Assembly: GCF_004348545.1 (NCBI RefSeq)
Contig: NZ_SMKL01000011.1
Span: 1-64,000, forward strand
DNA length: 64,000 nucleotides
Direction: 5' to 3'
DNA from: Jiangella ureilytica
GTDB lineage: Bacteria > Actinomycetota > Actinomycetes > Jiangellales > Jiangellaceae
The stretch's first letter is position 1. Each line of letters opens with the position of its first letter. A program made the position numbers and the translations under genes. Of the stretch, positions 1 to 64,000 are shown piece after piece. The notes below the pieces were generated by a model. That model was given only the letters and a program-made list of their open reading frames with translations. It made no database searches and was not told where the DNA came from.

Positions 1-1277
1 GGCGGGCCGTCCCCGGGCGCCGCAGGCTCGGGCGCCGCAGGCTCGGGCGCCGCAGGCTCGGGCGCCGCAGGCTCGGGCGCCGCGGCCTCGGGACCGGGCC
101 CGGGAGCCAGGCCGGTGCAGTCGCGCAGGCGTTCCCACTCGCCGTAGGCGGCCGACCCTGCCCTGCTGCCGGTGAGCGGCTCCGGGCCGCCGCCCCCGGG
201 CGGGATGCGGCCCGGCAGCCACTCGTCGCCGACGACCTCGCCGCCGCGGACGGAGAGCCGCAGCACGCCGCTGTCGGGCTCGCGGCCGTGGTACCAGTAG
301 AAGTTCCCAAGCCCGTAGCTGACGTAGGTGGAGCCCTGCAGGCCGGCCCCCAGCGGCGTGTGCGCATGGCTCCCGACGACGATGTCGGCGCCCGCCGTGG
401 CGAGCGTCCGGGCCAGGTTCTGCTGCAGGGGCGTCGGGCAGGCGTTGAACTCCTCGCCCCAGTGCAGGTAGACGACGACCACGTCGTCGGTCTCGGCCGA
501 CCGGCGCACGGCGGCCGCGAGCGTCGCCTCGTCCGGCCCGCGCGCCGCCGCGATGCCGGCCCCGGTGCCGGGCGCCGCGGCCCAGATGGCGTCGGCGCTC
601 TCGCGCGGCGAGGCGTCGGCGGCATGGATGGCGATGTCGGTGCCCTTCACCTTCACCCGGTGCGGCGCGAACGCCTGCCGGTCGTTGCGCCCCACGCCGA
701 CGACGGCGACGCCGCTGGTCTCAGCGGCCTGGATGGTCTCGCCGAGTCCGGTGGCGCCGTAGTCGGCCCCGTGGTTGTTCGCGATCGACACGACATCGAC
801 GCCGGACCGGCCCAGCAGGTCGAGCGCGGCCGGCCCGGTGCGGAACCAGTACCGGTTGGAGGGGTCCTCGAGCTCCTTGGCGGCCGGCTCGCCGCCCACC
901 GCCAGCGCCGACTCGAGGTTGACCATCGCCAGGTCCGCCTGGCGCAGGACGTCCGACATCGGGCCCAGGGTGGAATCGGGGTCGGCCGGCGCATCGGCAA
1001 AGGCGCCGGCGAAGTGGACGTCGCCGGCGAACGCGAGCCGCACCGTCTCGCCGCCGGCACTCGGCGCCGCGGCCGGCGGCGGCGTGCTCGGCTCCGCCTC
1101 GCTGGTCGGCCCCGCCTCGCTGGTCGGCTCCGCCTCGCGGCTCGGCGCCGCGGGCGGGCGCTCGCGCAGGCCGGTCACCGGCACGGACTCCTCAGGGACG
1201 TCGGGCAGCGGCGCGCCGGCGATGACCGCGGCCGCGGCGATGCCTCCGAGGAGAAGGAGGCCGTGACGTCTCCGCAT
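1..1277 (-). CDS. CapA family metallophosphatase-like protein, 3' end beyond the window
   Basis: This is an incomplete gene. It starts with ATG at 1277 and reads through position 1 without a stop. The N-terminus (MRRRHGLLLLGGIAAAAVIAG) is a short hydrophobic anchor or signal, followed by a Pro/Glu/Ala/Thr linker. The core has the CapA/PGA_cap signatures LAFAGDVHFAG, MVNLESAL, IANNHGADYGATGL, YLHWGEEF, VVGSHAHTPLG and SYGLGNFYW, which supply the metal-binding Asp, Asn, Glu and His residues of the calcineurin-like fold. The family is linked to poly-gamma-glutamate or capsule synthesis, but in actinobacteria the substrate is mostly unknown. The readable C-terminal part runs into a 15-base repeat that encodes Ala-Pro-Glu-Pro-Ala units. 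It lies 46 bases downstream of a tRNA gene on the same strand. Confidence 0.88.
   Translation of the reverse strand, partial: MRRRHGLLLLGGIAAAAVIAGAPLPDVPEESVPVTGLRERPPAAPSREAEPTSEAGPTSEAEPSTPPPAAAPSAGGETVRLAFAGDVHFAGAFADAPADPDSTLGPMSDVLRQADLAMVNLESALAVGGEPAAKELEDPSNRYWFRTGPAALDLLGRSGVDVVSIANNHGADYGATGLGETIQAAETSGVAVVGVGRNDRQAFAPHRVKVKGTDIAIHAADASPRESADAIWAAAPGTGAGIAAARGPDEATLAAAVRRSAETDDVVVVYLHWGEEFNACPTPLQQNLARTLATAGADIVVGSHAHTPLGAGLQGSTYVSYGLGNFYWYHGREPDSGVLRLSVRGGEVVGDEWLPGRIPPGGGGPEPLTGSRAGSAAYGEWERLRDCTGLAPGPGPEAAAPEPAAPEPAAPEPAAPEPAAPGDGP
16..90. repeat. Five tandem 15-bp units inside the capA-like gene
   Basis: Five head-to-tail copies of GGCGCCGCAGGCTCG, the fifth with two changes. 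On the coding (minus) strand each unit adds APEPA without shifting the frame, so the protein has a Pro/Glu linker near its readable C-terminus. Perfect short repeats like this can vary in copy number by slippage and may also be misassembled. Confidence 0.9.
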
Positions 1278-1323
1278 GATCACGATCATAAAAGGCGCGT
1301 ATCAGAACTCTCTGATGTCGGAG

Positions 1324-1397
1324 TGCCCCCGGTCGGGTTCGAACCGACACTGTTCGGCTTTTAAGGCCGATGCCTCTGCCAGTTGGGCTACGGGGGC
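1324..1397 (-). tRNA. Class I tRNA gene with a UAA anticodon (isotype uncertain)
   Basis: A complete cloverleaf on the minus strand. The 7-bp acceptor stem is GCCCCCG/CGGGGGC with discriminator A. The D arm is GCCC/AGGC with a 9-base loop containing GG. The anticodon stem TCGGC/GCCGA encloses CTTAAAA, the variable loop is ACAGT (5 bases), and the T arm is GTCGG/CCGAC with TTCGAAC. CCA is not encoded. Counting U33 as the base before the anticodon gives UAA, which would read UUA (Leu). Bacterial tRNA-Leu is normally class II with a long variable arm, and this one is class I. The structure is clear, but the amino acid is not. A Lys-like or otherwise unusual charging is possible. Confidence 0.85.
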
Positions 1398-1528
1398 CGC
1401 CCATCAGTATCGCGCCCGGCCGGGCGGCTGTCTGCGGGTGACGAAGCCGACATTTGGCTGCCCGATGTCACGATTCGCCGCCGGCCGGGGTCGTATGAGT
1501 GTCCGACGCACCATGGAGGGGAGCCATC

Positions 1529-1930
1529 GTGACCGCCGATCTGAGGGCCCTGGGCGGGGCCGACCCGCACGACGTGCTCGGCGTGCGGCGGGGCGCGAGC
1601 CCGCAGCAGGTGACCCGGGCGTTCCATCGCGAGGCGCTGCGCGGGGGCCACCCGGACACCGGCGGCGACGCCCGCGCGTTCCGGCGGTTGGTCGTCGCCC
1701 GTGACGCGCTGCTCACCACGCCGGACCCGGGACCGGTCCAGGCCCCGGGCCCCTCGGCCCGCCCGGGTCCGTCCGCGCCGCCGTCGGCGTCTCCGGGGAC
1801 CACTGCGCGGCCGGCGCCGCCGCCGGCGTCGGCCGACACGAACGTGCTGCCGCTGATCGTCCTGCTCATCCTGTTCCTCGTCGGCGTGCCGCACGTGCTG
1901 CTGGCGCTCGTGATCATGCTGGTGCCCTGA
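1529..1930 (+). CDS. Small J-domain protein with C-terminal membrane segment
   Basis: The first 60 or so residues resemble a DnaJ J-domain: PHDVLGVRRGASPQQVTRAF, then HREALRGGHPDTGGD with the HPD motif that stimulates Hsp70 ATPase. There is no Gly/Phe region, zinc centre or substrate domain. A Pro/Ala-rich linker follows, and the protein ends in a strongly hydrophobic stretch (VLPLIVLLILFLVGVPHVLL), so it is probably a tail-anchored co-chaperone of about 133 residues. I chose GTG at 1529 because GGAGGGG sits 8 bases upstream. An in-frame GTG at 1499 would add ten residues and has no ribosome-binding site. The Hsp70 partner is unknown. Confidence 0.75.
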   Translation: MTADLRALGGADPHDVLGVRRGASPQQVTRAFHREALRGGHPDTGGDARAFRRLVVARDALLTTPDPGPVQAPGPSARPGPSAPPSASPGTTARPAPPPASADTNVLPLIVLLILFLVGVPHVLLALVIMLVP

Positions 1931-1947
1931 GCGCGACGACCCCGGCT

Positions 1948-2493
1948 CTACTGGTAGGTCTGTCGAGGGAAGACGGCGTGCGCGCCGGCCACGCGGTCGA
2001 GGAACAGGAAGCCGCCGCAGTGGTCGATCTCGTGCTGCAGCGCCCGGGCCTCGAAGGCGTCGGTCTCGACCATCAGCTCCTCGCCACTGCCGGGGAGCAG
2101 GCCGCGCACCGTCAGCCGGGTGGCGCGCTTGACGTCGCCGGTGAGGTCGGGGACGGACATGCAGCCCTCGCGGCCCTTCTCCTTGCGCGTCGCCTCGACG
2201 ACCTCGGCGTTGCAGAGCACGAACGTGCCGTGCGACGTGCGGGTCTTGGGATGGGCGCTGACGTCGACGGCGAACACGTGCGCGGCGACGCCGACCTGGC
2301 AGGCGGCCAGCCCGACACAGCCGGGCGAGACCCGCATGGTGGCGACGAGGTCGGCGGCCAGCTGCACGATCTCGGGCGCGGCCGGATCGACCAGCGGCGA
2401 CGGCGACGACAGCACCGCCGACGGGGCGCGGACGACGGGCAGGACGCGGCCCGGCACACCGAGGTCGGCCTCGGTCCAGTCGGCGATGCTCAC
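1948..2493 (-). CDS. Peptide deformylase-like protein
   Basis: A 181-residue member of the polypeptide deformylase family, metal enzymes that remove the N-formyl group from nascent proteins. The three family motifs are present but altered. Motif 1 reads CVGLAACQVG where the consensus is GxGLAAPQ, motif 2 is EGCMSVP (the metal-ligand Cys), and motif 3 is QHEIDHCGG (HExxH). The metal ligands Cys, His and His and the catalytic Glu are all kept, so activity is plausible. The changed Gly and Pro in motif 1 suggest a divergent paralogue rather than the main housekeeping enzyme. The GTG start overlaps the ACT gene stop by four bases, and the gene is the last of a three-gene minus-strand operon. Confidence 0.85.
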   Translation of the reverse strand: MSIADWTEADLGVPGRVLPVVRAPSAVLSSPSPLVDPAAPEIVQLAADLVATMRVSPGCVGLAACQVGVAAHVFAVDVSAHPKTRTSHGTFVLCNAEVVEATRKEKGREGCMSVPDLTGDVKRATRLTVRGLLPGSGEELMVETDAFEARALQHEIDHCGGFLFLDRVAGAHAVFPRQTYQ

Positions 2494-3011
2494 AGGACGT
2501 CGGTCTCCTGCGGCCGCAGCGTGACGCCCACGCCGAGCTCGTCGCCCGCGGCACGCAGCCGGACGGCGACGGCGTCGGCATCGGCGTCGGCGGGGAGGTC
2601 GACCTCGGCGATGGCGACGTAGAGGTCGCCGGTCAGCCGGGTCGTGAGGTCGGTGATGTTCCCGCCGGCCGACGCCAGCACGCCGGTGACGGCGGACACG
2701 ATGCCCGGGCGGTCGCCGCCGTGCACCGTCAGCACGTACGGCCGCAGCGAGCGGTCGCCGGCACCGTCCTCGTCGGGCACCGCGCGGGCCGACACCTGGA
2801 GCCGTCCGTCGGCGGTCAGCGACGCCAGGGCCGCCTCGACCTCGGACGGCGACCGGTCGCCGGAGCAGATCAGCATCATGGCGAAATGCCCGCGCAGCAG
2901 GGTCATGGTGGAGTCTTCGAGATTGAGGCCGAGCGCGGCGAGTCCGGCGGTGGCGTCGGCGATGATGCCGGGGCGGTCGTGCCCGATGACGGTGACGGCG
3001 ATGAGGCTCAC
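2490..3011 (-). CDS. Tandem ACT-domain protein (GcvR-like)
   Basis: About 173 residues made almost entirely of two ACT domains. The first begins AVTVIGHDRPGIIADATAGL and the second LTVHGGDRPGIVSAVTGVL; both have the DRPGI turn that usually forms the amino-acid binding site. The architecture matches GcvR-type regulators and similar small-molecule sensors that act through other proteins. There is no DNA-binding domain, and the partner and ligand cannot be read from sequence. I chose GTG at 3011, which overlaps the stop of the upstream methyltransferase gene as GTGA. An ATG at 3020 is also possible. The deformylase-like gene follows with the same four-base overlap, so the three are probably translated in a coupled way. 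Confidence 0.82.
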   Translation of the reverse strand: MSLIAVTVIGHDRPGIIADATAGLAALGLNLEDSTMTLLRGHFAMMLICSGDRSPSEVEAALASLTADGRLQVSARAVPDEDGAGDRSLRPYVLTVHGGDRPGIVSAVTGVLASAGGNITDLTTRLTGDLYVAIAEVDLPADADADAVAVRLRAAGDELGVGVTLRPQETDVL

Positions 3012-4324
3012 AGGCTCCATCCAACCGGACGCACCAGGGGCAGGTCACTCCGGCCGTCGCGATGCGGCCGAACGGCCAGCACCTGGTCCACTCCGATGCG
3101 CGCGGCGTCGAAGGACACCGCCGACGCGGCCATGTAGAGCCGCCACACCCGCGCCCGGCCCTCGCCGGCCAGCTCGACCGCCCGGTGCCAGCCGCGCTCG
3201 AGGTCGCGCACCCAGGCGCGCAGCGTGCGGGCGTAGTGCTCGCGCAGCGCCTGCACGTCGCGGACCTCGAAGCCGCCCGCCTCGAGCCGGGAGACGACGT
3301 CGCCGATCGGGATCAGCTCGCCGTCGGGGAACACGTAGGCGTCGATGAAGGTGCGCCGCGGCTTGGTCATCCCGCCGGCGCGCGGCCGCCCCGACCGCAC
3401 GATCTGGTGGTTGAGCAGCCGCCCGCCCGGGCGCAGCAGGCCGTACAGCCGCGCGGCGTACTCCGGCCACATGGCCGCGCCCAGGTGCTCGGCCATGCCG
3501 ACGCTGGCGACGGCGTCGAACGGGCCGTCGGTGACGTCGCGCCAGTCCTGCACCCGGATCTCGACCCGATCGGACAGCCCGGCGTCGGCGACGCGCTGCT
3601 TGGCGTACTCGGCCTGCGGCACGGAAAGCGTGACCCCGACCGCCTCGACGCCGTGCTCCTGGGCCGCGTGCAGGACCAGCGAGCCCCAGCCGGAACCGAC
3701 GTCGAGCAGCCGCATGCCCGGCTCGAGGCCGAGCTTCTGGCAGATCAGCTCGTTCTTCGCCCGCTGCGCGTCCTCGAGGGTGCCGCCGCCACCGTCCTCG
3801 TCGCCACCGTCGTCGTCGGCCCAGTACGCGCAGGAGTAGACCATGGACGGGCCGAGCACGATCTCGTAGAACTCGTTGCCGACGTCGTAGTGGTGACTGA
3901 TCGCGGCCTGGTCGCGCCCGCGCGAGTGGCGGTCGCCGGCGAGCACGACCTCTTCGGGCGGCGGCTTCAACGGCGGCCCGAGCGCCCCCAGCACGACGGC
4001 GAGGCGGATCACCTCGGTGCGGTCGGCGGCCGTGAACCGGCCGCGGTCACCGAGGTCGCGCAGCGCGGCGTCGAGGCGGACCAGCGCCTCGTCCAGGTCG
4101 CCCTCGATGTCGAGCTCGCCGGCCACCCACGCCCGCGCGAGCCCGATCTCGTCGGGCTGCCACAAGAGCCGGCGCAGCGCCCGCCGCGACCGGATGACCA
4201 GGACCGGGCCGTCGCCGGGGCCGGCCTGAGCGCCGTCCCAGGTGCGGATGGCCAGCGGCAGCGGCCGCCCCAGCAGCCGCTCGACCAGGCCGGCGATGCG
4301 TCCCGCCGCTCCCCCTGTGGACAT
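3008..4324 (-). CDS. Cyclopropane-fatty-acyl-phospholipid synthase-type methyltransferase
   Basis: A 438-residue SAM-dependent methyltransferase of the CFA/mycolic-acid cyclopropane synthase family. The N-terminal lipid-binding half includes ELDIEGDLDEAL. The junction SHHYDVGNEFYEIVLGPSM and YSCAYW are diagnostic of CFA synthases, and LLDVGSGWGSLVLHAAQEHG is the SAM site. The family methylates or cyclopropanates double bonds of membrane phospholipid acyl chains. A run of Asp and Gly (DDDGGDEDGGGG) is inserted just after YSCAYW. ATG at 4324 is preceded by GGGAGGTCGCC. It is the first gene of the operon with the ACT protein and deformylase-like gene. 10-methylation rather than cyclopropanation cannot be excluded. 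Confidence 0.88.
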   Translation of the reverse strand: MSTGGAAGRIAGLVERLLGRPLPLAIRTWDGAQAGPGDGPVLVIRSRRALRRLLWQPDEIGLARAWVAGELDIEGDLDEALVRLDAALRDLGDRGRFTAADRTEVIRLAVVLGALGPPLKPPPEEVVLAGDRHSRGRDQAAISHHYDVGNEFYEIVLGPSMVYSCAYWADDDGGDEDGGGGTLEDAQRAKNELICQKLGLEPGMRLLDVGSGWGSLVLHAAQEHGVEAVGVTLSVPQAEYAKQRVADAGLSDRVEIRVQDWRDVTDGPFDAVASVGMAEHLGAAMWPEYAARLYGLLRPGGRLLNHQIVRSGRPRAGGMTKPRRTFIDAYVFPDGELIPIGDVVSRLEAGGFEVRDVQALREHYARTLRAWVRDLERGWHRAVELAGEGRARVWRLYMAASAVSFDAARIGVDQVLAVRPHRDGRSDLPLVRPVGWSL

Positions 4325-4439
4325 GGCGACCTCCCGTCCGTTCCCCTGCCACGGTAGTGAGGCCGACGGGTGGCTGCCAGGCCTTCGGTCAGGACCGCAC
4401 ACGGCGGGCGGCGCCGGATCGACCCGGCGCTGCGCCGTA

Positions 4440-4469
4440 CTCCCGCGCGGTGGCTCAGCCGCGCGGGAG
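4440..4469. terminator. Hairpin at the 3' end of ndh
   Basis: An 11-bp perfect inverted repeat (CTCCCGCGCGG ... CCGCGCGGGAG) with an 8-base loop that contains the ndh stop codon. There is no T-tract, which is normal for actinobacterial terminators. It would end or stabilise the ndh message before the methyltransferase operon. Confidence 0.55.
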
Positions 4470-5876
4470 CCGGCCGCCCGCCGTGCCGGCGTGCTCCTCC
4501 GGGCGCTCGGCCGCCGATCCCTCGACCGGCGGCTGGACCGGCCGTGGCGTGATCGGCTGGGCCGCCCGGCGGAAGTCCTCGCGCGGCATCCGCATGCGGC
4601 CGAGCGTGACCACCTCGCGCTTGAACACCAGCGCGAGCGTCCAGTCGACCACGACGCGGAACTTGCGGTTGAACGTCGGCATCTTGCTCATGTGGTACGT
4701 GCGGTGCATGAACCAGGCCGCGAAGCCGCGGACCTTGATGCCGTACGTGTGCGCCACGCCCTTGTAGAGGCCGAGGCTGGCGACCGAGCCGATGTACTTG
4801 TGCTTGTACGGCTTCGGCAGCCCGCCCTCGAGGTCGGCGATGATGTTCTTGGCCAGCAGCTTCGCCTGGCGGACGGCGTGCTGGGCGTTCGGTGCGGTGT
4901 ACACGCCCGGCTGGCCGGCGCTGAGGTCCGGGACGGCGGCGTTGTCGCCGGCCGCCCACGCGTCGTCGAGCCCGTCGACGCGCAGCTCCGGCAGGCAGCG
5001 CAGCCGGCCCTTCTCGTCCAGCGGCAGGTCGCTGTTGGCCAGCACGGGGTTGGCCTTGACGCCCGCGGTCCAGACGATGGTGTCGGCGTCGAACGGCTTG
5101 CCCTTGGACAGCACGACGTGGCCGTCGACGCAGGACTGGAGCAGCGTCTCGAGCCGGATCTCGATGTCGCGCTTGCTCAGCTCGACGACGGTGTACTCAC
5201 CCATCTCGGGGCCGACCTCGGGCAGGATGCGCCCGGCCGCCTCGACGAGGACCCAGCGCATGTCGCGGGGCTGCAGCTGCGGGTAGTAGCGCAGCGCGTA
5301 GCGGGCCATGTCCTCGAGCTCGCCGAGCGCCTCGACGCCGGCGAACCCGCCGCCGACGAAGACGAACGTGAGCGCGCGCTTGCGCACCTCGGGGTCGGTG
5401 GTCGAGGCGGCGACGTCGAGCCGGTCGAGCACGTGGTTGCGAAGGGCGATGGCCTCTTCGATCTGCTTGAAGCCGATGCCGACCTCGGCGAGGCCCGGGA
5501 TGGGCAGCGTCCGCGAGATGGATCCGAGCGCGACGACGATGATGTCGTAGCCGAGCTCGTACTCGTCGCCGATCTCCGGCTTGACGGTGACGGACTTGGT
5601 CGCGTGGCTGATGGAGGTGACCTCGCCGGTGATGACGTTGCAGCGCTTCAACACCCGCCGGAGGGGCACGACGACGTGCCTCGGCTCCAGCGCGCCGGCT
5701 GCGGCTTCGGGCAGGAACGGCTGGTAAGTCATGTAGGACCGTGGGTCGATCACCGTGATGCGGGCCTGGCTCCGCTTGAGCGAGCGCTGCAACCCGAGCG
5801 CGGTGTACATGCCGACGTAACCCCCGCCGACAATGAGGATGTGCGGGGTTCCGGTGCGTCCAGCTCTCCCGTTCAT
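4455..5876 (-). CDS. ndh: Type II NADH dehydrogenase (NDH-2)
   Basis: A 473-residue FAD-dependent NADH:quinone oxidoreductase that passes electrons to the quinone pool without pumping protons. The N-terminal FAD site is ILIVGGGYVGMYTALGLQ, the second Rossmann fold is TFVFVGGGFAGVEALGEL, and the FAD-closing motif WAAGDNAAVPDL is near residue 310. The region after TYHMSKMP holds the amphipathic membrane-binding part, and the last 45 residues are a Pro-rich tail. On the minus strand TAGGCT lies 6 bases before the ATG with no ribosome-binding site, so the transcript may be leaderless. A Rex-type operator overlaps the promoter, which ties expression to the NADH/NAD+ ratio. Confidence 0.93.
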   Translation of the reverse strand: MNGRAGRTGTPHILIVGGGYVGMYTALGLQRSLKRSQARITVIDPRSYMTYQPFLPEAAAGALEPRHVVVPLRRVLKRCNVITGEVTSISHATKSVTVKPEIGDEYELGYDIIVVALGSISRTLPIPGLAEVGIGFKQIEEAIALRNHVLDRLDVAASTTDPEVRKRALTFVFVGGGFAGVEALGELEDMARYALRYYPQLQPRDMRWVLVEAAGRILPEVGPEMGEYTVVELSKRDIEIRLETLLQSCVDGHVVLSKGKPFDADTIVWTAGVKANPVLANSDLPLDEKGRLRCLPELRVDGLDDAWAAGDNAAVPDLSAGQPGVYTAPNAQHAVRQAKLLAKNIIADLEGGLPKPYKHKYIGSVASLGLYKGVAHTYGIKVRGFAAWFMHRTYHMSKMPTFNRKFRVVVDWTLALVFKREVVTLGRMRMPREDFRRAAQPITPRPVQPPVEGSAAERPEEHAGTAGGRLPRG

Positions 5877-5892
5877 GCTTCCAGCCTAGGTG

Positions 5893-5912
5893 CTTGTGAA
5901 CGCATTCACAAG
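5893..5912. promoter_or_regulatory. Rex operator (ROP) and promoter of ndh
   Basis: The perfect palindrome CTTGTGAACGCATTCACAAG lies 17 bases upstream of the ndh start. It contains TGTGAACGCATTCACA, which fits the actinobacterial Rex consensus TGTGAACnnnTTCACA at every fixed base. The inferred ndh -10 hexamer (TAGGCT on the minus strand, 5888-5883) is immediately downstream, so Rex bound here would block polymerase when NADH is low. The site was recognised by eye. Confidence 0.82.
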
Positions 5913-5917
5913 CCCTT

Positions 5918-6163
5918 TCACGGTGCGCTCGACCACACTCGCGGCGTCTCGGAGCCGAAGCCGTGCCCCAGCTCCTCACCGAGGCCGAAACCGTGCCCGA
6001 CGTCGTGGACGAGCGGCCGCTCGACCGGCTGCCACTGTGACGGCTCCGGCAGGTTGATCGTCTGGTCCTGCAGGTCGCCCGAGCCGTCCGGGTTGTCGGT
6101 GACCGGCAGCACGACCGGCGTGCCGACGTAGCGGACGCCCGGGGCGATCGTCGCGTGGTTCAT
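5918..6163 (-). CDS. Small hypothetical protein
   Basis: An 81-residue open frame between ndh and the divergent regulator. I do not recognise a family. The product is soluble and rich in His, Gly and Pro, with no signal or membrane segment; readable parts include VRYVGTPVVLPVTDNPDG and HDVGHGFGLGEELGHGF, with a repeated GHGFG. The composition looks protein-like rather than the Arg-rich pattern of shadow frames. It fills the gap neatly, ending six bases before the Rex site. The ribosome-binding site (GGCGGGC) is weak, so the start is uncertain. Confidence 0.45.
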   Translation of the reverse strand: MNHATIAPGVRYVGTPVVLPVTDNPDGSGDLQDQTINLPEPSQWQPVERPLVHDVGHGFGLGEELGHGFGSETPRVWSSAP

Positions 6164-6207
6164 GCCCGCCGGCGCTGGTTCGGCGCCGGCCGAAGCGTCG
6201 CGAGGCG

Positions 6208-6951
6208 ATGATGGTGGACATGACCGACACCGCAGCGACGGGAACCGACCTGGCCGGACTGGCCGGGCTGCTCGCCGACCGCACGCGGGCGACGGTGTGC
6301 CTGGCGCTCATGGACGGCCGGGCCTGGACGGCGACGGAGCTCGCGCGGCACGCGGGCGTGGCGCCCTCGACCGCGACGGAGCACCTGAACCTGCTGGTCG
6401 CCGGCGGCTTGCTGACCGACGTGCGGCAGGGCCGGCACCGCTACGTCCGGCTGGCCGGCACCCCGGCGGCCGAGCTGGTCGAACGCCTCGCGGCGGCAGC
6501 GGGCGAGCTGGCGCCCGCCGACGGCGGCGGTGCGGAGCGGCCGGCGCCGTCGTCACTGACGGCGGTGCACCGGCGCCACGCGCTGGCGGCCGCCCGGACC
6601 TGCTACGACCACCTGGCCGGCCGGCTCGGAGTGGCGGTGACGGACGCGCTGACGGCGCGTGGCTACCTCTCCTGGGACCGCGGCCTGACGCTCACCGACG
6701 ACGGCGACGCCTGGTTCGCGGTGCTGCTCGACGGCGCCAGCTGGCCGCCGGCGTCGCGGCGCCCGGTCGTCCGCTCGTGCCTCGACTGGACGGAGCGCCG
6801 GCCCCATCTCGGCGGGGCCGCGGGCGCGGCGCTGTGCACGCACGCCGTCGAGGCGAGCTGGGTCGTGCGGGCGGGGCGGACCCGCGCGCTGCGGCTCACC
6901 GACGCCGGCCGCTCGGCCCTCCGCGACGTGCTGGGCCTGGATCTGACCTGA
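6208..6951 (+). CDS. ArsR-like winged-helix transcriptional regulator
   Basis: A 247-residue regulator whose N-terminal third is an ArsR-type winged helix: ARHAGVAPSTATEHLNLLVA is the recognition helix region, followed by the wing in DVRQGRHRYVRLAG. The remaining 150 residues contain no ArsR metal-binding cysteines and look like the long C-terminal extension found in ArsR-like regulators of many actinobacteria, whose ligands are unknown. ATG codons at 6208, 6211 and 6220 are all possible starts. It is divergent from the small minus-strand gene at 6163 and has no obvious operator that I could identify. Confidence 0.82.
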   Translation: MMVDMTDTAATGTDLAGLAGLLADRTRATVCLALMDGRAWTATELARHAGVAPSTATEHLNLLVAGGLLTDVRQGRHRYVRLAGTPAAELVERLAAAAGELAPADGGGAERPAPSSLTAVHRRHALAAARTCYDHLAGRLGVAVTDALTARGYLSWDRGLTLTDDGDAWFAVLLDGASWPPASRRPVVRSCLDWTERRPHLGGAAGAALCTHAVEASWVVRAGRTRALRLTDAGRSALRDVLGLDLT

Positions 6952-7800
6952 TCACGCGGCCGCGGCACGGCGGACGACGTCGTCGAGCATGTCGACGGTG
7001 AGCTTGCCGGTGAAGGTGTTCTGCTGGCTCGGGTGGTAGCTGCCGATCAGCCGCACCGCTGCCGCCGTCGTTCCCGGGGGAGCCGACGGCGTCAGCGTCA
7101 CCTCCGCGCCGTGCCCGAACACCGGCCGCGGCCGTGGCACCAGCAGACCGGCCCGGCCGAGCGTGCGCAGTGCGGCCGCCCAGGCGAACGACCCGAGCGC
7201 GACCGCGGCGCGCACCGTCGGCAGCACCAGCTCGACCTCACGGTCCAGCCAGGGCGAGCAGGCGTCGCGCTCCTGCGGAGTCGGCTTGTTGTCCGGCGGC
7301 GCGCACCGGACGGCGGCGATGATCCGGGCGCCGGTCAGCTCCAGGCCGTCGCCGGCATGCGTCGCCGTCGGCTGGTTCGCCAGGCCGGCGCGGTGCAGGG
7401 CGGCGTAGAGCCAGTCGCCGCTGCGGTCGCCGGTGAACACACGGCCGGTGCGGTTGCCGCCGTTGGCCGCCGGCGCCAATCCGAACACCAGGACGCGCGG
7501 GCGCGGATCGCCCCAGCCCGGAGTCGGGCGGCCCCAGTACGGCTGGCCGGCGAACGACTTGCGCTTCTCGCGGGCGACGTCCTCGCGCCAGGCCACCAGC
7601 CGCGGGCAGGCCCGGCAGACCGACGAGCGCGCTTCGATCTGCGGCAGCGTCGCGCCGGCCGCGAGCCGGGCCACGTCGTCCGGTGACGCCGCCACTGGTG
7701 TCCCCGCGTCTGCCGGGTCGCCGGGCCAGCCGGTCCCCGGCGGAACGGGGCTGGGGAACGGCCGGGCGGTGAGCGGATGGGGCAGCAGCACGTGGCTCAT
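6952..7800 (-). CDS. Family 5 uracil-DNA glycosylase (UdgB type)
   Basis: A 282-residue iron-sulfur uracil-DNA glycosylase that excises uracil and related damaged bases from [23 protein letters not shown] supplies the first two cluster cysteines, and [20 protein letters not shown] the other two. [20 protein letters not shown] is the family 5 active-site motif, in which the Asp/Asn water-activating residue of families 1 and 4 is missing. [16 protein letters not shown] is the C-terminal motif that enters the minor groove. I chose ATG at 7800 because it begins the conserved region; longer upstream frames run into a repeated intergenic sequence. The stop abuts the end of the convergent ArsR-like gene. 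Confidence 0.9.
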
Positions 7801-7844
7801 TCTGCCGGGCGGCCGCTTCGGGCCGCTGCGCGCCTCGGACGCTG

Positions 7845-7929
7845 GAGCTCTGCCGTCGCTTCCGACCGCAAAGCGCCAACGCGCGCGCGAGAGCTCTGCC
7901 GTCATTCCCGACCGCAAAGCTCCAGCGCG
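7845..7929. repeat. Two imperfect ~40-bp direct repeats, intergenic
   Basis: Copy 1 (7845-7884) and copy 2 (7891-7929) share GAGCTCTGCCGTC, then CCGACCGCAAAGC and CCA(A/G)CGCG, with a few substitutions. They fill most of the 144 bases between the start of the glycosylase gene and the stop of the next gene. No open frame or clear hairpin explains them. Confidence 0.75.
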
Positions 7930-7944
7930 GCCAGGCGGTCTCGG

Positions 7945-9078
7945 TCAGCGCCTGATGACGCCGGTCAGCCGGTCGTAGCGGATCACCGTCGAGACACTCT
8001 CGCGCGGGTCGGCCAGGCCGGTCACCTCGAAGGCGGTGACGCCGTGGCGCACCCGGTCGATGGTGGCGATGCGCAGCCACTGAACGTTGTCGCGCAGCAC
8101 CGTGACCTCGTCCAGCAGCGTGCCGTCGCGGCCCGCGGCGATGGCGAAGGTCGGCCCGTCGGGCGCGGCGATGTCGATGCCCCCGTCCTCGCGCAGCGTC
8201 ATCGTGCAGGTGAGGTTGCCGCGGCCGCCGTTCGCCGTCCCGATGAAGTCGTACATCGGGGCCGGGTCGCCGACGTAGTAGCGCAGCCGGCCGAGGCCGG
8301 TCACGTCCATGCCGTTGTAGAAGTTCTTGCCCTCGCGGTCGAGCCAGAAGTGCGGGTTGTGCGTCTTGGCGTTGAAGTTCGGACCGGAGTTGTACGAGAT
8401 GTGCCAGTGCGGCGGGTTGTCCGCGTGCAGGGTGTTGTTGGTCTCGAAGCCCATCAGCACCCACCGGTGGCCCTTCGCGGCCGCCGTCGCGACCAGGCCC
8501 GACGCGTGGCAGATGTAGTTGGCGGCGACCAGCTGGTGCACCACGGACCTCACCTCGCCCGCCGGCCACGGCACCGACGTCCACGGCCCGGCGACGCGGT
8601 CGGCGTCGTTGTGCTCGATGCGCCAGTTCATGCCCGGCACGTTCTCGGGGAAGCTCCACACCTGCAACGTCGGCTGGTTGGCATCGGCGGATGTCTGGGT
8701 CACCGGGAGCGTGAAGCTGAAGCGGTCGCCGTCGGCGGGGTCGGGCCGCAGCGCCAGGCGGGTGTCCTGGTGCACGACCGTCTCGACGGCGACGTCCGGC
8801 CAGCGCACGGCGATCTCGATGCCGGTGCTGCGCGGGCCGACGACGAACGTGTAGTACTCGGCCCGGCTGGCCACCGAGTAGCGGGTGCCGGCCAGGATGC
8901 TGTAGCCCGGCGGCAGCGTGATCTCCGGGACGCTCGGCGTGTCGGGCCGGGTGCGCACGATGCGGAAGGCGGCGTACGCGGTGGGTTCGGCGGACGAGGC
9001 GGCCGACGGGAGCGTCAGCGCCAGACCCGCAGCGGAAGCACCGGCGATGAGCGCGCGTCGGGTCAATGGTCCGGGCAT
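7945..9078 (-). CDS. Tat-exported protein of unknown function
   Basis: A 377-residue protein with a twin-arginine signal: LTRRALIAGASAAGLALTLP, then a cleavage region near SAASSAEP. The mature part is beta-rich, with many Trp, Tyr and His residues (PPHWHISYNSGPNFNAKTHN, DREGKNFYNGMDVTGLGRLR), and contains a single clear Cys pair (NYICHASG ... GNLTCTM). I do not recognise a catalytic family. Tat export suggests that the protein folds, possibly with a cofactor or metal, before secretion. The ATG at 9078 is directly followed by the signal. It stands alone, with 167 bases of upstream DNA before ppx in which I see no strong motif. Confidence 0.8.
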   Translation of the reverse strand: MPGPLTRRALIAGASAAGLALTLPSAASSAEPTAYAAFRIVRTRPDTPSVPEITLPPGYSILAGTRYSVASRAEYYTFVVGPRSTGIEIAVRWPDVAVETVVHQDTRLALRPDPADGDRFSFTLPVTQTSADANQPTLQVWSFPENVPGMNWRIEHNDADRVAGPWTSVPWPAGEVRSVVHQLVAANYICHASGLVATAAAKGHRWVLMGFETNNTLHADNPPHWHISYNSGPNFNAKTHNPHFWLDREGKNFYNGMDVTGLGRLRYYVGDPAPMYDFIGTANGGRGNLTCTMTLREDGGIDIAAPDGPTFAIAAGRDGTLLDEVTVLRDNVQWLRIATIDRVRHGVTAFEVTGLADPRESVSTVIRYDRLTGVIRR

Positions 9079-9245
9079 GTGATGGCCTTTCGCTCGTGGA
9101 GTCGACGGCGATGTCAGGACCGGATCCTCACCGTTCCATATGAAATGTCATCAGCGTGGCGACTGAACGGCAGTTGAAGACTCACGCTGGTGACGTCCGC
9201 CGCATGGCGGGTGCGCAGCATCACCTGACCGGCAGTCCGCCGCCG

Positions 9246-10175
9246 TCAGCCGCTGACGATGCTCCAGGCGATGCCGTCGAGGATGTCGTGCTCGCTGACC
9301 AGCACCTCGTCGACGCCGGCGCGGTCGACCACGCAGCGCAGCACCAGGGCGCCGGCACCGATCACGTCGGCGCGGCCCGGGTGCATCGGCCCGATGGCCA
9401 GCCGCTCGTCGTGGGTGAGCGTGAGCAGGTGCTCGCTGATGGCCCGCACCTCGGCGGCCGGGACGCGGCGGTGGTGGATGGCGGCGGAGTCGTACTCGGC
9501 CAGTCCCAGATGGATCGCGGCGACCGTGGTGACCGAGCCGGCCAGCCCGACCAGGGTGCGGGCGTCGGCGATGGGCACGACGGCGGCGGCGTCGTCGAGC
9601 GCGGCCTCGATGTCGGCACGGGCGGCGGCGACCTGATCGGAGGTGGGCGGGTCGGTCAGGAACCGCCGCTCGGTCAGCCGGACGCAACCGACGTCGACGC
9701 TGCGGGCGGCGGTGACCCTGCCGGTGGACCCGAGCGCGAGCTCCGTCGATCCGCCGCCGATGTCGACCACGAGATAGGGCGGCTCGCCGTTGCCCGGCAG
9801 ACCGCGGACGGCGCCCTCGAACGAGAGCCCGGCCTCGGCCGCGCCGGACACCACCTCGGGCTCGACACCCAGGACCCGGACGACGCCGGCCACGAACTCG
9901 TCGCGGTTCGCGGCGTCGCGGGTGGCGCTGGTGGCGACCATGCGGACGTGCTCGGCGCCGAGCTCGTCGATGACGGCGGCGTACTCGGCCAGCGCCTCGA
10001 ACGTGCGGGCCAGCGGCTCCGGCGCGAGCACGCCGGTGCGGTCGACGTCCTTGCCGAGGCGGACGATGCGCAGCCGGCGGTCGAGGTCGTGCTGGCTGCC
10101 GGCCGCCGGGTCGAGCTCGCTGACCAGCAGCCGGACCGAGTTGGTGCCGCAGTCGATGGCGGCGACGCGGGTCAT
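9246..10175 (-). CDS. Exopolyphosphatase / pppGpp phosphohydrolase (Ppx/GppA)
   Basis: A 309-residue short Ppx/GppA enzyme of the ASKHA fold, which removes phosphate from polyphosphate or pppGpp. The phosphate-1 loop is AIDCGTNSVRLLV, and the second nucleotide motif is LVVDIGGGSTELALG, with the catalytic Glu region in EVVSGAAEAGLSFEGAVRGL. The length matches the actinobacterial Ppx1-like form that lacks the C-terminal HD domain. It follows DUF501 by ten bases in the conserved ftsB-DUF501-ppx order, which suggests co-expression with cell division and glycolysis genes upstream. Confidence 0.92.
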   Translation of the reverse strand: MTRVAAIDCGTNSVRLLVSELDPAAGSQHDLDRRLRIVRLGKDVDRTGVLAPEPLARTFEALAEYAAVIDELGAEHVRMVATSATRDAANRDEFVAGVVRVLGVEPEVVSGAAEAGLSFEGAVRGLPGNGEPPYLVVDIGGGSTELALGSTGRVTAARSVDVGCVRLTERRFLTDPPTSDQVAAARADIEAALDDAAAVVPIADARTLVGLAGSVTTVAAIHLGLAEYDSAAIHHRRVPAAEVRAISEHLLTLTHDERLAIGPMHPGRADVIGAGALVLRCVVDRAGVDEVLVSEHDILDGIAWSIVSG

Positions 10176-10185
10176 GCGGCGTTCC

Positions 10186-10698
10186 TCATGCGGGCGTCCA
10201 GTCGCAGCGGGCCGGGGTCCACGTCGCGCTCATGAGGTCCAGCGCGCGGTCGCCCAGCGGGTTGACGCCGGGCCCGGCGGCCAGGCTGTGCGCGACGAGG
10301 ACGTGCAGGCACTTGACGCGGTCGGGCATGCCGCCGGCCGAGACCCCGGCGATCTCCTCGACGTGTCCGGCCGCCTCGCGCCGCGCCAGGTAGGACGCGT
10401 GCGCCGCCCGGTAGGCCGCGGCCAGCTCGGGGTCGGCGGTCAGCTCGTCGGTCAGCTCGCGCATGACGCCGACGGACTCCAGCGTCGACGTGGCGGCGAC
10501 GGCGCGCGGGCAGGTCAGGTAGTACAGCGTGGGGAACGGTGTGCCGTCGGGCAGCCGCGGCTCGGTCTCGACGACGGACGGGTGGCCGGCGCCGTCGGGC
10601 CCGCACCTGGCCGCCACCGCACGGACGCCGCGGACAGGGCGGCCGAGCTGCTGGGTGACGGTGTCGAGGTCGGTCTGCGTGGGCGGGATGAGGCTCAC
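10186..10698 (-). CDS. DUF501 family protein
   Basis: A 170-residue cytoplasmic protein of the DUF501 family, which in actinobacteria is nearly always found between the FtsB/DivIC-like gene and ppx. Recognisable features are GTPFPTLYYLTCPRAVA and the Cys/His-containing C-terminal part GMPDRVKCLHVLVAHSLAAG, followed by NPLGDRAL. No function is established. The GTG start overlaps the stop of the upstream septum protein gene as GTGA, indicating coupled translation. Confidence 0.9.
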   Translation of the reverse strand: MSLIPPTQTDLDTVTQQLGRPVRGVRAVAARCGPDGAGHPSVVETEPRLPDGTPFPTLYYLTCPRAVAATSTLESVGVMRELTDELTADPELAAAYRAAHASYLARREAAGHVEEIAGVSAGGMPDRVKCLHVLVAHSLAAGPGVNPLGDRALDLMSATWTPARCDWTPA

Positions 10699-11321
10699 TC
10701 GCCGGTGTCTCCGTCGTCGACCGGTGCCTCGGGGTCGGGCGGCGGGCTGTCGGCGAACGTGACCGACGCCCAGAGCCGCTCGTACCAGGTGCCCTCACCG
10801 GCCGGCGGCAGGCCGTCGGCGGGACCCGAGGTGGTCTCGTCAGGGGCGTCCGGGTCGGGCAGGACGATGTAGCTCTGCTCGCCCGGCAGCACGAACCCGA
10901 GCCGCTCGCGCGCCTGGGCGGCCACGTAGGCGGGGTCCTCCCAGAGCCGCAGCTCCTGCTCGAGCTGCTCGACCGACGCCGTCAGCTCGTCCTGCTCGCG
11001 CTCGAGCTCGACCCGTTCGCGGTGCTGGTCGAACCAGGCCCGCAGCGGGTAGGCGTAGGACACCAGCAGCACCGCCAGCACCAGCGCGAGCACCGCGGCC
11101 CGGCCGGTGACCGAGGGACGGCCGCCCTTGGGCTGCGGGCGCCGCGGCGGCGGTGGGGGCGGCGGACCGTCGGCGGAGTCGGTACGGGGCCGGGCCGCCG
11201 CCGTCGTTCCCCCCTTGGGCGCACGGGCCGCGGGCCGAGCGGCCCGGCCCGCGCCGGGACGCCGCGCCGTGCCAGCGCCCGCCGCGGGGCGGGCGCTGGG
11301 CGAACGACGCGACGTGGCCAC
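10695..11321 (-). CDS. FtsB/DivIC-like septum formation initiator
   Basis: A 208-residue bitopic membrane protein. An Arg/Ala/Pro-rich cytoplasmic N-terminus of about 70 residues leads to one membrane helix (RAAVLALVLAVLLVSYAYPL). A coiled coil follows (QHRERVELEREQDELTASVE), and then the DivIC signature AYVAAQARERLGFVLPGEQS. The C-terminus is acidic and Pro-rich. The family forms the FtsQ-FtsL-FtsB type scaffold of the divisome. It starts nine bases after the eno stop and overlaps DUF501 by four bases. The long basic tail is typical of actinobacterial members. Confidence 0.9.
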   Translation of the reverse strand: MATSRRSPSARPAAGAGTARRPGAGRAARPAARAPKGGTTAAARPRTDSADGPPPPPPPRRPQPKGGRPSVTGRAAVLALVLAVLLVSYAYPLRAWFDQHRERVELEREQDELTASVEQLEQELRLWEDPAYVAAQARERLGFVLPGEQSYIVLPDPDAPDETTSGPADGLPPAGEGTWYERLWASVTFADSPPPDPEAPVDDGDTGE

Positions 11322-11329
11322 GGCGGCTC

Positions 11330-14739
<3,410 letters not shown>

Positions 14740-14756
14740 GCGTCTCCTTCCGTACA

Positions 14757-15653
14757 TCATTTGATGCCGGTCATCGCGATGCCTTGGACGAAGTACCGCT
14801 GCACCGCGAGGAACAGCACGATCACCGGCACGACGACGACGACGGCGCCGGCCAGCAGCAGCCCGTACTGCGTGGCGTTCTGGCCGACGGAGTACAGCGC
14901 GAGCGCGACCGGCAGGGTGTACTTGTCCTCCGTCTGGGCCACGACCAGCGGCCAGAGGAAGTTGTTCCACGACGTCAGGAACGTCAGGATCCCGAGCGTG
15001 GCCAGGGCGGGCCCGGCCAGCGGGAGCATGACGCTCCAGAAGATCCGCAGCTCGCCGGCGCCGTCGACGCGCGCGGCCTGGATCAGCTCGTCCGGCAGCC
15101 CCACGAAGTACTGCCGCATGAGGAACACGCCCAAGGGCGCGACCAGGTACGGCAGGATCAGCCCTGGGAAGGTGTTCGTCAGTCCCATGTTGCTGACCAG
15201 CACGAACAACGGCACGAACGTCACCATGCCGGGCACCATCAGGGTGCCGAGCACGATCACGAACACCAGCCGCCTGCCGCGGAACTCCAGCTTCGCCAGG
15301 GCGTAGCCGAGCATCGAGCCGAACAGCAGGTTCCCGAGGGTCACGACGACGGCGACGATCGTCGAGTTGAGGAAGTACGTCGGGAAGTTCAGCCGGTCGA
15401 ACAGCTCGCCGTAGTTCTCGAGGGTGAACGTCTCGGGCAGCCAGGTGGGCGGGATGGAGCGCACCTCCGACTCCGGCTTCACCGACGACAACAGCATCCA
15501 GATGAACGGCAGCGCCATGACGATCACGCCCAGCGTCAGCACGACATAGAGCCAGCGCGACGGCGAGCGCTCGGCGTCGCGGCGCGGCGGGCCCACAGCG
15601 GGCATCGCGTCGGCGTCGTCGACGCGGGACGGGGGCGGGGTGTAGGTGGTCAT
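14757..15653 (-). CDS. Carbohydrate ABC transporter permease, MalG type
   Basis: A membrane permease with six predicted helices, the first being WLYVVLTLGVIVMALPFIWM. The cytoplasmic loop LIQAARVDGAGELRIFWSVM is the EAA motif that docks the ATPase, and the sequence ends in QRYFVQGIAMTGIK, typical for MalG/UgpE-type permeases. It pairs with the MalF-type permease upstream (10-base gap) and the binding protein. No ATPase is encoded in this operon, so it probably borrows a shared MsiK-like ATPase, as is common in actinobacteria. ATG at 15653 has GAGG upstream; a GTG nine bases earlier is the alternative. Confidence 0.93.
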   Translation of the reverse strand: MTTYTPPPSRVDDADAMPAVGPPRRDAERSPSRWLYVVLTLGVIVMALPFIWMLLSSVKPESEVRSIPPTWLPETFTLENYGELFDRLNFPTYFLNSTIVAVVVTLGNLLFGSMLGYALAKLEFRGRRLVFVIVLGTLMVPGMVTFVPLFVLVSNMGLTNTFPGLILPYLVAPLGVFLMRQYFVGLPDELIQAARVDGAGELRIFWSVMLPLAGPALATLGILTFLTSWNNFLWPLVVAQTEDKYTLPVALALYSVGQNATQYGLLLAGAVVVVVPVIVLFLAVQRYFVQGIAMTGIK

Positions 15654-15663
15654 CGCGGGCACC

Positions 15664-16617
15664 TCAGGCCTTCGGCCGCAGCAGCCGGAACTGCAGCACC
15701 GTCATGACGACGATGGCCACGAACAGCACGTAGCTGGCCGCCGCGGCGTATCCGTAGTTGCCGAAGCTGAACTGGTCGTAGATGTAGTACGAGACCGACC
15801 GCGTCGCGTTGAGCGGCCCGCCGTTGGTCATGACGAACGGCTCCTCGAAGACCTGCAGGTAGCCGACGCCGGTGATGACGGCGCCGAACAGCAGCACGGG
15901 GCGCAGCAGCGGCAGCGTGACGTGCCGGAACCGCTGCCAGCGCCCGGCGCCGTCGACCTCGGCCGCCTCGAGCAGCTCGCGCGGCACCGTCTGCAGCCCG
16001 GCCAGGAAGATGACCATCAGCGTGCCGAGGTTGCGCCACGTCGCCATGACGATGAGCGACGGCAGCGCCAGCGACGGGTCGCCCAGCCAGTCGGGGCCGT
16101 CGATGCCTGCTACGCTCAGCAGCTGGTTGATCGGCCCGGTGTCCGGCTGCAGCAGGAACCGCCAGACCACGGCGACGGCGACGATGCTGGTGACGACCGG
16201 CAGGTAGTAGCCGAGCCGGAAGAACGCCTTCAGCCGGGTGATGCGGTTCAGCCCGACCGCAGCCGCCAGCGCCAGCACCATGGTCAGCGGCACGCCGACG
16301 ACCACGAAGATCGCCGTGTTGACCGCGACCTTGCGGAACAGCTCGTCCTGGAAGAGCGCCGTGTAGTTGTCGAAGCCGGCGAGGTCGACGGCGAACGGCG
16401 TCCGCACGTCGGTGCTGCGCATGTCGGTGAAGCTCATGAACAGCGAGGCGAAGACCGGTCCGACGGTGAAGGCGGCGAACAACAGCAGGAACGGCAGCGC
16501 GAGCAGCCAGGCGGTCCGGGCCTGCCGGCGTTGCAGCAGGGACCGGCGGCGCCGGCCACCCGGCGTGCCGCCCGCGGGGGTCGGGCGGCCCGCCGGAGCC
16601 CTGGTGGCGGTGGCCAT
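15664..16617 (-). CDS. Carbohydrate ABC transporter permease, MalF type
   Basis: A 317-residue permease with a basic N-terminal tail, a first helix ARTAWLLALPFLLLFAAFTV, and an EAA loop LLEAAEVDGAGRWQRFRHVT. The C-terminal half (FEEPFVMTNGGPLNATRSVS) is characteristic of the sugar-permease partner of MalG. Together with the downstream permease it forms the membrane channel for the sugar bound by the lipoprotein encoded 12 bases upstream. Confidence 0.93.
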   Translation of the reverse strand: MATATRAPAGRPTPAGGTPGGRRRRSLLQRRQARTAWLLALPFLLLFAAFTVGPVFASLFMSFTDMRSTDVRTPFAVDLAGFDNYTALFQDELFRKVAVNTAIFVVVGVPLTMVLALAAAVGLNRITRLKAFFRLGYYLPVVTSIVAVAVVWRFLLQPDTGPINQLLSVAGIDGPDWLGDPSLALPSLIVMATWRNLGTLMVIFLAGLQTVPRELLEAAEVDGAGRWQRFRHVTLPLLRPVLLFGAVITGVGYLQVFEEPFVMTNGGPLNATRSVSYYIYDQFSFGNYGYAAAASYVLFVAIVVMTVLQFRLLRPKA

Positions 16618-16629
16618 GGTCGCCGGCTC

Positions 16630-17916
16630 CTACTGGAGCCCGGTCCCGATGGACGACGCCTGTGACTGCATGTCGGCGACGGCGTCGCCTGCGGGCATGG
16701 TGCCGCGGACGGCCGCCTCGATGTTGCCGTCGATGACCGTGGCGACCTGCTCCCACGTCGGGACGGCGGGCGGCGCCTCGGTCTGCTCGAGCTGCTCGCC
16801 GAAGACCGCGACCAGCGGGTCCTCGGTCAGCGGCCCGTCCTCCCAGGCGTCGGGGCGCGACGGCAGGCCGGTGGCGGTCTCGTACCAGCTCTGCTGCACC
16901 TCGGCCTCGGTGAGGTACTGGATGAGCTTCCAGGCGCCGTCCTTGTTGTCGGAGTCGGTGAAGACGGCGAGGTTGCCGCCGCCGACGAACGACGTGCCGG
17001 GCGCGTCGTCCTTGCCGGGCAGCGGGACGACCTCGAAGGTGTCCGTGGCGCCGGCGTCGCGGACCAGGCCGATGTGCCAGGGCCCGGAGATGAACGAGCC
17101 GATGCTGCCGTCGGCGAACATCTGCTCCAGCGCTCCCGGCTGCAGGACGGTGTCCTGCGACAGGCCCTCGGAGAAGTAGGACATGTAGTACTCGAGCGCC
17201 TCGGTCATCTCGGGGCTGTCGAGCGTGTACGCGTCACCGTCGGTGAGCGTGGCGCCGTTCTGCCAGGCGAACGGCATGAACGTCTGCCACGAGCCGCTCT
17301 GGCCGGGCTGCAGGTAGATGCCCTGCTGGGCGCCGGCCTCCTGCAGCCCCTGCGCGAACGCCTTGAGGTCGTCCCAGGTGGTCGGCGGCTCGAGGCCGGC
17401 CGACTCGGCGAGGTCGGTGCGGTAGAACAACGCCCGGGTCTCGACGTACCAGGGGACGCCGTAGGACGTGCCGTCGACGACGGTGGACGCCCACGGGCCG
17501 GGGAAGAAGTCGTCCTCGGCGAACACGTCCGTCGGGGTCGGCTCGAGGCCGCCGGTCGCGGCGAACTCGCCCATCCAGGTGGTGCCGATCAGGCTCACGT
17601 CGGGGGTCTCGCCGGCGGCGATGGCGGTGGCGATGCGGTCGTGCGCGCCCTCCCACGGCACCGGCGTGACCTCGACGGTGACGTCGGGGTTGGCCTCCTC
17701 GAAGTCGGCCAGGAAGTCGCCGAGGAGCTCGCCCTCGGTGCCCATGGCCCAGACCTCGACGGTGCCGGTGGCGGGGCCTTCGCTGAGGTCCGCGGACGGG
17801 GCGGCGTTGCCGTCGTCGCCGCCGGACCCGGAGTCGTCCTCGCGCCCGCAGGCGGTGAGGGCGAGCGCGGTCGCCGCGGCCAGTGCTGTTGCGGCGGTGA
17901 TGGGTCGTCGACTCAT
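16630..17916 (-). CDS. Extracellular sugar-binding lipoprotein (family 1)
   Basis: A 428-residue solute-binding protein. The lipobox LALTACGR places the lipid-modified Cys at residue 23, followed by a Gly/Ser/Asp linker. The mature protein shows family 1 features such as VEVWAMGTEGELLGDFLADF, SLIGTTWMGEFAA, GVPWYVETRALFYRTD and FVGGGNLAVF. It should deliver an oligosaccharide to the two permeases. The ATG overlaps the stop of the lacI-type gene by four bases, so regulator and transporter share one transcript. The ligand is unknown, but the linked GH39 and GH15-like genes suggest a plant or microbial oligosaccharide. Confidence 0.94.
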   Translation of the reverse strand: MSRRPITAATALAAATALALTACGREDDSGSGGDDGNAAPSADLSEGPATGTVEVWAMGTEGELLGDFLADFEEANPDVTVEVTPVPWEGAHDRIATAIAAGETPDVSLIGTTWMGEFAATGGLEPTPTDVFAEDDFFPGPWASTVVDGTSYGVPWYVETRALFYRTDLAESAGLEPPTTWDDLKAFAQGLQEAGAQQGIYLQPGQSGSWQTFMPFAWQNGATLTDGDAYTLDSPEMTEALEYYMSYFSEGLSQDTVLQPGALEQMFADGSIGSFISGPWHIGLVRDAGATDTFEVVPLPGKDDAPGTSFVGGGNLAVFTDSDNKDGAWKLIQYLTEAEVQQSWYETATGLPSRPDAWEDGPLTEDPLVAVFGEQLEQTEAPPAVPTWEQVATVIDGNIEAAVRGTMPAGDAVADMQSQASSIGTGLQ

Positions 17917-18962
17917 CGATGAGCCTCCTTCGAGTGCGGCCCGCAACTGCGGCGGACCACGAGCTGGGTGGTCAGGACGTCGTGACGTGGTTCGGAACGG
18001 TCCCCGCTGATCCGGGCGTCGAGCAGCTGCGCCGCCCGGCCCCCCATCTCGCGCATCGGCTGACGGACCGTCGTCAGCCCCGCGTAGCGTGCCGCCATGA
18101 CGTCGTCCCACCCGGTGACGGCGACGTCCCCCGGTACCTCGATCCCCTCTTCGGCCAGCGCGACCGTGAGGCCGAGCGCCAGCTCGTCGTTCGCACAGAC
18201 GACCACGTCGGGCAGGCCGTCGGCGATGAGCGCGCCGGCCACGCGGGCGCCGTCGTCCTCCTTGAAGCCGGCCAGGACGGTGCGGTCGGGCACGTCGACG
18301 CCGGCCTGGGCGAGCGCGCCGCGGAACCCGGCCCATCGCTCCGCCACATCGGTGGACTCGACCGGGTCGCCGAGGAACGCCATGCGCCGGTGCCCGTCGG
18401 CCAGCAGGTGGTCGACGACGGAGGTCGCGGCGACGACGTTCTCGGTGCGGACGGAGTCGGCGCCCTCGATCTCGGTGCGCGCCATGAGCACGACGGGGAC
18501 ACCGCGCTGCAGGATCTCCGCGACCACGTCGTCGTGCACCGTCCGCCCGAACACGGCCAGCCCGTCGACCCTGCCGGCGAGCTCGAGCACCATGTCGTCG
18601 GCGGACTCGCGGTTGTGCGTGCTGAGGATGAGCACCGATCGGCCGAGCGTGGCGGCGACCTCCTCGTAGCCCAGGACGACCTCGGCGTAGTAGGGGCCGG
18701 ACAGGTCGGGGAAGACGATGCCGTTGGCGGCGTGCCGTCTCTCGGCCAGGGACCGGCCGAGCTGGCTGGGGGTGAAGCGCAGCTCCTCGATGGCGGCGTC
18801 GACCCGCTCGCGGGTGGCCGGATGGACGAGGTCGCTGCCGCGGAGCGCGCGCGAGACGGTCGCCACGGAGACGCCCGCGTGCCGCGCGACGTCGCGGATG
18901 GTCACGCTGGCGCGGGAGGACGTGCGGCGACGCTGGGTGCCCTTCTGCTCCGCGCTGTCCAT
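17913..18962 (-). CDS. LacI family transcriptional regulator
   Basis: A 349-residue repressor. The N-terminal helix-turn-helix and hinge helix are VTIRDVARHAGVSVATVSRA and LRFTPSQLGRSLAERR. The rest is a periplasmic-binding-like sugar sensor that ends RQPMREMGGRAAQLL. It is the first gene of the operon and most likely controls itself, the transporter, GH39 and the divergent GH15-like gene through the two operator sites between 18982 and 19006. The effector should be a product of the imported sugar. Confidence 0.95.
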   Translation of the reverse strand: MDSAEQKGTQRRRTSSRASVTIRDVARHAGVSVATVSRALRGSDLVHPATRERVDAAIEELRFTPSQLGRSLAERRHAANGIVFPDLSGPYYAEVVLGYEEVAATLGRSVLILSTHNRESADDMVLELAGRVDGLAVFGRTVHDDVVAEILQRGVPVVLMARTEIEGADSVRTENVVAATSVVDHLLADGHRRMAFLGDPVESTDVAERWAGFRGALAQAGVDVPDRTVLAGFKEDDGARVAGALIADGLPDVVVCANDELALGLTVALAEEGIEVPGDVAVTGWDDVMAARYAGLTTVRQPMREMGGRAAQLLDARISGDRSEPRHDVLTTQLVVRRSCGPHSKEAHR

Positions 18963-18981
18963 CGTCTGCTCGCTCCTTTGG

Positions 18982-19006
18982 TACCGGTTACATAAACCGG
19001 TTACAT
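18982..19006. promoter_or_regulatory. Tandem LacI-type operators
   Basis: Two copies of ACCGGTTACAT, each centred on the palindrome ACCGGT (18983-18988 and 18996-19001). They are 13 bp apart, in the 62 bases between the divergent lacI-type and GH15-like genes. The central CG of an AnCCGGnT palindrome is the hallmark of LacI/GalR operators. They can serve both promoters. Confidence 0.75.
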
Positions 19007-19024
19007 CGGCTACATTCGGGCATC

Positions 19025-20167
19025 ATGGCCGAGCCTGTCAACCCATTGTCCGTAGCCGATGCCGCTGACCTGCGACGACTCGCTGAGTTGGCCGAGGTCA
19101 GCGTCTCGCTCATCGCCGGTGCGCAGGATGCGTCCGGTGCGTACCCCGCGGCGGTGGGGTTCACGCCGTACGGCTTCTCCTGGTTCCGCGACGGCGCGTT
19201 CATCGCCGAGGGCATGAGCCGGGCGGGCGCCGCCTCGTCGGCGACGGCGTTCCATGAGTGGTGCGCGCGCGTGCTGGTGCGCGAGTCGGCCGCTGTCGAC
19301 GCCCTGGTGGCGCGGGTCTCGGCGGGCGAGCAGCCCACGGACGCCGAGCTGCTGCCGGCGCGGTACACGCTGGCCGGCGAGCGCCACGAGGACGACTGGT
19401 GGAACTACCAGGTCGACGGCTACGGCACGTGGCTGTGGGCACTGCGGACGCACCTGTCGCGCTGGGGTGGCTCGGCCGCGCCGTACACGGCGGCCGCCGA
19501 GACGGCGGCGCGCTACCTCGCCGCCGTCGGCGACCGGACCTGCCGCGACTGGTGGGAGGAGCACCGCGACCAGACCCACGTGTCGACCCTCGCCTCCGTG
19601 TACGGCGGCTTGCGCGCCGCCGCCGAGCTGGGGATGTCGCCGTCGACGGCGTCCGCCGCGGCCGCCGCGGCCGAGCGGGTGGAGGCGCTGGTCGTGCGGT
19701 CGGGGACCCATGAGGGCGCGCTGCGCAAGTGGCTGGGGTCGACGGAGGTCGACGCGAGCCTGGTGGTGGCCGGGGTGCCGTTCGGGCTGGTCGATCCGTC
19801 CGGGCCGGTGATGACGGAGACGGTCGCGCGGGTGACGGCCGAGCTGACGACGCCCGGCGGCGGCGTGCACCGCTACGCCACGGACACCTTCTACGGCGGC
19901 GGGCAGTGGCCGATCCTGGCCGGCTTCCTCGGCTGGCACCACGCCGTCGTCGGTGAACGGGAGCGAGCGATGGAGCTGCTGCGCTGGATCGCCTCGACCG
20001 CCGACCCGTCCGGCCGGTTGCCCGAACAGCTGCCGCCGACGCTCGCTCCCGACGTGCTGCCGGAGTGGCTCGAGCGGTGGGGTCCCAGCGCCCGCCCGTT
20101 GCTGTGGTCACACGGCATGTACCTCGTCCTCGCGGCCGAACTGGGTGTCCTGGGACCCGCCCGCTGA
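19025..20167 (+). CDS. GH15-like glycoside hydrolase
   Basis: A 380-residue all-alpha-toroid enzyme most like GH15 glucoamylase/trehalase-type proteins. It shows the substrate-pocket motifs GFTPYGFSWFRDGAFIAEGM and DDWWNYQVDGYGTWLWAL, and near the C-terminus RLPEQLPPTL with a candidate catalytic Glu. It lacks the N-terminal beta domain of full-length GH15 enzymes and has no signal peptide, so it is likely cytoplasmic. It is transcribed divergently from the lacI-type regulator across tandem operators and probably degrades the same imported sugar. GH15 assignment is by motif only. The last 60 bases overlap a convergent membrane protein gene. Confidence 0.8.
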   Translation: MAEPVNPLSVADAADLRRLAELAEVSVSLIAGAQDASGAYPAAVGFTPYGFSWFRDGAFIAEGMSRAGAASSATAFHEWCARVLVRESAAVDALVARVSAGEQPTDAELLPARYTLAGERHEDDWWNYQVDGYGTWLWALRTHLSRWGGSAAPYTAAAETAARYLAAVGDRTCRDWWEEHRDQTHVSTLASVYGGLRAAAELGMSPSTASAAAAAAERVEALVVRSGTHEGALRKWLGSTEVDASLVVAGVPFGLVDPSGPVMTETVARVTAELTTPGGGVHRYATDTFYGGGQWPILAGFLGWHHAVVGERERAMELLRWIASTADPSGRLPEQLPPTLAPDVLPEWLERWGPSARPLLWSHGMYLVLAAELGVLGPAR

Positions 20168-20479
20168 CCGGTCCCGGCCCAGCAGCACCGTCATCGCCGC
20201 GCAGCCCACCGCTCCGGCGAGGCTCGGGACACCCAGCTCTCCGTCGACGGCGTACGACGACACCGACGTGCCGAACACGCCCGCGGCCAGCGCGAACCCC
20301 GACAACAGCACGGTGCCCGCCCAGGCCGGAGGCAGGACCGCGCCGACGAGGAGCACCGCGCACAGCACGAGGTCCGGCACCAGGAAGACGTTGTCCGCCC
20401 GCCAGGAGTCGTGCAGGAACAGATAGACGAGCGTCACGATGCTCGTCCCGGTCGCGACGACGCGGGCGACGGTGATCAC
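20108..20479 (-). CDS. Small four-helix membrane protein
   Basis: A 123-residue protein with about four hydrophobic segments (VVATGTSIVTLVYLFLH, VPDLVLCAVLLVGAVL, WAGTVLLSGFALAAGVFG, SLAGAVGCAAMTVLLG). I do not know its function. It is divergent from a TetR regulator with two perfect palindromes between them, so it is the probable target of that regulator. The 3' end overlaps the GH15-like gene by 60 bases; the real C-terminus therefore constrains both genes. Confidence 0.7.
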   Translation of the reverse strand: MITVARVVATGTSIVTLVYLFLHDSWRADNVFLVPDLVLCAVLLVGAVLPPAWAGTVLLSGFALAAGVFGTSVSSYAVDGELGVPSLAGAVGCAAMTVLLGRDRSAGGSQDTQFGREDEVHAV

Positions 20480-20500
20480 GAGGACTCCTCCCAGTGGTGT

Positions 20501-20546
20501 GTCTACAGCGTAGACTTTCGCGCATCGGTGTGTCTACGCCGTAGAC
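20501..20546. promoter_or_regulatory. Two perfect TetR-type operators
   Basis: Two 15-bp inverted repeats, GTCTACAGCGTAGAC (20501-20515) and GTCTACGCCGTAGAC (20532-20546), with centres 31 bp apart. They lie between the divergent membrane protein (start 20479) and TetR (start 20575) genes. They differ only in the spacer. Three helical turns between sites suits two dimers on the same face. Confidence 0.88.
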
Positions 20547-20574
20547 AGGGCGGCGCCGGCGGGAGGATGGCCAG

Positions 20575-21195
20575 GTGGCGCGCACCCCGTTCCTGACGCC
20601 GTCGGCCATCGCCGCCGCCGCACTGCGGCTGGGCGATCGCGAGGGCGCCGACGCCATGACCATGCGCCGCATCGCCGCCGAGCTGGGCTGCGACCCCATG
20701 GCGCTCTACCGTCACTTCGCCGACCGGACGGCGCTGCTCGACGCCGTCGCCGATCTCGCGCTGGCGACCGTGCCGGCGCCGGACCCGCAGCAGCCGTGGG
20801 ACGAGCGGCTGCGGCGGGTCGCCGACGACATCCGGTCGGCGGCGCTGGCGCACCCCGGGATCGCCTTCCACGTCGCCGCTCGTCCGCCGCTGGGCGAGCA
20901 GGGACAGCGGATCGCGGCCGGGGTGTTCGCGGCGCTGGCCGAGGCGGGCCTGACGCCCGGCGAGGCGATCCGGGCCGCGCAGGCGCTGGTGGCGACCATC
21001 GCGGCCGGGCTGGCCATGGCCGTGCGGGCCGGCACCCGCGACGAGCGCTGGCACCAGGTGAGCGACGTGCTGGGCGGGCTGACGTCGGCCCCGACGGAGG
21101 GCGATCTGCACACCGTCGGGTCCGAGGAGCAGTTCGGCTACACGGTGCGGCTGCTGGTGGCGGGGATCATGGCGGAGGCGGAGTCGCGGCCCTGA
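20575..21195 (+). CDS. TetR family transcriptional regulator
   Basis: A 206-residue TetR regulator. The helix-turn-helix is AMTMRRIAAELGCDPMALYR followed by HFADRTALLDAVADLAL. The C-terminal ligand domain is of the TetR_C type common in actinobacteria. GTG at 20575 is preceded by GGGAGGATGG. It should repress itself and the divergent membrane protein gene through the paired GTCTAC palindromes. Its 3' end overlaps the convergent kinase-like gene by 29 bases. Confidence 0.92.
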   Translation: MARTPFLTPSAIAAAALRLGDREGADAMTMRRIAAELGCDPMALYRHFADRTALLDAVADLALATVPAPDPQQPWDERLRRVADDIRSAALAHPGIAFHVAARPPLGEQGQRIAAGVFAALAEAGLTPGEAIRAAQALVATIAAGLAMAVRAGTRDERWHQVSDVLGGLTSAPTEGDLHTVGSEEQFGYTVRLLVAGIMAEAESRP

Positions 21196-21826
21196 GCGTC
21201 GTCGACCGTTCGTCCAGCCAGGCGGCGACCGCGCGCGCCGTCTGCTCGACCGGCGCGCCGGTGGTGTCGAGCAGCGTCATCGGCGGGTCCATGGTGGCCG
21301 CGTTCGCGCCGATCCAGGCGGCGAAGTCGAGGGTCTCGGCGATGCGCGGCTCGTCCCACTCGCGCCACTTCGGCCGCGCGCGGAGGCGTGCCGCCAGCAC
21401 GCCGGGGTCGCAGGTGAGGCAGAGATACTCGATGCGCTCGAACAGCGCCCGTTCCGGCAGCGGCTCGAACTCCGGCGGCACCACCGTTCCGCACAGCACG
21501 ACCGGACGGCGGCTCTGGTTGATCATGGCGGCCACGCGCAGCCAGGTGGAGCGGAACGGCCGGTGCTCGCCGCCGTCGTCGCGCAGCCCGGCGACCCACA
21601 GCACGTCCTGCTCGAGGACGACGAACCGGTCGGCCAGCCGGGCCTCGGCGGCGAGAAGGCGCTGGACGGTGGACTTGCCGGTCCCGCTGGGGCCGGTGAG
21701 GCAGTAGAGCGGGAGGCGGAGGAAGGGCCACCGGTGGCCGCAGTGGGCGCACCGGATGACCGCCTCCGTCTCGACCTGCGGATGGTCGGCGCGCTCGCCG
21801 CAGCGCTCGCAGATCAGCAGGTTCAC
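21167..21826 (-). CDS. P-loop kinase-like protein with N-terminal zinc ribbon
   Basis: A 219-residue protein. It begins with a four-Cys zinc ribbon (LICERCGERADHP ... IRCAHCGHRWPF). An AAA/kinase fold follows with Walker A CLTGPSGTGKSTVQRLLAAE, then LEQDVLWVAG, the NMP-binding-like region, and a lid-type region near RARPKWREWDEPRI. It resembles small nucleotide or metabolite kinases rather than an ATPase machine. GTG at 21826 sits seven bases after the stop of another zinc-ribbon gene. The substrate is unknown. A zinc ribbon joined to such a kinase is unusual, and may bind nucleic acid or a partner. Confidence 0.75.
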   Translation of the reverse strand: MNLLICERCGERADHPQVETEAVIRCAHCGHRWPFLRLPLYCLTGPSGTGKSTVQRLLAAEARLADRFVVLEQDVLWVAGLRDDGGEHRPFRSTWLRVAAMINQSRRPVVLCGTVVPPEFEPLPERALFERIEYLCLTCDPGVLAARLRARPKWREWDEPRIAETLDFAAWIGANAATMDPPMTLLDTTGAPVEQTARAVAAWLDERSTTLRAATPPPP

Positions 21827-21833
21827 GCGTCGA

Positions 21834-22169
21834 TCAGTCGAAGAGCTGGTCGAGGAAGCTCTTCTTGCGCTTGCGGCCGCCGTACCCGTACGGGCTCGGC
21901 GAGTCGGAGTAGCCGCGGCCATAGGGGGCCGGGCTGTCGGGACGGCCGCGGTACGGCTGCTGCGGCTGCTGGTACGGCTGCTGCGGCGGGGGCGCCTGAC
22001 GGCTGTAGTCGAGCGGCGGCGGCGGCGCGTTGTACTGCTCCTCGGCGGCGACGATCTGCTCGAGCTCGCCCTTGTCGAGGAAGATGCCCTTGCAGTTCTC
22101 GCACTGCTCGACGTGCACGCCCAACCGGTCATACGTCTTCATCTGACCGTTGCACTTCGGACAGGTCAC
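21834..22169 (-). CDS. zf-TFIIB domain protein
   Basis: A 111-residue protein. The N-terminal 45 residues form a TFIIB-type zinc ribbon (MTCPKCNGQMKTYD and EQCENCKGIFLDKGELEQI). The rest is a Gln/Pro/Tyr/Gly-rich low-complexity tail that ends in the basic-hydrophobic GGRKRKKSFLDQLFD. Proteins like this are widespread in actinobacteria without known function. GTG at 22169 is preceded by AAAGGACGAG. It is co-transcribed with the kinase-like gene, which also begins with a zinc ribbon. Confidence 0.85.
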   Translation of the reverse strand: MTCPKCNGQMKTYDRLGVHVEQCENCKGIFLDKGELEQIVAAEEQYNAPPPPLDYSRQAPPPQQPYQQPQQPYRGRPDSPAPYGRGYSDSPSPYGYGGRKRKKSFLDQLFD

Positions 22170-22286
22170 GGATCTCGTCCTTTCGCCGACGACCTCGTCG
22201 TCGCTGGTAGTCGTTATCTGGTGACAACGCTACCGGCCGGGCGCAGGTTCCGTGGCGACCCGACTGCATCGGCGCAAGGTGGCCGG

Positions 22287-22299
22287 TAGTGTCGAACGG
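22287..22299 (+). promoter_or_regulatory. Likely leaderless promoter of the toxin gene
   Basis: TAGTGT (22287-22292) fits the actinobacterial -10 pattern TAnnnT and ends 7 bases before GTG at 22300, with no Shine-Dalgarno sequence. This arrangement recurs before several other genes here and was used to choose the start. Confidence 0.55.
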
Positions 22300-23442
22300 G
22301 TGACGCAGCAGCCCGCCCAGCCCCATCGCGGCTCCCTGCGCGCGGCCATCGAAGGCCTCCTCCGCACGTGCGTCGACCTCGAGCGCCAGGCGGAGGGTGT
22401 GAGCACCGACACCGGGAAGCGGGTACGCGGCCTCGCCGAGACACTGATCGCGGTGCAACTGCCCCGCGCCGTTCTCGACGTCCCCGCCCTCGTCCAGGAG
22501 GTCGGCGGCCTGGGCCGGCAGCTGGATGCGGACCTGAACGGACGCCTCGCCGAGGCCCGGCGACCGCTCGTCACGGAGATCCACACCCTGCTCGCCCTGC
22601 TTGCTCCCGTGCACGGGCTCGCGGCCCTTCCGCCGCTGGTCCCAGTCGGCCCCGGCGCCGCTCTGGCCGACCACTTCCCCACCGGCTTCGCCCGCGAGTA
22701 CGTCGACGACCTGCTCGGCACGGTCGACACGAGCGTCACGCTCACGACGCAATCGGCCGTTGGCGTCCCGGTCGAGTCGGAACGGGCGACCGATGCCGTC
22801 AAGCTCCTGGTGGGGCAGCATCTGCCCGAGAATTTCCGGGACGAGGGCGTGAGGATGCTGCGGAACGGCCTCTGCCACACCGTGGAACGGCACGGGCATC
22901 ACATCGCGCCGGAGACCCAGCTCGCGAGACTCGTGTGGCGCAAGGATCCGTCCGGGCACCAGGCCTGGCAGGTCCTGCCCGGCGGCGGCATCGCCACCAG
23001 CCACGGCTGTGGCCCCGCCGCAGGCGGCTTCACCTCGGCCGAAGCACTGGCCAAGACACTCGCCGCCTTCCTCCGCTGGGCACACGACCACGCCGGTGGC
23101 GTGAACGAGCTGATCAAGAACCACACGTCGAAGAACGCCAAGCGGATCGGCATCCACATGAGCGCGACTCTGGCCGGCCTGACGCCGGGAGAGACCGACG
23201 GTTTCCGAGGCACTGCCACGGGAAGCGCGGAGAAGGTCGACGACTGGCTGGCGGCGCGTCGATACGCAGTGGCGCACGGCAAGCCCCCCGTCTACGGCGT
23301 GCCCTACGATCCGATCGCCGAAGGAGAGGATCCCGGCGTGACACTCGCCTTCAAGCGCGTCGGGCACCAGTGGCATCTCGTCACGTGCTATCCCGTCGAC
23401 GAGCCGGACCCGAGGAACAAGCGCCTGGAGGACCTTGCATGA
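22300..23442 (+). CDS. Probable polymorphic toxin with RNase A-like C-terminal domain
   Basis: About 380 residues. Residues 1-185 are mainly helical with no signal peptide, WXG, PAAR or other export marker that I recognise. From about residue 190 the sequence fits bacterial CdiA-type RNase A-like domains: LCHTVERHGHHIAPETQLAR corresponds to the usual GHTxxRHVG...QLLARL start with its conserved His, TSAEALAKTLAAFLRW to the middle helix, and VTLAFKRVGHQWHLVTCYPV to the closing strands that end TxYP. An insertion around NHTSKNAKRIGIHMS makes the domain longer than usual. The gene overlaps the next one by ATGA. I infer a ribonuclease toxin with its immunity gene. Motif reading only; confidence is moderate. 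Confidence 0.6.
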   Translation: MTQQPAQPHRGSLRAAIEGLLRTCVDLERQAEGVSTDTGKRVRGLAETLIAVQLPRAVLDVPALVQEVGGLGRQLDADLNGRLAEARRPLVTEIHTLLALLAPVHGLAALPPLVPVGPGAALADHFPTGFAREYVDDLLGTVDTSVTLTTQSAVGVPVESERATDAVKLLVGQHLPENFRDEGVRMLRNGLCHTVERHGHHIAPETQLARLVWRKDPSGHQAWQVLPGGGIATSHGCGPAAGGFTSAEALAKTLAAFLRWAHDHAGGVNELIKNHTSKNAKRIGIHMSATLAGLTPGETDGFRGTATGSAEKVDDWLAARRYAVAHGKPPVYGVPYDPIAEGEDPGVTLAFKRVGHQWHLVTCYPVDEPDPRNKRLEDLA

Positions 23443-23984
23443 TCCCGGAGAGCGAGAACTTCAAGGAGTACTTCGGCGGCGGATTCGGCATGGCCGACAA
23501 TCTGCCGGAGTTCTACATCGAGGCATGCGAGGAAGTCGCCGAGATGCTGGCCGACGACGAGGACGGCAGCTACCACGCCTTCCGAGACGAGTTCGCCGCC
23601 CACATCCGCGACTCGTCCTTCTCGCCCCTGCCGCGGACGTCGCAATGGATCACCGATGAGTGGCTGCGCAATGTCTGGTACGACGCCTTCGGGCCGGAGC
23701 CGCCGCCGGAAGACCCGTATCCCGTCCCGACCCAGGACTGGGGCCGGCGTCGGCTCACGCGGTACATGCTGCACGCCGTCAACCAGACGCCGGAGGTCAG
23801 CTCGCCCGGAGCTCCGGCGTGGCTGGCGGCGCGCGGGCTGACGTTCGCGGATGTCGCCGCTGGGGTGGAGTGGTCGGCGACGGCGCAGTCGGTGAGTTTC
23901 CGGCCGGCGCCGGAGGGGTGGCTGGAGCGGCTGCACGACCTCACCGCGCGCGGCCTCCGAGCCGAGCAACCCGGCGAGCGCTGA
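23439..23984 (+). CDS. Probable immunity protein for the RNase A-like toxin
   Basis: A 181-residue acidic, soluble protein with no signal or membrane helix. Its N-terminal half is rich in Glu and Asp (EFYIEACEEVAEMLADDEDG) and aromatic residues (QWITDEWLRNVWYDAFG). I do not recognise its family. The start overlaps the toxin stop as ATGA, so the two are translated together, as expected for an immunity partner. The acidic surface would suit binding a basic nuclease. The alternative is a downstream gene of unrelated function. Confidence 0.6.
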   Translation: MIPESENFKEYFGGGFGMADNLPEFYIEACEEVAEMLADDEDGSYHAFRDEFAAHIRDSSFSPLPRTSQWITDEWLRNVWYDAFGPEPPPEDPYPVPTQDWGRRRLTRYMLHAVNQTPEVSSPGAPAWLAARGLTFADVAAGVEWSATAQSVSFRPAPEGWLERLHDLTARGLRAEQPGER

Positions 23985-23987
23985 GGG

Positions 23988-24482
23988 TCAGAACGTGTAG
24001 CGGGTCTGGCTGTACGGCTCCTTGGTGAAGGCCAGCACCTTGGCCGGGGTCAGCGCGAAGACCACCGCCTCGTGATCCGGATTCCCCTCGTCGAGGAACA
24101 CGCCGTCGCCGACGGTGAACTCCCAGCCGAGCTTGTCCTTCCAGAGCCGGACCAGCCGGGCGAGTCGGTCGTTGCTGGTCTCGCGGGTCACCGGGCCCTC
24201 GACCACGACATCGATCCCCGAGGTGAACGAGTTCGTCCCGGTGGTCAGCACCACGTCGCGGTTGACCTCGATGTTCTTCGCCTTCTGCTCATGCGCCCCG
24301 GTGCAGAAGTACAGCCCGCCCTCCAGCCACATGGCCGGCAGCGGGGCCACGTGCGGGCGGCCGTCGCGGCGCACCGTGGACAGCCAGAACATCTGCGCCG
24401 ACTCGATCACCTCGAGCGCCCGCTCCCAGGGCAGCGCCTCGGCCCGAGGGTCGCTGAACTCGCCGACGATCGACGTCTCCAT
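23988..24482 (-). CDS. Pyridoxamine 5'-phosphate oxidase-fold protein
   Basis: A 164-residue split-barrel protein of the PNPOx-like family, members of which bind FMN or F420 and reduce diverse substrates. FWLSTVRRDGRPHVAPLPAM is the typical first two strands, and GAHEQKAKNIEVNRDVVLTT the cofactor-binding region. The specific reaction is unknown. ATG at 24482 is preceded by AGGG; a GTG nine bases upstream is the alternative. It is convergent with the immunity-like gene, three bases apart. Confidence 0.85.
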   Translation of the reverse strand: METSIVGEFSDPRAEALPWERALEVIESAQMFWLSTVRRDGRPHVAPLPAMWLEGGLYFCTGAHEQKAKNIEVNRDVVLTTGTNSFTSGIDVVVEGPVTRETSNDRLARLVRLWKDKLGWEFTVGDGVFLDEGNPDHEAVVFALTPAKVLAFTKEPYSQTRYTF

Positions 24483-24508
24483 GGGCAGCACCCTAGACCG
24501 GTCGAGCG

Positions 24509-25438
24509 CTACCCGGCGGCGGCCTCGGCCGCCTTGACGGCGGCGACGTAGCGGCGGGCGGCGTCGCGGAGGGCCTGTTCGGGGTCGATGCCGCGCTCTC
24601 GGGCGGCTGCGGCGAGCGCGAACAGCGCGTCGCCGACCTCGTCAGCGGACGAGGGGACGCCCCGCGGGACGGGGACGTCCACGGCCACGCCGGCCTTCTC
24701 GGCCCGGTGGACGAGCTTCGCGGCGAGCGAGAGCGCCGGCTGGGCGAGCGGAACGCCGTCGACCGCGGAGGAACGGCCCTTCTCCTCGCGCTTCAGCCGC
24801 TCCCACCGCTCCCCCACGTCAGACGCGGACGACGCCTGGACGTCACCGAAGACGTGCGGGTGACGGCGGACCAGCTTGGCCGCGATGCCAGCCGCCACCT
24901 CGTCGATGCCCCACGGTCCCGCAGAACGCTCCTCGGCCAGCCGCGCGTGGAACACCACCTGCAGCAGCAGGTCACCGAGCTCCTCGCGCAGGTCGTCGTC
25001 GTTGCCGGACTCGATGGCCTCGAGGGTCTCGTAGGTCTCTTCGAGCAGGTACGTCGCCAGGCTGCGGTGGGTCTGCTCGGCGTCCCAGGGGCAGCCGCCG
25101 GGCGAGCGGAGCCGGTCCATGACGGCGACGAGGTCGAGCAACCGCGACCCCGGCAGGTCCTCCGAGCCCACCACGATCGACGCCGAGGCCGACCCCGACG
25201 GCGACCGCAGGCTGCCTCCGTGGTCGCCCGGCGGGAGCAGCCACACCACGTCACCACCCTCAGCGGGCGGCGAAGGCGCCACGCTCACCGGAACACCCGC
25301 CGCCCGAAGCGCCGCCACCTGCGGGTGCGCCTCGTCGGCGACGTACACGGCGGCGGCCGAGCGCAGGGCGTCCCACGCCGCCGCGGAGAGCAGCCCGGGT
25401 GCGACCCGCGGGCTGGTGACCAGGAGGACCAGGCTCAC
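24509..25438 (-). CDS. mazG: MazG nucleoside triphosphate pyrophosphohydrolase
   Basis: A 309-residue enzyme that hydrolyses (d)NTPs to monophosphates and clears damaged nucleotides or lowers ppGpp signals. The catalytic MazG domain contains DRLRSPGGCPWDAEQTHRSL, YLLEETYETLEAIES and LREELGDLLLQVVFHARLAE with the EExxE and ExxD metal ligands, and WERLKREEKG. The first 110 residues are a poorly conserved extension (LLVTSPRVAPGLLSAAAWDA), as in many actinobacterial MazG proteins. The GTG overlaps the stop of the SurA-like lipoprotein gene by GTGA. Confidence 0.93.
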   Translation of the reverse strand: MSLVLLVTSPRVAPGLLSAAAWDALRSAAAVYVADEAHPQVAALRAAGVPVSVAPSPPAEGGDVVWLLPPGDHGGSLRSPSGSASASIVVGSEDLPGSRLLDLVAVMDRLRSPGGCPWDAEQTHRSLATYLLEETYETLEAIESGNDDDLREELGDLLLQVVFHARLAEERSAGPWGIDEVAAGIAAKLVRRHPHVFGDVQASSASDVGERWERLKREEKGRSSAVDGVPLAQPALSLAAKLVHRAEKAGVAVDVPVPRGVPSSADEVGDALFALAAAARERGIDPEQALRDAARRYVAAVKAAEAAAG

Positions 25439-26013
25439 GAAGCCGGTTCGGAGATCGAGCCGGTGTCGGCGCTGACGGCGAGGTCGTCGCCCCAGGTGCC
25501 GTAGCGCGGGTTGACCTCGACGCCCAGCTCGTTGCCGAGGTCGACGAGGGTCTCGGTGAGGGCGGCGTTGTCGGCGCCGTTCTCCTCTGCGAACGCCTGC
25601 GCGATCAGCTGGTCGGCGACGCCGGCGCGGAAGGCGTCCTCGGTGTAGCCGGCCTGCGCGAGCGCGGCGTCGAGGTCGCCGCCCGGCGCCTGCGCCGAGA
25701 TGCCCTCGATGGCGTCGTCGATGTCGGCCTCGCTGACCTGGATGTCCTCGTCCTCGGCCAGCCGCAGGAAGATCTCGTGCTGGATGTGCCGGGTGAGGAC
25801 GGTCCGCTGGAACGCCGGCATGCCGCCGGCGGCCTCGACGTCGAAGCCCTCGAGCCGCTGCGCGCGCTCGACCTGGTTCTGCAGGTCGTCGACGGTGAAC
25901 CGGTCGCCGTCGATGACGACGGCGGAGCCGATCTGCTCGGAGTCGCACGCGGTCAGCGCGAGGGCGCTGGCCGCCGCGAGGGACGCGATGACGATGCGTC
26001 GGATGGTCGACAC
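25435..26013 (-). CDS. SurA N-terminal domain lipoprotein
   Basis: A 192-residue lipoprotein. The signal IVIASLAAASALALTACDS gives a lipobox Cys near residue 22. The mature part resembles the SurA N-terminal chaperone domain: VVIDGDRFTVDDLQNQVERA and HIQHEIFLRLAEDEDIQVSE. The parvulin domain is absent. It is probably a folding factor on the outer face of the membrane. GTG at 26013 follows AGAGGATC; upstream in-frame codons do not have a site. It lies between mfd and mazG, an order conserved in actinobacteria. Confidence 0.88.
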   Translation of the reverse strand: MSTIRRIVIASLAAASALALTACDSEQIGSAVVIDGDRFTVDDLQNQVERAQRLEGFDVEAAGGMPAFQRTVLTRHIQHEIFLRLAEDEDIQVSEADIDDAIEGISAQAPGGDLDAALAQAGYTEDAFRAGVADQLIAQAFAEENGADNAALTETLVDLGNELGVEVNPRYGTWGDDLAVSADTGSISEPAS

Positions 26014-26077
26014 GGTGATCCTCTTCGTCGGTGCTCGAGTTTCGGCTACAGCGGAACGGACGATGCCCGCGCGCATC

Positions 26078-29000
26078 TTATCCAGCCCGGCTTCCGGCCA
26101 CGTCGGGCTGGTGGGCGATGACGTCGTCGATGACGGTCTTCGCCCATGCCAGGAGCTCGACGCCGCGCAGTTGCGGCCCGCCGATCTGGGTCGGCCGCGG
26201 CCGGGGTACCAGCATGGTCCCGACGGCGTCCTTGACCAGCGACTTCGGGTACAGCCGGCTCAGCCGCACCCGCTGCCAGTCGGCCAGCTCGACGTGCGCG
26301 AACCGGATGTAGGTGCCCTGGACGGTGACCTCGGAGAGCCCCGCCCGCCGCGCGTGCGCCCGGAACCTGGCCACGGCCAGCAGGTTCTCGACCGGCTCCG
26401 GCGGCTCGCCGTACCGGTCGACGAGCTCTTCGAGCACGGCGTCGACGGCGGCGTCGTCGGCCGCCTCGGACAGCCGCCGGTACGCCTCGAGCCGCAGCCG
26501 CTCGCTGGCGACGTAGTCGTGCGGGATGTGCGCGTCGACCGGCAGCTCGATGCGGACCTCGGGCGTCGCGTCGGCGCCGTCGCCGCGGTACTCCGACACC
26601 GCCTCCCCGACCAGCCGCACGTAGAGGTCGAACCCGACGTCGGCGATGTGGCCGGACTGCTCGCCGCCGAGCAGGTTGCCCGCGCCGCGGATCTCGAGGT
26701 CCTTCATGGCGACCTGCATGCCCGAGCCGAGGTCGGAGTGCTGGGCGATGGTCGCCAGCCGCTCGTGCGCCTCTTCGGTCAGCGGCGTCTCGCGAGGGTA
26801 GAAGAAGTACGCGTACGCCCGCTCGCGGCCACGCCCGACCCGGCCGCGGAGCTGGTGCAGCTGCGACAGGCCGAGCCGCTCGGACCGGTCGACGACGAGG
26901 GTGTTGGCGTTGGAGATGTCGAGGCCGGTCTCGACGATGGTGGTGCAGACCAGGACGTCGACCTCACGTTGCCAGAACGCGTTGATGACCTGCTCGAGAA
27001 GGTGCTCGCCCATCTGGCCGTGCGCCGTCGCGATGCGCGCCTCGGGCACCAGCTCGCGCAGGTGCGCCGCGACCTTCTCGATGGTGTCGACGCGGTTGTG
27101 CACGAAGAACACCTGGCCGTCGCGCATCAGCTCGCGCCGGATGGCCGCGCCGACCTGCTTCTCGTCGTAGCCGCCGACGTAGGTGAGGACGGGGTGACGC
27201 TCCTCGGGCGGAGTGGTGATGACGCTCATGTCGCGGATGCCGGTGATGGACATCTCCAGCGTCCGCGGGATCGGCGTCGCCGACATGGTCAGCACGTCGA
27301 CGTTGGCGCGCAGGTGCTTCAGCTTCTCCTTGTGCTCGACGCCGAAGCGCTGCTCCTCGTCGACGATGAGCAGGCCGAGGTCCTTGAACCGGACGTCGCC
27401 GGTGATGAGCCGGTGCGTGCCGATGACGACGTCGACCGTGCCGTCGTGCAGCCCTTCTATCGTCTCGGCGGCTTCACTATCGGATTGGAACCGCGACAGC
27501 GCCCGGACGGTCACCGGGAACGGCGCGAACCGCTCCGAGAAGGTGGAGAAGTGCTGCCCCACCAGCAGCGTCGTGGGCACCAGCACGCCGACCTGCTTGC
27601 CGTCCTGGACCGCCTTGAACGCCGCTCGGACGGCGATCTCGGTCTTCCCGTAGCCGACGTCGCCGGCGATGACGCGGTCCATGGGGATCTCGCGCTCCAT
27701 GTCGCGCTTGACCTCGTCGATGGTGGACAGCTGGTCCGTGGTCTCGACGTACGGGAACGCGTCCTCGAGCTCGCGCTGCCACGGGGTGTCGGGACCGAAC
27801 GCGTGGCCCGGCGCGGCCTGGCGCGCGGCGTAGAGCTTGATCAGCTCGGCGGCGATCTCCTTGACCGCCTTGCGGGCGCGGCCCTTGCGCCTGGCCCAGT
27901 CGCTGCCGCCGATGCGGTCGAGGCTGGGCGCGTCGCCGCCGACGTACTTGGTGACCTGCTCGAGCTGGTCGGTGGGGACGTACAGGCGGTCGGCCGGCTG
28001 GCCGCGCTTGGACGCCGCGTACTCGACCACCAGATACTCGCGGGTGGCGCCCTGCACCGTCCGGCTGGTCATCTCGATGTACCGGCCCACGCCGTGCTGG
28101 TCGTGCACCACGTAGTCGCCCGGCTTGAGCTGGAGCGGGTCGACCTGGTTGCGGCGACGGCTGGGCATGCGGGTGGTGCCCTTGGTGGACACCCGCTGGC
28201 CGGTGAGGTCGTCCTCCGTGAGAACAGCGAGGACGGCCGAACTCGCGACGAAGCCGTGCTTGAGCCCGCCGGTGGTGACGAGGACGACGCCCGGCTCCGG
28301 CACGGTGTCGACGTGCTCGACGTAGCGCGCGGGGACCTCGGACTCGCCCAGCACCTCGACGACGCGCTCGGCCGTGCCGTGGCCGCCGGTGACGAGGACC
28401 GCGCGGCCGCCCGTGGCCAGCCAGCCGGACAGGTCGGCGACGGCGCGCTTGGTGTCGCCGCGGTAGGTCTCGGCCGGGCGCACGTCGAGCTCGCGGGTCT
28501 CGACGGCGCCGGCGGTGACCAGGTCTTCGCCGAGGTCGACGGCGTACAGGTCGGCGTCGAGGTCGACCTTCTCGGGCCGCGCGGGGCGCGAGCCGTCGCC
28601 GTCGTCGATCGAGCCCAGTCCGAACGAGCTGAGGCTCCACCACGGCAGCCCCCGCCGGATCGCCTGCGCCCGTACGTCGCCGAGCGTGCGGTACGCCGCC
28701 GCGCCGAGGTCGATGGGAGCCTTGCCGCCGCCGGCCGCCGCGGCCCACGACGCGTCGAGGAACTCCCGGCTGGTGGCGACCATGTCGTGCGCCCGGGTGC
28801 GGACCCGCTCGGGGTCGCAGACGAGGACGTGCGTGCCGGCGGGCAGGAGGTCGATCAGCATCTCCATGTCGTCGACCAGCGCCGGGGCCAGCGACTCCAT
28901 GCCCTCGACGGCGATGCCGGCGGCGATCTTCTCGAGCATCTCGCCCAGTTCCGGGTGCTCGTGCGCGAGGGCCGCCGCGCGCCGCCGGACGTCGTCGGTG

Positions 29001-29752
29001 AGCAGCAGCTCGCGGCACGGCGGCGCCCACAGCCCGTGCTCGGCGACGTCGGTGGAGCGCTGGTCGGCGACGGTGAAGTAGCGGACCTCCTCGACGGTGT
29101 CGCCCCAGAAGTCGACCCGCAGCGGGTGCTCCTCGGTGGGCGGGAAGACGTCGACGATGCCGCCGCGGACGGCGAACTCACCCCGCCGCTCGACGAGGTC
29201 GACGCGGACGTAGGCGGCCGCGGCCAGCTGCTCGACGACGGAGTCGAGGCTGACGTCGTCGCCGGGGCGCAGCGCGACCGGGCGCAGGTCGGCCAGCCCG
29301 GCGACCTGCGGCTGCAGCACACTGCGCACCGGCGCGACGACGACCTTGATCGGCCCGCCGGACTCGAGGTCGGGGTGGACCAGCCGGCGCAGCACGGCCA
29401 GCCGGCGCCCGACGGTGTCGCTGCGCGGCGACAGGCGCTCGTGCGGCAGCGTCTCCCAGGCCGGGTACTCGACGACGGACTCCGGCGGCAGCAGGCAGCG
29501 CAGCTCGGTGGCGAGGTCTTCGGCCTCGCGGCCCGTGGCGGTGACGGCGAGCACCGTGCGGCCCGCGCCGACACCGTCACCGTCGCCCGCCCCGTCGGCC
29601 GCGATGGCGCCCGCCACGAACGGGCGCAGCGCCGGCGGCGCGGTGAGGTCGAGGGCGGTGACCGCAGCCGAGCGCGCGTCGGCGACGGCCGAGCGCAGGG
29701 TGGGGTCGCCGTCGTCGCCGAGCAGGGCGGACAGCAGGCCGCTGAGACTCAT
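26078..29752 (-). CDS. mfd: Transcription-repair coupling factor Mfd
   Basis: A 1,224-residue DNA translocase that removes stalled RNA polymerase and recruits UvrA. The N-terminal UvrB-like part lacks helicase motifs. The RNA polymerase-interacting domain begins near residue 540 ([20 protein letters not shown]), the translocase Walker A is [18 protein letters not shown] near 697, the DEEQ box is [11 protein letters not shown] near 796, and the TRG motif region includes [20 protein letters not shown]. The C-terminal TRCF domain follows. ATG at 29752 has GGAAGG upstream. The reading frame is intact for its full length. Confidence 0.97.
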
Positions 29753-29954
29753 GGTGGAACCTTCCGGGCACGCAGACATGCCCCCGCACCGGCTGGGGTG
29801 GGGGGTCACTACGAGCTTACGACGTCTCGCCGACAACGTCGGTGTGCTTCGCGAGTGGCGTGACGGAGCGGGTGGTGTGAGAGTGGGGCGAGGGCGCCTG
29901 ACGACACCGTGTCGTCGCCGCGGACGGCGGAGTGTGGTCCCGTGTGGAGTTTTG

Positions 29955-30449
29955 ATGACGAGCCGTGATTCCGGCCAGTGGTCTCCCCTTCCGCCCGAGT
30001 TCGTCGAGAGCCACCCGGCCGCCACCCCTACACAGGAGGAAGCGGCGACGGTCGACGAGCCGGCCGAGGTGGTCGGGCTGGGTGCCGTGTGCGATCTGCA
30101 CCGGGTGTCGGCCGACGGCCGGACCGTGAGCTTCTCGGTGAGTGAGTTCGCACTGGTGAAGGACGGGCGACGAGTGGTCCTGCGCGGCGCACTCGGGTTC
30201 ACGACCGCCTGGGGATCCGGCGTCCCGGCCACGTCGCCCGTCTGGAGCTCCTTCACCGTGCAGTCCCTGACGCAGGAGGTCCTCGCCGTCGTCCTCCCCG
30301 ATGACGACGACGGCGAGGACCACCCCTGGGAATGGCTGGCCGAACTGGCCCGTGACCGTGGGATCGTCGTGACCGCCGACGACCTGCGGGGCGTCCCGTA
30401 CGAGGTGGAGCTCACCGACCGCGTCCTCGCACTGATGGCGCCGGCCTAG
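29955..30449 (+). CDS. Hypothetical protein of 164 residues
   Basis: A soluble acidic protein that I do not recognise. The N-terminal 35 residues are Pro/Glu-rich; the remainder alternates strands and helices ([60 protein letters not shown]). The acidic turn [12 protein letters not shown] could bind a cation. It stands alone between mfd (divergent, 202 bases away) and an IS110 remnant that begins 22 bases after the stop. The ATG at 29955 begins after a poor ribosome-binding site. Confidence 0.7.
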
Positions 30450-30471
30450 ACATCCCACGGCTCTAGCTCGT

Positions 30472-30845
30472 CAAGCGGCTGCTTGGCGGGCGTGACGGGC
30501 CAGGACGACTCGTTTGGTTCCCGAGGCGCGGGTGACCGGCGCCATCCCGGAGCGTTCTTCCGCGCCCGTGCATCGGCGTAGCGGTGCGGGTCGTCGCCGA
30601 ACTCGGCGAGTACCCGGGCGCCGAGGATCTGACCCAGCCCGGGTTGGGACTGGTAGCTCTCAACGTCCGGGTGACGGCCGAAACCCGCCTTCACCTTCTC
30701 TTCCATCACACCGATCTGGGCCACGATCTCGGAGGTGACCCGCGACCGGCGAGCTGATCGCTGCGGCATAGGCGTCGACCACGCCACCGCGGGGGTGGGA
30801 GCTGGTCGCTGCGCAGGGCCTGGACGATCTGCTCGGCCCGGCCGT
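30472..30845 (-). pseudogene. IS110 family transposase remnant, truncated and frameshifted
   Basis: On the minus strand this encodes degraded pieces of an IS110/IS1111 transposase C-terminal (transposase_20) domain. AEQIVQALRSDQLP begins near 30840, DAYAAAIS follows in another frame, then PDVESYQSQPGLGQILGARV and LAEFGDDPHRYADARARKN, and after a further frameshift GMAPVTRASGTKRVVLARHA up to the stop at 30474-30472. The N-terminal RuvC-like half is absent, so it cannot transpose. IS110 elements lack long terminal repeats, and I could not define ends. Confidence 0.8.
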
Positions 30846-30918
30846 CCGGATCGTCGGGCTGGCGTCGAACACCAACGACTACTCGCGGCTGATGGAGGTC
30901 CAGGCCTTCACGTCCTGA
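30846..30918 (+). pseudogene. 3' tail of a lost gene ending in a discoidin-like domain
   Basis: The plus strand reads VRIVGLASNTNDYSRLMEVQ followed by AFTS and a stop at 30916-30918. This strongly resembles the last strands of an F5/8 type C (discoidin) carbohydrate-binding domain, such as those ending secreted glycoside hydrolases. Everything upstream is replaced by the IS110 remnant. A perfect terminator hairpin still follows, which supports the idea that a real gene once ended here. Confidence 0.5.
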
Positions 30919-30925
30919 GACGCGA

Positions 30926-30961
30926 CGCGACCGGGCCGCCCCAGTGGACGGCCCGGTCGCG
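30926..30961. terminator. Bidirectional hairpin terminator
   Basis: A perfect 13-bp stem (CGCGACCGGGCCG / CGGCCCGGTCGCG) with a 10-base loop, between the discoidin-like tail (stop 30918, plus) and the MMPL gene (stop 30976, minus). It can serve both strands. Confidence 0.8.
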
Positions 30962-30975
30962 TGCGTTCCGGCTCG

Positions 30976-33204
30976 TCAGTGCTCGAGCTGCGGCAGGCGC
31001 TGCAGCGGCTTCGGGAGCCACCAGTTGCGCTCCCCCAGCAGCACCATGATCGACGGCAGCAGCACGGCCCGGACGATGGTCGCGTCGATGAGGATCGCCG
31101 CGGCCAAGCCCACGCCCATCTGCTTGAAGTCGATGGCGCCGAGCGTCGCGAAGATCGAGAAGACTGCGACCATGACGACGGCGGCGCTGGTGACCACGCC
31201 GGCGGAGCGGATGATGCCGGTGCGGACCGCCTCCCGCGTCGTCATGCCGGCCTTGGCGCCCTCGCGGATCCGGCTGACGACGAAGACGTGATAGTCCATC
31301 GACAGGCCGAACAGGATCACGAAGAGGAACAGCGGCAGCCAGGTGATGATCGCGCCGGTCGACTCGAAGCCCAGCAGCCCCTCGGCCCAGCTGTTCTGGA
31401 ACACCAGCGTGAGCAGGCCGTAGGACGCGGCGACGGAGAGCAGGTTCAGCCCCGCCGCGGTGAGCGCCACCGCCAGCGACCGGAACGCCATCACCAGGAC
31501 GACGATGGTCATGAGCAGCACGAACCCGATGACGATCGGCATCCGGTCGGCCAGCAGGCCGCGGAAGTCGACGTTGCCCGCCGTCATGCCGGTGACGCCG
31601 CTCTCGACGCCGTTCAGGTCACCGAAGGTCGCCGGGACCAGGTCGTCGCGCAGCGTCTGCAGCGACGCCTCGGCGCGGTCGTCGTCGTGCTCGTACGGGA
31701 CGGGGACGACGATCTCGGCGACGGAGCCGTCGGTCGAGTACTCGGCGGTGAGCCCGTCGCTCGCGGCGAACTCCGGGTCGGCGGCGACGGTGTCGCTCAG
31801 CGTCGCGACGGCGGCGTCGACGGAGGTGCGGTCGAGCGGCGAGCCGTCCGCCGTCCAGACGGCGATGTCGTGCGCGGCGCCCTCGGCCGGGAAGGCCGTC
31901 GTGATGGCGTCGTAGGTCTGCACCTCCGGCACGTCCTTGGACAGGTCGGAGACGCCGGGCTGCGAGAGCTTCATGCCGATCGCCGGTGCGGCCAGAGCGA
32001 GCAGCGCCAGCAGGCCCGCCGTCAGCGCCGTCTTCGGGTGCCGCAGCACCGGGCCGAGGATCGCGCGCCACACGCGGGGCTCGCCGCCGTCGCGCCGGCG
32101 CAGCCGCCACAGCAGCGGGATGCGCGGCCGGTCGATCCAGCGGCCGAAGATCGCGAGCAGCGCCGGCAGCGCCGTGACGGAGCCGACGACGGCCACCGCG
32201 ACGACCAGGATCGTGCCCACGGCCAGCGACTGGAAGGTCGCCTCGCCGGCGAAGAACATGCCCGCCATCGCGATGATGACGGCGAGCCCGGACACGACGA
32301 CGGCCCGGCCGGAGGTGGCGGCGGCGACCGCGACGGCGTCCATGGTGCCGCGGCCCTTCTCGCGCTCCTCACGCTCGCGGCGGACGTAGAACAGCGAGTA
32401 GTCGACGCCGACGGCCATACCGACCAGCAGCACGACCGAGGCCAGGATGTCGGTCGACGGAACGACGTACGACGCGAACGCCGACAGCCCCATGGCCGCG
32501 ACCACGGACGACAGCGCCAGCAGCACCGGCACCGCGGCGGCGATCAGCGCGCCGAACACCACGAGCATGATGAGCAGGCTGACCGGCAGCGACAGGTACT
32601 CGGCGCGCTGCAGGTCGTCCTCGTAGACCTTGTCGAGGGCGTCGCCCAGGGAGGCGTCGCCGACCTGACCCACCTCGAGGCTGCCGTCGGCGCCGTCGAC
32701 CACCTGGCCGATCTCGGCGGCGGCCGCGCTCGCGGCGTCCTCCTCCTCGGCGTCGGTGCCCTCGGGGACGTCGAGCGTCACCTCGTAGAGCGCCGCGGTG
32801 CCGTCCTCGGACACCTGCGGCTCGGACACGGCGGTGACACCGGGCGCGGCCCCCAGGTTCGCGGTGAGCGTCGTGACGGCGTCCGATCCGGTGTCGACGG
32901 CGCCGCCGCCGGCGGCCCGGACCAGCACGGACTCCGTGACCGGGTCGTCGAAGTCGGCCTGGATGAGCGCCCTGTCGGCCGCGGCGGAGGCGCCGACCCC
33001 TTGGTCGCCGTCCTCCACCTCCTTCGTGCCGACGGCGCCGCCACCGACGATCGCGGCGGCGACGAAGGCGAGCCAGAGGACGAGGGCCAGCCACTTGTGG
33101 GTCGCGCTCCAGCGGGCGACGCGCACGACGAGGCCGCGGCTGGGCGGCGGAGGTAATGGCGGGGTCGGTGCGGGCGGTCGGTCGAGAGGGAGGGTCGTGG
33201 TCAT
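30976..33204 (-). CDS. MMPL/RND family membrane transporter
   Basis: A 742-residue exporter with the RND layout: one helix, a large extracytoplasmic domain, five or six helices, then a repeat of the same order. Both halves carry the proton-relay motif, VGMAVGVDYSLFYVRRER in the first and ILFGLSMDYHVFVVSRIRE in the second. Mycobacterial MmpL and Streptomyces homologues export lipids or antibiotics. The extracellular loops here are acidic and Ala/Asp-rich. The ATG at 33204 is preceded by GGGATG. No regulator or MmpS partner is adjacent, and the substrate cannot be inferred. Confidence 0.93.
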   Translation of the reverse strand: MTTTLPLDRPPAPTPPLPPPPSRGLVVRVARWSATHKWLALVLWLAFVAAAIVGGGAVGTKEVEDGDQGVGASAAADRALIQADFDDPVTESVLVRAAGGGAVDTGSDAVTTLTANLGAAPGVTAVSEPQVSEDGTAALYEVTLDVPEGTDAEEEDAASAAAAEIGQVVDGADGSLEVGQVGDASLGDALDKVYEDDLQRAEYLSLPVSLLIMLVVFGALIAAAVPVLLALSSVVAAMGLSAFASYVVPSTDILASVVLLVGMAVGVDYSLFYVRREREEREKGRGTMDAVAVAAATSGRAVVVSGLAVIIAMAGMFFAGEATFQSLAVGTILVVAVAVVGSVTALPALLAIFGRWIDRPRIPLLWRLRRRDGGEPRVWRAILGPVLRHPKTALTAGLLALLALAAPAIGMKLSQPGVSDLSKDVPEVQTYDAITTAFPAEGAAHDIAVWTADGSPLDRTSVDAAVATLSDTVAADPEFAASDGLTAEYSTDGSVAEIVVPVPYEHDDDRAEASLQTLRDDLVPATFGDLNGVESGVTGMTAGNVDFRGLLADRMPIVIGFVLLMTIVVLVMAFRSLAVALTAAGLNLLSVAASYGLLTLVFQNSWAEGLLGFESTGAIITWLPLFLFVILFGLSMDYHVFVVSRIREGAKAGMTTREAVRTGIIRSAGVVTSAAVVMVAVFSIFATLGAIDFKQMGVGLAAAILIDATIVRAVLLPSIMVLLGERNWWLPKPLQRLPQLEH

Positions 33205-33595
33205 GGTGCATCCCGTCGGCAAGATGTCGGTGAGGTCGGCTCTCACTCTCGCCGTGCGGGGATCACGCGGTAACCCGGAAAGCCCCCGATTCGCCCTGGG
33301 GGAATCCCCCGGTTGCGTACGGGGGACATCCCAGAGAAAGACCGCTGACCAGCGGGTTCAGCAGTCGGCCTCACCGCGGCCGACGTCGGGAGGCTTCGTC
33401 CGTGATCGGGCTTCTTCGCGGTCGCCGAGGCGCCGCGAGGGAACACGATCACGGCGGGAGACGAGCGGCCGGTGCCGATCAAACAGCACCTCACTCGCCT
33501 GAGGGCCGCATCGCGGCCCCAAGTCTGCGCCATCCGGTCGGGCGGGGTGGCGTGCACCGCCGCCAGTGAGGACAGCGGCCCAGTGCCGCAAGCGC
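33205..33595. other. Intergenic region with inverted repeats
   Basis: This 391-base region has no gene that I can support. It contains a short G/C hairpin (33295-33312, GGGGGAATCCCCC core) and a 9-bp inverted repeat CCGTGATCG (33400-33408) / CGATCACGG (33446-33454) around a 37-base loop. A minus-strand open frame here has Arg-rich shadow composition. The promoter of the MMPL gene should lie near 33210-33300. Confidence 0.5.
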
Positions 33596-34717
33596 TCAGC
33601 TGTCGGCGGCGATCTCCGCGGAGCGGACGGTGACCGAGGCGATGAACTCCTCGTCGACCTCGTGGCCGAGGCCGGGCGCCGTCGGCACCGTCACGACGCC
33701 GCCGGCGGCGGTGACGGGCGGGGTGACGACGTCGCGCTCGTAGTACTTGTCCGAGGCCGACACGTCGGACGGGAGGGTGAAGCCGGGCAGACTCGACAGC
33801 GCGACGTTGGCGGCCCGGCCGACGCCGAACTCGTGCATGCCGCCGCACCAGACCGGGATGTCGTGCTCGGCCGCGAGGTCGTGGGCGGCCACCGCGGGCC
33901 CGAGCCCGCCCAGGCGCGACACCTTGATGTTGAGCACTCTGAGCGCCCCGAGCACAACCGCCGTGCGCAGGTCGTCGAGGGTGTCGATGGACTCGTCCAG
34001 ACACACCGGCGTCGAGATGTCGCGCTGCAGGGCGGCGTGTGCGAGCAGGTTCCGCGGCGCGAACGGCTGCTCGATCATCGTCAGTCCGTGCTCGTCGAGC
34101 GAACGCAGCGCGCGCACCTCGTCCTCGGACTCGCCGTAGGCGCCGTTCGCGTCGACGTGCAGCAGCAGGTCCGGGAACGCCGCCCGCACCGCCCGCACCG
34201 GCTCGACATCCCAGCCGGGGGCGATCTTCAGCTTCGCCCGCGGGTAGCCGGCCTCGACGTGCTTGGTGACCTCGGCGAGCAGGTCGCCGATGGTCGGCTC
34301 GATGCCCAGCGACACCCCGGCCGTGACCGTCGCACGGGTGCCACCGAGCGCCGTCGCCAGCGACACCCCGCCCGACAGCGACCACAGCGCCCATGCCGCG
34401 ATGTCGACGCCGGCCTTGGCGAACTGGTGGCCGCGCACGTTCGCCCACAGCCCGGCCACCTCGGCGGGGTCGTCCCACCGCACCCCGGCGACAGCCGGCA
34501 GCAGGTACCGCTGGGCCACCAGCCAGCAGGTGTCGGCCGTCTCGGGCGAGTAGTACGGGTCCGAGGCCGACGCGATCTCGCCCCAGCCGACGGCGCCGGA
34601 TTCGTCCGTGAGCCGCACCAGGATGTGGTCGAGGTGGTCCTTGGCGTGCGAGCTGGTGCGGAACCGGTGCACCAGCGGCAGCCGGACCAGGTGCAGCGAC
34701 GCGTGGGTGACGCGCAC
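33596..34717 (-). CDS. N-acylamino acid racemase / o-succinylbenzoate synthase family enzyme
   Basis: A 373-residue enolase-superfamily enzyme of the NSAR/OSBS group. The catalytic acid-base Lys pair lies in AKLKIAPGWDVEPVRAVR and LNIKVSRLGGLGPAVA, and the metal ligands in LHVDANGAY, MIEQPFAPR and VCLDESI. The lid region and PVWCGGMHEFGVGRAANVAL and PSDVSASDKYYERDVV are typical of NSAR/OSBS proteins. Context favours racemisation of N-acyl amino acids over menaquinone synthesis: no men genes are present, and a GNAT and an M20 amidohydrolase are linked. GTG at 34717 follows GGGAGGAC, two bases after the SIS gene stop. Confidence 0.87.
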   Translation of the reverse strand: MRVTHASLHLVRLPLVHRFRTSSHAKDHLDHILVRLTDESGAVGWGEIASASDPYYSPETADTCWLVAQRYLLPAVAGVRWDDPAEVAGLWANVRGHQFAKAGVDIAAWALWSLSGGVSLATALGGTRATVTAGVSLGIEPTIGDLLAEVTKHVEAGYPRAKLKIAPGWDVEPVRAVRAAFPDLLLHVDANGAYGESEDEVRALRSLDEHGLTMIEQPFAPRNLLAHAALQRDISTPVCLDESIDTLDDLRTAVVLGALRVLNIKVSRLGGLGPAVAAHDLAAEHDIPVWCGGMHEFGVGRAANVALSSLPGFTLPSDVSASDKYYERDVVTPPVTAAGGVVTVPTAPGLGHEVDEEFIASVTVRSAEIAADS

Positions 34718-34719
34718 GG

Positions 34720-35361
34720 TCAGTCCTCCCAGTAGAGGTCGAGGTCGCGGGCCAGCCGGTCGCGCTCGGCCAGCCGGCGGCGGGCGCCCTTGGCGCTGGC
34801 GGTGGTGAGCGTGGCGAGCAGGTGCACGACGGCGGCGACGGCGGTGGGCGAGTCGGTGAACGAGGCGCTGGCGGTCGGCACGACGATCGACTGGCCGGCG
34901 GCGGCGACGAGGGGCGACTCCGCGGTGTCGGTGACGGCGACGACGGCGCCACCGGCGGCCGCGAACCGCTCGGCCAGAGCGACGGTTTCGCGGCGGTACC
35001 GGCGCAGCGAGACGGCCACCAGTACGTCGGTGTCGCGCACGTCGGCCAGTACGTCGACGTGGCGGACCAGGGTGCCGTCGATCAGCGTGACGTTGGCCAG
35101 GCCGGCCGAGAGATCGACCGCGAGCAGCGACGCGTAGGCGAAGGACTTGCCGGTGCCGGCGACGAACCGCCGCCGGGCCGCGACCACCGTCGCCGCGGCG
35201 GCGGCCACGGAGCCGTCGGCCGCGACCCGCTCGAACGCGTCGGCCAGCGTCCGCGTCTCCTGCTCGATGACCCGTGCCTGCAGCGCCGCCGCCGACGACG
35301 GCCGCTGCAGCCGCGCACCGAACCGCTGCGACTGGCTCGAGAGCTGTTCCGCCGCGCTCAT
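34720..35361 (-). CDS. SIS-domain protein (RpiR-like without HTH)
   Basis: A 213-residue protein. After a helical N-terminus it has a sugar-isomerase (SIS) fold: RRRFVAGTGKSFAYASLLAV, DTDVLVAVSLRRYRRETVAL and AVVAVTDTAESPLVAAAGQS. The arrangement matches the sensor half of MurR/RpiR regulators, but the N-terminal helix-turn-helix is missing, so it may bind a ligand or partner rather than DNA. It overlaps the GNAT gene by four bases (ATGA) and precedes the racemase gene. Its place in this locus suggests a sensory or isomerase role, not established. Confidence 0.75.
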   Translation of the reverse strand: MSAAEQLSSQSQRFGARLQRPSSAAALQARVIEQETRTLADAFERVAADGSVAAAAATVVAARRRFVAGTGKSFAYASLLAVDLSAGLANVTLIDGTLVRHVDVLADVRDTDVLVAVSLRRYRRETVALAERFAAAGGAVVAVTDTAESPLVAAAGQSIVVPTASASFTDSPTAVAAVVHLLATLTTASAKGARRRLAERDRLARDLDLYWED

Positions 35362-36101
35362 GCGGCCGCCCGGACGAAGCGGTAGACGGCGGTGGAGTCG
35401 GAGACCCGGACACAGGAGGTGGCGACCGAGCCGCCGCCGACGAGCCGATCGATGACGGCGCCCAGCTCACGCCGCTGCTCGGGCCCGGCCTCGAGCGGCA
35501 CCGGCAGCCAGGTGTCGGGGCCGGCCGCACGGGGCCGGAGCCAGCCGGCGGGGTCGGCGAGGTCGGCGGGCAAGCCGGCCGGCGCCGGGGCCTCGCGGGC
35601 GCGCCGCTCGTCGTCGAGGTCCCAGTCGACGATCAGGCGGTCGGTGCCGGGGAGCCCGAAGAAGTCGGCCCGGAACCAGCGGCCGACCGCGCCGAGCACG
35701 TCGAAGTTGAAGTGCGCGTTGCGGGTGACGGCCGGGTCGAACGACCAGCGCATGCGGGTCTGCCCACCGGCCAAGGCGACCTCGCGCTGGCCGCGCTTGA
35801 GCGCCCGGCCGAGGCCCAGCCCCTGGTGCTTCGCGTCGACCACGGCGGCCTGCGAGTAGTGGTAGACCTCGCCGCCGTCGATGCCGACGAACCCGTACGC
35901 GAACGCGACCAGCTCGCCGTCGTCGCCCCGGACGCCGACCACCGAGCCCCCGTTGGCCGCCAGCGACGCGAGCAGCCGCGGGTTCACCGAGTGGGCGGGG
36001 TCCTGGTAGCCGAAGACCTCGCGGTAGAGGCGGGCGGCACCGGCGAGATCGGCCGCGGACGTGAGCCGCTCGACGCGCGGACCATACGGTTCATAACTCA
36101 T
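35358..36101 (-). CDS. GNAT family N-acyltransferase (candidate amino-acid N-acyltransferase)
   Basis: A 247-residue acyltransferase. The acyl-CoA loop is VVDAKHQGLGLGRALKRGQR, following the strand VYHYSQAAVVD. Conserved parts LYREVFGYQDPAHSVNPRLL and TRMRWSFDPAVTRNAHFNFD are typical of the long GNAT proteins found beside NSAR/OSBS-type genes. In the Geobacillus pathway described by the Gerlt group, a GNAT succinylates D-amino acids before racemisation; I infer a similar role here. ATG at 36101 has GGTGG upstream; a TTG two codons earlier is less likely. It is the first gene of a three-gene minus-strand operon. Confidence 0.8.
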   Translation of the reverse strand: MSYEPYGPRVERLTSAADLAGAARLYREVFGYQDPAHSVNPRLLASLAANGGSVVGVRGDDGELVAFAYGFVGIDGGEVYHYSQAAVVDAKHQGLGLGRALKRGQREVALAGGQTRMRWSFDPAVTRNAHFNFDVLGAVGRWFRADFFGLPGTDRLIVDWDLDDERRAREAPAPAGLPADLADPAGWLRPRAAGPDTWLPVPLEAGPEQRRELGAVIDRLVGGGSVATSCVRVSDSTAVYRFVRAAA

Positions 36102-36136
36102 CGACAAGCCACCCTATTGACGACCACATGACAAGG

Positions 36137-36152
36137 ATACGAAACGTATAGT
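36137..36152. promoter_or_regulatory. Palindrome and -10 between the GNAT and M20 genes
   Basis: A perfect inverted repeat ATACG-AAA-CGTAT (36137-36149) overlaps the hexamer TATAGT (36147-36152), which ends 6 bases before the M20 ATG. The M20 transcript is therefore probably leaderless and controlled by a protein bound at the palindrome, which could also affect the divergent GNAT promoter. Confidence 0.6.
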
Positions 36153-36158
36153 GGCGAG

Positions 36159-37289
36159 ATGAACGGTACCGCACCTGATCTCGGCGCGATGCTCGGCCGG
36201 CTCGAGTCCTACGTCCGGCACGAGACCCCCACCGGCGACGCCGAGCGCATCGACGCGCTCGGCGAGATCCTGCTGGCGCGGCACCGCGAGCTGGGCGCGA
36301 CGGTGCGCCGAGTGCCGTCGGCCGCGGGCGACCACCTGGTCATGGAGCACCCGGGCCGGGGCGCGAAGGCCGGCGGGGCGCCGGTGCTGTTCCTCGGCCA
36401 CCACGACACCGTGTGGCCGGCCGGCCGGCTCGACGGCCCGATGCCGTGGCGGGTGGACGACGGCGTCGCGTACGGCCCGGGCGTCTACGACATGAAGAGC
36501 GGCCTGGTCGTCATGGAGACCGCGCTCGAGCTGGCACGCGACGGTGGCGCGGGACACCCGCCCGTCCGCGTCGTCGTCGTGGCCGACGAGGAGGTCGGGT
36601 CGCCCACGTCGGCCGCGCTGGTCGCTGAGGCCGCATCGGACGCCGTCGCCGCCCTGGGGTTCGAGTCGCCGCACCCGGACGGCTCGTTGAAGTCGGGCCG
36701 GCGCGGCAGCACGCGGCTGCGGCTCGGGGTCGAGGGGGTCGAGGCGCACGCCGCGCTGGACCCCGAGGCCGGCGTCTCCGCCGTCGACGAGCTGGTCGAC
36801 CAGCTCATCCTGGTGCGCTCGATCGTCCGGCACGCACCGGGGAACGTGCTGTGCAACGTCGGCACCGTCGCCGGCGGCGGCCGCACCAACGTCGTCCCGG
36901 CGGCGGCGTACGCGGACCTCGGCCTGCGATTCGCCGACGCCGAGTCCGAGCGGGTGGTCCTCGACGGCGTGACGTCGCTGCGGGCGATCCGGTCCGGCGC
37001 GACGGTGACCGCCGAGGTCATGTCGCGGCGGCCCACCTGGGCGCCCGGCGAGGCGACCGCCGGGCTGCTCGCCACGGTGCGCCTGGCGGCGGCGAGCGTG
37101 GGCCAGCGGGTCGACGGCGCGCCGGCCGCGGGCGGCGCCGACACCAACACCACCGGCTCGCGGGGAGTTCCGACGCTCGACGGGTTCGGCCCGCGCGGCG
37201 CCGGTGCGCACGCCACCCACGAGCAGGTCGTCGTCGCGTCGCTGGCCGAGCGCGCCCGGCTCGTCGCCGCGGTCCTCGCCGCGCTCTAG
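36159..37289 (+). CDS. M20 family metallopeptidase / N-acyl-amino acid amidohydrolase
   Basis: A 376-residue zinc enzyme of the M20 family. Metal and catalytic motifs are complete: FLGHHDTVWP (His and Asp), GPGVYDMKSG (bridging Asp), VVVADEEVGS (Glu-Glu), and at the C-terminus GPRGAGAHATHEQV. The lid domain contains EAHAALDPEAGVSAVDELVD. The closest well-known types are carboxypeptidase G2-like and N-acyl amino acid hydrolases. Divergent from the GNAT-SIS-racemase operon, it could release L-amino acids from their N-acyl form. Start at ATG 36159 is supported by TATAGT just upstream and no ribosome-binding site. Confidence 0.9.
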   Translation: MNGTAPDLGAMLGRLESYVRHETPTGDAERIDALGEILLARHRELGATVRRVPSAAGDHLVMEHPGRGAKAGGAPVLFLGHHDTVWPAGRLDGPMPWRVDDGVAYGPGVYDMKSGLVVMETALELARDGGAGHPPVRVVVVADEEVGSPTSAALVAEAASDAVAALGFESPHPDGSLKSGRRGSTRLRLGVEGVEAHAALDPEAGVSAVDELVDQLILVRSIVRHAPGNVLCNVGTVAGGGRTNVVPAAAYADLGLRFADAESERVVLDGVTSLRAIRSGATVTAEVMSRRPTWAPGEATAGLLATVRLAAASVGQRVDGAPAAGGADTNTTGSRGVPTLDGFGPRGAGAHATHEQVVVASLAERARLVAAVLAAL

Positions 37290-37735
37290 TCCAGCGCGGC
37301 GGCCTTCTTCACCAGCGACACCAGCAGCTTCTCGTCGGCGGCCGTCAGCTCCCGGATGCCGAACGACGTCGGCCACATGGTGCCGTTGTCGAGCAGCGGC
37401 GCCTCGTTGAAGCCGAAGGTCGCGTACTCCGTGCCGAACTTCGCCGCGGCCTGGAAGAAGCAGAGGACCTTGCCGTCCTTGGCGTAGGCGGGCTGTCCGT
37501 ACCAGGTCCGCGGGGCGAGCTCGGGCACCTCGGCGCTGATGAGGGCGTGGATGCGCTCCGCGATCACGCGGTCCTCGTCGGACATCTCGGCGATCTTCTC
37601 CAGCAGGTCGACCTCCGGATCGACCTTGCCCTTCGCGCCCTTCTTGAGCTCCTTGGCCCGCTCCTTCATCGCGGCGCGCTCGGCCTCGTCGAAGCCGTCG
37701 TAGCTCTTCTCCGTGCCAGCCTTCTCGGTGCTCAT
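37286..37735 (-). CDS. DUF1801 / YdhG-type iron-chaperone-fold protein
   Basis: A 149-residue protein of the DUF1801 group, a frataxin-like fold. The charged N-terminal half (ERAKELKKGAKGKVDPEVDL) precedes AERIHALISAEVPELAPRTW and YGQPAYAKDGKVLCFFQAAA, which are conserved in the family, and the C-terminal LVKKA motif. The role in the cell is not known. The stop codon is shared, on opposite strands, with the M20 gene (palindrome CTAG). Confidence 0.85.
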   Translation of the reverse strand: MSTEKAGTEKSYDGFDEAERAAMKERAKELKKGAKGKVDPEVDLLEKIAEMSDEDRVIAERIHALISAEVPELAPRTWYGQPAYAKDGKVLCFFQAAAKFGTEYATFGFNEAPLLDNGTMWPTSFGIRELTAADEKLLVSLVKKAAALD

Positions 37736-37824
37736 CGCTGCGTCCTCTCTGCGTTCGGCCTGACAACGCTCACGCTACGGAGCCAGCGGCGGCCACCGCT
37801 TCTCGAAATCTGATCGATCGCCGC

Positions 37825-37841
37825 ATTGTGCTCCGCACAAT
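37825..37841. promoter_or_regulatory. Operator-like palindrome upstream of MMPL gene
   Basis: Perfect 7-bp inverted repeat ATTGTGC-TCC-GCACAAT. TATGAC begins at its last base and could be a -10. It lies 60 bases before the MMPL start. The regulator is not encoded next to it. Confidence 0.6.
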
Positions 37842-37900
37842 ATGACAGTTACTCTCAGAAAGGAGGAGCGGTCTACATCGAGTCACTGCCGGAGGCTGTC

Positions 37901-40102
37901 GTGGCAACCCTGCTGTACCGCATCGGGCGGTTCTCGTACCGCAGCCGCCGCCTGGTCGGGGCGATCTGGCTGGCGGTGGTCGTGGTCGCCGGCGTCGCGG
38001 CCACCACCCTGTCCAACCAGACGTCGGACTCGTTCGCGATCCCCGGCACCGAGTCGCAGCAGGCGTTCGACCTGCTGCAGGAGCGGTTCCCGGGCTCCTC
38101 GCCCGACGGCGCGGCGGCCCGGCTGGTGTTCGCGGCGCCCGGCGGCGGCGCCGTCACCGATCCCGCGCACGAGCGGGCGATCACCGCCGCCGTCGCCGAG
38201 ATCGAGGCCGGCCCGCAGGTCGCCGAGGTCGTCGACCCGTTCGCGGCCGGCCTGGTGTCCGAGGACGGCCGCATCGCGCTCGCCGAGGTCACCTACGCCG
38301 TCGACTTCCTGTCGCTGGAGCCGCAGACCCGCGAGACGCTCGATGACGCCGCCGAGACCGCGCGCCAGTCCGGCCTGCGGGTCGAGCTGGCCGGCACCGC
38401 CGTCGAGCCGGAGCCGGAGCTGGGCAGCGAGCTGCTCGGCATCGCCGTCGCCGCGCTGGTCCTGGTCATCACGTTCGGGTCGCTGATCGCGGCCGGCATG
38501 CCGCTGCTGACCGGCATCGTCGGCGTGGGCGTCGGCGTCGCGCTGGTCACCGCCGCGACGGCGTTCGTCGACCTCAGCACCATCACGCCGATCCTCGCCA
38601 CCATGCTCGGGCTCGCCGTCGGCATCGACTACGCGCTGTTCATCGCCTCGCGCTACCGGCACGAGCTGGGCGCGGGCGTCCCCGGCGACGAGGCGGCCGG
38701 CCGGGCCATCGGCACCGCCGGCACCGCAGTCGTGTTCGCCGGGCTCACCGTCATGATCGCGCTGGCCGGGCTGTCCGTCGCGGGCATCCCGATGCTGACT
38801 GAGATGGGACTGGCCGCCGCCGTCACGGTGGCGATCGCCGTCGTCATCGCGCTGACCCTGCTGCCGGCGCTGTTCGGCTTCGCCGGACGGCGGATGCTCG
38901 CGCGCCTGCCGGGGCTGCGGTCGCGGGCCACCGACCCGGAGGACGACGACGCACCGCGCCTGAGCCGCCGCTGGGCCGGGTTGGTCACCAGACACCCGGT
39001 CGTGGCGCTGACGGCGAGCGCCGCCGGACTCGCGGTGCTCGCCCTTCCGGTGCTGGACGTCCGGTTCGGACTGCCCGACGAGGGCACCTACCCGGCTCAC
39101 ACCACGCAGCGGCAGGCCTACGACCTCACCGCCGAGGGGTTCGGGCCGGGCTTCAACGGCCCGCTCCTGGTGGTGGTCGACGGCGGCAGCGGCGGCGCCG
39201 AGGCGGCGGCCGCGTCGGTGGCGGAAGGGCTGCGCAATCTCGACGGCGTCGCGCTCGTCACGCCGCCGGAGCCGGACGAGTCCGGGCGGACCGCCGTCGT
39301 CACCGTCGTTCCCGAGAGCGGCCCGTCGAGTACGCAGACCGAGCGGCTGGTCGAGGCGATCCGCTCGTCGCTCGGCGACGGGAACGCGCCGGCCGGTGCG
39401 CGCGTGCTCGTCACCGGCACGACAGCGCTGTTCATCGACTTCTCCGAGCGCATGGCGGGCGCCCTGCTGCCGTACCTGCTGGTGGTGGTCGGGCTGTCGT
39501 TCGCACTGCTGATGCTGGCATTCCGGTCGCTGGTCGTGCCGCTGAAGGCGACACTCGGGTTCCTGCTGACGATGGCGGCGACGTTCGGCGCGATGGTCGC
39601 CGCGTTCCAGTGGGGCTGGCTGACCGGCATCGGCGTCGAGGAGGTCGGCATGATCAACAGCATGCTGCCGATCCTCATCGTCGGCATCGTGTTCGGCCTG
39701 GCCATGGACTACGAGGTGTTCCTGGTGACCCGCATGCGCGAGGCGTTCGTCCACGGTGAGCCGGCGGTCCGCGCGGTCACGACGGGGTTCGGCCACGGCG
39801 CCCGGGTGGTCGCCGCGGCGGCGATCATCATGATCAGCGTGTTCGGCGGGTTCGTGCTCAACGAGGCGGCCGACGTCCGGCAGATCGGCTTCGCATTGGC
39901 CGTCGCGATCGCCGTAGACGCGTTCGTGGTGCGCATGACGATCGTGCCGGCCGTCCTCGCTCTGGTCGGCGACCGCGCCTGGTGGCTGCCGCGCCGGCTG
40001 GACCGGCTGCTGCCGAACGTCGACATCGAGGGCGCCCGGCTCACCGACGCGCTGGCCGATCAGAACCGCCAGCGGGTCGCCGTCAGTCCGTCGGGACCGT
40101 AG
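37901..40102 (+). CDS. MMPL/RND family membrane transporter
   Basis: A 733-residue exporter with two RND repeats. The proton-relay motifs are GLAVGIDYALFIASRYR and IVFGLAMDYEVFLVTRMRE, and the extracytoplasmic loops follow the first helix of each half. I chose GTG at 37901 because GGAGG lies 6 bases before it and the first helix begins soon after. A second, stronger site (AAAGGAGGAG, 37859-37868) lies further up but has no standard start codon at the right distance in this frame. An operator-like palindrome precedes it. The 3' end overlaps the convergent PNPOx-like gene by 43 bases. Substrate unknown. Confidence 0.92.
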   Translation: MATLLYRIGRFSYRSRRLVGAIWLAVVVVAGVAATTLSNQTSDSFAIPGTESQQAFDLLQERFPGSSPDGAAARLVFAAPGGGAVTDPAHERAITAAVAEIEAGPQVAEVVDPFAAGLVSEDGRIALAEVTYAVDFLSLEPQTRETLDDAAETARQSGLRVELAGTAVEPEPELGSELLGIAVAALVLVITFGSLIAAGMPLLTGIVGVGVGVALVTAATAFVDLSTITPILATMLGLAVGIDYALFIASRYRHELGAGVPGDEAAGRAIGTAGTAVVFAGLTVMIALAGLSVAGIPMLTEMGLAAAVTVAIAVVIALTLLPALFGFAGRRMLARLPGLRSRATDPEDDDAPRLSRRWAGLVTRHPVVALTASAAGLAVLALPVLDVRFGLPDEGTYPAHTTQRQAYDLTAEGFGPGFNGPLLVVVDGGSGGAEAAAASVAEGLRNLDGVALVTPPEPDESGRTAVVTVVPESGPSSTQTERLVEAIRSSLGDGNAPAGARVLVTGTTALFIDFSERMAGALLPYLLVVVGLSFALLMLAFRSLVVPLKATLGFLLTMAATFGAMVAAFQWGWLTGIGVEEVGMINSMLPILIVGIVFGLAMDYEVFLVTRMREAFVHGEPAVRAVTTGFGHGARVVAAAAIIMISVFGGFVLNEAADVRQIGFALAVAIAVDAFVVRMTIVPAVLALVGDRAWWLPRRLDRLLPNVDIEGARLTDALADQNRQRVAVSPSGP

Positions 40103-40575
40103 CCGAACCCCTTCACCGGCACGATCTCGAAGAACGCGTACTCCGGTGACCCGGGCAGGCTGTCGTCGTAGGCCCGGCCGTCTCGCAGCCCGAACCGCCA
40201 GTCGTACTTCGCGACGAACGCTGCCGCCGCCTCGCGCTGCCGCGCGACGTCGGTGACCCGACCGGCGTCGCCCTCGAGCACCAGGTCGCCGAGCTCGGTC
40301 GTCGCCGTGACGACGCACCGGCCGTCGCGCAGCAGGTTGCGGCCCTTCACCGTGCCCGGCCGGCTGCTGACGGTGAGCGTGCTGCCCAGCCAGACGCCCA
40401 TGACGGGCATCACGTGCGGCCGGCCGCTCGCGCGCCCCGTCGCCAGCCAGTACTTCGCCAGGGTGGCCAGCTGTTCCGCCGCCACGGGCCAGGCCAGCAC
40501 GTCTGCCTCGTCGGTGCTCATCGGGACGGCGTCCTCGGGCCGGAAGAGCGGCTCGGCGATCGGGGTCGGGGTCAT
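40060..40575 (-). CDS. Pyridoxamine 5'-phosphate oxidase-fold protein
   Basis: A 171-residue split-barrel flavoprotein-like protein. YWLATGRASGRPHVMPVMGV gives the first strands, KGRNLLRDGRCVVTATTELG the cofactor region, and AFFEIVPVKGFGYG the last strand, as in PNPOx-like proteins that bind FMN or F420. ATG at 40575 is preceded by AAGGAGA and overlaps the DUF899 stop by ATGA, so the two proteins are made together. The reaction is unknown. Confidence 0.87.
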   Translation of the reverse strand: MTPTPIAEPLFRPEDAVPMSTDEADVLAWPVAAEQLATLAKYWLATGRASGRPHVMPVMGVWLGSTLTVSSRPGTVKGRNLLRDGRCVVTATTELGDLVLEGDAGRVTDVARQREAAAAFVAKYDWRFGLRDGRAYDDSLPGSPEYAFFEIVPVKGFGYGPDGLTATRWRF

Positions 40576-41240
40576 GGCGTCTCCTTCGCGGGGTACTCGT
40601 CGTGCAGCCGCCACCACTCGTACGGCGGCGTCTGCGGCCGGCCGGCCGGCGTGTCCTCCCAGGTCTCCTGCCGGCCGAACGGCGTGAGCTCGAGGATGTT
40701 GAAGTCGAAGCGCAGCCGGTCGACGCCGCGCGCCGTCGTGACGTAGGTGCGGTAGACGTCATCGCCGTCGCTCAGGAGGACGCTGAGGGCGAATCCGCCG
40801 CCGGCGCCGATGTCGGCGCTGAACCGGCTGCCGCGCGACGAGTAGACCGGCACCGTCCAGCCCATCCGCCGCCAGTACGCGGTCAGCTGCATGATCGGCA
40901 TGTCGCTCACGACGGCGAAGCCGGTGTCGCGGGCGTTCAGGTGCGCGAGGTGGCCGACGTTGTCGACGACGCCCGCGCAGCCGGAGCAGTAGTCGTCCGG
41001 ACCGTTGTCCATCATCTGGTAGACGACCAGCTGACGGCGCCCGTCGAAGAGGTCTGGCAGGCTCGCCGGGCCGTCCGGCCCGGTGAAGGCGTAGTCGCCG
41101 GCGAGCCGGGTCATCGGCAGCCGGCGTCGCTCGGCGGCCAGCGCGTCGAGCGCCCGGGTGGCCGCCTTCTCCTTCTCCAGCAGGCGGTCACGGGCCGCCT
41201 GCCACTCATCGGGTGACACGATCGGCGGCAGCAACGACAT
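40572..41240 (-). CDS. DUF899 thioredoxin-like protein
   Basis: A 222-residue member of the DUF899 family, which has a thioredoxin-like fold. Conserved elements are the start YAFTGPDGPASLPDLFDGRR, YQMMDNGPDDYCSGCAGVVD with a CxxC pair, AHLNARDTGFAVVSDMPI and GWTVPVYSSRGSRFSADIG. The cysteine pair may be redox-active. It is divergent from an HxlR regulator across a clear palindrome and is co-expressed with the PNPOx-like gene, which suggests a redox-stress function. ATG at 41240 follows AGGAGGGATC. Confidence 0.88.
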   Translation of the reverse strand: MSLLPPIVSPDEWQAARDRLLEKEKAATRALDALAAERRRLPMTRLAGDYAFTGPDGPASLPDLFDGRRQLVVYQMMDNGPDDYCSGCAGVVDNVGHLAHLNARDTGFAVVSDMPIMQLTAYWRRMGWTVPVYSSRGSRFSADIGAGGGFALSVLLSDGDDVYRTYVTTARGVDRLRFDFNILELTPFGRQETWEDTPAGRPQTPPYEWWRLHDEYPAKETP

Positions 41241-41269
41241 GATCCCTCCTCGTCCTCGCGTGTGAGTTT

Positions 41270-41308
41270 CTTGAGGGAACTGACGCTAACGTAGTAAGTT
41301 CCTTCAAG
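41270..41308. promoter_or_regulatory. HxlR-type operator
   Basis: CTTGAGGGAACT (41270-41281) and AGTTCCTTCAAG (41297-41308) form an inverted repeat with one mismatch and a 15-base centre, in the 89 bases between divergent DUF899 and hxlR-type genes. It fits the use of one dimer site for both promoters. Confidence 0.75.
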
Positions 41309-41329
41309 CAACTGACAGGAGGCGGGAAC

Positions 41330-41785
41330 ATGCAGCGGACCGACTTCGGCGACATGGCCTGCTCGATCGCCCGGACGCTCGACATCGCCGGCGAGCCGTG
41401 GTCGCCCCTCATCATCCGCGACGTGTGGGTCGGCATCCGCCGCTTCGACGAGTTGCAGCGCGACCTCGGCATCTCGCGCAAGGTGCTGACCGAGCGACTC
41501 GGCCGGCTGGTCGGACACGGCGTGCTGGAGCGGCGGCAGTACTCCGACCGGCCCCCGCGCTACGAGTACGCGCTGACGCCGAAGGGGCTCGAGCTCACCG
41601 AGGTGCTGATGGCGATCAGGACCTGGGGCGATCGCTGGACCGCGGGCGAGGCCGGGCCGCCGACGCTGCTACGGCACCGCTCATGCGGGGAACACGTGGA
41701 CGCCGAGGTGCGGTGCTCGCGCTGCGGCGAGTTGCTCCACGGCGACGAGGTCGACGTCGAGGACGGCCCCGGCGCGCGAGCGTGA
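41330..41785 (+). CDS. HxlR family transcriptional regulator
   Basis: A 151-residue winged-helix regulator. MACSIARTLDIAGEPWSPLI with the conserved N-terminal Cys, FDELQRDLGISRKVLTERL (recognition helix) and YEYALTPKGLELTEVLMAI are typical of HxlR proteins, many of which sense reactive electrophiles or oxidants through that Cys. The C-terminus adds a possible zinc site with RSCGEHVDAEVRCSRCGELL. It probably controls the divergent DUF899-PNPOx operon through the palindrome at 41270-41308. ATG at 41330 is preceded by AGGAGGCGG. Confidence 0.93.
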   Translation: MQRTDFGDMACSIARTLDIAGEPWSPLIIRDVWVGIRRFDELQRDLGISRKVLTERLGRLVGHGVLERRQYSDRPPRYEYALTPKGLELTEVLMAIRTWGDRWTAGEAGPPTLLRHRSCGEHVDAEVRCSRCGELLHGDEVDVEDGPGARA

Positions 41786-41920
41786 TCGGACGACGGGTTC
41801 GCCGGCGAAGAGGTTGGCCCGCCTCGCCCTTCACTCCGGTCCGCCCGCTCCGAGATGATCACGTTCAGTACGAGATCTCGTGTCGCACTACGCCTGCAAC
41901 CGTGTTGCGGCACAGGTCAT

Positions 41921-41961
41921 CGTGGTGGGCGGTCCAGTTGACGCCGCCACATCCCACCACG
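41921..41961. terminator. Bidirectional hairpin between hxlR-type and kbl genes
   Basis: CGTGGTGGG (41921-41929) and CCCACCACG (41953-41961) form a perfect 9-bp stem, with an inner CGG/CCG pair, in the 224-base gap between two convergent genes. The rest of the gap shows nothing else I can name. Confidence 0.55.
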
Positions 41962-42009
41962 TGGACGGCAGCAGGCCCGCCGACCCGCACCCGTCGCCAG
42001 ACTCCCCCG

Positions 42010-43194
<1,185 letters not shown>

Positions 43195-43207
43195 CGCCCG
43201 CACCCTC

Positions 43208-44239
43208 CTACTTCTCGGCCCACTCGATGATGACCTTGCCACTGTGCCCGCTGCCGGCCGCCTCGAACGCCGCCTCGTAGTCGGCGGCGGTGAACCGGTG
43301 CGTCACCACCCTCGAGATGTCGACGCCCGCCGTCACGAGCACGGACGCCTGGTACCAGGTCTCGTACATCTCGCGGCCGTAGATGCCGCTGATCGTGAGC
43401 ATGCGCAGCACGACGCGCGACCAGTCGACGCTGCTCTCCTTCGACGGCAGGCCGAGCATGGCGATGCGCCCGCCGTTGGCCATGCCCTCGATCATGTCGT
43501 GCAGGGCGGCCGGGTCGCCGGACATCTCCATGCCGACGTCGAACCCCTCGGCCATGCCGAGCTGCTGGCGAACCTCTTCGAGCGTGGTCTTCCGGACGTC
43601 GACGGTGGTGCCCGCGCCCAGACGGCCGGCCAGCTCGAGGCGGTAGGGGTTGACGTCGGTGATGACGACGTTGCGCGCGCCGGCGTGGCGGGCGACCAGG
43701 GCCGCCATGATGCCGATGGGTCCGGCGCCGGCCACCAGCACGTCCTCACCGTGCACCGGGAACTTCAGCGCGGTGTGAACCGCGTTGCCGAACGGGTCGA
43801 AGACGGCAGCGGCGTCGAGGTCGATGCCGTCGGGGTGCCGCCATAGGTTGCCCGCCGGCATGGCGATGAACTCCGCGAACGCGCCGTCGCGGTGCACGCC
43901 GATGCCCTCGGTGTTGGGGCACAGGTGCCGCTGCCCGGCCCGGCAGTGCCGGCAGCGCTCACAGACGATGTGGCCCTCGCCGCTGACGATGTCGCCCACC
44001 TGGACTCCGCGGCTGCCCGGCCCGACCTCGACCACCTCGCCGACGAACTCGTGCCCCACGATGAGCGGCGGCGTGATGTTCGCCTGGGCCCACGGGTCCC
44101 AGTTCACGATGTGCAGGTCGGTGCCGCAGATGCCGGTGCGCAGGACACGGACCAGCGCCTCGCCCGCGCCGACCGCCGGCATCGCGACGTCCGTCAGCTC
44201 CAGCCCGGCGCCGGGTCCGGCCTTGACGAGTGCTCTCAC
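43208..44239 (-). CDS. tdh: L-threonine 3-dehydrogenase
   Basis: A 343-residue zinc-dependent medium-chain dehydrogenase that oxidises L-threonine to 2-amino-3-oxobutanoate with NAD+. Catalytic zinc ligands lie in [19 protein letters not shown] and [15 protein letters not shown], the structural zinc site is [19 protein letters not shown], and the NAD site is [20 protein letters not shown]. The WDxWA element after GTDLH is typical of TDH. GTG at 44239 begins the conserved region. Its upstream region contains the 34-bp tandem repeat. It is followed by kbl, which makes the identity secure. Confidence 0.95.
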
Positions 44240-44336
44240 CCGCGCGAGCGTAACGCACGGTCGCCGAGGCAACGGCGCTGGTCGGCGGAGGCTGTCGGTA
44301 CCCGCCCGTAGGGTGGGGACCCCACCCGGACAGGCG

Positions 44337-44471
44337 GGTCATCGGAGGGGACCTGACTGATCGGCCGGCGGGTCATCGGGCGGGACCTGCCGCCTCGGCC
44401 GGCGAGTCATCGGGCGGGACCTGCCGCCTCGGCCGGCCGCCATCGGGTGGGACCTGTCGCCTCGGCCAGCG
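44337..44471. repeat. Four tandem 34-bp repeats, intergenic
   Basis: Four head-to-tail copies (44337, 44371, 44405 and 44438) of a unit like GTCATCGGGCGGGACCTGCC plus GCCTCGGCCGGCG. Copies 2 and 3 are almost identical, and copies 1 and 4 are diverged. They fill the gap between tdh (start 44239) and the divergent NAD(P)-binding gene (start 44564). There are no spacers, so this is not a CRISPR. Confidence 0.88.
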
Positions 44472-44550
44472 GGCGGGCGAGCTGGCCCGCCGGCGGGTGT
44501 CGAGCACCGTGTGGTCGGGGCTCGAGTCCACCCCGTGAGACGGCGTCGGC

Positions 44551-44563
44551 TAACCTACGCCGA
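44551..44563 (+). promoter_or_regulatory. Likely leaderless promoter
   Basis: TAACCT (44551-44556) ends 7 bases before ATG 44564, without a Shine-Dalgarno site. This fits a -10 that starts transcription at or next to the start codon. Confidence 0.55.
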
Positions 44564-45220
44564 ATGCAGGTGGTCATCGCAGGCGGACACGGGCAGATCG
44601 CGCTCCGGCTGGAACGGCTGCTCACACTGCGCGGCGACAGCGCGGTGGGGCTCATCCGCAACCCCGACCAGGCCGGCGACCTCGCCTCCGCGGGTGCCAC
44701 GGCCGTGGTCCTCGACCTGGAGAAGGCGGCCGTCGACGAGGTGGCGAGCGAGGTACGCGGAGCCGACGCCGTCGTGTTCGCCGCCGGCGCCGGGCCGGGC
44801 AGCGGCACCGCCCGCAAGGACACCGTCGACCGCGGCGCGGCGGGCCTGCTGGCCGACGCCGCCGAGCGGGCCGGGGTGAGGCGCTACGTACTGATCTCGT
44901 CGATGGGTGCCACGACGCAGGAGCCGGCCGACCCCGAGGACGTCTTCCAGGTCTATCTCAAGGCCAAGGGCGACAGCGAGGCGGACCTGCGCCGACGCGA
45001 CCTCGACTGGACCGTCCTGCGTCCCGGCGGTCTGACGAACGATCCCGGAACCGGCCGGGTGAGGCTGGCGCCGTCGGTCCCGCGCGGCAAGGTGAGCCGC
45101 GACGACGTCGCCGCGGTGGTGGTCACGCTGCTCGACGACGCTCGGACGGCGCGCCTCACGCTCGAGCTGGTCGGCGGCGACACGACGATCGACGAGGCGG
45201 TCGGCGCCCTGGTGGGCTGA
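44564..45220 (+). CDS. NAD(P)H-binding SDR-like protein
   Basis: A 218-residue atypical short-chain dehydrogenase of the NAD(P)-binding NmrA/YwnB-like group. The dinucleotide site is VVIAGGHGQIALRLERLL. DAVVFAAGAGPGSGTARKDT, RRYVLISSMGATTQEPADPE and LDWTVLRPGGLTNDPGTGRV match the usual core, while the catalytic YxxxK has become YLKAKGD. Such proteins often act as redox sensors or as reductases for quinone-like substrates. Start at 44564 is supported by the leaderless promoter; upstream in-frame codons lie in the tandem repeat. Confidence 0.9.
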   Translation: MQVVIAGGHGQIALRLERLLTLRGDSAVGLIRNPDQAGDLASAGATAVVLDLEKAAVDEVASEVRGADAVVFAAGAGPGSGTARKDTVDRGAAGLLADAAERAGVRRYVLISSMGATTQEPADPEDVFQVYLKAKGDSEADLRRRDLDWTVLRPGGLTNDPGTGRVRLAPSVPRGKVSRDDVAAVVVTLLDDARTARLTLELVGGDTTIDEAVGALVG

Positions 45221-45251
45221 GACGGATTCCGGCTCGGCCGCGCCACAGCCC

Positions 45252-45264
45252 TAAGCTGGGCGCC
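45252..45264 (+). promoter_or_regulatory. Likely leaderless promoter
   Basis: TAAGCT (45252-45257) ends 7 bases before GTG 45265 with no ribosome-binding site, in the 44 bases after the preceding stop. This suggests that the kinase gene has its own promoter. Confidence 0.55.
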
Positions 45265-46560
45265 GTGGCCGCCGAACCGACCCCCGGTCCTGCTCTGACT
45301 CCCGATCCGATCACCCTCAGCACTCTCGAGCTCGCCCTGCTCGGCATCGCCGTGCCGGGCGCCGCCGCGCAGCCGCCCACGGTCGCCGTCGACCTCGATC
45401 CGCCGCACGGCAAGAAGCCCGGACCGGGCGCCGAGCTCACGCTCACCGACCCCGAGGGCGCGCCCGTCGCCGTCGTCACCGTCGAGTCCGCGGCCACCCG
45501 CAAGCGCCGTCTGTCGGTGACGGGTAGCGTCCGGCGGGCGGTCGCCCCGGCCGCCGACGACGAGCCCCGCGGCCCGTACCCCGAGCTGCGGCGCGCCCCG
45601 GGCGACGTCGAGCTGGCCAACGCCGCCGCAGTCATCACCCGCGACCCGATCGACCAGCGCACGCTCGAGGCGGCGACGACCAAGGCCGGCCAGCCGGTCC
45701 TGCTGATCGTGCTCGACGGGCCGCGGGTCGTGCCCGGGCCGGACGCCGCCACCGTCACCGCCGCATCGCTGACCCTGCGCGACCGGCTGCGCCGCGACGG
45801 CCGCAAGGCGGAGGTCGTCGTGGTGCCGGCGCCGCAGTACGGCGACGAGCGCGACGACGACCTCGCCGAGCGGATCGCCGCGGCCTACGGCGGTACCCGG
45901 GTGGTTCCGGCCACGCCGCCGTCGGCCGACGCTCTGGCCCAGTGGCTCGACGGCACCGCCGCGGAACCGGCCGACTGGCCATCGGCGAGCCGGCACGCCT
46001 GGCGCCGGTGGCGGCCGCTGCCGCACGAGCGCGGGCTGGTGCTGCTCTTCACCGGATTGTCCGGCTCGGGCAAGTCCACCGTCGCGCGCGCGGTCACCGA
46101 CCGCATCGCCGAGATCGGCACCCGCACCGTCACCCTGCTCGACGGCGATGTCGTCCGCGGGCACCTGTCGGCCGGCCTCGGGTTCTCGAAGGAGGACCGC
46201 GACCGCAACGTCGAGCGCATCGGCTTCGTCGCCGCCGAGATCGCCAAGCACGGCGGGCTCGCGGTGTGCGCGCCCATCGCGCCGTTCGCCGCCACCCGAG
46301 CCCGGGTCCGGGCGATGGTCGAGGCGCACGGCGACTTCCTGCTCATCCACGTCGCCACCCCGCTCGCGGAGTGCGAGCGACGCGACCGCAAGGGCCTCTA
46401 CGCCAAGGCGCGGGCCGGCGAGATCGCCGAGTTCACCGGCATCTCCAGCCCCTACGAGGCACCTGACGACGCCGACCTCGTGCTCGACACCACGAGCCTG
46501 ACGATCACCGCCGCGCGCGACTCCGTCATCACGCTGCTCGACCAGGGCGGCCGCCTCTAG
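45265..46560 (+). CDS. cysC: Adenylyl-sulfate kinase with degenerate sulfurylase-like N-terminus
   Basis: A 431-residue protein. The C-terminal 180 residues are a complete APS kinase: Walker A LLFTGLSGSGKSTVARAVTD, TVTLLDGDVVRGHLSAGLGF, EDRDRNVERIGFVAAEIAKH and RDRKGLYAKARAGEI. It phosphorylates APS to PAPS. The N-terminal 240 residues look like a decayed ATP sulfurylase: ITRDPIDQRTLEAATTKAGQ sits where a working enzyme has the RNPxHxxHE nucleotide site, and the histidines are gone. The fusion order, sulfurylase then kinase, is known, but here the first domain is probably regulatory or structural. The gene is single, with no other sulfate genes nearby. Confidence 0.88.
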   Translation: MAAEPTPGPALTPDPITLSTLELALLGIAVPGAAAQPPTVAVDLDPPHGKKPGPGAELTLTDPEGAPVAVVTVESAATRKRRLSVTGSVRRAVAPAADDEPRGPYPELRRAPGDVELANAAAVITRDPIDQRTLEAATTKAGQPVLLIVLDGPRVVPGPDAATVTAASLTLRDRLRRDGRKAEVVVVPAPQYGDERDDDLAERIAAAYGGTRVVPATPPSADALAQWLDGTAAEPADWPSASRHAWRRWRPLPHERGLVLLFTGLSGSGKSTVARAVTDRIAEIGTRTVTLLDGDVVRGHLSAGLGFSKEDRDRNVERIGFVAAEIAKHGGLAVCAPIAPFAATRARVRAMVEAHGDFLLIHVATPLAECERRDRKGLYAKARAGEIAEFTGISSPYEAPDDADLVLDTTSLTITAARDSVITLLDQGGRL

Positions 46561-46568
46561 AACCAGCC

Positions 46569-46583
46569 GGGCAACCATTGCCC
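46569..46583. terminator. Short hairpin after cysC
   Basis: GGGCAA-CCA-TTGCCC, a perfect 6-bp stem with a 3-base loop, 9 bases after the cysC stop. The next 50 bases contain a 12-bp direct repeat GGGCAAGTCCGC (two copies plus part of a third). Weak but well-placed terminator candidate. Confidence 0.4.
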
Positions 46584-46655
46584 TGCAGCTCACGGGCTCG
46601 AGGGCAAGTCCGCGGGCAAGTCCGCGGGCAAGGGTCGCCGCCCAGCCTGAGACGC

Positions 46656-47531
46656 ATGAGCGTCACGATCACAGGAGCGCGGCGGCAGTCCGGAACCGGC
46701 GTGGCCGGCCGGCTGAACGACGAGTGGGACCGGCTGTGCGCCGACGGCCGCAGTGCCGCGGTCGCGCGCTGGGCCGCCGCGCACCCGGCCCTGGCCGGCT
46801 GCCGCGAGCTCGGCGACATCGAGGCGACGGTGACGGCCGCGGGCTCCGTGGCAACGACGGCGGCGGGCTCCGCAACCGCGACGGCGGCGGCCGCCACGAT
46901 CGGCCGGCCGGGCGCCGACGCCGTTCTGCTCGCTCTGCTGCGGCTGGCCCACGACGGTGACGCGCTGGCCGGGCGGACCGTGCTGCAGTTGATGCTCGGC
47001 AAGGCGATCCGGATCGCCGGCGGGCACGCCGGGCGCGATAGCCGCGACAGCCTGGAGCACGCCGCCGTCGCCGCACTGTGGACGGTCATCGCGACCTACC
47101 CGACCGAGCGGCGGCCCACCAAGGTCGCGGCGAACATCGCCATGGACACGCTCGGCGTGGTCAGCCGCGAGCTCGCGCACCGCCGGGCCGAGACGCCGAC
47201 GGAGCCGGACACGCTGGCCGCCCTCCTCGGCTGCGCCCCGGGCACCGGTCCGGGCGGCGGCGCGAGCGACGGCGACCTCGCCGAGCTGCTCGCGTGGGCG
47301 GTCGACGCCGGCGTGGTCACCGCCGCCGACGCCGGCCTGCTGCTCGACATCTACGCGCCCGCTCCAGGCCTCGCGGGCGGCTCGGCGGCCGCCGATCGGG
47401 CCGGCATCAGCTGGCCGGCCGCCCGCCAGCGGGCCAGCCGCGCGGTGCGCAGGATCGCCCTCGCCGTCCGCGCCGACGCGTTCGCGGACGCCGTCGGCGC
47501 GACCCTCGGCGACGACCGCGCCGCCGCCTGA
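46656..47531 (+). CDS. Hypothetical protein, sigma-factor-like helical C-terminus
   Basis: A 291-residue, all-helical, Ala-rich protein that I cannot assign. Readable parts are RLNDEWDRLCADGRSAAVAR, LLALLRLAHDGDALAGRTVL, SLEHAAVAALWTVIATYPTE and, near the end, GISWPAARQRASRAVRRIAL. The arrangement of the last segment, with an AxxRxxRAxRRI helix, resembles the region 4-type helix-turn-helix of sigma factors and similar regulators. A DNA-binding role is therefore possible but unproven. ATG at 46656 begins the protein-like part; a start at 46578 would add repeat-coded residues. Confidence 0.7.
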   Translation: MSVTITGARRQSGTGVAGRLNDEWDRLCADGRSAAVARWAAAHPALAGCRELGDIEATVTAAGSVATTAAGSATATAAAATIGRPGADAVLLALLRLAHDGDALAGRTVLQLMLGKAIRIAGGHAGRDSRDSLEHAAVAALWTVIATYPTERRPTKVAANIAMDTLGVVSRELAHRRAETPTEPDTLAALLGCAPGTGPGGGASDGDLAELLAWAVDAGVVTAADAGLLLDIYAPAPGLAGGSAAADRAGISWPAARQRASRAVRRIALAVRADAFADAVGATLGDDRAAA

Positions 47532-47752
47532 CCGCACCACCCCGCCCAGCGCGATTGACCGCCTCCGGGGGCGGGTCTACGTTGGAAATTCGGGCGAGCG
47601 AGACGCCCACCCCTGCGAAGCGATCTCCATGCCCGTGCCGTCCGCCCTGATTCCTAGGGGCACGGTGACGAGTTCGGACGGCCCCGCCACCGTGGCCGGA
47701 GAGGCAGGCGACCTCCCGTCACATCCGTTCGGTCATGGAGGGGAGCAGGGAA

Positions 47753-48967
47753 GTGCCAGGCAACAGAGCAGTCGTCTATCGGGGTGCGGGCCACGTCGAG
47801 GTCGAGGACGTCGAGTATCCGGCGTTCGAGATCAAGGACGGACCCGGGGTGAACCCGGACAACGTGGGTCGCCAGCTGCCCCACGGCGTCATCCTCAAGG
47901 TCGTCGCCACCAACATCTGCGGCAGCGACCAGCACATGGTACGTGGCCGGACGACGGCACCGGAAGGGCTGACGCTGGGCCACGAGATCACCGGCGAGGT
48001 CATCGAAACCGGCCGCGACGTCGAGTTCATCAAGACCGGTGACCTCGTCTCGGTGCCGTTCAACATCGCCTGCGGGCGGTGCCGCAACTGCAAGGAGGGC
48101 AAGACCGGGGTCTGTGAGAACGTCAACCCGGACCGTGCCGGCTCGGCCTACGGGTACGTCGACATGGGCGGCTGGGTCGGCGGCCAGGCGGAGTACGTCA
48201 TGGTGCCGTACGCGGACTGGAACCTGCTGAAGTTCCCCGACCGCGACCAGGCGATGGAGAAGATCCGCGATTTGGCCATGCTCGCGGACATCTTCCCGAC
48301 CGGGTTCCACGGCTGCGTGACGGCCGGGGTGCGACCGGGCTCGACCGTCTACATCGCCGGCGCCGGACCGGTCGGCCTGGCGGCCGCGACGTCTGCGTTC
48401 CTGCTGGGGGCTGCCGTCGTCATCGTCGCTGACCTGCAGAAGGAACGGCTGGACCAGGCCCGCGGTTTCGGCTGCGAGACGATCGACGTCTCGCAAGGGG
48501 AACCAGCCGACCAGATCGAGCAACTCGTCGGCGAGCCCGAGGTCGACTGCGCGGTCGACGCGGTCGGCTTCGAGGCGCGCGGACACGGTGGTGAGGCGCA
48601 GACCGAGCACCCGGCCACCGTGCTCAACGCCGTCATGAGCGTCACCCGCGCCGGGGGCGCTGTCGGCATCCCCGGCCTGTACGTCACCGGCGATCCGGGT
48701 GCCGCCGACGACGCCGCCAAAGTGGGCTCGCTCTCGATCAGGCTGGGCCTCGGCTGGGCGAAGTCGCTGTCCTTCACGACGGGACAGTGCCCCGTCATGC
48801 GGTACAACCGCCAGCTGATGATGGCGATCCTGCACGACCGCACGGAGATCGCCCGCAACGTCAACGCCACGGTGATCCCGCTCGACCAGGCGCCCGAGGG
48901 CTACACCGAGTTCGACAAGGGAGCCGCCCGCAAGTACATCTTGGACCCACATGGAATGATCAGTTGA
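47753..48967 (+). CDS. fdhA: Glutathione-independent formaldehyde dehydrogenase
   Basis: A 404-residue zinc-dependent medium-chain dehydrogenase that oxidises formaldehyde to formate with bound NAD+. The N-terminus PGNRAVVYRGAGHVEVEDVE, catalytic zinc motif NICGSDQHMVRGRTTAPEG, GHEITGEVIETGRDVEFIKT, structural zinc loop CGRCRNCKEGKTGVCENVNP and AYGYVDMGGWVGGQAEYVMV follow the Pseudomonas FdhA pattern, including its long insertion. The Rossmann site is VYIAGAGPVGLAAATSAFLL. GTG at 47753 is preceded by GAGCAGGGA and aligns with the family N-terminus; ATG 47735 is the alternative. It likely detoxifies formaldehyde. No methylotrophy genes are nearby. Confidence 0.92.
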   Translation: MPGNRAVVYRGAGHVEVEDVEYPAFEIKDGPGVNPDNVGRQLPHGVILKVVATNICGSDQHMVRGRTTAPEGLTLGHEITGEVIETGRDVEFIKTGDLVSVPFNIACGRCRNCKEGKTGVCENVNPDRAGSAYGYVDMGGWVGGQAEYVMVPYADWNLLKFPDRDQAMEKIRDLAMLADIFPTGFHGCVTAGVRPGSTVYIAGAGPVGLAAATSAFLLGAAVVIVADLQKERLDQARGFGCETIDVSQGEPADQIEQLVGEPEVDCAVDAVGFEARGHGGEAQTEHPATVLNAVMSVTRAGGAVGIPGLYVTGDPGAADDAAKVGSLSIRLGLGWAKSLSFTTGQCPVMRYNRQLMMAILHDRTEIARNVNATVIPLDQAPEGYTEFDKGAARKYILDPHGMIS

Positions 48968-49053
48968 CGCTGGCCGCCGGCGCTCGTGTGATACTGGAGA
49001 TGTCCGCAATGTCGCGGTCTGTCTGCCCGCACGTTGCGAACGTGGTGATCCAC

Positions 49054-49254
49054 ATGAGCACTGACGAACGTCTCGATCTGGAGTTCGCGTACACCAACTA
49101 CAGCGACTCGTGCCGCGACGTCTACTCGCTCGCGTACCGCTGCCGGCGACCGCACGGCCACGACGGCGCCCACGCCGCCGGCTTCGGTACGCATCGGGTC
49201 CGCTGGGCGCACCACCCGGACCACGGGCCCGACGCGCCGCCCGTCAATCACTAG
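49054..49254 (+). CDS. Small hypothetical protein
   Basis: A 66-residue soluble protein rich in His, Asp, Arg and Tyr (YTNYSDSCRDVYSLAYRCRR, PHGHDGAHAAGFGTHRVRWA). Its two Cys and many His could bind metal. I do not recognise a family. Starts at 49008 (with TGGAG upstream) and 48999 are also in frame and would lengthen it. It overlaps the convergent TetR gene by 11 bases. Confidence 0.55.
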   Translation: MSTDERLDLEFAYTNYSDSCRDVYSLAYRCRRPHGHDGAHAAGFGTHRVRWAHHPDHGPDAPPVNH

Positions 49255-50029
49255 TCCGGGCGCGCCCAGCACCCTCGACCACCACGGCCAGACCGTCGAG
49301 CACGACCTTCAGGCCGAACTCGAACACGTCCTCGTAGGTGAACGTGAACGTGTTCTCGTGCAGCGCCGCCAGGGTCGGAAACCGGCCCGACTCCATCATC
49401 TTGATGAGCACGGGCTCCTGCGCGGCCCAGAACTCCTCTTCGGTGATGCCGGTGCGCTGCTCGGCCTGCATCGCGTTGACCTGAGAGCGGGCGACCGCCG
49501 ACACGAAGCCGTCGACCACCGAGATCATGAGAACCCGCTCGCGGTCGCCGAGGCCGGTCGGCTGGAGCCGCCGTATGAGCGCGTCCATGCCGGCCATGTT
49601 GTTCGGCCCGAGCAACGGCCGCACCTGGTCGACCAGCGGATACCAGGGGTGGTCGAGGCACATCCGCCAGACGCCGCGAGCCATCTCCTCCAACGCCGCG
49701 CGCCAGTCGCCCGGCTCCGCGCGGGCCGGCTCGCCGGCGGCCGGCTCCTCGGTGACCGGCCCGGCGACGTGGTCGAGCATGAGGTCGAGCAATTCGGCCT
49801 TGCCGGGCACATACCGGTAGAGGGACATGGTGCCGACGCCCAGGTGCGCGGCGACGCGTCGCATCGAGAGCGCGGCGAGCCCCTCGGCGTCGGCCACTGC
49901 GACGGCGGCTTCGACGATGCGCTCGAGCGTGAGCCCGGGCTTCGGCCCGCGGGTGGGACGCTGCTGCATCCCCCACAGGAGCTCGAGGCTCTTCGAGACG
50001 TCGCCGCCGCCGCTGTAGTCGGTTGTCAT
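49244..50029 (-). CDS. TetR family regulator of the DrrAB-type exporter
   Basis: A 261-residue TetR regulator. The helix-turn-helix is [20 protein letters not shown] followed by [20 protein letters not shown]. The C-terminal domain belongs to the tetracycline-repressor-like type that often senses polyketide drugs. On the minus strand TAGTGT lies 8 bases before the ATG and there is no ribosome-binding site, so it may be leaderless. It is divergent from the DrrA/DrrB-type exporter genes; a perfect palindrome lies between them. Confidence 0.9.
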
Positions 50030-50067
50030 CAGGGGAAACACTAGTCCGGGAATGAACTGCGCAGGGT

Positions 50068-50085
50068 GTACGCTTCAATGCGTAC
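50068..50085. promoter_or_regulatory. TetR-type operator
   Basis: GTACGC-TTCAAT-GCGTAC, a perfect 18-bp interrupted palindrome in the 86 bases between the divergent TetR and ABC exporter genes. Probable binding site of the adjacent regulator. TACGCT within it could be the -10 of the exporter operon. Confidence 0.78.
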
Positions 50086-50115
50086 GACGTACCCGGTTCA
50101 GCGGAAGGGACTCCC

Positions 50116-51108
50116 TTGAGCGCCTCCAGCCACGCGATCCTCGCCCAGGGACTGCAGAAGAGATACGGCGAGAAACACGCCCTCGACGGGTTCGACCTGG
50201 CCGTGCCGCAGGGCACGGTCTACGGCCTGCTGGGCCCGAACGGCGCCGGCAAGACCACCGCCGTGCGCATCCTGGCCACACTGGTCCGGCTCGACGGCGG
50301 CCGCGCCGAGGTGGCCGGCTACGACGTCACCCGCGACCCGCGCAAGGTCCGCCGGCGCATCGGCTTCACCGGCCAGTTCACCGCGGTCGACGAGATCCTC
50401 ACCGGCCGGCAGAACCTGCGCATGTTCGGCCGGCTGTTCCATCTGAGCCCGGCCCGCGCCGCCGCGCGGGCCGACGAGCTGCTCGAGCGGTTCGACCTCA
50501 CCGAGGCGGCCGACAAGGGCACCAAGGAGTACAGCGGCGGCATGCGGCGCCGGCTCGACCTCGCCGCCAGCATGATCCTCGCGCCGTCGGTGCTCTTCCT
50601 CGACGAGCCGACGACGGGGCTCGACCCGCGCGGGCGCAACGAGGTGTGGACGGCGGTCCGCTCGCTCGTGGCCGGCGGCACGACGGTGCTGCTCACCACG
50701 CAGTACCTCGACGAGGCCGACCAGCTGGCCGAGCGGGTCGCCGTCATCGACCACGGGAACGTCATCGCCGACGACACCCCGGCCGCCCTCAAGCGGCGCA
50801 TCGGGGGCGACCAGCTGGAGGTCGTCCTCGACGAGGCGGTCGACCTGCCGGTGGCCGTCCAGGCCGTCGCGAAGGTCGCGGCCGGCGAGCCGGAGGTCGA
50901 CGAGGAGAGCCGCCGCGTCACGGCCGCCGTCGACCAGCGGGTCAGCGCTCTCACCGACGTCGCGCGCACCCTGCAGGACGAGGGGATCGGCGTCGAGGAC
51001 ATCGGGCTGCGCCGGCCCACGCTCGACGAGGTGTTCCTGCGCCTCACCGGGCACCGGGCCGAGGCTTCCGCCGTCGGCGACCAGGAGCACACGGAGGTCT
51101 CCGCATGA
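50116..51108 (+). CDS. DrrA-type ABC exporter ATPase
   Basis: A 330-residue ATPase of the daunorubicin-resistance (DrrA) subfamily. Walker A is [19 protein letters not shown], signature [15 protein letters not shown], Walker [17 protein letters not shown], and the switch region [20 protein letters not shown] has Gln where many ABC proteins have His, as usual for this subfamily. The C-terminal extension includes [15 protein letters not shown], the DrrA GTP/ATP-stabilising motif. The TTG start has GGAAGGGA at good distance. It forms an operon with the permease downstream (ATGA overlap). Likely drug or natural-product efflux. Confidence 0.94.
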
Positions 51109-51929
51109 GCACCCTCGACCAGGGACTGGACGCGCCCGAGCGGCGGATGTACTGGGCGGTGACCGACGGCTGGACCGTCGCCCGGCGCACGCTCACCCAC
51201 CTGGTCCGCCAGCCGGCCAACATCGCCTGGCAGCTCGGCTTCCCGATCGTCTCGGTGCTGCTGTTCGGGTACGTGTTCGGCAGTGCGATGAGCGTGCCGG
51301 GCGGCGGCGACTACCGCGAGTACCTGATGCCCGGCATGTTCGGCATGACCATGGCCATGGGCTTCATGAACACCGCCTACGCCGTCGTCCTCGACACCAC
51401 GAAGGGCGTCACCGACCGGTTCCGCTCGATGCCCATGGCGCCGTCGGCGCCGGTGACCGGCCGCGGCCTGGCCGACATCGTCAGCGCCGGGCTGGACCTC
51501 CTGGTGCTGGCGGTGACGGCGCTGGTGATCGGCTGGCGCTCGGACGGCGGATTCTGGGCGACGCTGGCCGCGTTCGCTCTGCTGCTGTGGCTGCGGTTCG
51601 CGCTGATCTGGATCGGCATCTGGATCGGGCTGATGACGCCGAACGAGGAGGCGGCCGGCAACCTGTTCGCCGTCGCGTTCCCGTTCGCGATGATCTCCAG
51701 CGTGTTCGTGGCGCCGTCGCAGATGCCGGACTGGCTGGGCGCCATCGCGGCCTGGAACCCGGTGTCGTCGACGGTGACGGCGGCCCGCGAGCTGTTCGGC
51801 AACCCGGCGGCACTGGGCGACAGCTGGATCGAGCAGAACGCCATGGTCATGGCGGTCGTCTGGCCGCTGGTGCTCACGCTGGTGTTCGTGCCGCTGGCGG
51901 TCCGGAGGTTCCAGCGGCTCAGCCGGTGA
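51105..51929 (+). CDS. DrrB-type ABC exporter permease
   Basis: A 274-residue ABC-2 type permease with six membrane helices. The first follows [20 protein letters not shown] and [16 protein letters not shown]. The loop [20 protein letters not shown] is the ABC-2 signature, and [17 protein letters not shown] precedes the last helix. It partners the upstream DrrA-type ATPase and is under the adjacent TetR regulator. A strong hairpin 37 bases downstream ends the operon. Confidence 0.94.
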
Positions 51930-51965
51930 CTTCGGGTGGGTCCTGACCAGCCGCTCGCGCGAGTA

Positions 51966-51993
51966 CGCCCCCGGCGCCTCGGTGCCGGGGGCG
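51966..51993. terminator. Bidirectional terminator
   Basis: Perfect 10-bp stem CGCCCCCGGC / GCCGGGGGCG with an 8-base loop, between two convergent genes (stops at 51929 and 52011). Confidence 0.85.
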
Positions 51994-52010
51994 TCCTCGC
52001 GTCCTGCGGA

Positions 52011-53318
52011 TCAGCTGGTCAGGCTGCGCCGGTAGCGGGCGAAGAGCGCCGCCAGGCCACCCAGCACCAGCAGGGCGGTGCCGGCCCAGAGCAGCGAGCC
52101 ACCGGTGCCGGTGTCCGGGAGGCTGCCGTCGTCGTCACCGGTTCCGTCGTCGTCACCGGAGCCGTCGTCGTCGCCCGTCGCCTCGCAGCCGGCGCCGTCG
52201 TCGTCGCTGTCGAGGAGGAACGGGTCGTTCGAGGCGTCGACGAGCTGGACCGGCTTGTGCGCGTCGTCGATCTGCGAGCAGTCGTAGTCGCCGTGCGCGG
52301 GGTCGCACCAGGCGGCCGAGCCCACGTAGGCGTCGCAGTCGCCGGCCGACGGCGTCGGGCTCGGCGAGCCGTCGTCGCCGCCGCTCTCGGTGCCGTCGTC
52401 GGTCCCGGACTCGCCACCGTCGTCGGTACCGGACTCACCGCCGTCGTCGGTGCCGGACTCACCGCCGTCGTCGGTGCCGGACTCGCCGCCGTCGTCGGTG
52501 CCCGCTTCGCCACCGTCGTCCGTGCCATCGTCGTCGCCAGAGCAGCCGGTCGGCTCGTCGGCCGTCAGCGTCCACGTCTGGACGACGGCGTCGAGGCTCG
52601 CCGTCACCTCGTGGGCGCCGATGGCCACCTGGTGGTCGCCGGCCGGTGCGGCCGTGCCACCGATGGCGTAGTCGTAGCCAGTGCCGGCCGGAACGGTGAC
52701 GACGCCCTCCGGCTTGTCGCACGTCGGCTGCGCGATGGTCGGCGCGGCCGGCGGGACGAACAGGACCGGCTCGCTGCCGACCGTGAGGTCCGTGAACCGA
52801 ACGGTCCCCTCCACGCCCCCGTTGCTGGTGTCGTAGACAAGACCCATGTGCCCGACGGTGCCGTCGGCGGGCACCGTAAGCGAGAGCGAGCCGGACCCCG
52901 TCGCGTCGGCCGGCGCCGCCGCGACGAGCAGCGGTGCGGCGCCGACGCCCGCGAACAGCCGGACCGACCCCGCGGCCGGGCTGGCCCCGTCGATCAGTTC
53001 GAAGTCGACCCTGATGACGTCGCCCGCGACGACAGCGGCGCCGAGGTCGGTGGTCTCCGCCGACGTGCCGAGTGACGCGCCTTCGATCTCGCCGGACCAG
53101 GTCAGGTCGACGGCGGTCGGGCCGTCGAACGCCGAGAGCTCGGACGGGTGCTCCAGACCCGGGGTCCAGACCAGCCCGGGTCCGGTGTCGAGTGTCTTCC
53201 ACGGACTGGCGGCGAGGATGAACGCCTCACCAGCCGTGTCTTCTGCAAATGCCGCCGGTGCCAGCCCCCCGACCGAGAGGGCCACCGCACCGACCGCTGC
53301 GCCGATGATCTTGCGCAC
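52011..53318 (-). CDS. LPXTG-anchored cell-wall protein with Excalibur-like domain
   Basis: A 435-residue secreted wall protein. The signal is VRKIIGAAVGAVALSVGGLA with cleavage near APAAFAEDT. A beta-sandwich-like region of about 230 residues follows, then a Thr/Asp/Gly/Glu/Ser repeat (ESGTDDGG). The stretch DYDCSQIDDAHKPV through DPFLLDSDDDGAGCE matches the Excalibur calcium-binding pattern, with Cys at both ends and DxDxDG. The sorting signal is LPDTG, a hydrophobic helix and the basic tail RYRRS. GTG at 53318 is preceded by AAAGGATC. It is probably linked to peptidoglycan by a sortase not encoded here. Ligand unknown. Confidence 0.88.
   Translation of the reverse strand: MRKIIGAAVGAVALSVGGLAPAAFAEDTAGEAFILAASPWKTLDTGPGLVWTPGLEHPSELSAFDGPTAVDLTWSGEIEGASLGTSAETTDLGAAVVAGDVIRVDFELIDGASPAAGSVRLFAGVGAAPLLVAAAPADATGSGSLSLTVPADGTVGHMGLVYDTSNGGVEGTVRFTDLTVGSEPVLFVPPAAPTIAQPTCDKPEGVVTVPAGTGYDYAIGGTAAPAGDHQVAIGAHEVTASLDAVVQTWTLTADEPTGCSGDDDGTDDGGEAGTDDGGESGTDDGGESGTDDGGESGTDDGGESGTDDGTESGGDDGSPSPTPSAGDCDAYVGSAAWCDPAHGDYDCSQIDDAHKPVQLVDASNDPFLLDSDDDGAGCEATGDDDGSGDDDGTGDDDGSLPDTGTGGSLLWAGTALLVLGGLAALFARYRRSLTS
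52407..52526. repeat. Five 24-bp coding repeats in the LPXTG protein
   Basis: Five in-frame copies of a 24-base unit such as GGACTCACCGCCGTCGTCGG plus TGCC, each encoding eight residues of the GTDDGGES type. Copies 2 and 3 are identical and the fifth is diverged. They form an acidic flexible stalk and could vary in number. Confidence 0.85.
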
Positions 53319-53514
53319 GGTCGATCCTTTCGTTGGCCATGCCGCGGCAGTGGCCTGCCGCCGACGCGCGGACCGTAGCGCACATTCGGCCAATGTATGG
53401 TGAAAGTCACATGAGAGAACGATCATCCCGGGTTTCATCTTCGGGACCCAGGGTGCATATTCGCCGGTTCGGCCGCCGTAGGATTCGGAGGGTCGTTGAC
53501 CGGATCGGGCACTG

Positions 53515-54066
53515 GTGGGGGCCAGCATCGACGTTCTCTTCGTCTGCACGGCCGGCCGCTGCCGCTCGCCCATCGCCGCCGCCGTTCTCGACGCCTACGC
53601 CCCGCGGGCCGGGTCGCCGCTGCGCGGACGGGCCGGCGCCCTGGTCGGCGCGCACGGTTCGGTGCCCCCGGTGGGCATCACGGTGATGCGTGAGCGCGGC
53701 CTCGAGCTCGGCGGGCACCGCAGCCTCCCCGTCACCGCCGGGTCGGTCGGGTCGGCCGCGCTGGTGCTGGGCATGGAGCGCGAGCACGTCCGTGCCGTCG
53801 TCGGCGAGCATCCCGACGCCTGGGTGAAGACGTTCACGCTCAAGGACTTCGTGCGCCGGGCCGAGAAGGCCGCGGTCCGGGGCCGGCACCAGCGCTTCAC
53901 CGACTGGCTCGAGCACGTCGGCGAGGGCCGCACCCGCGAGGACGTGGCAGGCGAGAGCCCCGAGGACGACATCGTCGACCCCTACGGCCAGCGCGCCTCG
54001 GTGTGGCGTGAGGTCGTCGACGAGCTGGACGACCTGATCCGCCGGATGATCCCCACGGTGAAGTGA
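53515..54066 (+). CDS. Low-molecular-weight protein tyrosine phosphatase-like protein
   Basis: A 183-residue protein of the LMW-PTP/arsenate-reductase-like fold. The P-loop DVLFVCTAGRCRSPIAAAVL keeps the Cys-x5-Arg nucleophile loop, but the usual GN after C-x is replaced by AG. DPYGQ near the C-terminus supplies the general-acid Asp. The middle part (TFTLKDFVRRAEKAAVRGRH) and length are normal for actinobacterial members that act on tyrosine-phosphorylated exopolysaccharide or signalling proteins. The GTG start at 53515 has no clear ribosome-binding site. The divergent neighbour is the LPXTG protein. Confidence 0.85.
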   Translation: MGASIDVLFVCTAGRCRSPIAAAVLDAYAPRAGSPLRGRAGALVGAHGSVPPVGITVMRERGLELGGHRSLPVTAGSVGSAALVLGMEREHVRAVVGEHPDAWVKTFTLKDFVRRAEKAAVRGRHQRFTDWLEHVGEGRTREDVAGESPEDDIVDPYGQRASVWREVVDELDDLIRRMIPTVK

Positions 54067-54528
54067 CGCCGTCACAGTCGGCGGTTCGATGTCACGACCG
54101 CGACCTTCGGGGCGACGAGACCCGCCCCGGCCCGATAGACAGGTGGGCGCGCCGAACCGGGCCGGACCGGCCTCCGCAGTTCGTTGCCGCAGCACAGACC
54201 GGGTTTCGATCAGTGAACCGCCAGGCCCGCCGACGGCCGCGCCGACCCCGGTCCCAGCGGGCCGACTGACGCCGGATATCCCAAATGTCCGTTGTGATGC
54301 GCGTCTCGTGCCGGCCGATGTTTCAACGTGTCACACGTCACGCGGTGACGCTGCATCGCGGCTCGGACGGTGTCACTCTGGTGACATCTCCTAGAGAGTG
54401 CGGAGGGCGGACATGGTCGGCCGGGGTGGCCGCAGCAGCGTCCTCGCACACCACAGGCCGGCGTGGCGGCCGGTCGGACCAGCCAGGTCCCGGCCGCCAC
54501 GCCTGATCAACGAACGGGGAAACAGAAG
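54067..54528. other. Intergenic region with clustered GTCAC/GTGAC palindromes
   Basis: This 462-base gap has no gene that I can support. It contains three short palindromes built on the same letters: ACGTGT-C-ACACGT (54326-54338), CGTCAC-GCG-GTGACG (54336-54350) and TGTCAC-TCTG-GTGACA (54371-54386). The last lies about 140 bases before the next gene and may mark its promoter or an operator array. Confidence 0.5.
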
Positions 54529-54861
54529 GTGAGCCAGCCCGCTCAACTCCCGCGCCGCTTCGCCCTGCACCGCCGCTACGACGTCACCGGTGTCTCCGGC
54601 ACCGGCATCGTCGCCTACGGCACGCAGTACCCGACCGGCCGCACCACCCTCGCCTGGTGCTGCTCCGACGTGCAGTCCGTCGCCGTCTACGACGACATCG
54701 ACCACGTCACGGCCATCCACGGCCACGGCGGTCTCACCGAGATCCGCTGGATCGACCCGCCCCACCCGTCCGAGCCGGTCATCGGCAGCGCCCACCCCGC
54801 GGGCGTCACGGTCCTCAACGGCCGCGCCCGCTGCGCCACCGCCGCCCAGCAGACCGCCTGA
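54529..54861 (+). CDS. Small hypothetical protein
   Basis: A 110-residue soluble protein of a kind common in actinobacteria, with no assigned function. It is probably all-beta: FALHRRYDVTGVSGTGIVAY, TTLAWCCSDVQSVAVYDDID and HVTAIHGHGGLTEIRWIDPP are alternating strands with a conserved IHGHGG turn. GTG at 54529 is preceded by GGGGAAACAGAAG. The upstream palindromic cluster suggests regulated expression. Confidence 0.68.
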   Translation: MSQPAQLPRRFALHRRYDVTGVSGTGIVAYGTQYPTGRTTLAWCCSDVQSVAVYDDIDHVTAIHGHGGLTEIRWIDPPHPSEPVIGSAHPAGVTVLNGRARCATAAQQTA

Positions 54862-55063
54862 CGCCTCGGACCGCGACTCCCCGCAGTAGCGGGGAGGGAT
54901 GAGTGCGCGTCTGCCCACTCATCGGGCACCCGTGCGATGGGCGAGGGATCGAGCCGCTAGGACACCACCGGTCCCTCCCCATCGCCCCCTTCAGCCCTGG
55001 ACGCCGCCGGCCGCGCCACTCGCACCACCGCCGCCCACGTGACCGCCGCCGTCCCGTGGCACC

Positions 55064-55081
55064 CGCCGGCCGAAGCCGGCG
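55064..55081. terminator. CGAA-loop hairpin
   Basis: CGCCGGC-CGAA-GCCGGCG, a perfect 7-bp stem with a four-base loop. It lies 200 bases after the small hypothetical gene and 26 bases before the large inverted repeat. It could be a terminator or part of the same structured element. Confidence 0.4.
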
Positions 55082-55106
55082 TCGAGAGCGCAAGCGGGGC
55101 TGACCA

Positions 55107-55207
55107 GGTGGCGGAGGCGGTGGATGTGGAGCCGGCGTCACGTGCGCACGCGGCATGCTTCACCGCCGCGAAGCGGAGCCGGCGCAACATCCACCGCCTC
55201 CGCCACC
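55107..55207. repeat. Perfect 21-bp inverted repeat with 59-base structured loop
   Basis: The left arm GGTGGCGGAGGCGGTGGATG plus T (55107-55127) is the exact reverse complement of the right arm (55187-55207). The loop begins and almost ends with the direct repeat GGAGCCGGCG and contains a further stem CGCGG/CCGCG. Outside the arms, GCGGGG and CCCCGC extend the pairing after a short bulge. It lies in the 370-base gap 54862-55231, 24 bases beyond the regulator stop. A folded RNA, a very large terminator or a small non-autonomous element are all possible. Confidence 0.8.
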
Positions 55208-55231
55208 GGAACCCCGCGCGGACGCGACAGA

Positions 55232-56116
55232 TCACGCACCGGCCGGCTCACCGCGGACGGCGGCGTAGGTCTGGCCGAGCGCGGTGATGGAGCGGTCGTA
55301 CGAGGCTTGCGCGACGCCGGTGAACAGGCAGTCCGCCACCATGAGCTGCGCGATCCGGCTGCCCAGCGCGCCCGGGCGCAGCCGTGACTCGCGCGCGGCG
55401 GTGGTGAGGACGATGTCGGCGGCGCGGGCCACCGGGGCGTCGGCATGGTTCGAGATCGCGATGGTGGTCGCGCCGGCGCGGGCGGCCAGGGTGAGGAACC
55501 GGACGGTGCCCGCCGTCGCGCCCGTGTGGGAGACGCCGACGGCCACGCAGTCGGCGTCGAGGACCACGGCCGAGGTCCAGGCGGAGTGCGGGTCGGCCCA
55601 CGTCAAGGCGGTGCGGCCGATGCGCACCAGCTTCTGCTGCAGGTCCAGGCCGACGAAGGCGCTCGCCCCCACGCCGAACAGGTCGACTCTGCGGGCGGCC
55701 GCGACCGCCGCCACCGCGCGCGCCAGCGCGTCGAGGTCGAGCGCCTCGGCGGTGTCGGAGATGGACAGGGCCTCCTTGCGCGCGACCTTCGCGACGATGT
55801 CGGACAGCGAGTCGTCGCGGTCGATGTCGCCGGACGCGGCGGCGTCGCCGGCGTGGGCGAACGTCTCGCGGGTGACCTCGCGGGTGAGGTCGAGCCTCAG
55901 CTCCTGGTGCCGCCGGTAGCCCAGCCGCCGGTAGAAGCGCACCACCGTCGTGGTCGACGTCTCACCCTCGGCGGCCAGGCGGTGCATCGACCAGCCGGCC
56001 ACGCCCACCGGGTCCGCCAGGATCGCCCGGGCCACCCGCTGTTCCGACGGCGGCAGCGCCGGCAGGGCGGCACGGATGTCGACCAGGATCCTGCGGGCGG
56101 ACGGCGTCGTCGGCAT
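55232..56116 (-). CDS. MurR/RpiR family transcriptional regulator
   Basis: A 294-residue regulator. The N-terminal helix-turn-helix is VAGWSMHRLAAEGETSTTTV followed by VRFYRRLGYRRHQELRLDLT. The SIS domain (RRVDLFGVGASAFVGLDLQQ, CVAVGVSHTGATAGTVRFLT, TTIAISNHADAPVARAADIV) binds phosphosugars. It is divergent from an operon with murQ and anmK. A MurNAc-6-phosphate sensor like MurR of E. coli is therefore likely. ATG at 56116 has AGAAGGAG upstream. Confidence 0.93.
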   Translation of the reverse strand: MPTTPSARRILVDIRAALPALPPSEQRVARAILADPVGVAGWSMHRLAAEGETSTTTVVRFYRRLGYRRHQELRLDLTREVTRETFAHAGDAAASGDIDRDDSLSDIVAKVARKEALSISDTAEALDLDALARAVAAVAAARRVDLFGVGASAFVGLDLQQKLVRIGRTALTWADPHSAWTSAVVLDADCVAVGVSHTGATAGTVRFLTLAARAGATTIAISNHADAPVARAADIVLTTAARESRLRPGALGSRIAQLMVADCLFTGVAQASYDRSITALGQTYAAVRGEPAGA

Positions 56117-56175
56117 CGGGCTCCTTCTCGTCGGGTGATCGCGTACCAACTTTACGCATGCGAGCTCTCAGACGT

Positions 56176-56189
56176 ATGGTCTATACCTG
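56176..56189. promoter_or_regulatory. DasR-like (dre) site upstream of the muropeptide operon
   Basis: ATGGTCTATACCTG contains TGGTCTATACC, close to the DasR consensus (A(C/G)TGGTCTAGACCA(C/G)T) with one change at the centre and one after ACC. It is 28 bases before the binding-protein ATG. DasR is a GntR regulator of aminosugar use in actinomycetes. Confidence 0.5.
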
Positions 56190-56216
56190 TCTGACGAACG
56201 AACGAGGAGGACGGGC

Positions 56217-57779
56217 ATGTCGAACGGTCTGCGCATGACGGCGATCGGCGCCGTTGTCGCGATGTCCCTGGCGCTCGCCGCGTGTTCCGACGCGCCCCGC
56301 GACGAGGCGGGCTCCGGCGGCGACGCCGGCGCGTCCGAGGCGCAGCCCGGCGGCGACCTCGTCATCGGGGTGACGTCGGACCCGGACACGCTGTTCCCCT
56401 GGCGCGCCACGCAGTTCCAGGCCGTGCACCTGCTCGGCAACGTCTACGGCACGCTCACCGAGCTCGACGAGAACCTCGAGGTCGTCCCCGGCCTGGCGGA
56501 GTCCTGGGAGGTGTCGCCCGACGGTCTCACCGTCACCTTCCAGCTGCGCGAGGACGTGACGTTCGCCGACGGCAGCGCGTTCGACTCCGAGGACGTCGTC
56601 TTCTCGCTCGAGTCCATCCGCGACGAGGCGACCGCCGCCGTGGCGGCCAGCACGCTCGCGCGGGTCACCGCCGTTGCCGCTCCCGACCCGAGCACCGTCG
56701 AGCTCACGCTCAGCACGCCCGACTCCGGTCTGTTCGCCAACCTCGCGACCGTGAACCTGGCGATCCTGTCCTCGGACGACACCGAGGAGGCGCTGAACAC
56801 CCAGCCCAACGGCACCGGGCCGTTCACGTTCGAGGCGCGCGTGCCCAACCAGTCGGTCACGCTGGCCCGCAACGACGCCTACTGGGGCGAGCCGGCGCTG
56901 CTCGACACCGTCGAGTTCCGCGTCATCCCGGACGAGTCGTCCATCGTCTCCGCGATGCAGTCCGGCAACGTCCAGATGGCCGTGTTCGACGACCCGCTGG
57001 TGGCCGACACCGCCACGAGTCCGGACCTCACCGTCACCGAGACGCCGCAGCTCAGCTACCACGTCCTGCAGCTCAACGCGCGCCGCGGCCCGCTGGCCGA
57101 CGTCAACGCGCGGCTGGCGATCCAGTGCGCCATCGACCGCCAGCAGGTGCTCGACACCGCCGCGCTGGGCGAGGGCGAGGTCACCGGGCCCATCACGTCG
57201 CCGGCCTACAAGTCCGACCCCGACGCCCGGCCCTGCCCCACCCGCGACCTGGACCGGGCCCGCGAGTACCTCGCCGAGGCCGGGCTGCCCGACGGGTTCG
57301 CGCTCGACACCATCGTGTCGCAGGGCGAGTACGCCACCTCGGTCAACGAGGCGCAGAACCTGCAGGCGCAGCTCGCCGAGGTCGGCATCGAGCTGACGTT
57401 CACGCCGCTGGAGTCCGGCGCCTACGTCGACCGCTGGATCGCCGCCGACTTCGACGCCGCCGTCGCCCTCAACGGCGGCCGCCCGGAGCCCGACGGCATG
57501 TACGGCCGCTACTTCACCAGCGACGGCAACCTCAACCAGGTCGCCGGGTACAGCTCGCCGGAGCTGGACGAGCTGTTCGCGCAGGGCCTGCAGGCCACCG
57601 ACGAGGACGAGCGCAAGGAGATCTACGACCAGGTCGCCCGGCACCTCGAGGACAACGCCGCCTGGGTGTGGCTGTTCACCAGCTACACGTACACCGTCAC
57701 CACGAACACGCTGCAGGGCTTCGTCCCGATGGCCAACGGCTCGCTGCAGTACCTCCGGACAGCCGGCTTCACCGGCTGA
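56217..57779 (+). CDS. Oligopeptide-type solute-binding lipoprotein (family 5)
   Basis: A 520-residue binding protein of the OppA/DppA family. The lipobox is LALAACSD after the signal MTAIGAVVAMSLALAACSD. Family marks include GGDLVIGVTSDPDTLFPWRA, LTVTFQLREDVTFADGSAFD and RLAIQCAIDRQQVLDTAALG. The linked murQ and anmK suggest that the ligand is an anhydromuropeptide or MurNAc-peptide rather than a plain peptide. ATG at 56217 follows GAGGAGGA. It heads an operon of at least seven genes. Confidence 0.94.
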   Translation: MSNGLRMTAIGAVVAMSLALAACSDAPRDEAGSGGDAGASEAQPGGDLVIGVTSDPDTLFPWRATQFQAVHLLGNVYGTLTELDENLEVVPGLAESWEVSPDGLTVTFQLREDVTFADGSAFDSEDVVFSLESIRDEATAAVAASTLARVTAVAAPDPSTVELTLSTPDSGLFANLATVNLAILSSDDTEEALNTQPNGTGPFTFEARVPNQSVTLARNDAYWGEPALLDTVEFRVIPDESSIVSAMQSGNVQMAVFDDPLVADTATSPDLTVTETPQLSYHVLQLNARRGPLADVNARLAIQCAIDRQQVLDTAALGEGEVTGPITSPAYKSDPDARPCPTRDLDRAREYLAEAGLPDGFALDTIVSQGEYATSVNEAQNLQAQLAEVGIELTFTPLESGAYVDRWIAADFDAAVALNGGRPEPDGMYGRYFTSDGNLNQVAGYSSPELDELFAQGLQATDEDERKEIYDQVARHLEDNAAWVWLFTSYTYTVTTNTLQGFVPMANGSLQYLRTAGFTG

Positions 57780-57793
57780 CCGGGGCGGACGGC

Positions 57794-58765
57794 ATGCTCG
57801 ACACTCTCGTCCACAACGGCGTCGTCCGCCGCGTCGCCCAGTCCGTGTTCACGCTGTTCGGCGTGGCCGTCGTGGTGTTCGTCGTACTCCGGGCCATCCC
57901 GGGCGACCAGATCACCGCCAACCTCGGCACCGAGGCGGCCGCGCTGACACCGGACCAGCGGGCCGCCCTGGAGTCGTACTACGGGCTGGACCAGCCGCTG
58001 CTCACGCAGTTCTTCGGCTGGCTGGGCAACATCCTGACCGGGAATCTCGGGTTCTCGGCGCGGGCGCAGACCAGCGTCGCCGACCTGACGCTGCAGGCGC
58101 TGCCGGTGACGTTCGAGCTGGCGGTGCTGTCGATCCTGCTGGCGCTGGTCATCGGGATCCCGCTGGGCATGCTGTCGGCGTCGCGGCCGAACTCCGCGCG
58201 CGACGCCACCGGCCAGGTCGTGGGGCTGGCCGGGCTGTCGGTGCCGGCGTTCCTGCTGGCCACGACGCTGACGTCGGTGCTCGCGTCGCGGTTCGGGTTC
58301 AACCCCAACGGCGAGCCGTTCGCGCGGTTCTTCGACGACCCGCTGCTGAACCTGCAACAGATGCTGCTGCCGTCGCTGGTGCTCGGGTTCGGCGTCGCCG
58401 CGCCGATCCTGCGGACCACCCGGACCGCGGTCCTCGAGGTCGCCTCCGACGACTTCGTGCGGACCGCACGGGCCAAGGGCGTCCCCGCCCGGCGGCTGCA
58501 GATCCGGCACGTGCTGCGCAACGCGCTGGTGCCGATCGCCACCATGACCGGCCTGCAGTTCGGCTACCTGCTGGGCGGCGCGGTGGTGGTCGAGCAGATC
58601 TTCTCCATCCCCGGCATCGGCCGGCAGGTGCTGCTGGGCATCCAGCAGAACGAGTACGCCCTGGTGCAGAGCACCGTGCTGGTCATCGCGCTGGCGTTCG
58701 TCCTCGTCAACCTGCTCACCGACCTGCTGTACCGGATCATCGACCCCAGGGTGCGCGCCGCATGA
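57794..58765 (+). CDS. ABC transporter permease, DppB/OppB type
   Basis: A 323-residue permease with six helices. The start RRVAQSVFTLFGVAVVVFVV is followed by the typical ESYYGLDQPLLTQFFGWLGN and GNLGFSARAQTSV. The EAA loop is VRTARAKGVPARRLQIRHVL and the C-terminus contains PGIGRQVLLGIQQNEYALVQ. It starts 14 bases after the binding protein and overlaps the second permease by four bases. Confidence 0.95.
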   Translation: MLDTLVHNGVVRRVAQSVFTLFGVAVVVFVVLRAIPGDQITANLGTEAAALTPDQRAALESYYGLDQPLLTQFFGWLGNILTGNLGFSARAQTSVADLTLQALPVTFELAVLSILLALVIGIPLGMLSASRPNSARDATGQVVGLAGLSVPAFLLATTLTSVLASRFGFNPNGEPFARFFDDPLLNLQQMLLPSLVLGFGVAAPILRTTRTAVLEVASDDFVRTARAKGVPARRLQIRHVLRNALVPIATMTGLQFGYLLGGAVVVEQIFSIPGIGRQVLLGIQQNEYALVQSTVLVIALAFVLVNLLTDLLYRIIDPRVRAA

Positions 58766-59649
58766 CCACCACCGACCAGATCGCCGACGTCGCGCCCACC
58801 CGGGTCAGCGCGCGTGGACTGCTGCGTGCCCTGACCCGCAGCCGCGTAACGCTCGCCGGCCTGGTGATCACTGGCGTGCTCACGATCGTCGCCGTGCTGG
58901 CGCTCCTCGGCGCGCTGCCGCACGACCCGCTCGTCCAGGACCCGCCCAACCGGCTGCTGGCGCCGTCGGCCGAGTACTGGTTCGGCACCGACCAGTTCGG
59001 CCGCGACGTCTTCTCGCGGGTGGCGGCGGGCGTGGGCAACTCCGCGCGGATCGCCGCGGTGGCGGTGGCCATCGCCGCCGTCATCGGGACGGCCGCCGGA
59101 CTGGTCGCGGGCTTCTACCGGGGCTTCTCCGACACGGCCATCGGCGGCGTCACGAACATCCTGTTCGCCTTCCCGCCGCTGCTGCTCGCGCTGGCGCTCG
59201 CATCGGTCTTCCAGCGCACCTGGTTCACCGTGGCGGTGGCCATCGCCATCGTCTACACGCCGATCTTCGTCCGGGTCACGCGCGGGCCGGTGCTGTCGCT
59301 GCGCGAGATCGACTACGTCCGCGCGGCGGTGAGCACCGGGCAGAGCCGGCCGGCGGTCATGCTCAAGCACGTCCTGCCGAACATCACGTCGATCATCATC
59401 GTGCAGGTCACGCTGTCGTTGTCATGGGCCGTGCTCACCGAGGCGTCGCTGAGCTTCCTGGGCCTGGGCACGCCGCCGCCGGCGCCGTCGCTGGGCTCGA
59501 TGATCTTCGAGGCGCGCACGCTCGTCACCGTGGCGCCGTGGACGATGCTCGCCCCCGGGCTGGTGGTCGTGGCGCTCATCGCCGGGCTGAACCTGCTCGG
59601 CGACGGGTTGCGCGACCGGTACGACCGCCGCGGCCGGGGCGCGCGATGA
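58762..59649 (+). CDS. ABC transporter permease, DppC/OppC type
   Basis: A 295-residue permease. [20 protein letters not shown] is the DppC hallmark, and the EAA loop is [40 protein letters not shown] followed by PPAPSLGSM is conserved. It forms the channel with the preceding permease. The stop overlaps murQ by four bases, which ties uptake to intracellular processing. Confidence 0.95.
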
Positions 59650-60557
59650 GCGACGGGGACGGGCGCACGCCGCCGGACACCGAGGCGATCGACCCGCGCT
59701 ACGCCGCCATCGAGGAGGCGTCGGTCGCCGACCTCGCCCGGCTCATGAACGACGCCGACCGGACGGTGCCGGCCGCGGTCGGCCGCGAGCTGCCGCGGAT
59801 CAGCGCCGCCATCGAGGCCATCGTCGAGCGGGTCGGTGCCGGCGGCCGGCTGGTCTACGCCGGCGCCGGCACGTCGGGCCGGCTCGGCGTGCTCGACGCC
59901 TCGGAGTCGCGCCCGACCTTCAACGTCGGCCCCGACGAGGTGCTCGCCGTCATCGCCGGCGGACCGGACGCCATCGCCGGTGCCGTGGAGGGCGCCGAGG
60001 ACGACGCCGCGGCCGGGGCGCGGGCGATGACCGACGCCTGCATCGGTCCCGCCGACGTCGTCGTCGGCCTCGCCACCAGCGGACGGACGCCGTATGTGCT
60101 CGGGGCGGTCCGCCGGGCCCGCGAGCTCGGCGCGTTGACCGTCGGCGTCTCCTGCAACCGCGGCGCCGAGCTGAGCGCCGACGTCGACCACCCCATCGAG
60201 GTGGTGGTCGGGCCGGAGGTCCTGAGCGGCTCCACCCGGCTGAAGGCCGGCACCGCACAGAAGCTGGTGCTCAACATGATCTCGACCATCACCATGGTCC
60301 GGCTCGGCAAGACCTACCGCGGCCTCATGGTCGACCTGCGGGCCACCAACGACAAGCTGCGCGGGCGGGCGACGCGGATCGTGTCGGCACTCACCGGGGC
60401 CGGCCCGGACGAGGCCCGGGCCGTGCTCGCGACCTCCGGGTACGACGTCCGCGCCGCCGTGGTGCGGCTGCGGCTCGGCCTCGACCACGACACCGCCACC
60501 GAGCGGCTGCGCGCCGCCGGCGGCCGGCTGCGCGACGCACTGGGAGAACACGCATGA
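59646..60557 (+). CDS. murQ: N-acetylmuramic acid 6-phosphate etherase
   Basis: A 303-residue SIS-fold lyase that removes D-lactate from MurNAc-6-phosphate, giving GlcNAc-6-phosphate. The active-site stretch [20 protein letters not shown] and the MurQ hallmarks [40 protein letters not shown] and [20 protein letters not shown] are all present. Its overlap with the transporter genes shows that the imported solute contains MurNAc. GlcNAc-6-phosphate, the product, is also the inducer of DasR, consistent with the dre-like site. Confidence 0.97.
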
Positions 60558-61729
60558 GAGTCCTCGGCCTGATCTCCGGCACGTCGCACGACGGCATCGA
60601 CGCGGCCACCGTCGACTTCACCGTCGACGACGGCGTCCTGCGCGGCGACATCGTCCACCTGTCGGCGACGCCGTACACGCCGGAGCTGCGGGCCCGGCTG
60701 CTCGCGGCGCTGCCCCCGGCGCCGGTCACGCTGGCCGAGGTCGCCGTCCTCGACACCCTCATCGGCCAGGCGTTCGCCGACGCCGCGGCGGCGGCCCTCG
60801 CCGCGGGCGGCCCGGCCGACCTCGTCACCTCGCACGGCCAGACCGTCTTCCACTGGGTCGAGGGGAGCAAGGCGCTGGGCACGCTGCAGCTCGGCCAGCC
60901 CGCCTGGATCGCCGAGCGCACCGGCACGCCCGTGCTGTCCGACGTGCGCATCCGCGACATCACCGCCGGCGGCCACGGCGCGCCGCTGGTGTCGATCCTC
61001 GACGACCTGCTGCTGCGCGGGCTCGACGGCGTGCCCGCGGCACTCAACCTCGGCGGCATCTCCAACATGACGGTGCTGCGTCCCACCGGGCTGCACGCGT
61101 ACGACATCGGCCCGGCCAACGCGCTCGTCGACGCCGTCGTGACCCAGCACGGGCTGCACCCCAGCGGCTACGACGACGGCGGCAGGATCGCCGCCACCGG
61201 CACCGTCGACCCTGCGCTCCTCGACGTCCTCCTGGCCGAGCCGTACTACCGGCTGCCCGCCCCCAAGAGCACCGGCAAGGAGCTGTTCCACCTCGGCTAC
61301 GTCGACGACGCCGTCGAGCGCAACGGCCTCACGCCGGAGCCGGCCGACCTCGTCGCCACCCTCACCGAGCTGACGGTGCGCACCGTCGCCGACGCGGTCC
61401 GGGCCGAGGGTGTGACGACGCTGGTCGTGTCGGGCGGCGGCGTGCGCAACCCGGTGCTCGTCGACGGCCTGCGCCGCGCGCTGCCGGACACGCGGCTGAT
61501 CCCGTCCGACGACCTGGGGGTGCCCGCGGGCGAGAAGGAGGCCATCGCGTTCGCGCTCATCGGCTGGTGCAGCGCGCACGGGCTGCCCGGCACCGTGCCC
61601 GGCGGCACGGGCGCCACCGCCCCGCGGATCCTCGGCACCTTCACGCCCGGCGCCGCTGCGCTGCGGCTGCCCGAGCCCCTGGCGACGATGCCGCCGGCGC
61701 TGACCCTGCGGCGTGCGGCGCTGCCATGA
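60554..61729 (+). CDS. anmK: Anhydro-N-acetylmuramic acid kinase
   Basis: A 391-residue ASKHA kinase that opens and phosphorylates 1,6-anhydroMurNAc to MurNAc-6-phosphate, which MurQ then uses. Motifs are [20 protein letters not shown] (the usual Leu is His), [53 protein letters not shown] and [17 protein letters not shown]. It overlaps murQ and the following fusion gene by four bases each. Anhydro-sugars arise from lytic transglycosylases, so the cell recycles lysed peptidoglycan. Confidence 0.96.
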
Positions 61730-63348
61730 CGCCGTCCGTGCGCGCTGCCACCGCCGCCGACCTGGACGACCTCGTCCGGGTCTTCCTGGCCTGCTGGCGC
61801 ACCAGCTACACCGCGACGCTGCCGCCGCACCTGGTCGCGTCGATGACGGACGACCGCGCCCGGGCACTGTGGCGCGGCGCGGCCGAGTCCGTCCGGCCCG
61901 GCGAGCTCCTGGTCGCGGTCGACGACGGTGTCACGGTGGGCGTCACGCGCTACGCGGTCACCGGCGCCGGAGAGGGCGCCGTCCACTCCCTCTACGTCCA
62001 CCCCGACGCCCAGGGCCGCGGCGCCGGGGGCCGGCTGCTGGCCGAGGCGGTGCGTCGGCTGGGCGAGCGCGGCGTGCGGGCCGCCCGGCTGTGGGTGTTC
62101 CGCGACAACGCGCCGTCGCGCCGCTTCTACGCCGCGCAGGGCTGGGTGCCCGACGGCGCGCAGCGGGTGCAGGACGAGTTCGGCGAGCCGGAGCTGCGGC
62201 TGACCCGGCAGGTCCCCGGCCCCGCCGAGCATCCCGCCGTCGCCGCCGCCGTCGAGCGGATCCTCGAGCCCGGGCCGTCGTGGACGCCGCCGGCCGGCGC
62301 CGTCGTCATGGTCCGCACACCGGCCGGGACCTTCGCCCACGCCGCCGGCGACCGGCTGCCCGGCGCCGCCCCGATGACGGTGTCGGCGGTGCACGACCTC
62401 GCCTCCGTGACGAAGCTGGTCACGACGGCGATGTGCCTGCGGCTGGTGTCGGCAGGGCGCCTCGGCCTCGACGACGACGTGCGCGCTCACCTGCCGTCGT
62501 TCGCCCACGCCGTCACCGTCCGGCAGCTGTTGCTGCACCGCGCCGGGCTGTGGGAGTGGTGGCCGTTCTACGTCGGCGCCCGGCACACGGACGCGGCGTT
62601 CGAACAGCTCGACACGCTGCCGCTGCGCTACCCGCCGGACTCCGCCCGGCACTACTCCGACCTCGGCTTCATGCTGCTCGGGCGCATCGTCGCCGCGGTC
62701 ACCGGGGGCGGGCTGCGCGCGGCCGTCCGCGACCTGGTCGCCGAGCCGCTCGGCCTACCCACCCTCGGCTACGGTCCGCGCACCGACGACGAGCTCGCCG
62801 CCGCCGCTGCCGACGGCGACGACGTCGAGCGCCGCATGCTCGCGACGTCGGCCCCGTACCCCGTCCCGTTCGGCCCCGGCGACATGGACCGCTGGCGCGA
62901 CGGACCGGTGATCGGCACGGCGGCCGACGGCAACGCGTTCCATGCGCTCGACGGCGTGAGCGGTCACGCCGGCCTGTTCGCGGCGGCGCCGGACCTGCTG
63001 GCGTTCGCGGTCGCGGCCGCCGGCACCGCCGACAGCCCGCTGTGGGACGCCGCCACCGCCCGGACGTTCCTCGCCGAAGGACCCGACGCCGGGCAGGCCC
63101 TCGGCTGGCGCACGGACACGCTGCGGGCCGGCCCGGACACCGTCGAGCTGCGCTACCACCCCGGCTACACCGGGACCACCGTCGCCATGGTCCCCGGCCA
63201 CGGCATCGCGTTCGTCGTCGCGACCAACCGGCTGGTGACGGCCGGCGAGCCCGCGACCAACGACCACCTCCGCCAGGTCGCCGCCGCCGCGGTCGAGGAC
63301 CTGCTGTCCGCCGCCTCCCCCGTCACGACACCGACGAGGTACCCATGA
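61726..63348 (+). CDS. GNAT acetyltransferase fused to a beta-lactamase-family serine hydrolase
   Basis: A 540-residue two-domain protein. Residues 1-165 are a GNAT domain ([20 protein letters not shown] with the acetyl-CoA loop, then [18 protein letters not shown]). Residues 180-525 are a class C beta-lactamase/penicillin-binding-like hydrolase with SxxK in [20 protein letters not shown], the YxN-type motif as [18 protein letters not shown], and HPGYTGTT near the end. No signal peptide is present, so both act in the cytosol. By position it may be an AmiE-like MurNAc-L-alanine amidase, as in Bacillus murQ clusters, joined to an acetyltransferase. The fusion is unusual. Each domain alone is secure, but the function is inferred. 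Confidence 0.85.
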
Positions 63349-64000
63349 CGACCGACCCGCTGCTCTCGATCCGCAACCTCTCCGTCACGTTCGCTACCCC
63401 GGCCGGGCCCGTGGCCGCCGTCACCGGCGTCAGCATCGACCTGGCGGCGGGCCGGACGCTCGCGGTGGTCGGCGAGTCGGGCTCGGGCAAGTCGACGACG
63501 GCCGCGGCGATCAACCGGCTGCTGCCGGGCAACGGCACCATCACGTCGGGCTCGATCCACTTCGATGGACGCGACCTCGCCACGGCGAGTGAGCGCGAGC
63601 TGGTCGCGATCCGCGGCGCCCGCATCGGGCTGATCCCGCAGGACCCGATGTCGAACCTCAACCCGATGCAGCGGATCGGCACCCAGATCGCCGAGGCGCT
63701 CGAGGTGCACGGGCGCACCACCGGCCGCGCCACCGACCGGCGCGTCGTGGAGCTGCTGGACCTCGTCGGCATCCCCGAGCCGGAGCGGCGGGTCCGGCAG
63801 TTCCCGCACGAGTTCTCCGGCGGCATGCGCCAGCGCGCGCTCATCGCGATGGGGCTGGCCTGCGAGCCGGCCCTGCTGATCGCCGACGAGCCCACGTCCG
63901 CGCTCGACGTCACCGTCCAGCGGCGGATCCTCGACCAGCTCGACACCCTGACCGACCGCATGGGCACCGCCGTCTTCCTCATCACCCATGACCTCGGCCT
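63345..64000 (+). CDS. Oligopeptide-type ABC transporter ATPase, 3' end beyond the window
   Basis: The first 218 residues of a DppD/OppD-type ATPase. Walker A is AVVGESGSGKSTTAAAINRL, the Q-loop GLIPQDPMSNLNPMQRIGT, signature FSGGMRQRALIAMGLACEP, Walker B LLIADEPTSALDVTVQRR and the H-loop FLITHDLG. The C-terminal oligopeptide-specific zinc-site region lies outside the window, and a DppF-type partner or a fused second ATPase probably follows. It overlaps the fusion gene by four bases and powers the muropeptide transporter. Confidence 0.94.
   Translation, partial: MTTDPLLSIRNLSVTFATPAGPVAAVTGVSIDLAAGRTLAVVGESGSGKSTTAAAINRLLPGNGTITSGSIHFDGRDLATASERELVAIRGARIGLIPQDPMSNLNPMQRIGTQIAEALEVHGRTTGRATDRRVVELLDLVGIPEPERRVRQFPHEFSGGMRQRALIAMGLACEPALLIADEPTSALDVTVQRRILDQLDTLTDRMGTAVFLITHDLG

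Follow-up and report, generated by a model that had tools for sequence, protein, structure and literature searches.

The window, as we call the whole 64,000-nucleotide stretch of Jiangella ureilytica DNA that was analyzed, contains a four-gene locus whose open reading frames lie where an earlier note on this DNA had placed them (33596-37289) and whose families agree with those it had named (Table 1). An N-acylamino acid racemase of the NSAR/OSBS family, a SIS-domain protein, and a GNAT acyltransferase form one unit, and an M20 metallo-amidohydrolase is encoded divergently from it. The TATAGT hexamer ahead of the M20 gene is retained by the Jiangella sequences when the intergenic regions are aligned, and the M20 mRNA is likely to be leaderless.

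Table 1. Features of the racemase locus (positions within the window).
Feature	Position	Strand	Remarks
NSAR/OSBS-family N-acylamino acid racemase	33596..34717	-	373 aa, GTG start
SIS-domain protein, RpiR type without HTH	34720..35361	-	213 aa; probable regulator component
GNAT acyltransferase	35358..36101	-	247 aa; 4-base overlap with SIS start
M20 metallo-amidohydrolase, carboxypeptidase G2-like	36159..37289	+	376 aa; divergent
Operator-like palindrome 1, ATACGAAACGTAT	36137..36149		overlaps probable -10 of M20 gene
Operator-like palindrome 2, two mismatches	36084..36096		within GNAT codons 2-6
TATAGT, probable -10 element	36147..36152	+	read from sequence; 6 bases before M20 ATG

The racemase scored 292 bits against TIGR01928 and so passes the curated NSAR/OSBS subfamily cut-off of 200.65; it also matched MR_MLE_C. 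Its closest solved relatives are the N-acylamino acid racemases of Deinococcus and Amycolatopsis (1R0M, 1SJA, and 4A6G), which belong to the same family. Residues K164, D189, E216, D241, K265, and R268 are invariant in all 81 rows of its clade, and the two catalytic lysines and three acidic metal ligands (K164, D189, E216, D241, and K265) also occur in 15 of 15 references; the Deinococcus racemase shares these residues as well as the arginine after the second lysine. N-acylamino acid racemase activity is predicted for the protein. The M20 enzyme was matched by Peptidase_M20 and M20_dimer, and its best solved relative is carboxypeptidase G2 (CPG2). Seven residues (H81, D111, E144, E145, E169, R291, and H351) are invariant in 65 of 65 rows, and the alignment to 1cg2 shows that the enzyme keeps what we take to be the metal ligands and the catalytic Glu of CPG2. 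The GNAT gave a marginal match to Pfam Acetyltransf_6 (23.3 bits, barely above the cut-off of 22) and no solved relative at E 0.1; it matches the GNAT of the genome's second NSAR locus at 34% identity (E 1e-15).

The gene set is conserved well beyond this genome. The four genes stand side by side in 13 of 13 orthologous regions from the same family, and among actinobacterial relatives (the best 80 of 288), 64 have all four, 62 of these in the same divergent arrangement. The second NSAR-GNAT-M20 set of the same genome has S9/serine hydrolase and PucR genes as neighbors. Several gene families recur in the stretch taken around each of the 80 loci, some of these stretches being cut by contig ends. 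The most frequent of those counted was a D-aminoacylase-like gene (29 loci, 28 of them on the racemase strand), followed by an NhaC-like permease (20 loci), a class IV aminotransferase (18 loci), and an M19 dipeptidase, a class C-type serine hydrolase, and an oligopeptide substrate-binding protein (SBP) (7 loci each). The one D-aminoacylase-like neighbor that was compared is nearest to the N-acyl-D-glutamate deacylase 3gip. A search of open-license papers found none that joins these genes.

The SIS protein had been described as lacking a DNA-binding domain, and this holds true for the HTH: it matches Pfam SIS at 55 bits and has no match to Pfam HTH_6, a model that gives 42 bits for a genuine RpiR regulator encoded elsewhere in the window. 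Among 38 aligned relatives, the starts of which were picked by the analyst, the SIS domain was present in all and HTH_6 matched none. In 63 of 66 loci, the GNAT stop is separated by fewer than 50 codons from the position that aligns with residue 1 of the SIS protein. Among solved folds, the AF2 model (mean pLDDT, 89.6) is nearest to 3sho, which is the SIS domain from an RpiR regulator. The protein thus has its fold in common with the RpiR/MurR regulators (MurR, NanR, and RccR) but, unlike them, carries no HTH domain; where the RpiR protein of the window has S-H-T-G-A-T, it has S-L-R-R-Y-R (read from sequence). SIS folds also occur as enzymes. Two relatives (L085 and L092) carry an N-terminal extension in which Pfam finds no HTH. 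The AF2 models of these two sequences have a helical N-terminal region (residues 1-80; pLDDT of about 54-75 per block), and their Foldseek alignments to the full-length chains of RccR and NanR cover 262-292 columns, though at an rmsd of 10-16 Å. The models at most suggest an HTH-like domain in the extension.

A separate DNA-binding partner was also sought. The N-terminal 80 residues of an extended relative, used as a query for a split-off HTH gene, found nothing credible in the loci or in seven genomes (best E in the latter, 0.012), and a search for a close full-length RpiR paralog that might be a partner of the SIS protein also yielded none (E for the next best match, 0.0136). At E 0.01, two HTH_6 genes are present in the genome, one on another contig (C74) and one in the window at 55871-56089, adjoining a MurNAc cluster. 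The latter was not taken as the regulator because the contig has no ATACGNNNCGTAT, allowing one mismatch, outside 36137-36149. An apparent SIS-NSAR fusion in one relative (L083) was rejected, since coordinate arithmetic puts SIS and NSAR in different frames.

The palindrome reported by the earlier note is present, and the 6.35-Mb genome has just one other exact ATACGNNNCGTAT match. It scores 27.0 bits on a motif built from the locus set. A weaker copy that the note had missed scores 16.8 bits on the same motif and lies 53 bp away, the same distance as in the other Jiangella loci scored (six in all with this one). The claim that the palindrome links the two divergent units is correct as to its place between the M20 and GNAT units but falls short of what is found, an operator-like and usually phased pair. 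The SIS protein is a candidate for binding the two copies or regulating through them.

Several observations connect the palindrome with the SIS gene. First, with at most one mismatch, it occurs near the GNAT start in 57 of 66 SIS-bearing loci, compared to 0.38 expected, and in none of the 12 loci without SIS; two mismatches are needed in the other 9, and at this level a match is also seen in 2 of the 12 SIS-less loci. (The count leaves out L076 and L123, two of 68 SIS-bearing loci, which lacked a GNAT match; L124 was included despite having fewer than 400 bases upstream.) A chance origin was rejected on these numbers and on the two exact copies in the Jiangella ureilytica genome. Second, within Nesterenkonia, one locus has both SIS and the palindrome and seven have neither. 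Third, in independent pairs on the racemase tree, the palindrome goes the way of SIS in 2.8 of 3 on average, a result that cannot reach significance because there are only three such pairs. On the same tree, SIS presence changes three times and the palindrome (up to one mismatch) eight times, so that five palindrome changes are unmatched by SIS. The SIS protein, which had been regarded as an added part of the pathway, is indeed present but is more than an addition, in that its presence goes with the palindrome.

The second copy was found in 51 of 67 loci; in the remaining 16, which the spacing count omits, the second site scored less than 7 bits. The spacings (53, 64-66, 75-77, 85-89, 99, 107, 110, 132, and 143 bp) are in phase with about 11 bp, and a 10.5-bp phasing is not fitted when each spacing class counts once (R, 0.45; p about 0.16). 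In five Microbacterium/Pseudoclavibacter loci, extra copies of the motif precede an oligopeptide SBP gene; in a Cellulomonas locus (L072), the motif precedes a class IV aminotransferase gene.

The co-occurrence of SIS and palindrome, together with the phased second copy, points to a regulator devoted to this locus, of which the SIS protein would be a part and which possibly loops DNA. According to the available part of one report, RpiR proteins form tetramers, one of which has been proposed to bridge paired sites, and paired sites comparable to the two palindromes of the window have been proposed for Escherichia coli MurR (PMC12713135). A small ligand may be sensed by the RpiR-derived SIS protein, which, by itself or together with a DNA-binding partner, may control the two operator copies between the M20 and GNAT-SIS-NSAR units, where these copies would share one face of the helix. 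Tetramer-mediated looping would then probably shut both promoters, the ligand, the looping, and the sign of regulation all being predictions.

Two other arrangements of the regulator were considered. The palindrome may be bound by a conventional HTH regulator encoded at an unlinked site, with the SIS protein acting as an enzyme or a protein-level modulator unrelated to DNA. This is possible but doubtful. The lack of an HTH in the SIS protein, the existence of SIS enzymes, and the failure to find an HTH partner gene nearby are consistent with it, as is the distribution of the motif in 19 other genomes, where 11 of 25 exact copies lie outside the locus (the 14 others being placed in it from coordinates) and a reversed-motif control gave 6 copies in all. 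Two of the 11 are in an Actinoallomurus genome without SIS, and no related genes were noticed at the 6 that were read by ORF as a possible regulon. Against it are the joint occurrence of SIS and palindrome, including that within Nesterenkonia, and the two extended relatives, modeled as helical at the N terminus and alignable with full-length RpiR proteins. Less likely still is a repressor role of the SIS protein on its own, in which, despite having no HTH, it would bind ATACGNNNCGTAT pairs sequence-specifically through some other surface (a conserved, arginine-bearing N-terminal arm, for instance, is a candidate), form the loop, and sense an N-acyl amino or amino-sugar acid. If true, this would be a new mode of gene control by a protein derived from RpiR. 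The palindrome-SIS co-occurrence and the phased second copy are new here, and an HTH-less SIS protein accompanied by a phased pair of sites presents a concrete regulatory puzzle.

Taking the enzymes and the regulator together, we favor, at a probability of roughly 55%, an actinobacterial salvage set that handles D-amino acids or D-amino-acid-like acids and is regulated locally through SIS-controlled paired operators. The four genes probably serve to acylate, flip, and de-acylate D-amino acids: the GNAT would N-acylate the amino acid, the NSAR-type racemase would interconvert the N-acyl-D and N-acyl-L forms by means of its two lysines, and the CPG2-like M20 enzyme would take the acyl group off the L-form, both substrate and direction being predicted. 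Sakai and colleagues reportedly described such a pathway, in which NSAR, GNAT, and M20 enzymes convert D- to L-amino acids, in Geobacillus kaustophilus. The same three enzyme classes are encoded together here, but in the window the M20 enzyme is CPG2-like, its gene is divergent, and a SIS protein and paired operator-like sites are added, a comparison made without alignment of the Geobacillus sequences. The proposal of the earlier note that these genes acylate, racemize, and deacylate is partly borne out, namely by the gene identities, the intact catalytic residues, the menC gene elsewhere, the second gene set, and the D-amino-acid-type neighbors of some relatives; acylation of D-amino acids and the D-to-L direction are predictions, and substrate identity with Geobacillus is not established, given the clade-specific racemase residues. 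To our knowledge, natural roles are known for few NSAR members. Such enzymes serve biocatalysis (PMC7431475, in the part available), and a four-gene set that is conserved in Actinobacteria and has an operator-like pair of its own offers a tractable natural context in which the substrate question can be tested.

The same three steps may act on a polar or anionic substrate (D-glutamate, D-aspartate, or a 2-amino-2-deoxy-aldonate) rather than on an ordinary hydrophobic D-amino acid, a tentative alternative to which we give clearly less weight than to the salvage set as stated above. All 81 clade rows have S23, H24, K26, H31, and H295, and all but one have S50, whereas the references have F (15/15), G (15/15), mostly E (13/15), mostly V (13/15), L (15/15), and mostly A (14/15), respectively. 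Because these residues, which presumably lie near the substrate as in related enzymes, differ from those of the references, the substrates of Sakai and colleagues are not to be assumed. A total of 39 positions separate the clade from the references, which represent few independent lineages because 14 are paralogs of one order and the other is the Deinococcus enzyme; the latter has F, G, and L at the positions of S23, H24, and H295, and at several of the 39 it has the residue of the clade. Also pointing to a polar substrate are the neighbor protein nearest to N-acyl-D-glutamate deacylase and the Pseudoalteromonas ong cluster, in which, in the available parts of the reports, the D-aminoacylase-like deacetylase OngB is specific for N-acetyl-glucosaminate and is under the RpiR repressor OngR (PMC12017989, PMC9537276). 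RpiR-type control of an N-acyl pathway for D-amino-acid-like compounds resembles what is proposed for the window, and OngB is related to the D-aminoacylase-like neighbors of the locus relatives; those parts of the reports name no racemase, and no deacylase of OngB fold is encoded at the locus in the window. On the other side, the placement of the residues near the substrate is our assumption, the reference lineages are few, and no sugar kinase or aldolase was noticed among the neighbor clusters listed, most of which had no family search.

It is quite unlikely that the set runs in reverse or both ways to make D-amino acids for wall or signaling use, with the GNAT acylating L-forms, the racemase equilibrating them, the D-aminoacylase-like enzyme freeing the D-form, and the M20 enzyme recycling the L-form. 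In the part of PMC7431475 available, NSAR/acylase pairs yield L- or D-products depending on the acylase, and the D-aminoacylase-like gene near 29 of 80 loci, one product of which is nearest to D-specific deacylases, would provide the acylase needed. Against this reading, that gene was not found in the window or in the stretches around the other 51 loci, some cut by contig ends, and the M19 dipeptidase and oligopeptide SBP neighbors look catabolic. Finally, a role of the racemase as the o-succinylbenzoate synthase (MenC) of menaquinone synthesis is very improbable: the best curated model bears that name and the NSAR/OSBS family is promiscuous, but men genes are absent among the recurrent neighbors that were family-searched, and the check for another OSBS proposed by the earlier note found a dedicated actinobacterial menC far above its cut-off on another contig (C83; 429.8 bits, cut-off 288) and menD on a third. 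An enzyme with OSBS activity only, in a genome without another menC, had been named as the case that would speak against the pathway; the separate menC and menD remove this objection and disfavor an OSBS-only role.

The locus is best accounted for as a salvage set under local control, with D-configured amino acids or similar acids as its putative substrate, in which the SIS protein would be the sensing part of a candidate regulator working at paired sites. The four open reading frames lie where the earlier note had placed them, and family models agree with the families it had named; the GNAT assignment rests on a weak Pfam match, and no structure of a relative was found at E 0.1. Two bases separate the racemase gene from the SIS gene, the SIS and GNAT genes overlap by 4 bases, and the M20 gene runs divergently, 57 bases separating its start codon from that of the GNAT gene. 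The palindrome noted between these divergent genes is indeed there in exact form. MMPL-family transporter genes lie on either side; both are present in nine of 11 same-genus regions, and the other two regions, which end at contig ends, have one each.

Coordinates of the features (window positions unless a contig or locus is named)
Feature	Position	Strand	Match or remark
MMPL-family transporter gene	30976-33246		
Racemase	33596-34717	-	TIGR01928, 292 bits (cut-off 200.65)
SIS protein	34720-35361	-	SIS model, 55 bits
GNAT	35358-36101	-	Pfam, 23.3 bits (cut-off 22)
Palindrome site 2	36084-36096		weaker
Palindrome site 1	36137-36149		exact ATACGNNNCGTAT
M20 hydrolase	36159-37289	+	Peptidase_M20 and M20_dimer
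MMPL-family transporter gene	37826-40102		
Peptidoglycan-recycling cluster	55232-63348		
MurR/RpiR-type regulator	55232-56149	-	HTH_6 detected
Oligopeptide-type SBP	56217-57779	+	
Two permease-like ORFs	after SBP, before MurQ		read from sequence
MurQ	59424-60557	+	
AnmK	60554-61729	+	
ORF with GNAT and class C-type serine hydrolase domains	61567-63348	+	
Other exact palindrome, contig C97 of the same genome	49942-49954 (L137 5001-5013)		between a gene reading as FAD enzyme and another gene
ORF of a Microbacterium locus (L111)	9041-10861		M19 membrane dipeptidase and class I glutamine amidotransferase domains

The racemase is 90% identical to that of Jiangella muralis, the nearest named locus. 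A search for another OSBS among the men genes, as the earlier note had advised, showed that another contig carries a dedicated actinobacterial menC (429.8 bits; cut-off 288) and that menD lies on yet another; therefore, the racemase need not serve menaquinone synthesis. The genome also holds a second NSAR-GNAT-M20 set, whose racemase is 48% identical to that of the window and which adjoins a PucR regulator and a gene with S9 peptidase and class C-type serine hydrolase domains. Among 22 genomes of the order, its own included, 14 had a racemase of at least 76% identity, the best match in six was the second-type racemase (45-49%), and two, both incomplete, had only a distant match (37-39%). The four genes were adjacent in all 13 orthologous regions fetched. 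In six second-type loci (L049-L054), which have a PucR regulator, the window SIS protein had no match and the palindrome was absent even with one mismatch allowed; four of them carry an S9/serine hydrolase gene, and the remaining two have a related serine hydrolase.

The three-step reading proposed earlier (acylate, racemise, deacylate) is kept as a putative pathway. The two catalytic lysines of the racemase, its three metal ligands, and the arginine that follows the second of these lysines are conserved in 81 of 81 racemases of the window type, as are H81, D111, E144, E145, E169, and H351 in 65 of 65 rows of the M20 enzyme, whose closest solved structure is carboxypeptidase G2. The substrate of the earlier reading, a D-amino acid converted to its L-form via N-acyl intermediates, is kept only as a candidate, given the clade-specific residues of the racemase. 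Thirty-nine positions have one residue in at least 90% of the clade and in at most 10% of the references, which represent few lineages (14 second-type paralogs of the order and a Deinococcus enzyme that has the clade residue at several of the 39). From reference to clade, these include F23 to S, G24 to H, E26 to K, V31 to H, A50 to S, and L295 to H. We take residues 23-31 to be the 20s loop, and several of the clade-specific residues are presumably near the substrate, judging by related structures.

Relatives were gathered by one contig scan with the racemase, and the best 80 of 288, all titled Actinobacteria, were compared. By tblastn, 64 of the 80 have all four genes, the M20 gene being divergent in 62 and downstream on the same strand in the other two (L085 and L092). 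In eight, only GNAT and racemase were matched (seven Nesterenkonia and a Microlunatus); SIS alone is missing from four (three Actinoallomurus and a Streptosporangiales MAG), the M20 match from two (L112 and L124), and the GNAT match from one (L076); the last, on a 3.6-kb contig, has only SIS and racemase (L123). The window's pattern was sought, with at most one mismatch, in the stretch reaching from 400 bp upstream to 30 bp downstream of the GNAT start. First, the palindrome was present in 57 of 66 SIS-bearing loci, compared to 0.38 expected by dinucleotide shuffles (outside Jiangella, 52 of 61 compared to 0.36), and in none of the 12 SIS-less loci, two of which match with two mismatches. Second, in Nesterenkonia, SIS-bearing L112 has two copies and the seven SIS-less loci have none within one mismatch. 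Third, the racemase tree requires three changes of state for SIS and eight for the palindrome, and therefore five palindrome changes without a SIS change; among independent pairs, the palindrome follows SIS in an average of 2.8 of 3, a number of pairs too small for significance. Finally, the exact palindrome occurs only twice in the 6.35-Mb genome, with 12 one-mismatch places compared to 4 for the reversed control. In 19 other genomes, two of them SIS-less, a total of 25 exact copies were found, from 0 to 3 per genome, compared to 6 for the reversed control; by coordinates, 14 of the 25 are at the four-gene locus and 11 elsewhere, two of these 11 in a SIS-less Actinoallomurus genome. This means that the site is clustered at the locus without being exclusive to it. 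Motif copies of 18 to 28 bits also precede an oligopeptide SBP gene in five loci (three of Microbacterium, two of Pseudoclavibacter; one of the five is exact), and an exact copy precedes a class IV aminotransferase gene in Cellulomonas (L072). Of three other same-genus genomes, two contain the 13 letters of the C97 copy, compared by letters rather than by place.

A motif was then built from the sites that match with at most one mismatch; by this motif, 51 of 67 loci, window included, hold two sites scoring 7 bits or more, at spacings of 53, 64-66, 75-77, 85-89, 99, 107, 110, 132, and 143 bp. The spacings fit a period of about 11 bp better than one of 10.5 bp. Taken as 30 distinct genus-spacing values, they gave a resultant length of 0.85 at 11.0 bp compared to 0.67 at 10.5 bp, and 0 of 5,000 random sets matched the regularity over 10.0-11.2 bp, a figure inflated by shared ancestry. 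With each of the nine spacing classes counted once, the resultant length stayed at 0.85 for 11.0 bp but fell to 0.45 for 10.5 bp (P about 0.16); 9 of 20,000 random sets were equally regular over 10.0-11.2 bp. In living bacteria, DNA loops generally show a repeat of close to 11 bp. In the window, the probable -10 element of the M20 gene shares bases with site 1, as GNAT codons 2-6 do with site 2.

The AlphaFold model of the SIS protein is a confident SIS fold (mean pLDDT, 89.6), nearest to the SIS domain of an RpiR regulator (3sho) and then to RccR. In line with the earlier note, which described it as without a DNA-binding domain, HTH_6 does not match the protein, while the same library detects it in the RpiR regulator of the window, and Pfam found SIS in 38 of 38 aligned relatives and HTH_6 in none. 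Fewer than 50 codons separate the GNAT stop from the point aligned with SIS residue 1 in 63 of 66 loci (exceptions, L082, L085, and L092), which leaves little room for an HTH. Neither a close SIS paralog nor a separate HTH piece was found in the window's genome. In L085 and L092, the SIS protein is longer at its N-terminus by about 75 residues, which are 62% identical between the two loci and in which Pfam found no HTH_6; these residues are modeled as helices with low to middling confidence and can be aligned with full-length RpiR proteins. Because these loci group together within the HTH-less majority of the racemase tree, the extension may be retained or regained. Across the 38 sequences, the basic residues R13, R17, R63-R65, K72, R121, K191, R195, R196, and R200 are either invariant or conserved in at least 90%. 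In pneumococcal NanR, Ser135, Ser179, Ser181, and Thr184 are among the residues holding the ligand phosphate (PMC12713135), whereas the matching loop, by sequence rather than structural alignment, reads S-L-R-R-Y-R here. The ligand may therefore not be a plain sugar phosphate.

Bridging of two adjacent sites is proposed for the E. coli MurR tetramer (PMC12713135) and a D-aminoacylase-like pathway of Pseudoalteromonas is under an RpiR repressor (PMC9537276); each ingredient therefore has precedent. No report of the combination, or of an HTH-less SIS protein tied to an operator, was found in the open-licence literature searched. In the stretches around the best 80 of 288 relatives, a D-aminoacylase-like amidohydrolase is near 29 loci (28 on the racemase strand; L117 opposite), an NhaC-like permease near 20, and a class IV aminotransferase near 18, its nearest models being aminodeoxychorismate lyases at scores under their cut-offs. 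M19 dipeptidase, serine hydrolase, and oligopeptide SBP are each near seven; in L111, the M19 and amidotransferase domains share a single ORF. The closest solved structure to the L065 amidohydrolase is N-acyl-D-glutamate deacylase 3gip (309 bits), followed by an amidohydrolase without given function (280 bits), D-aminoacylase (249 bits), and OngB (216 bits).
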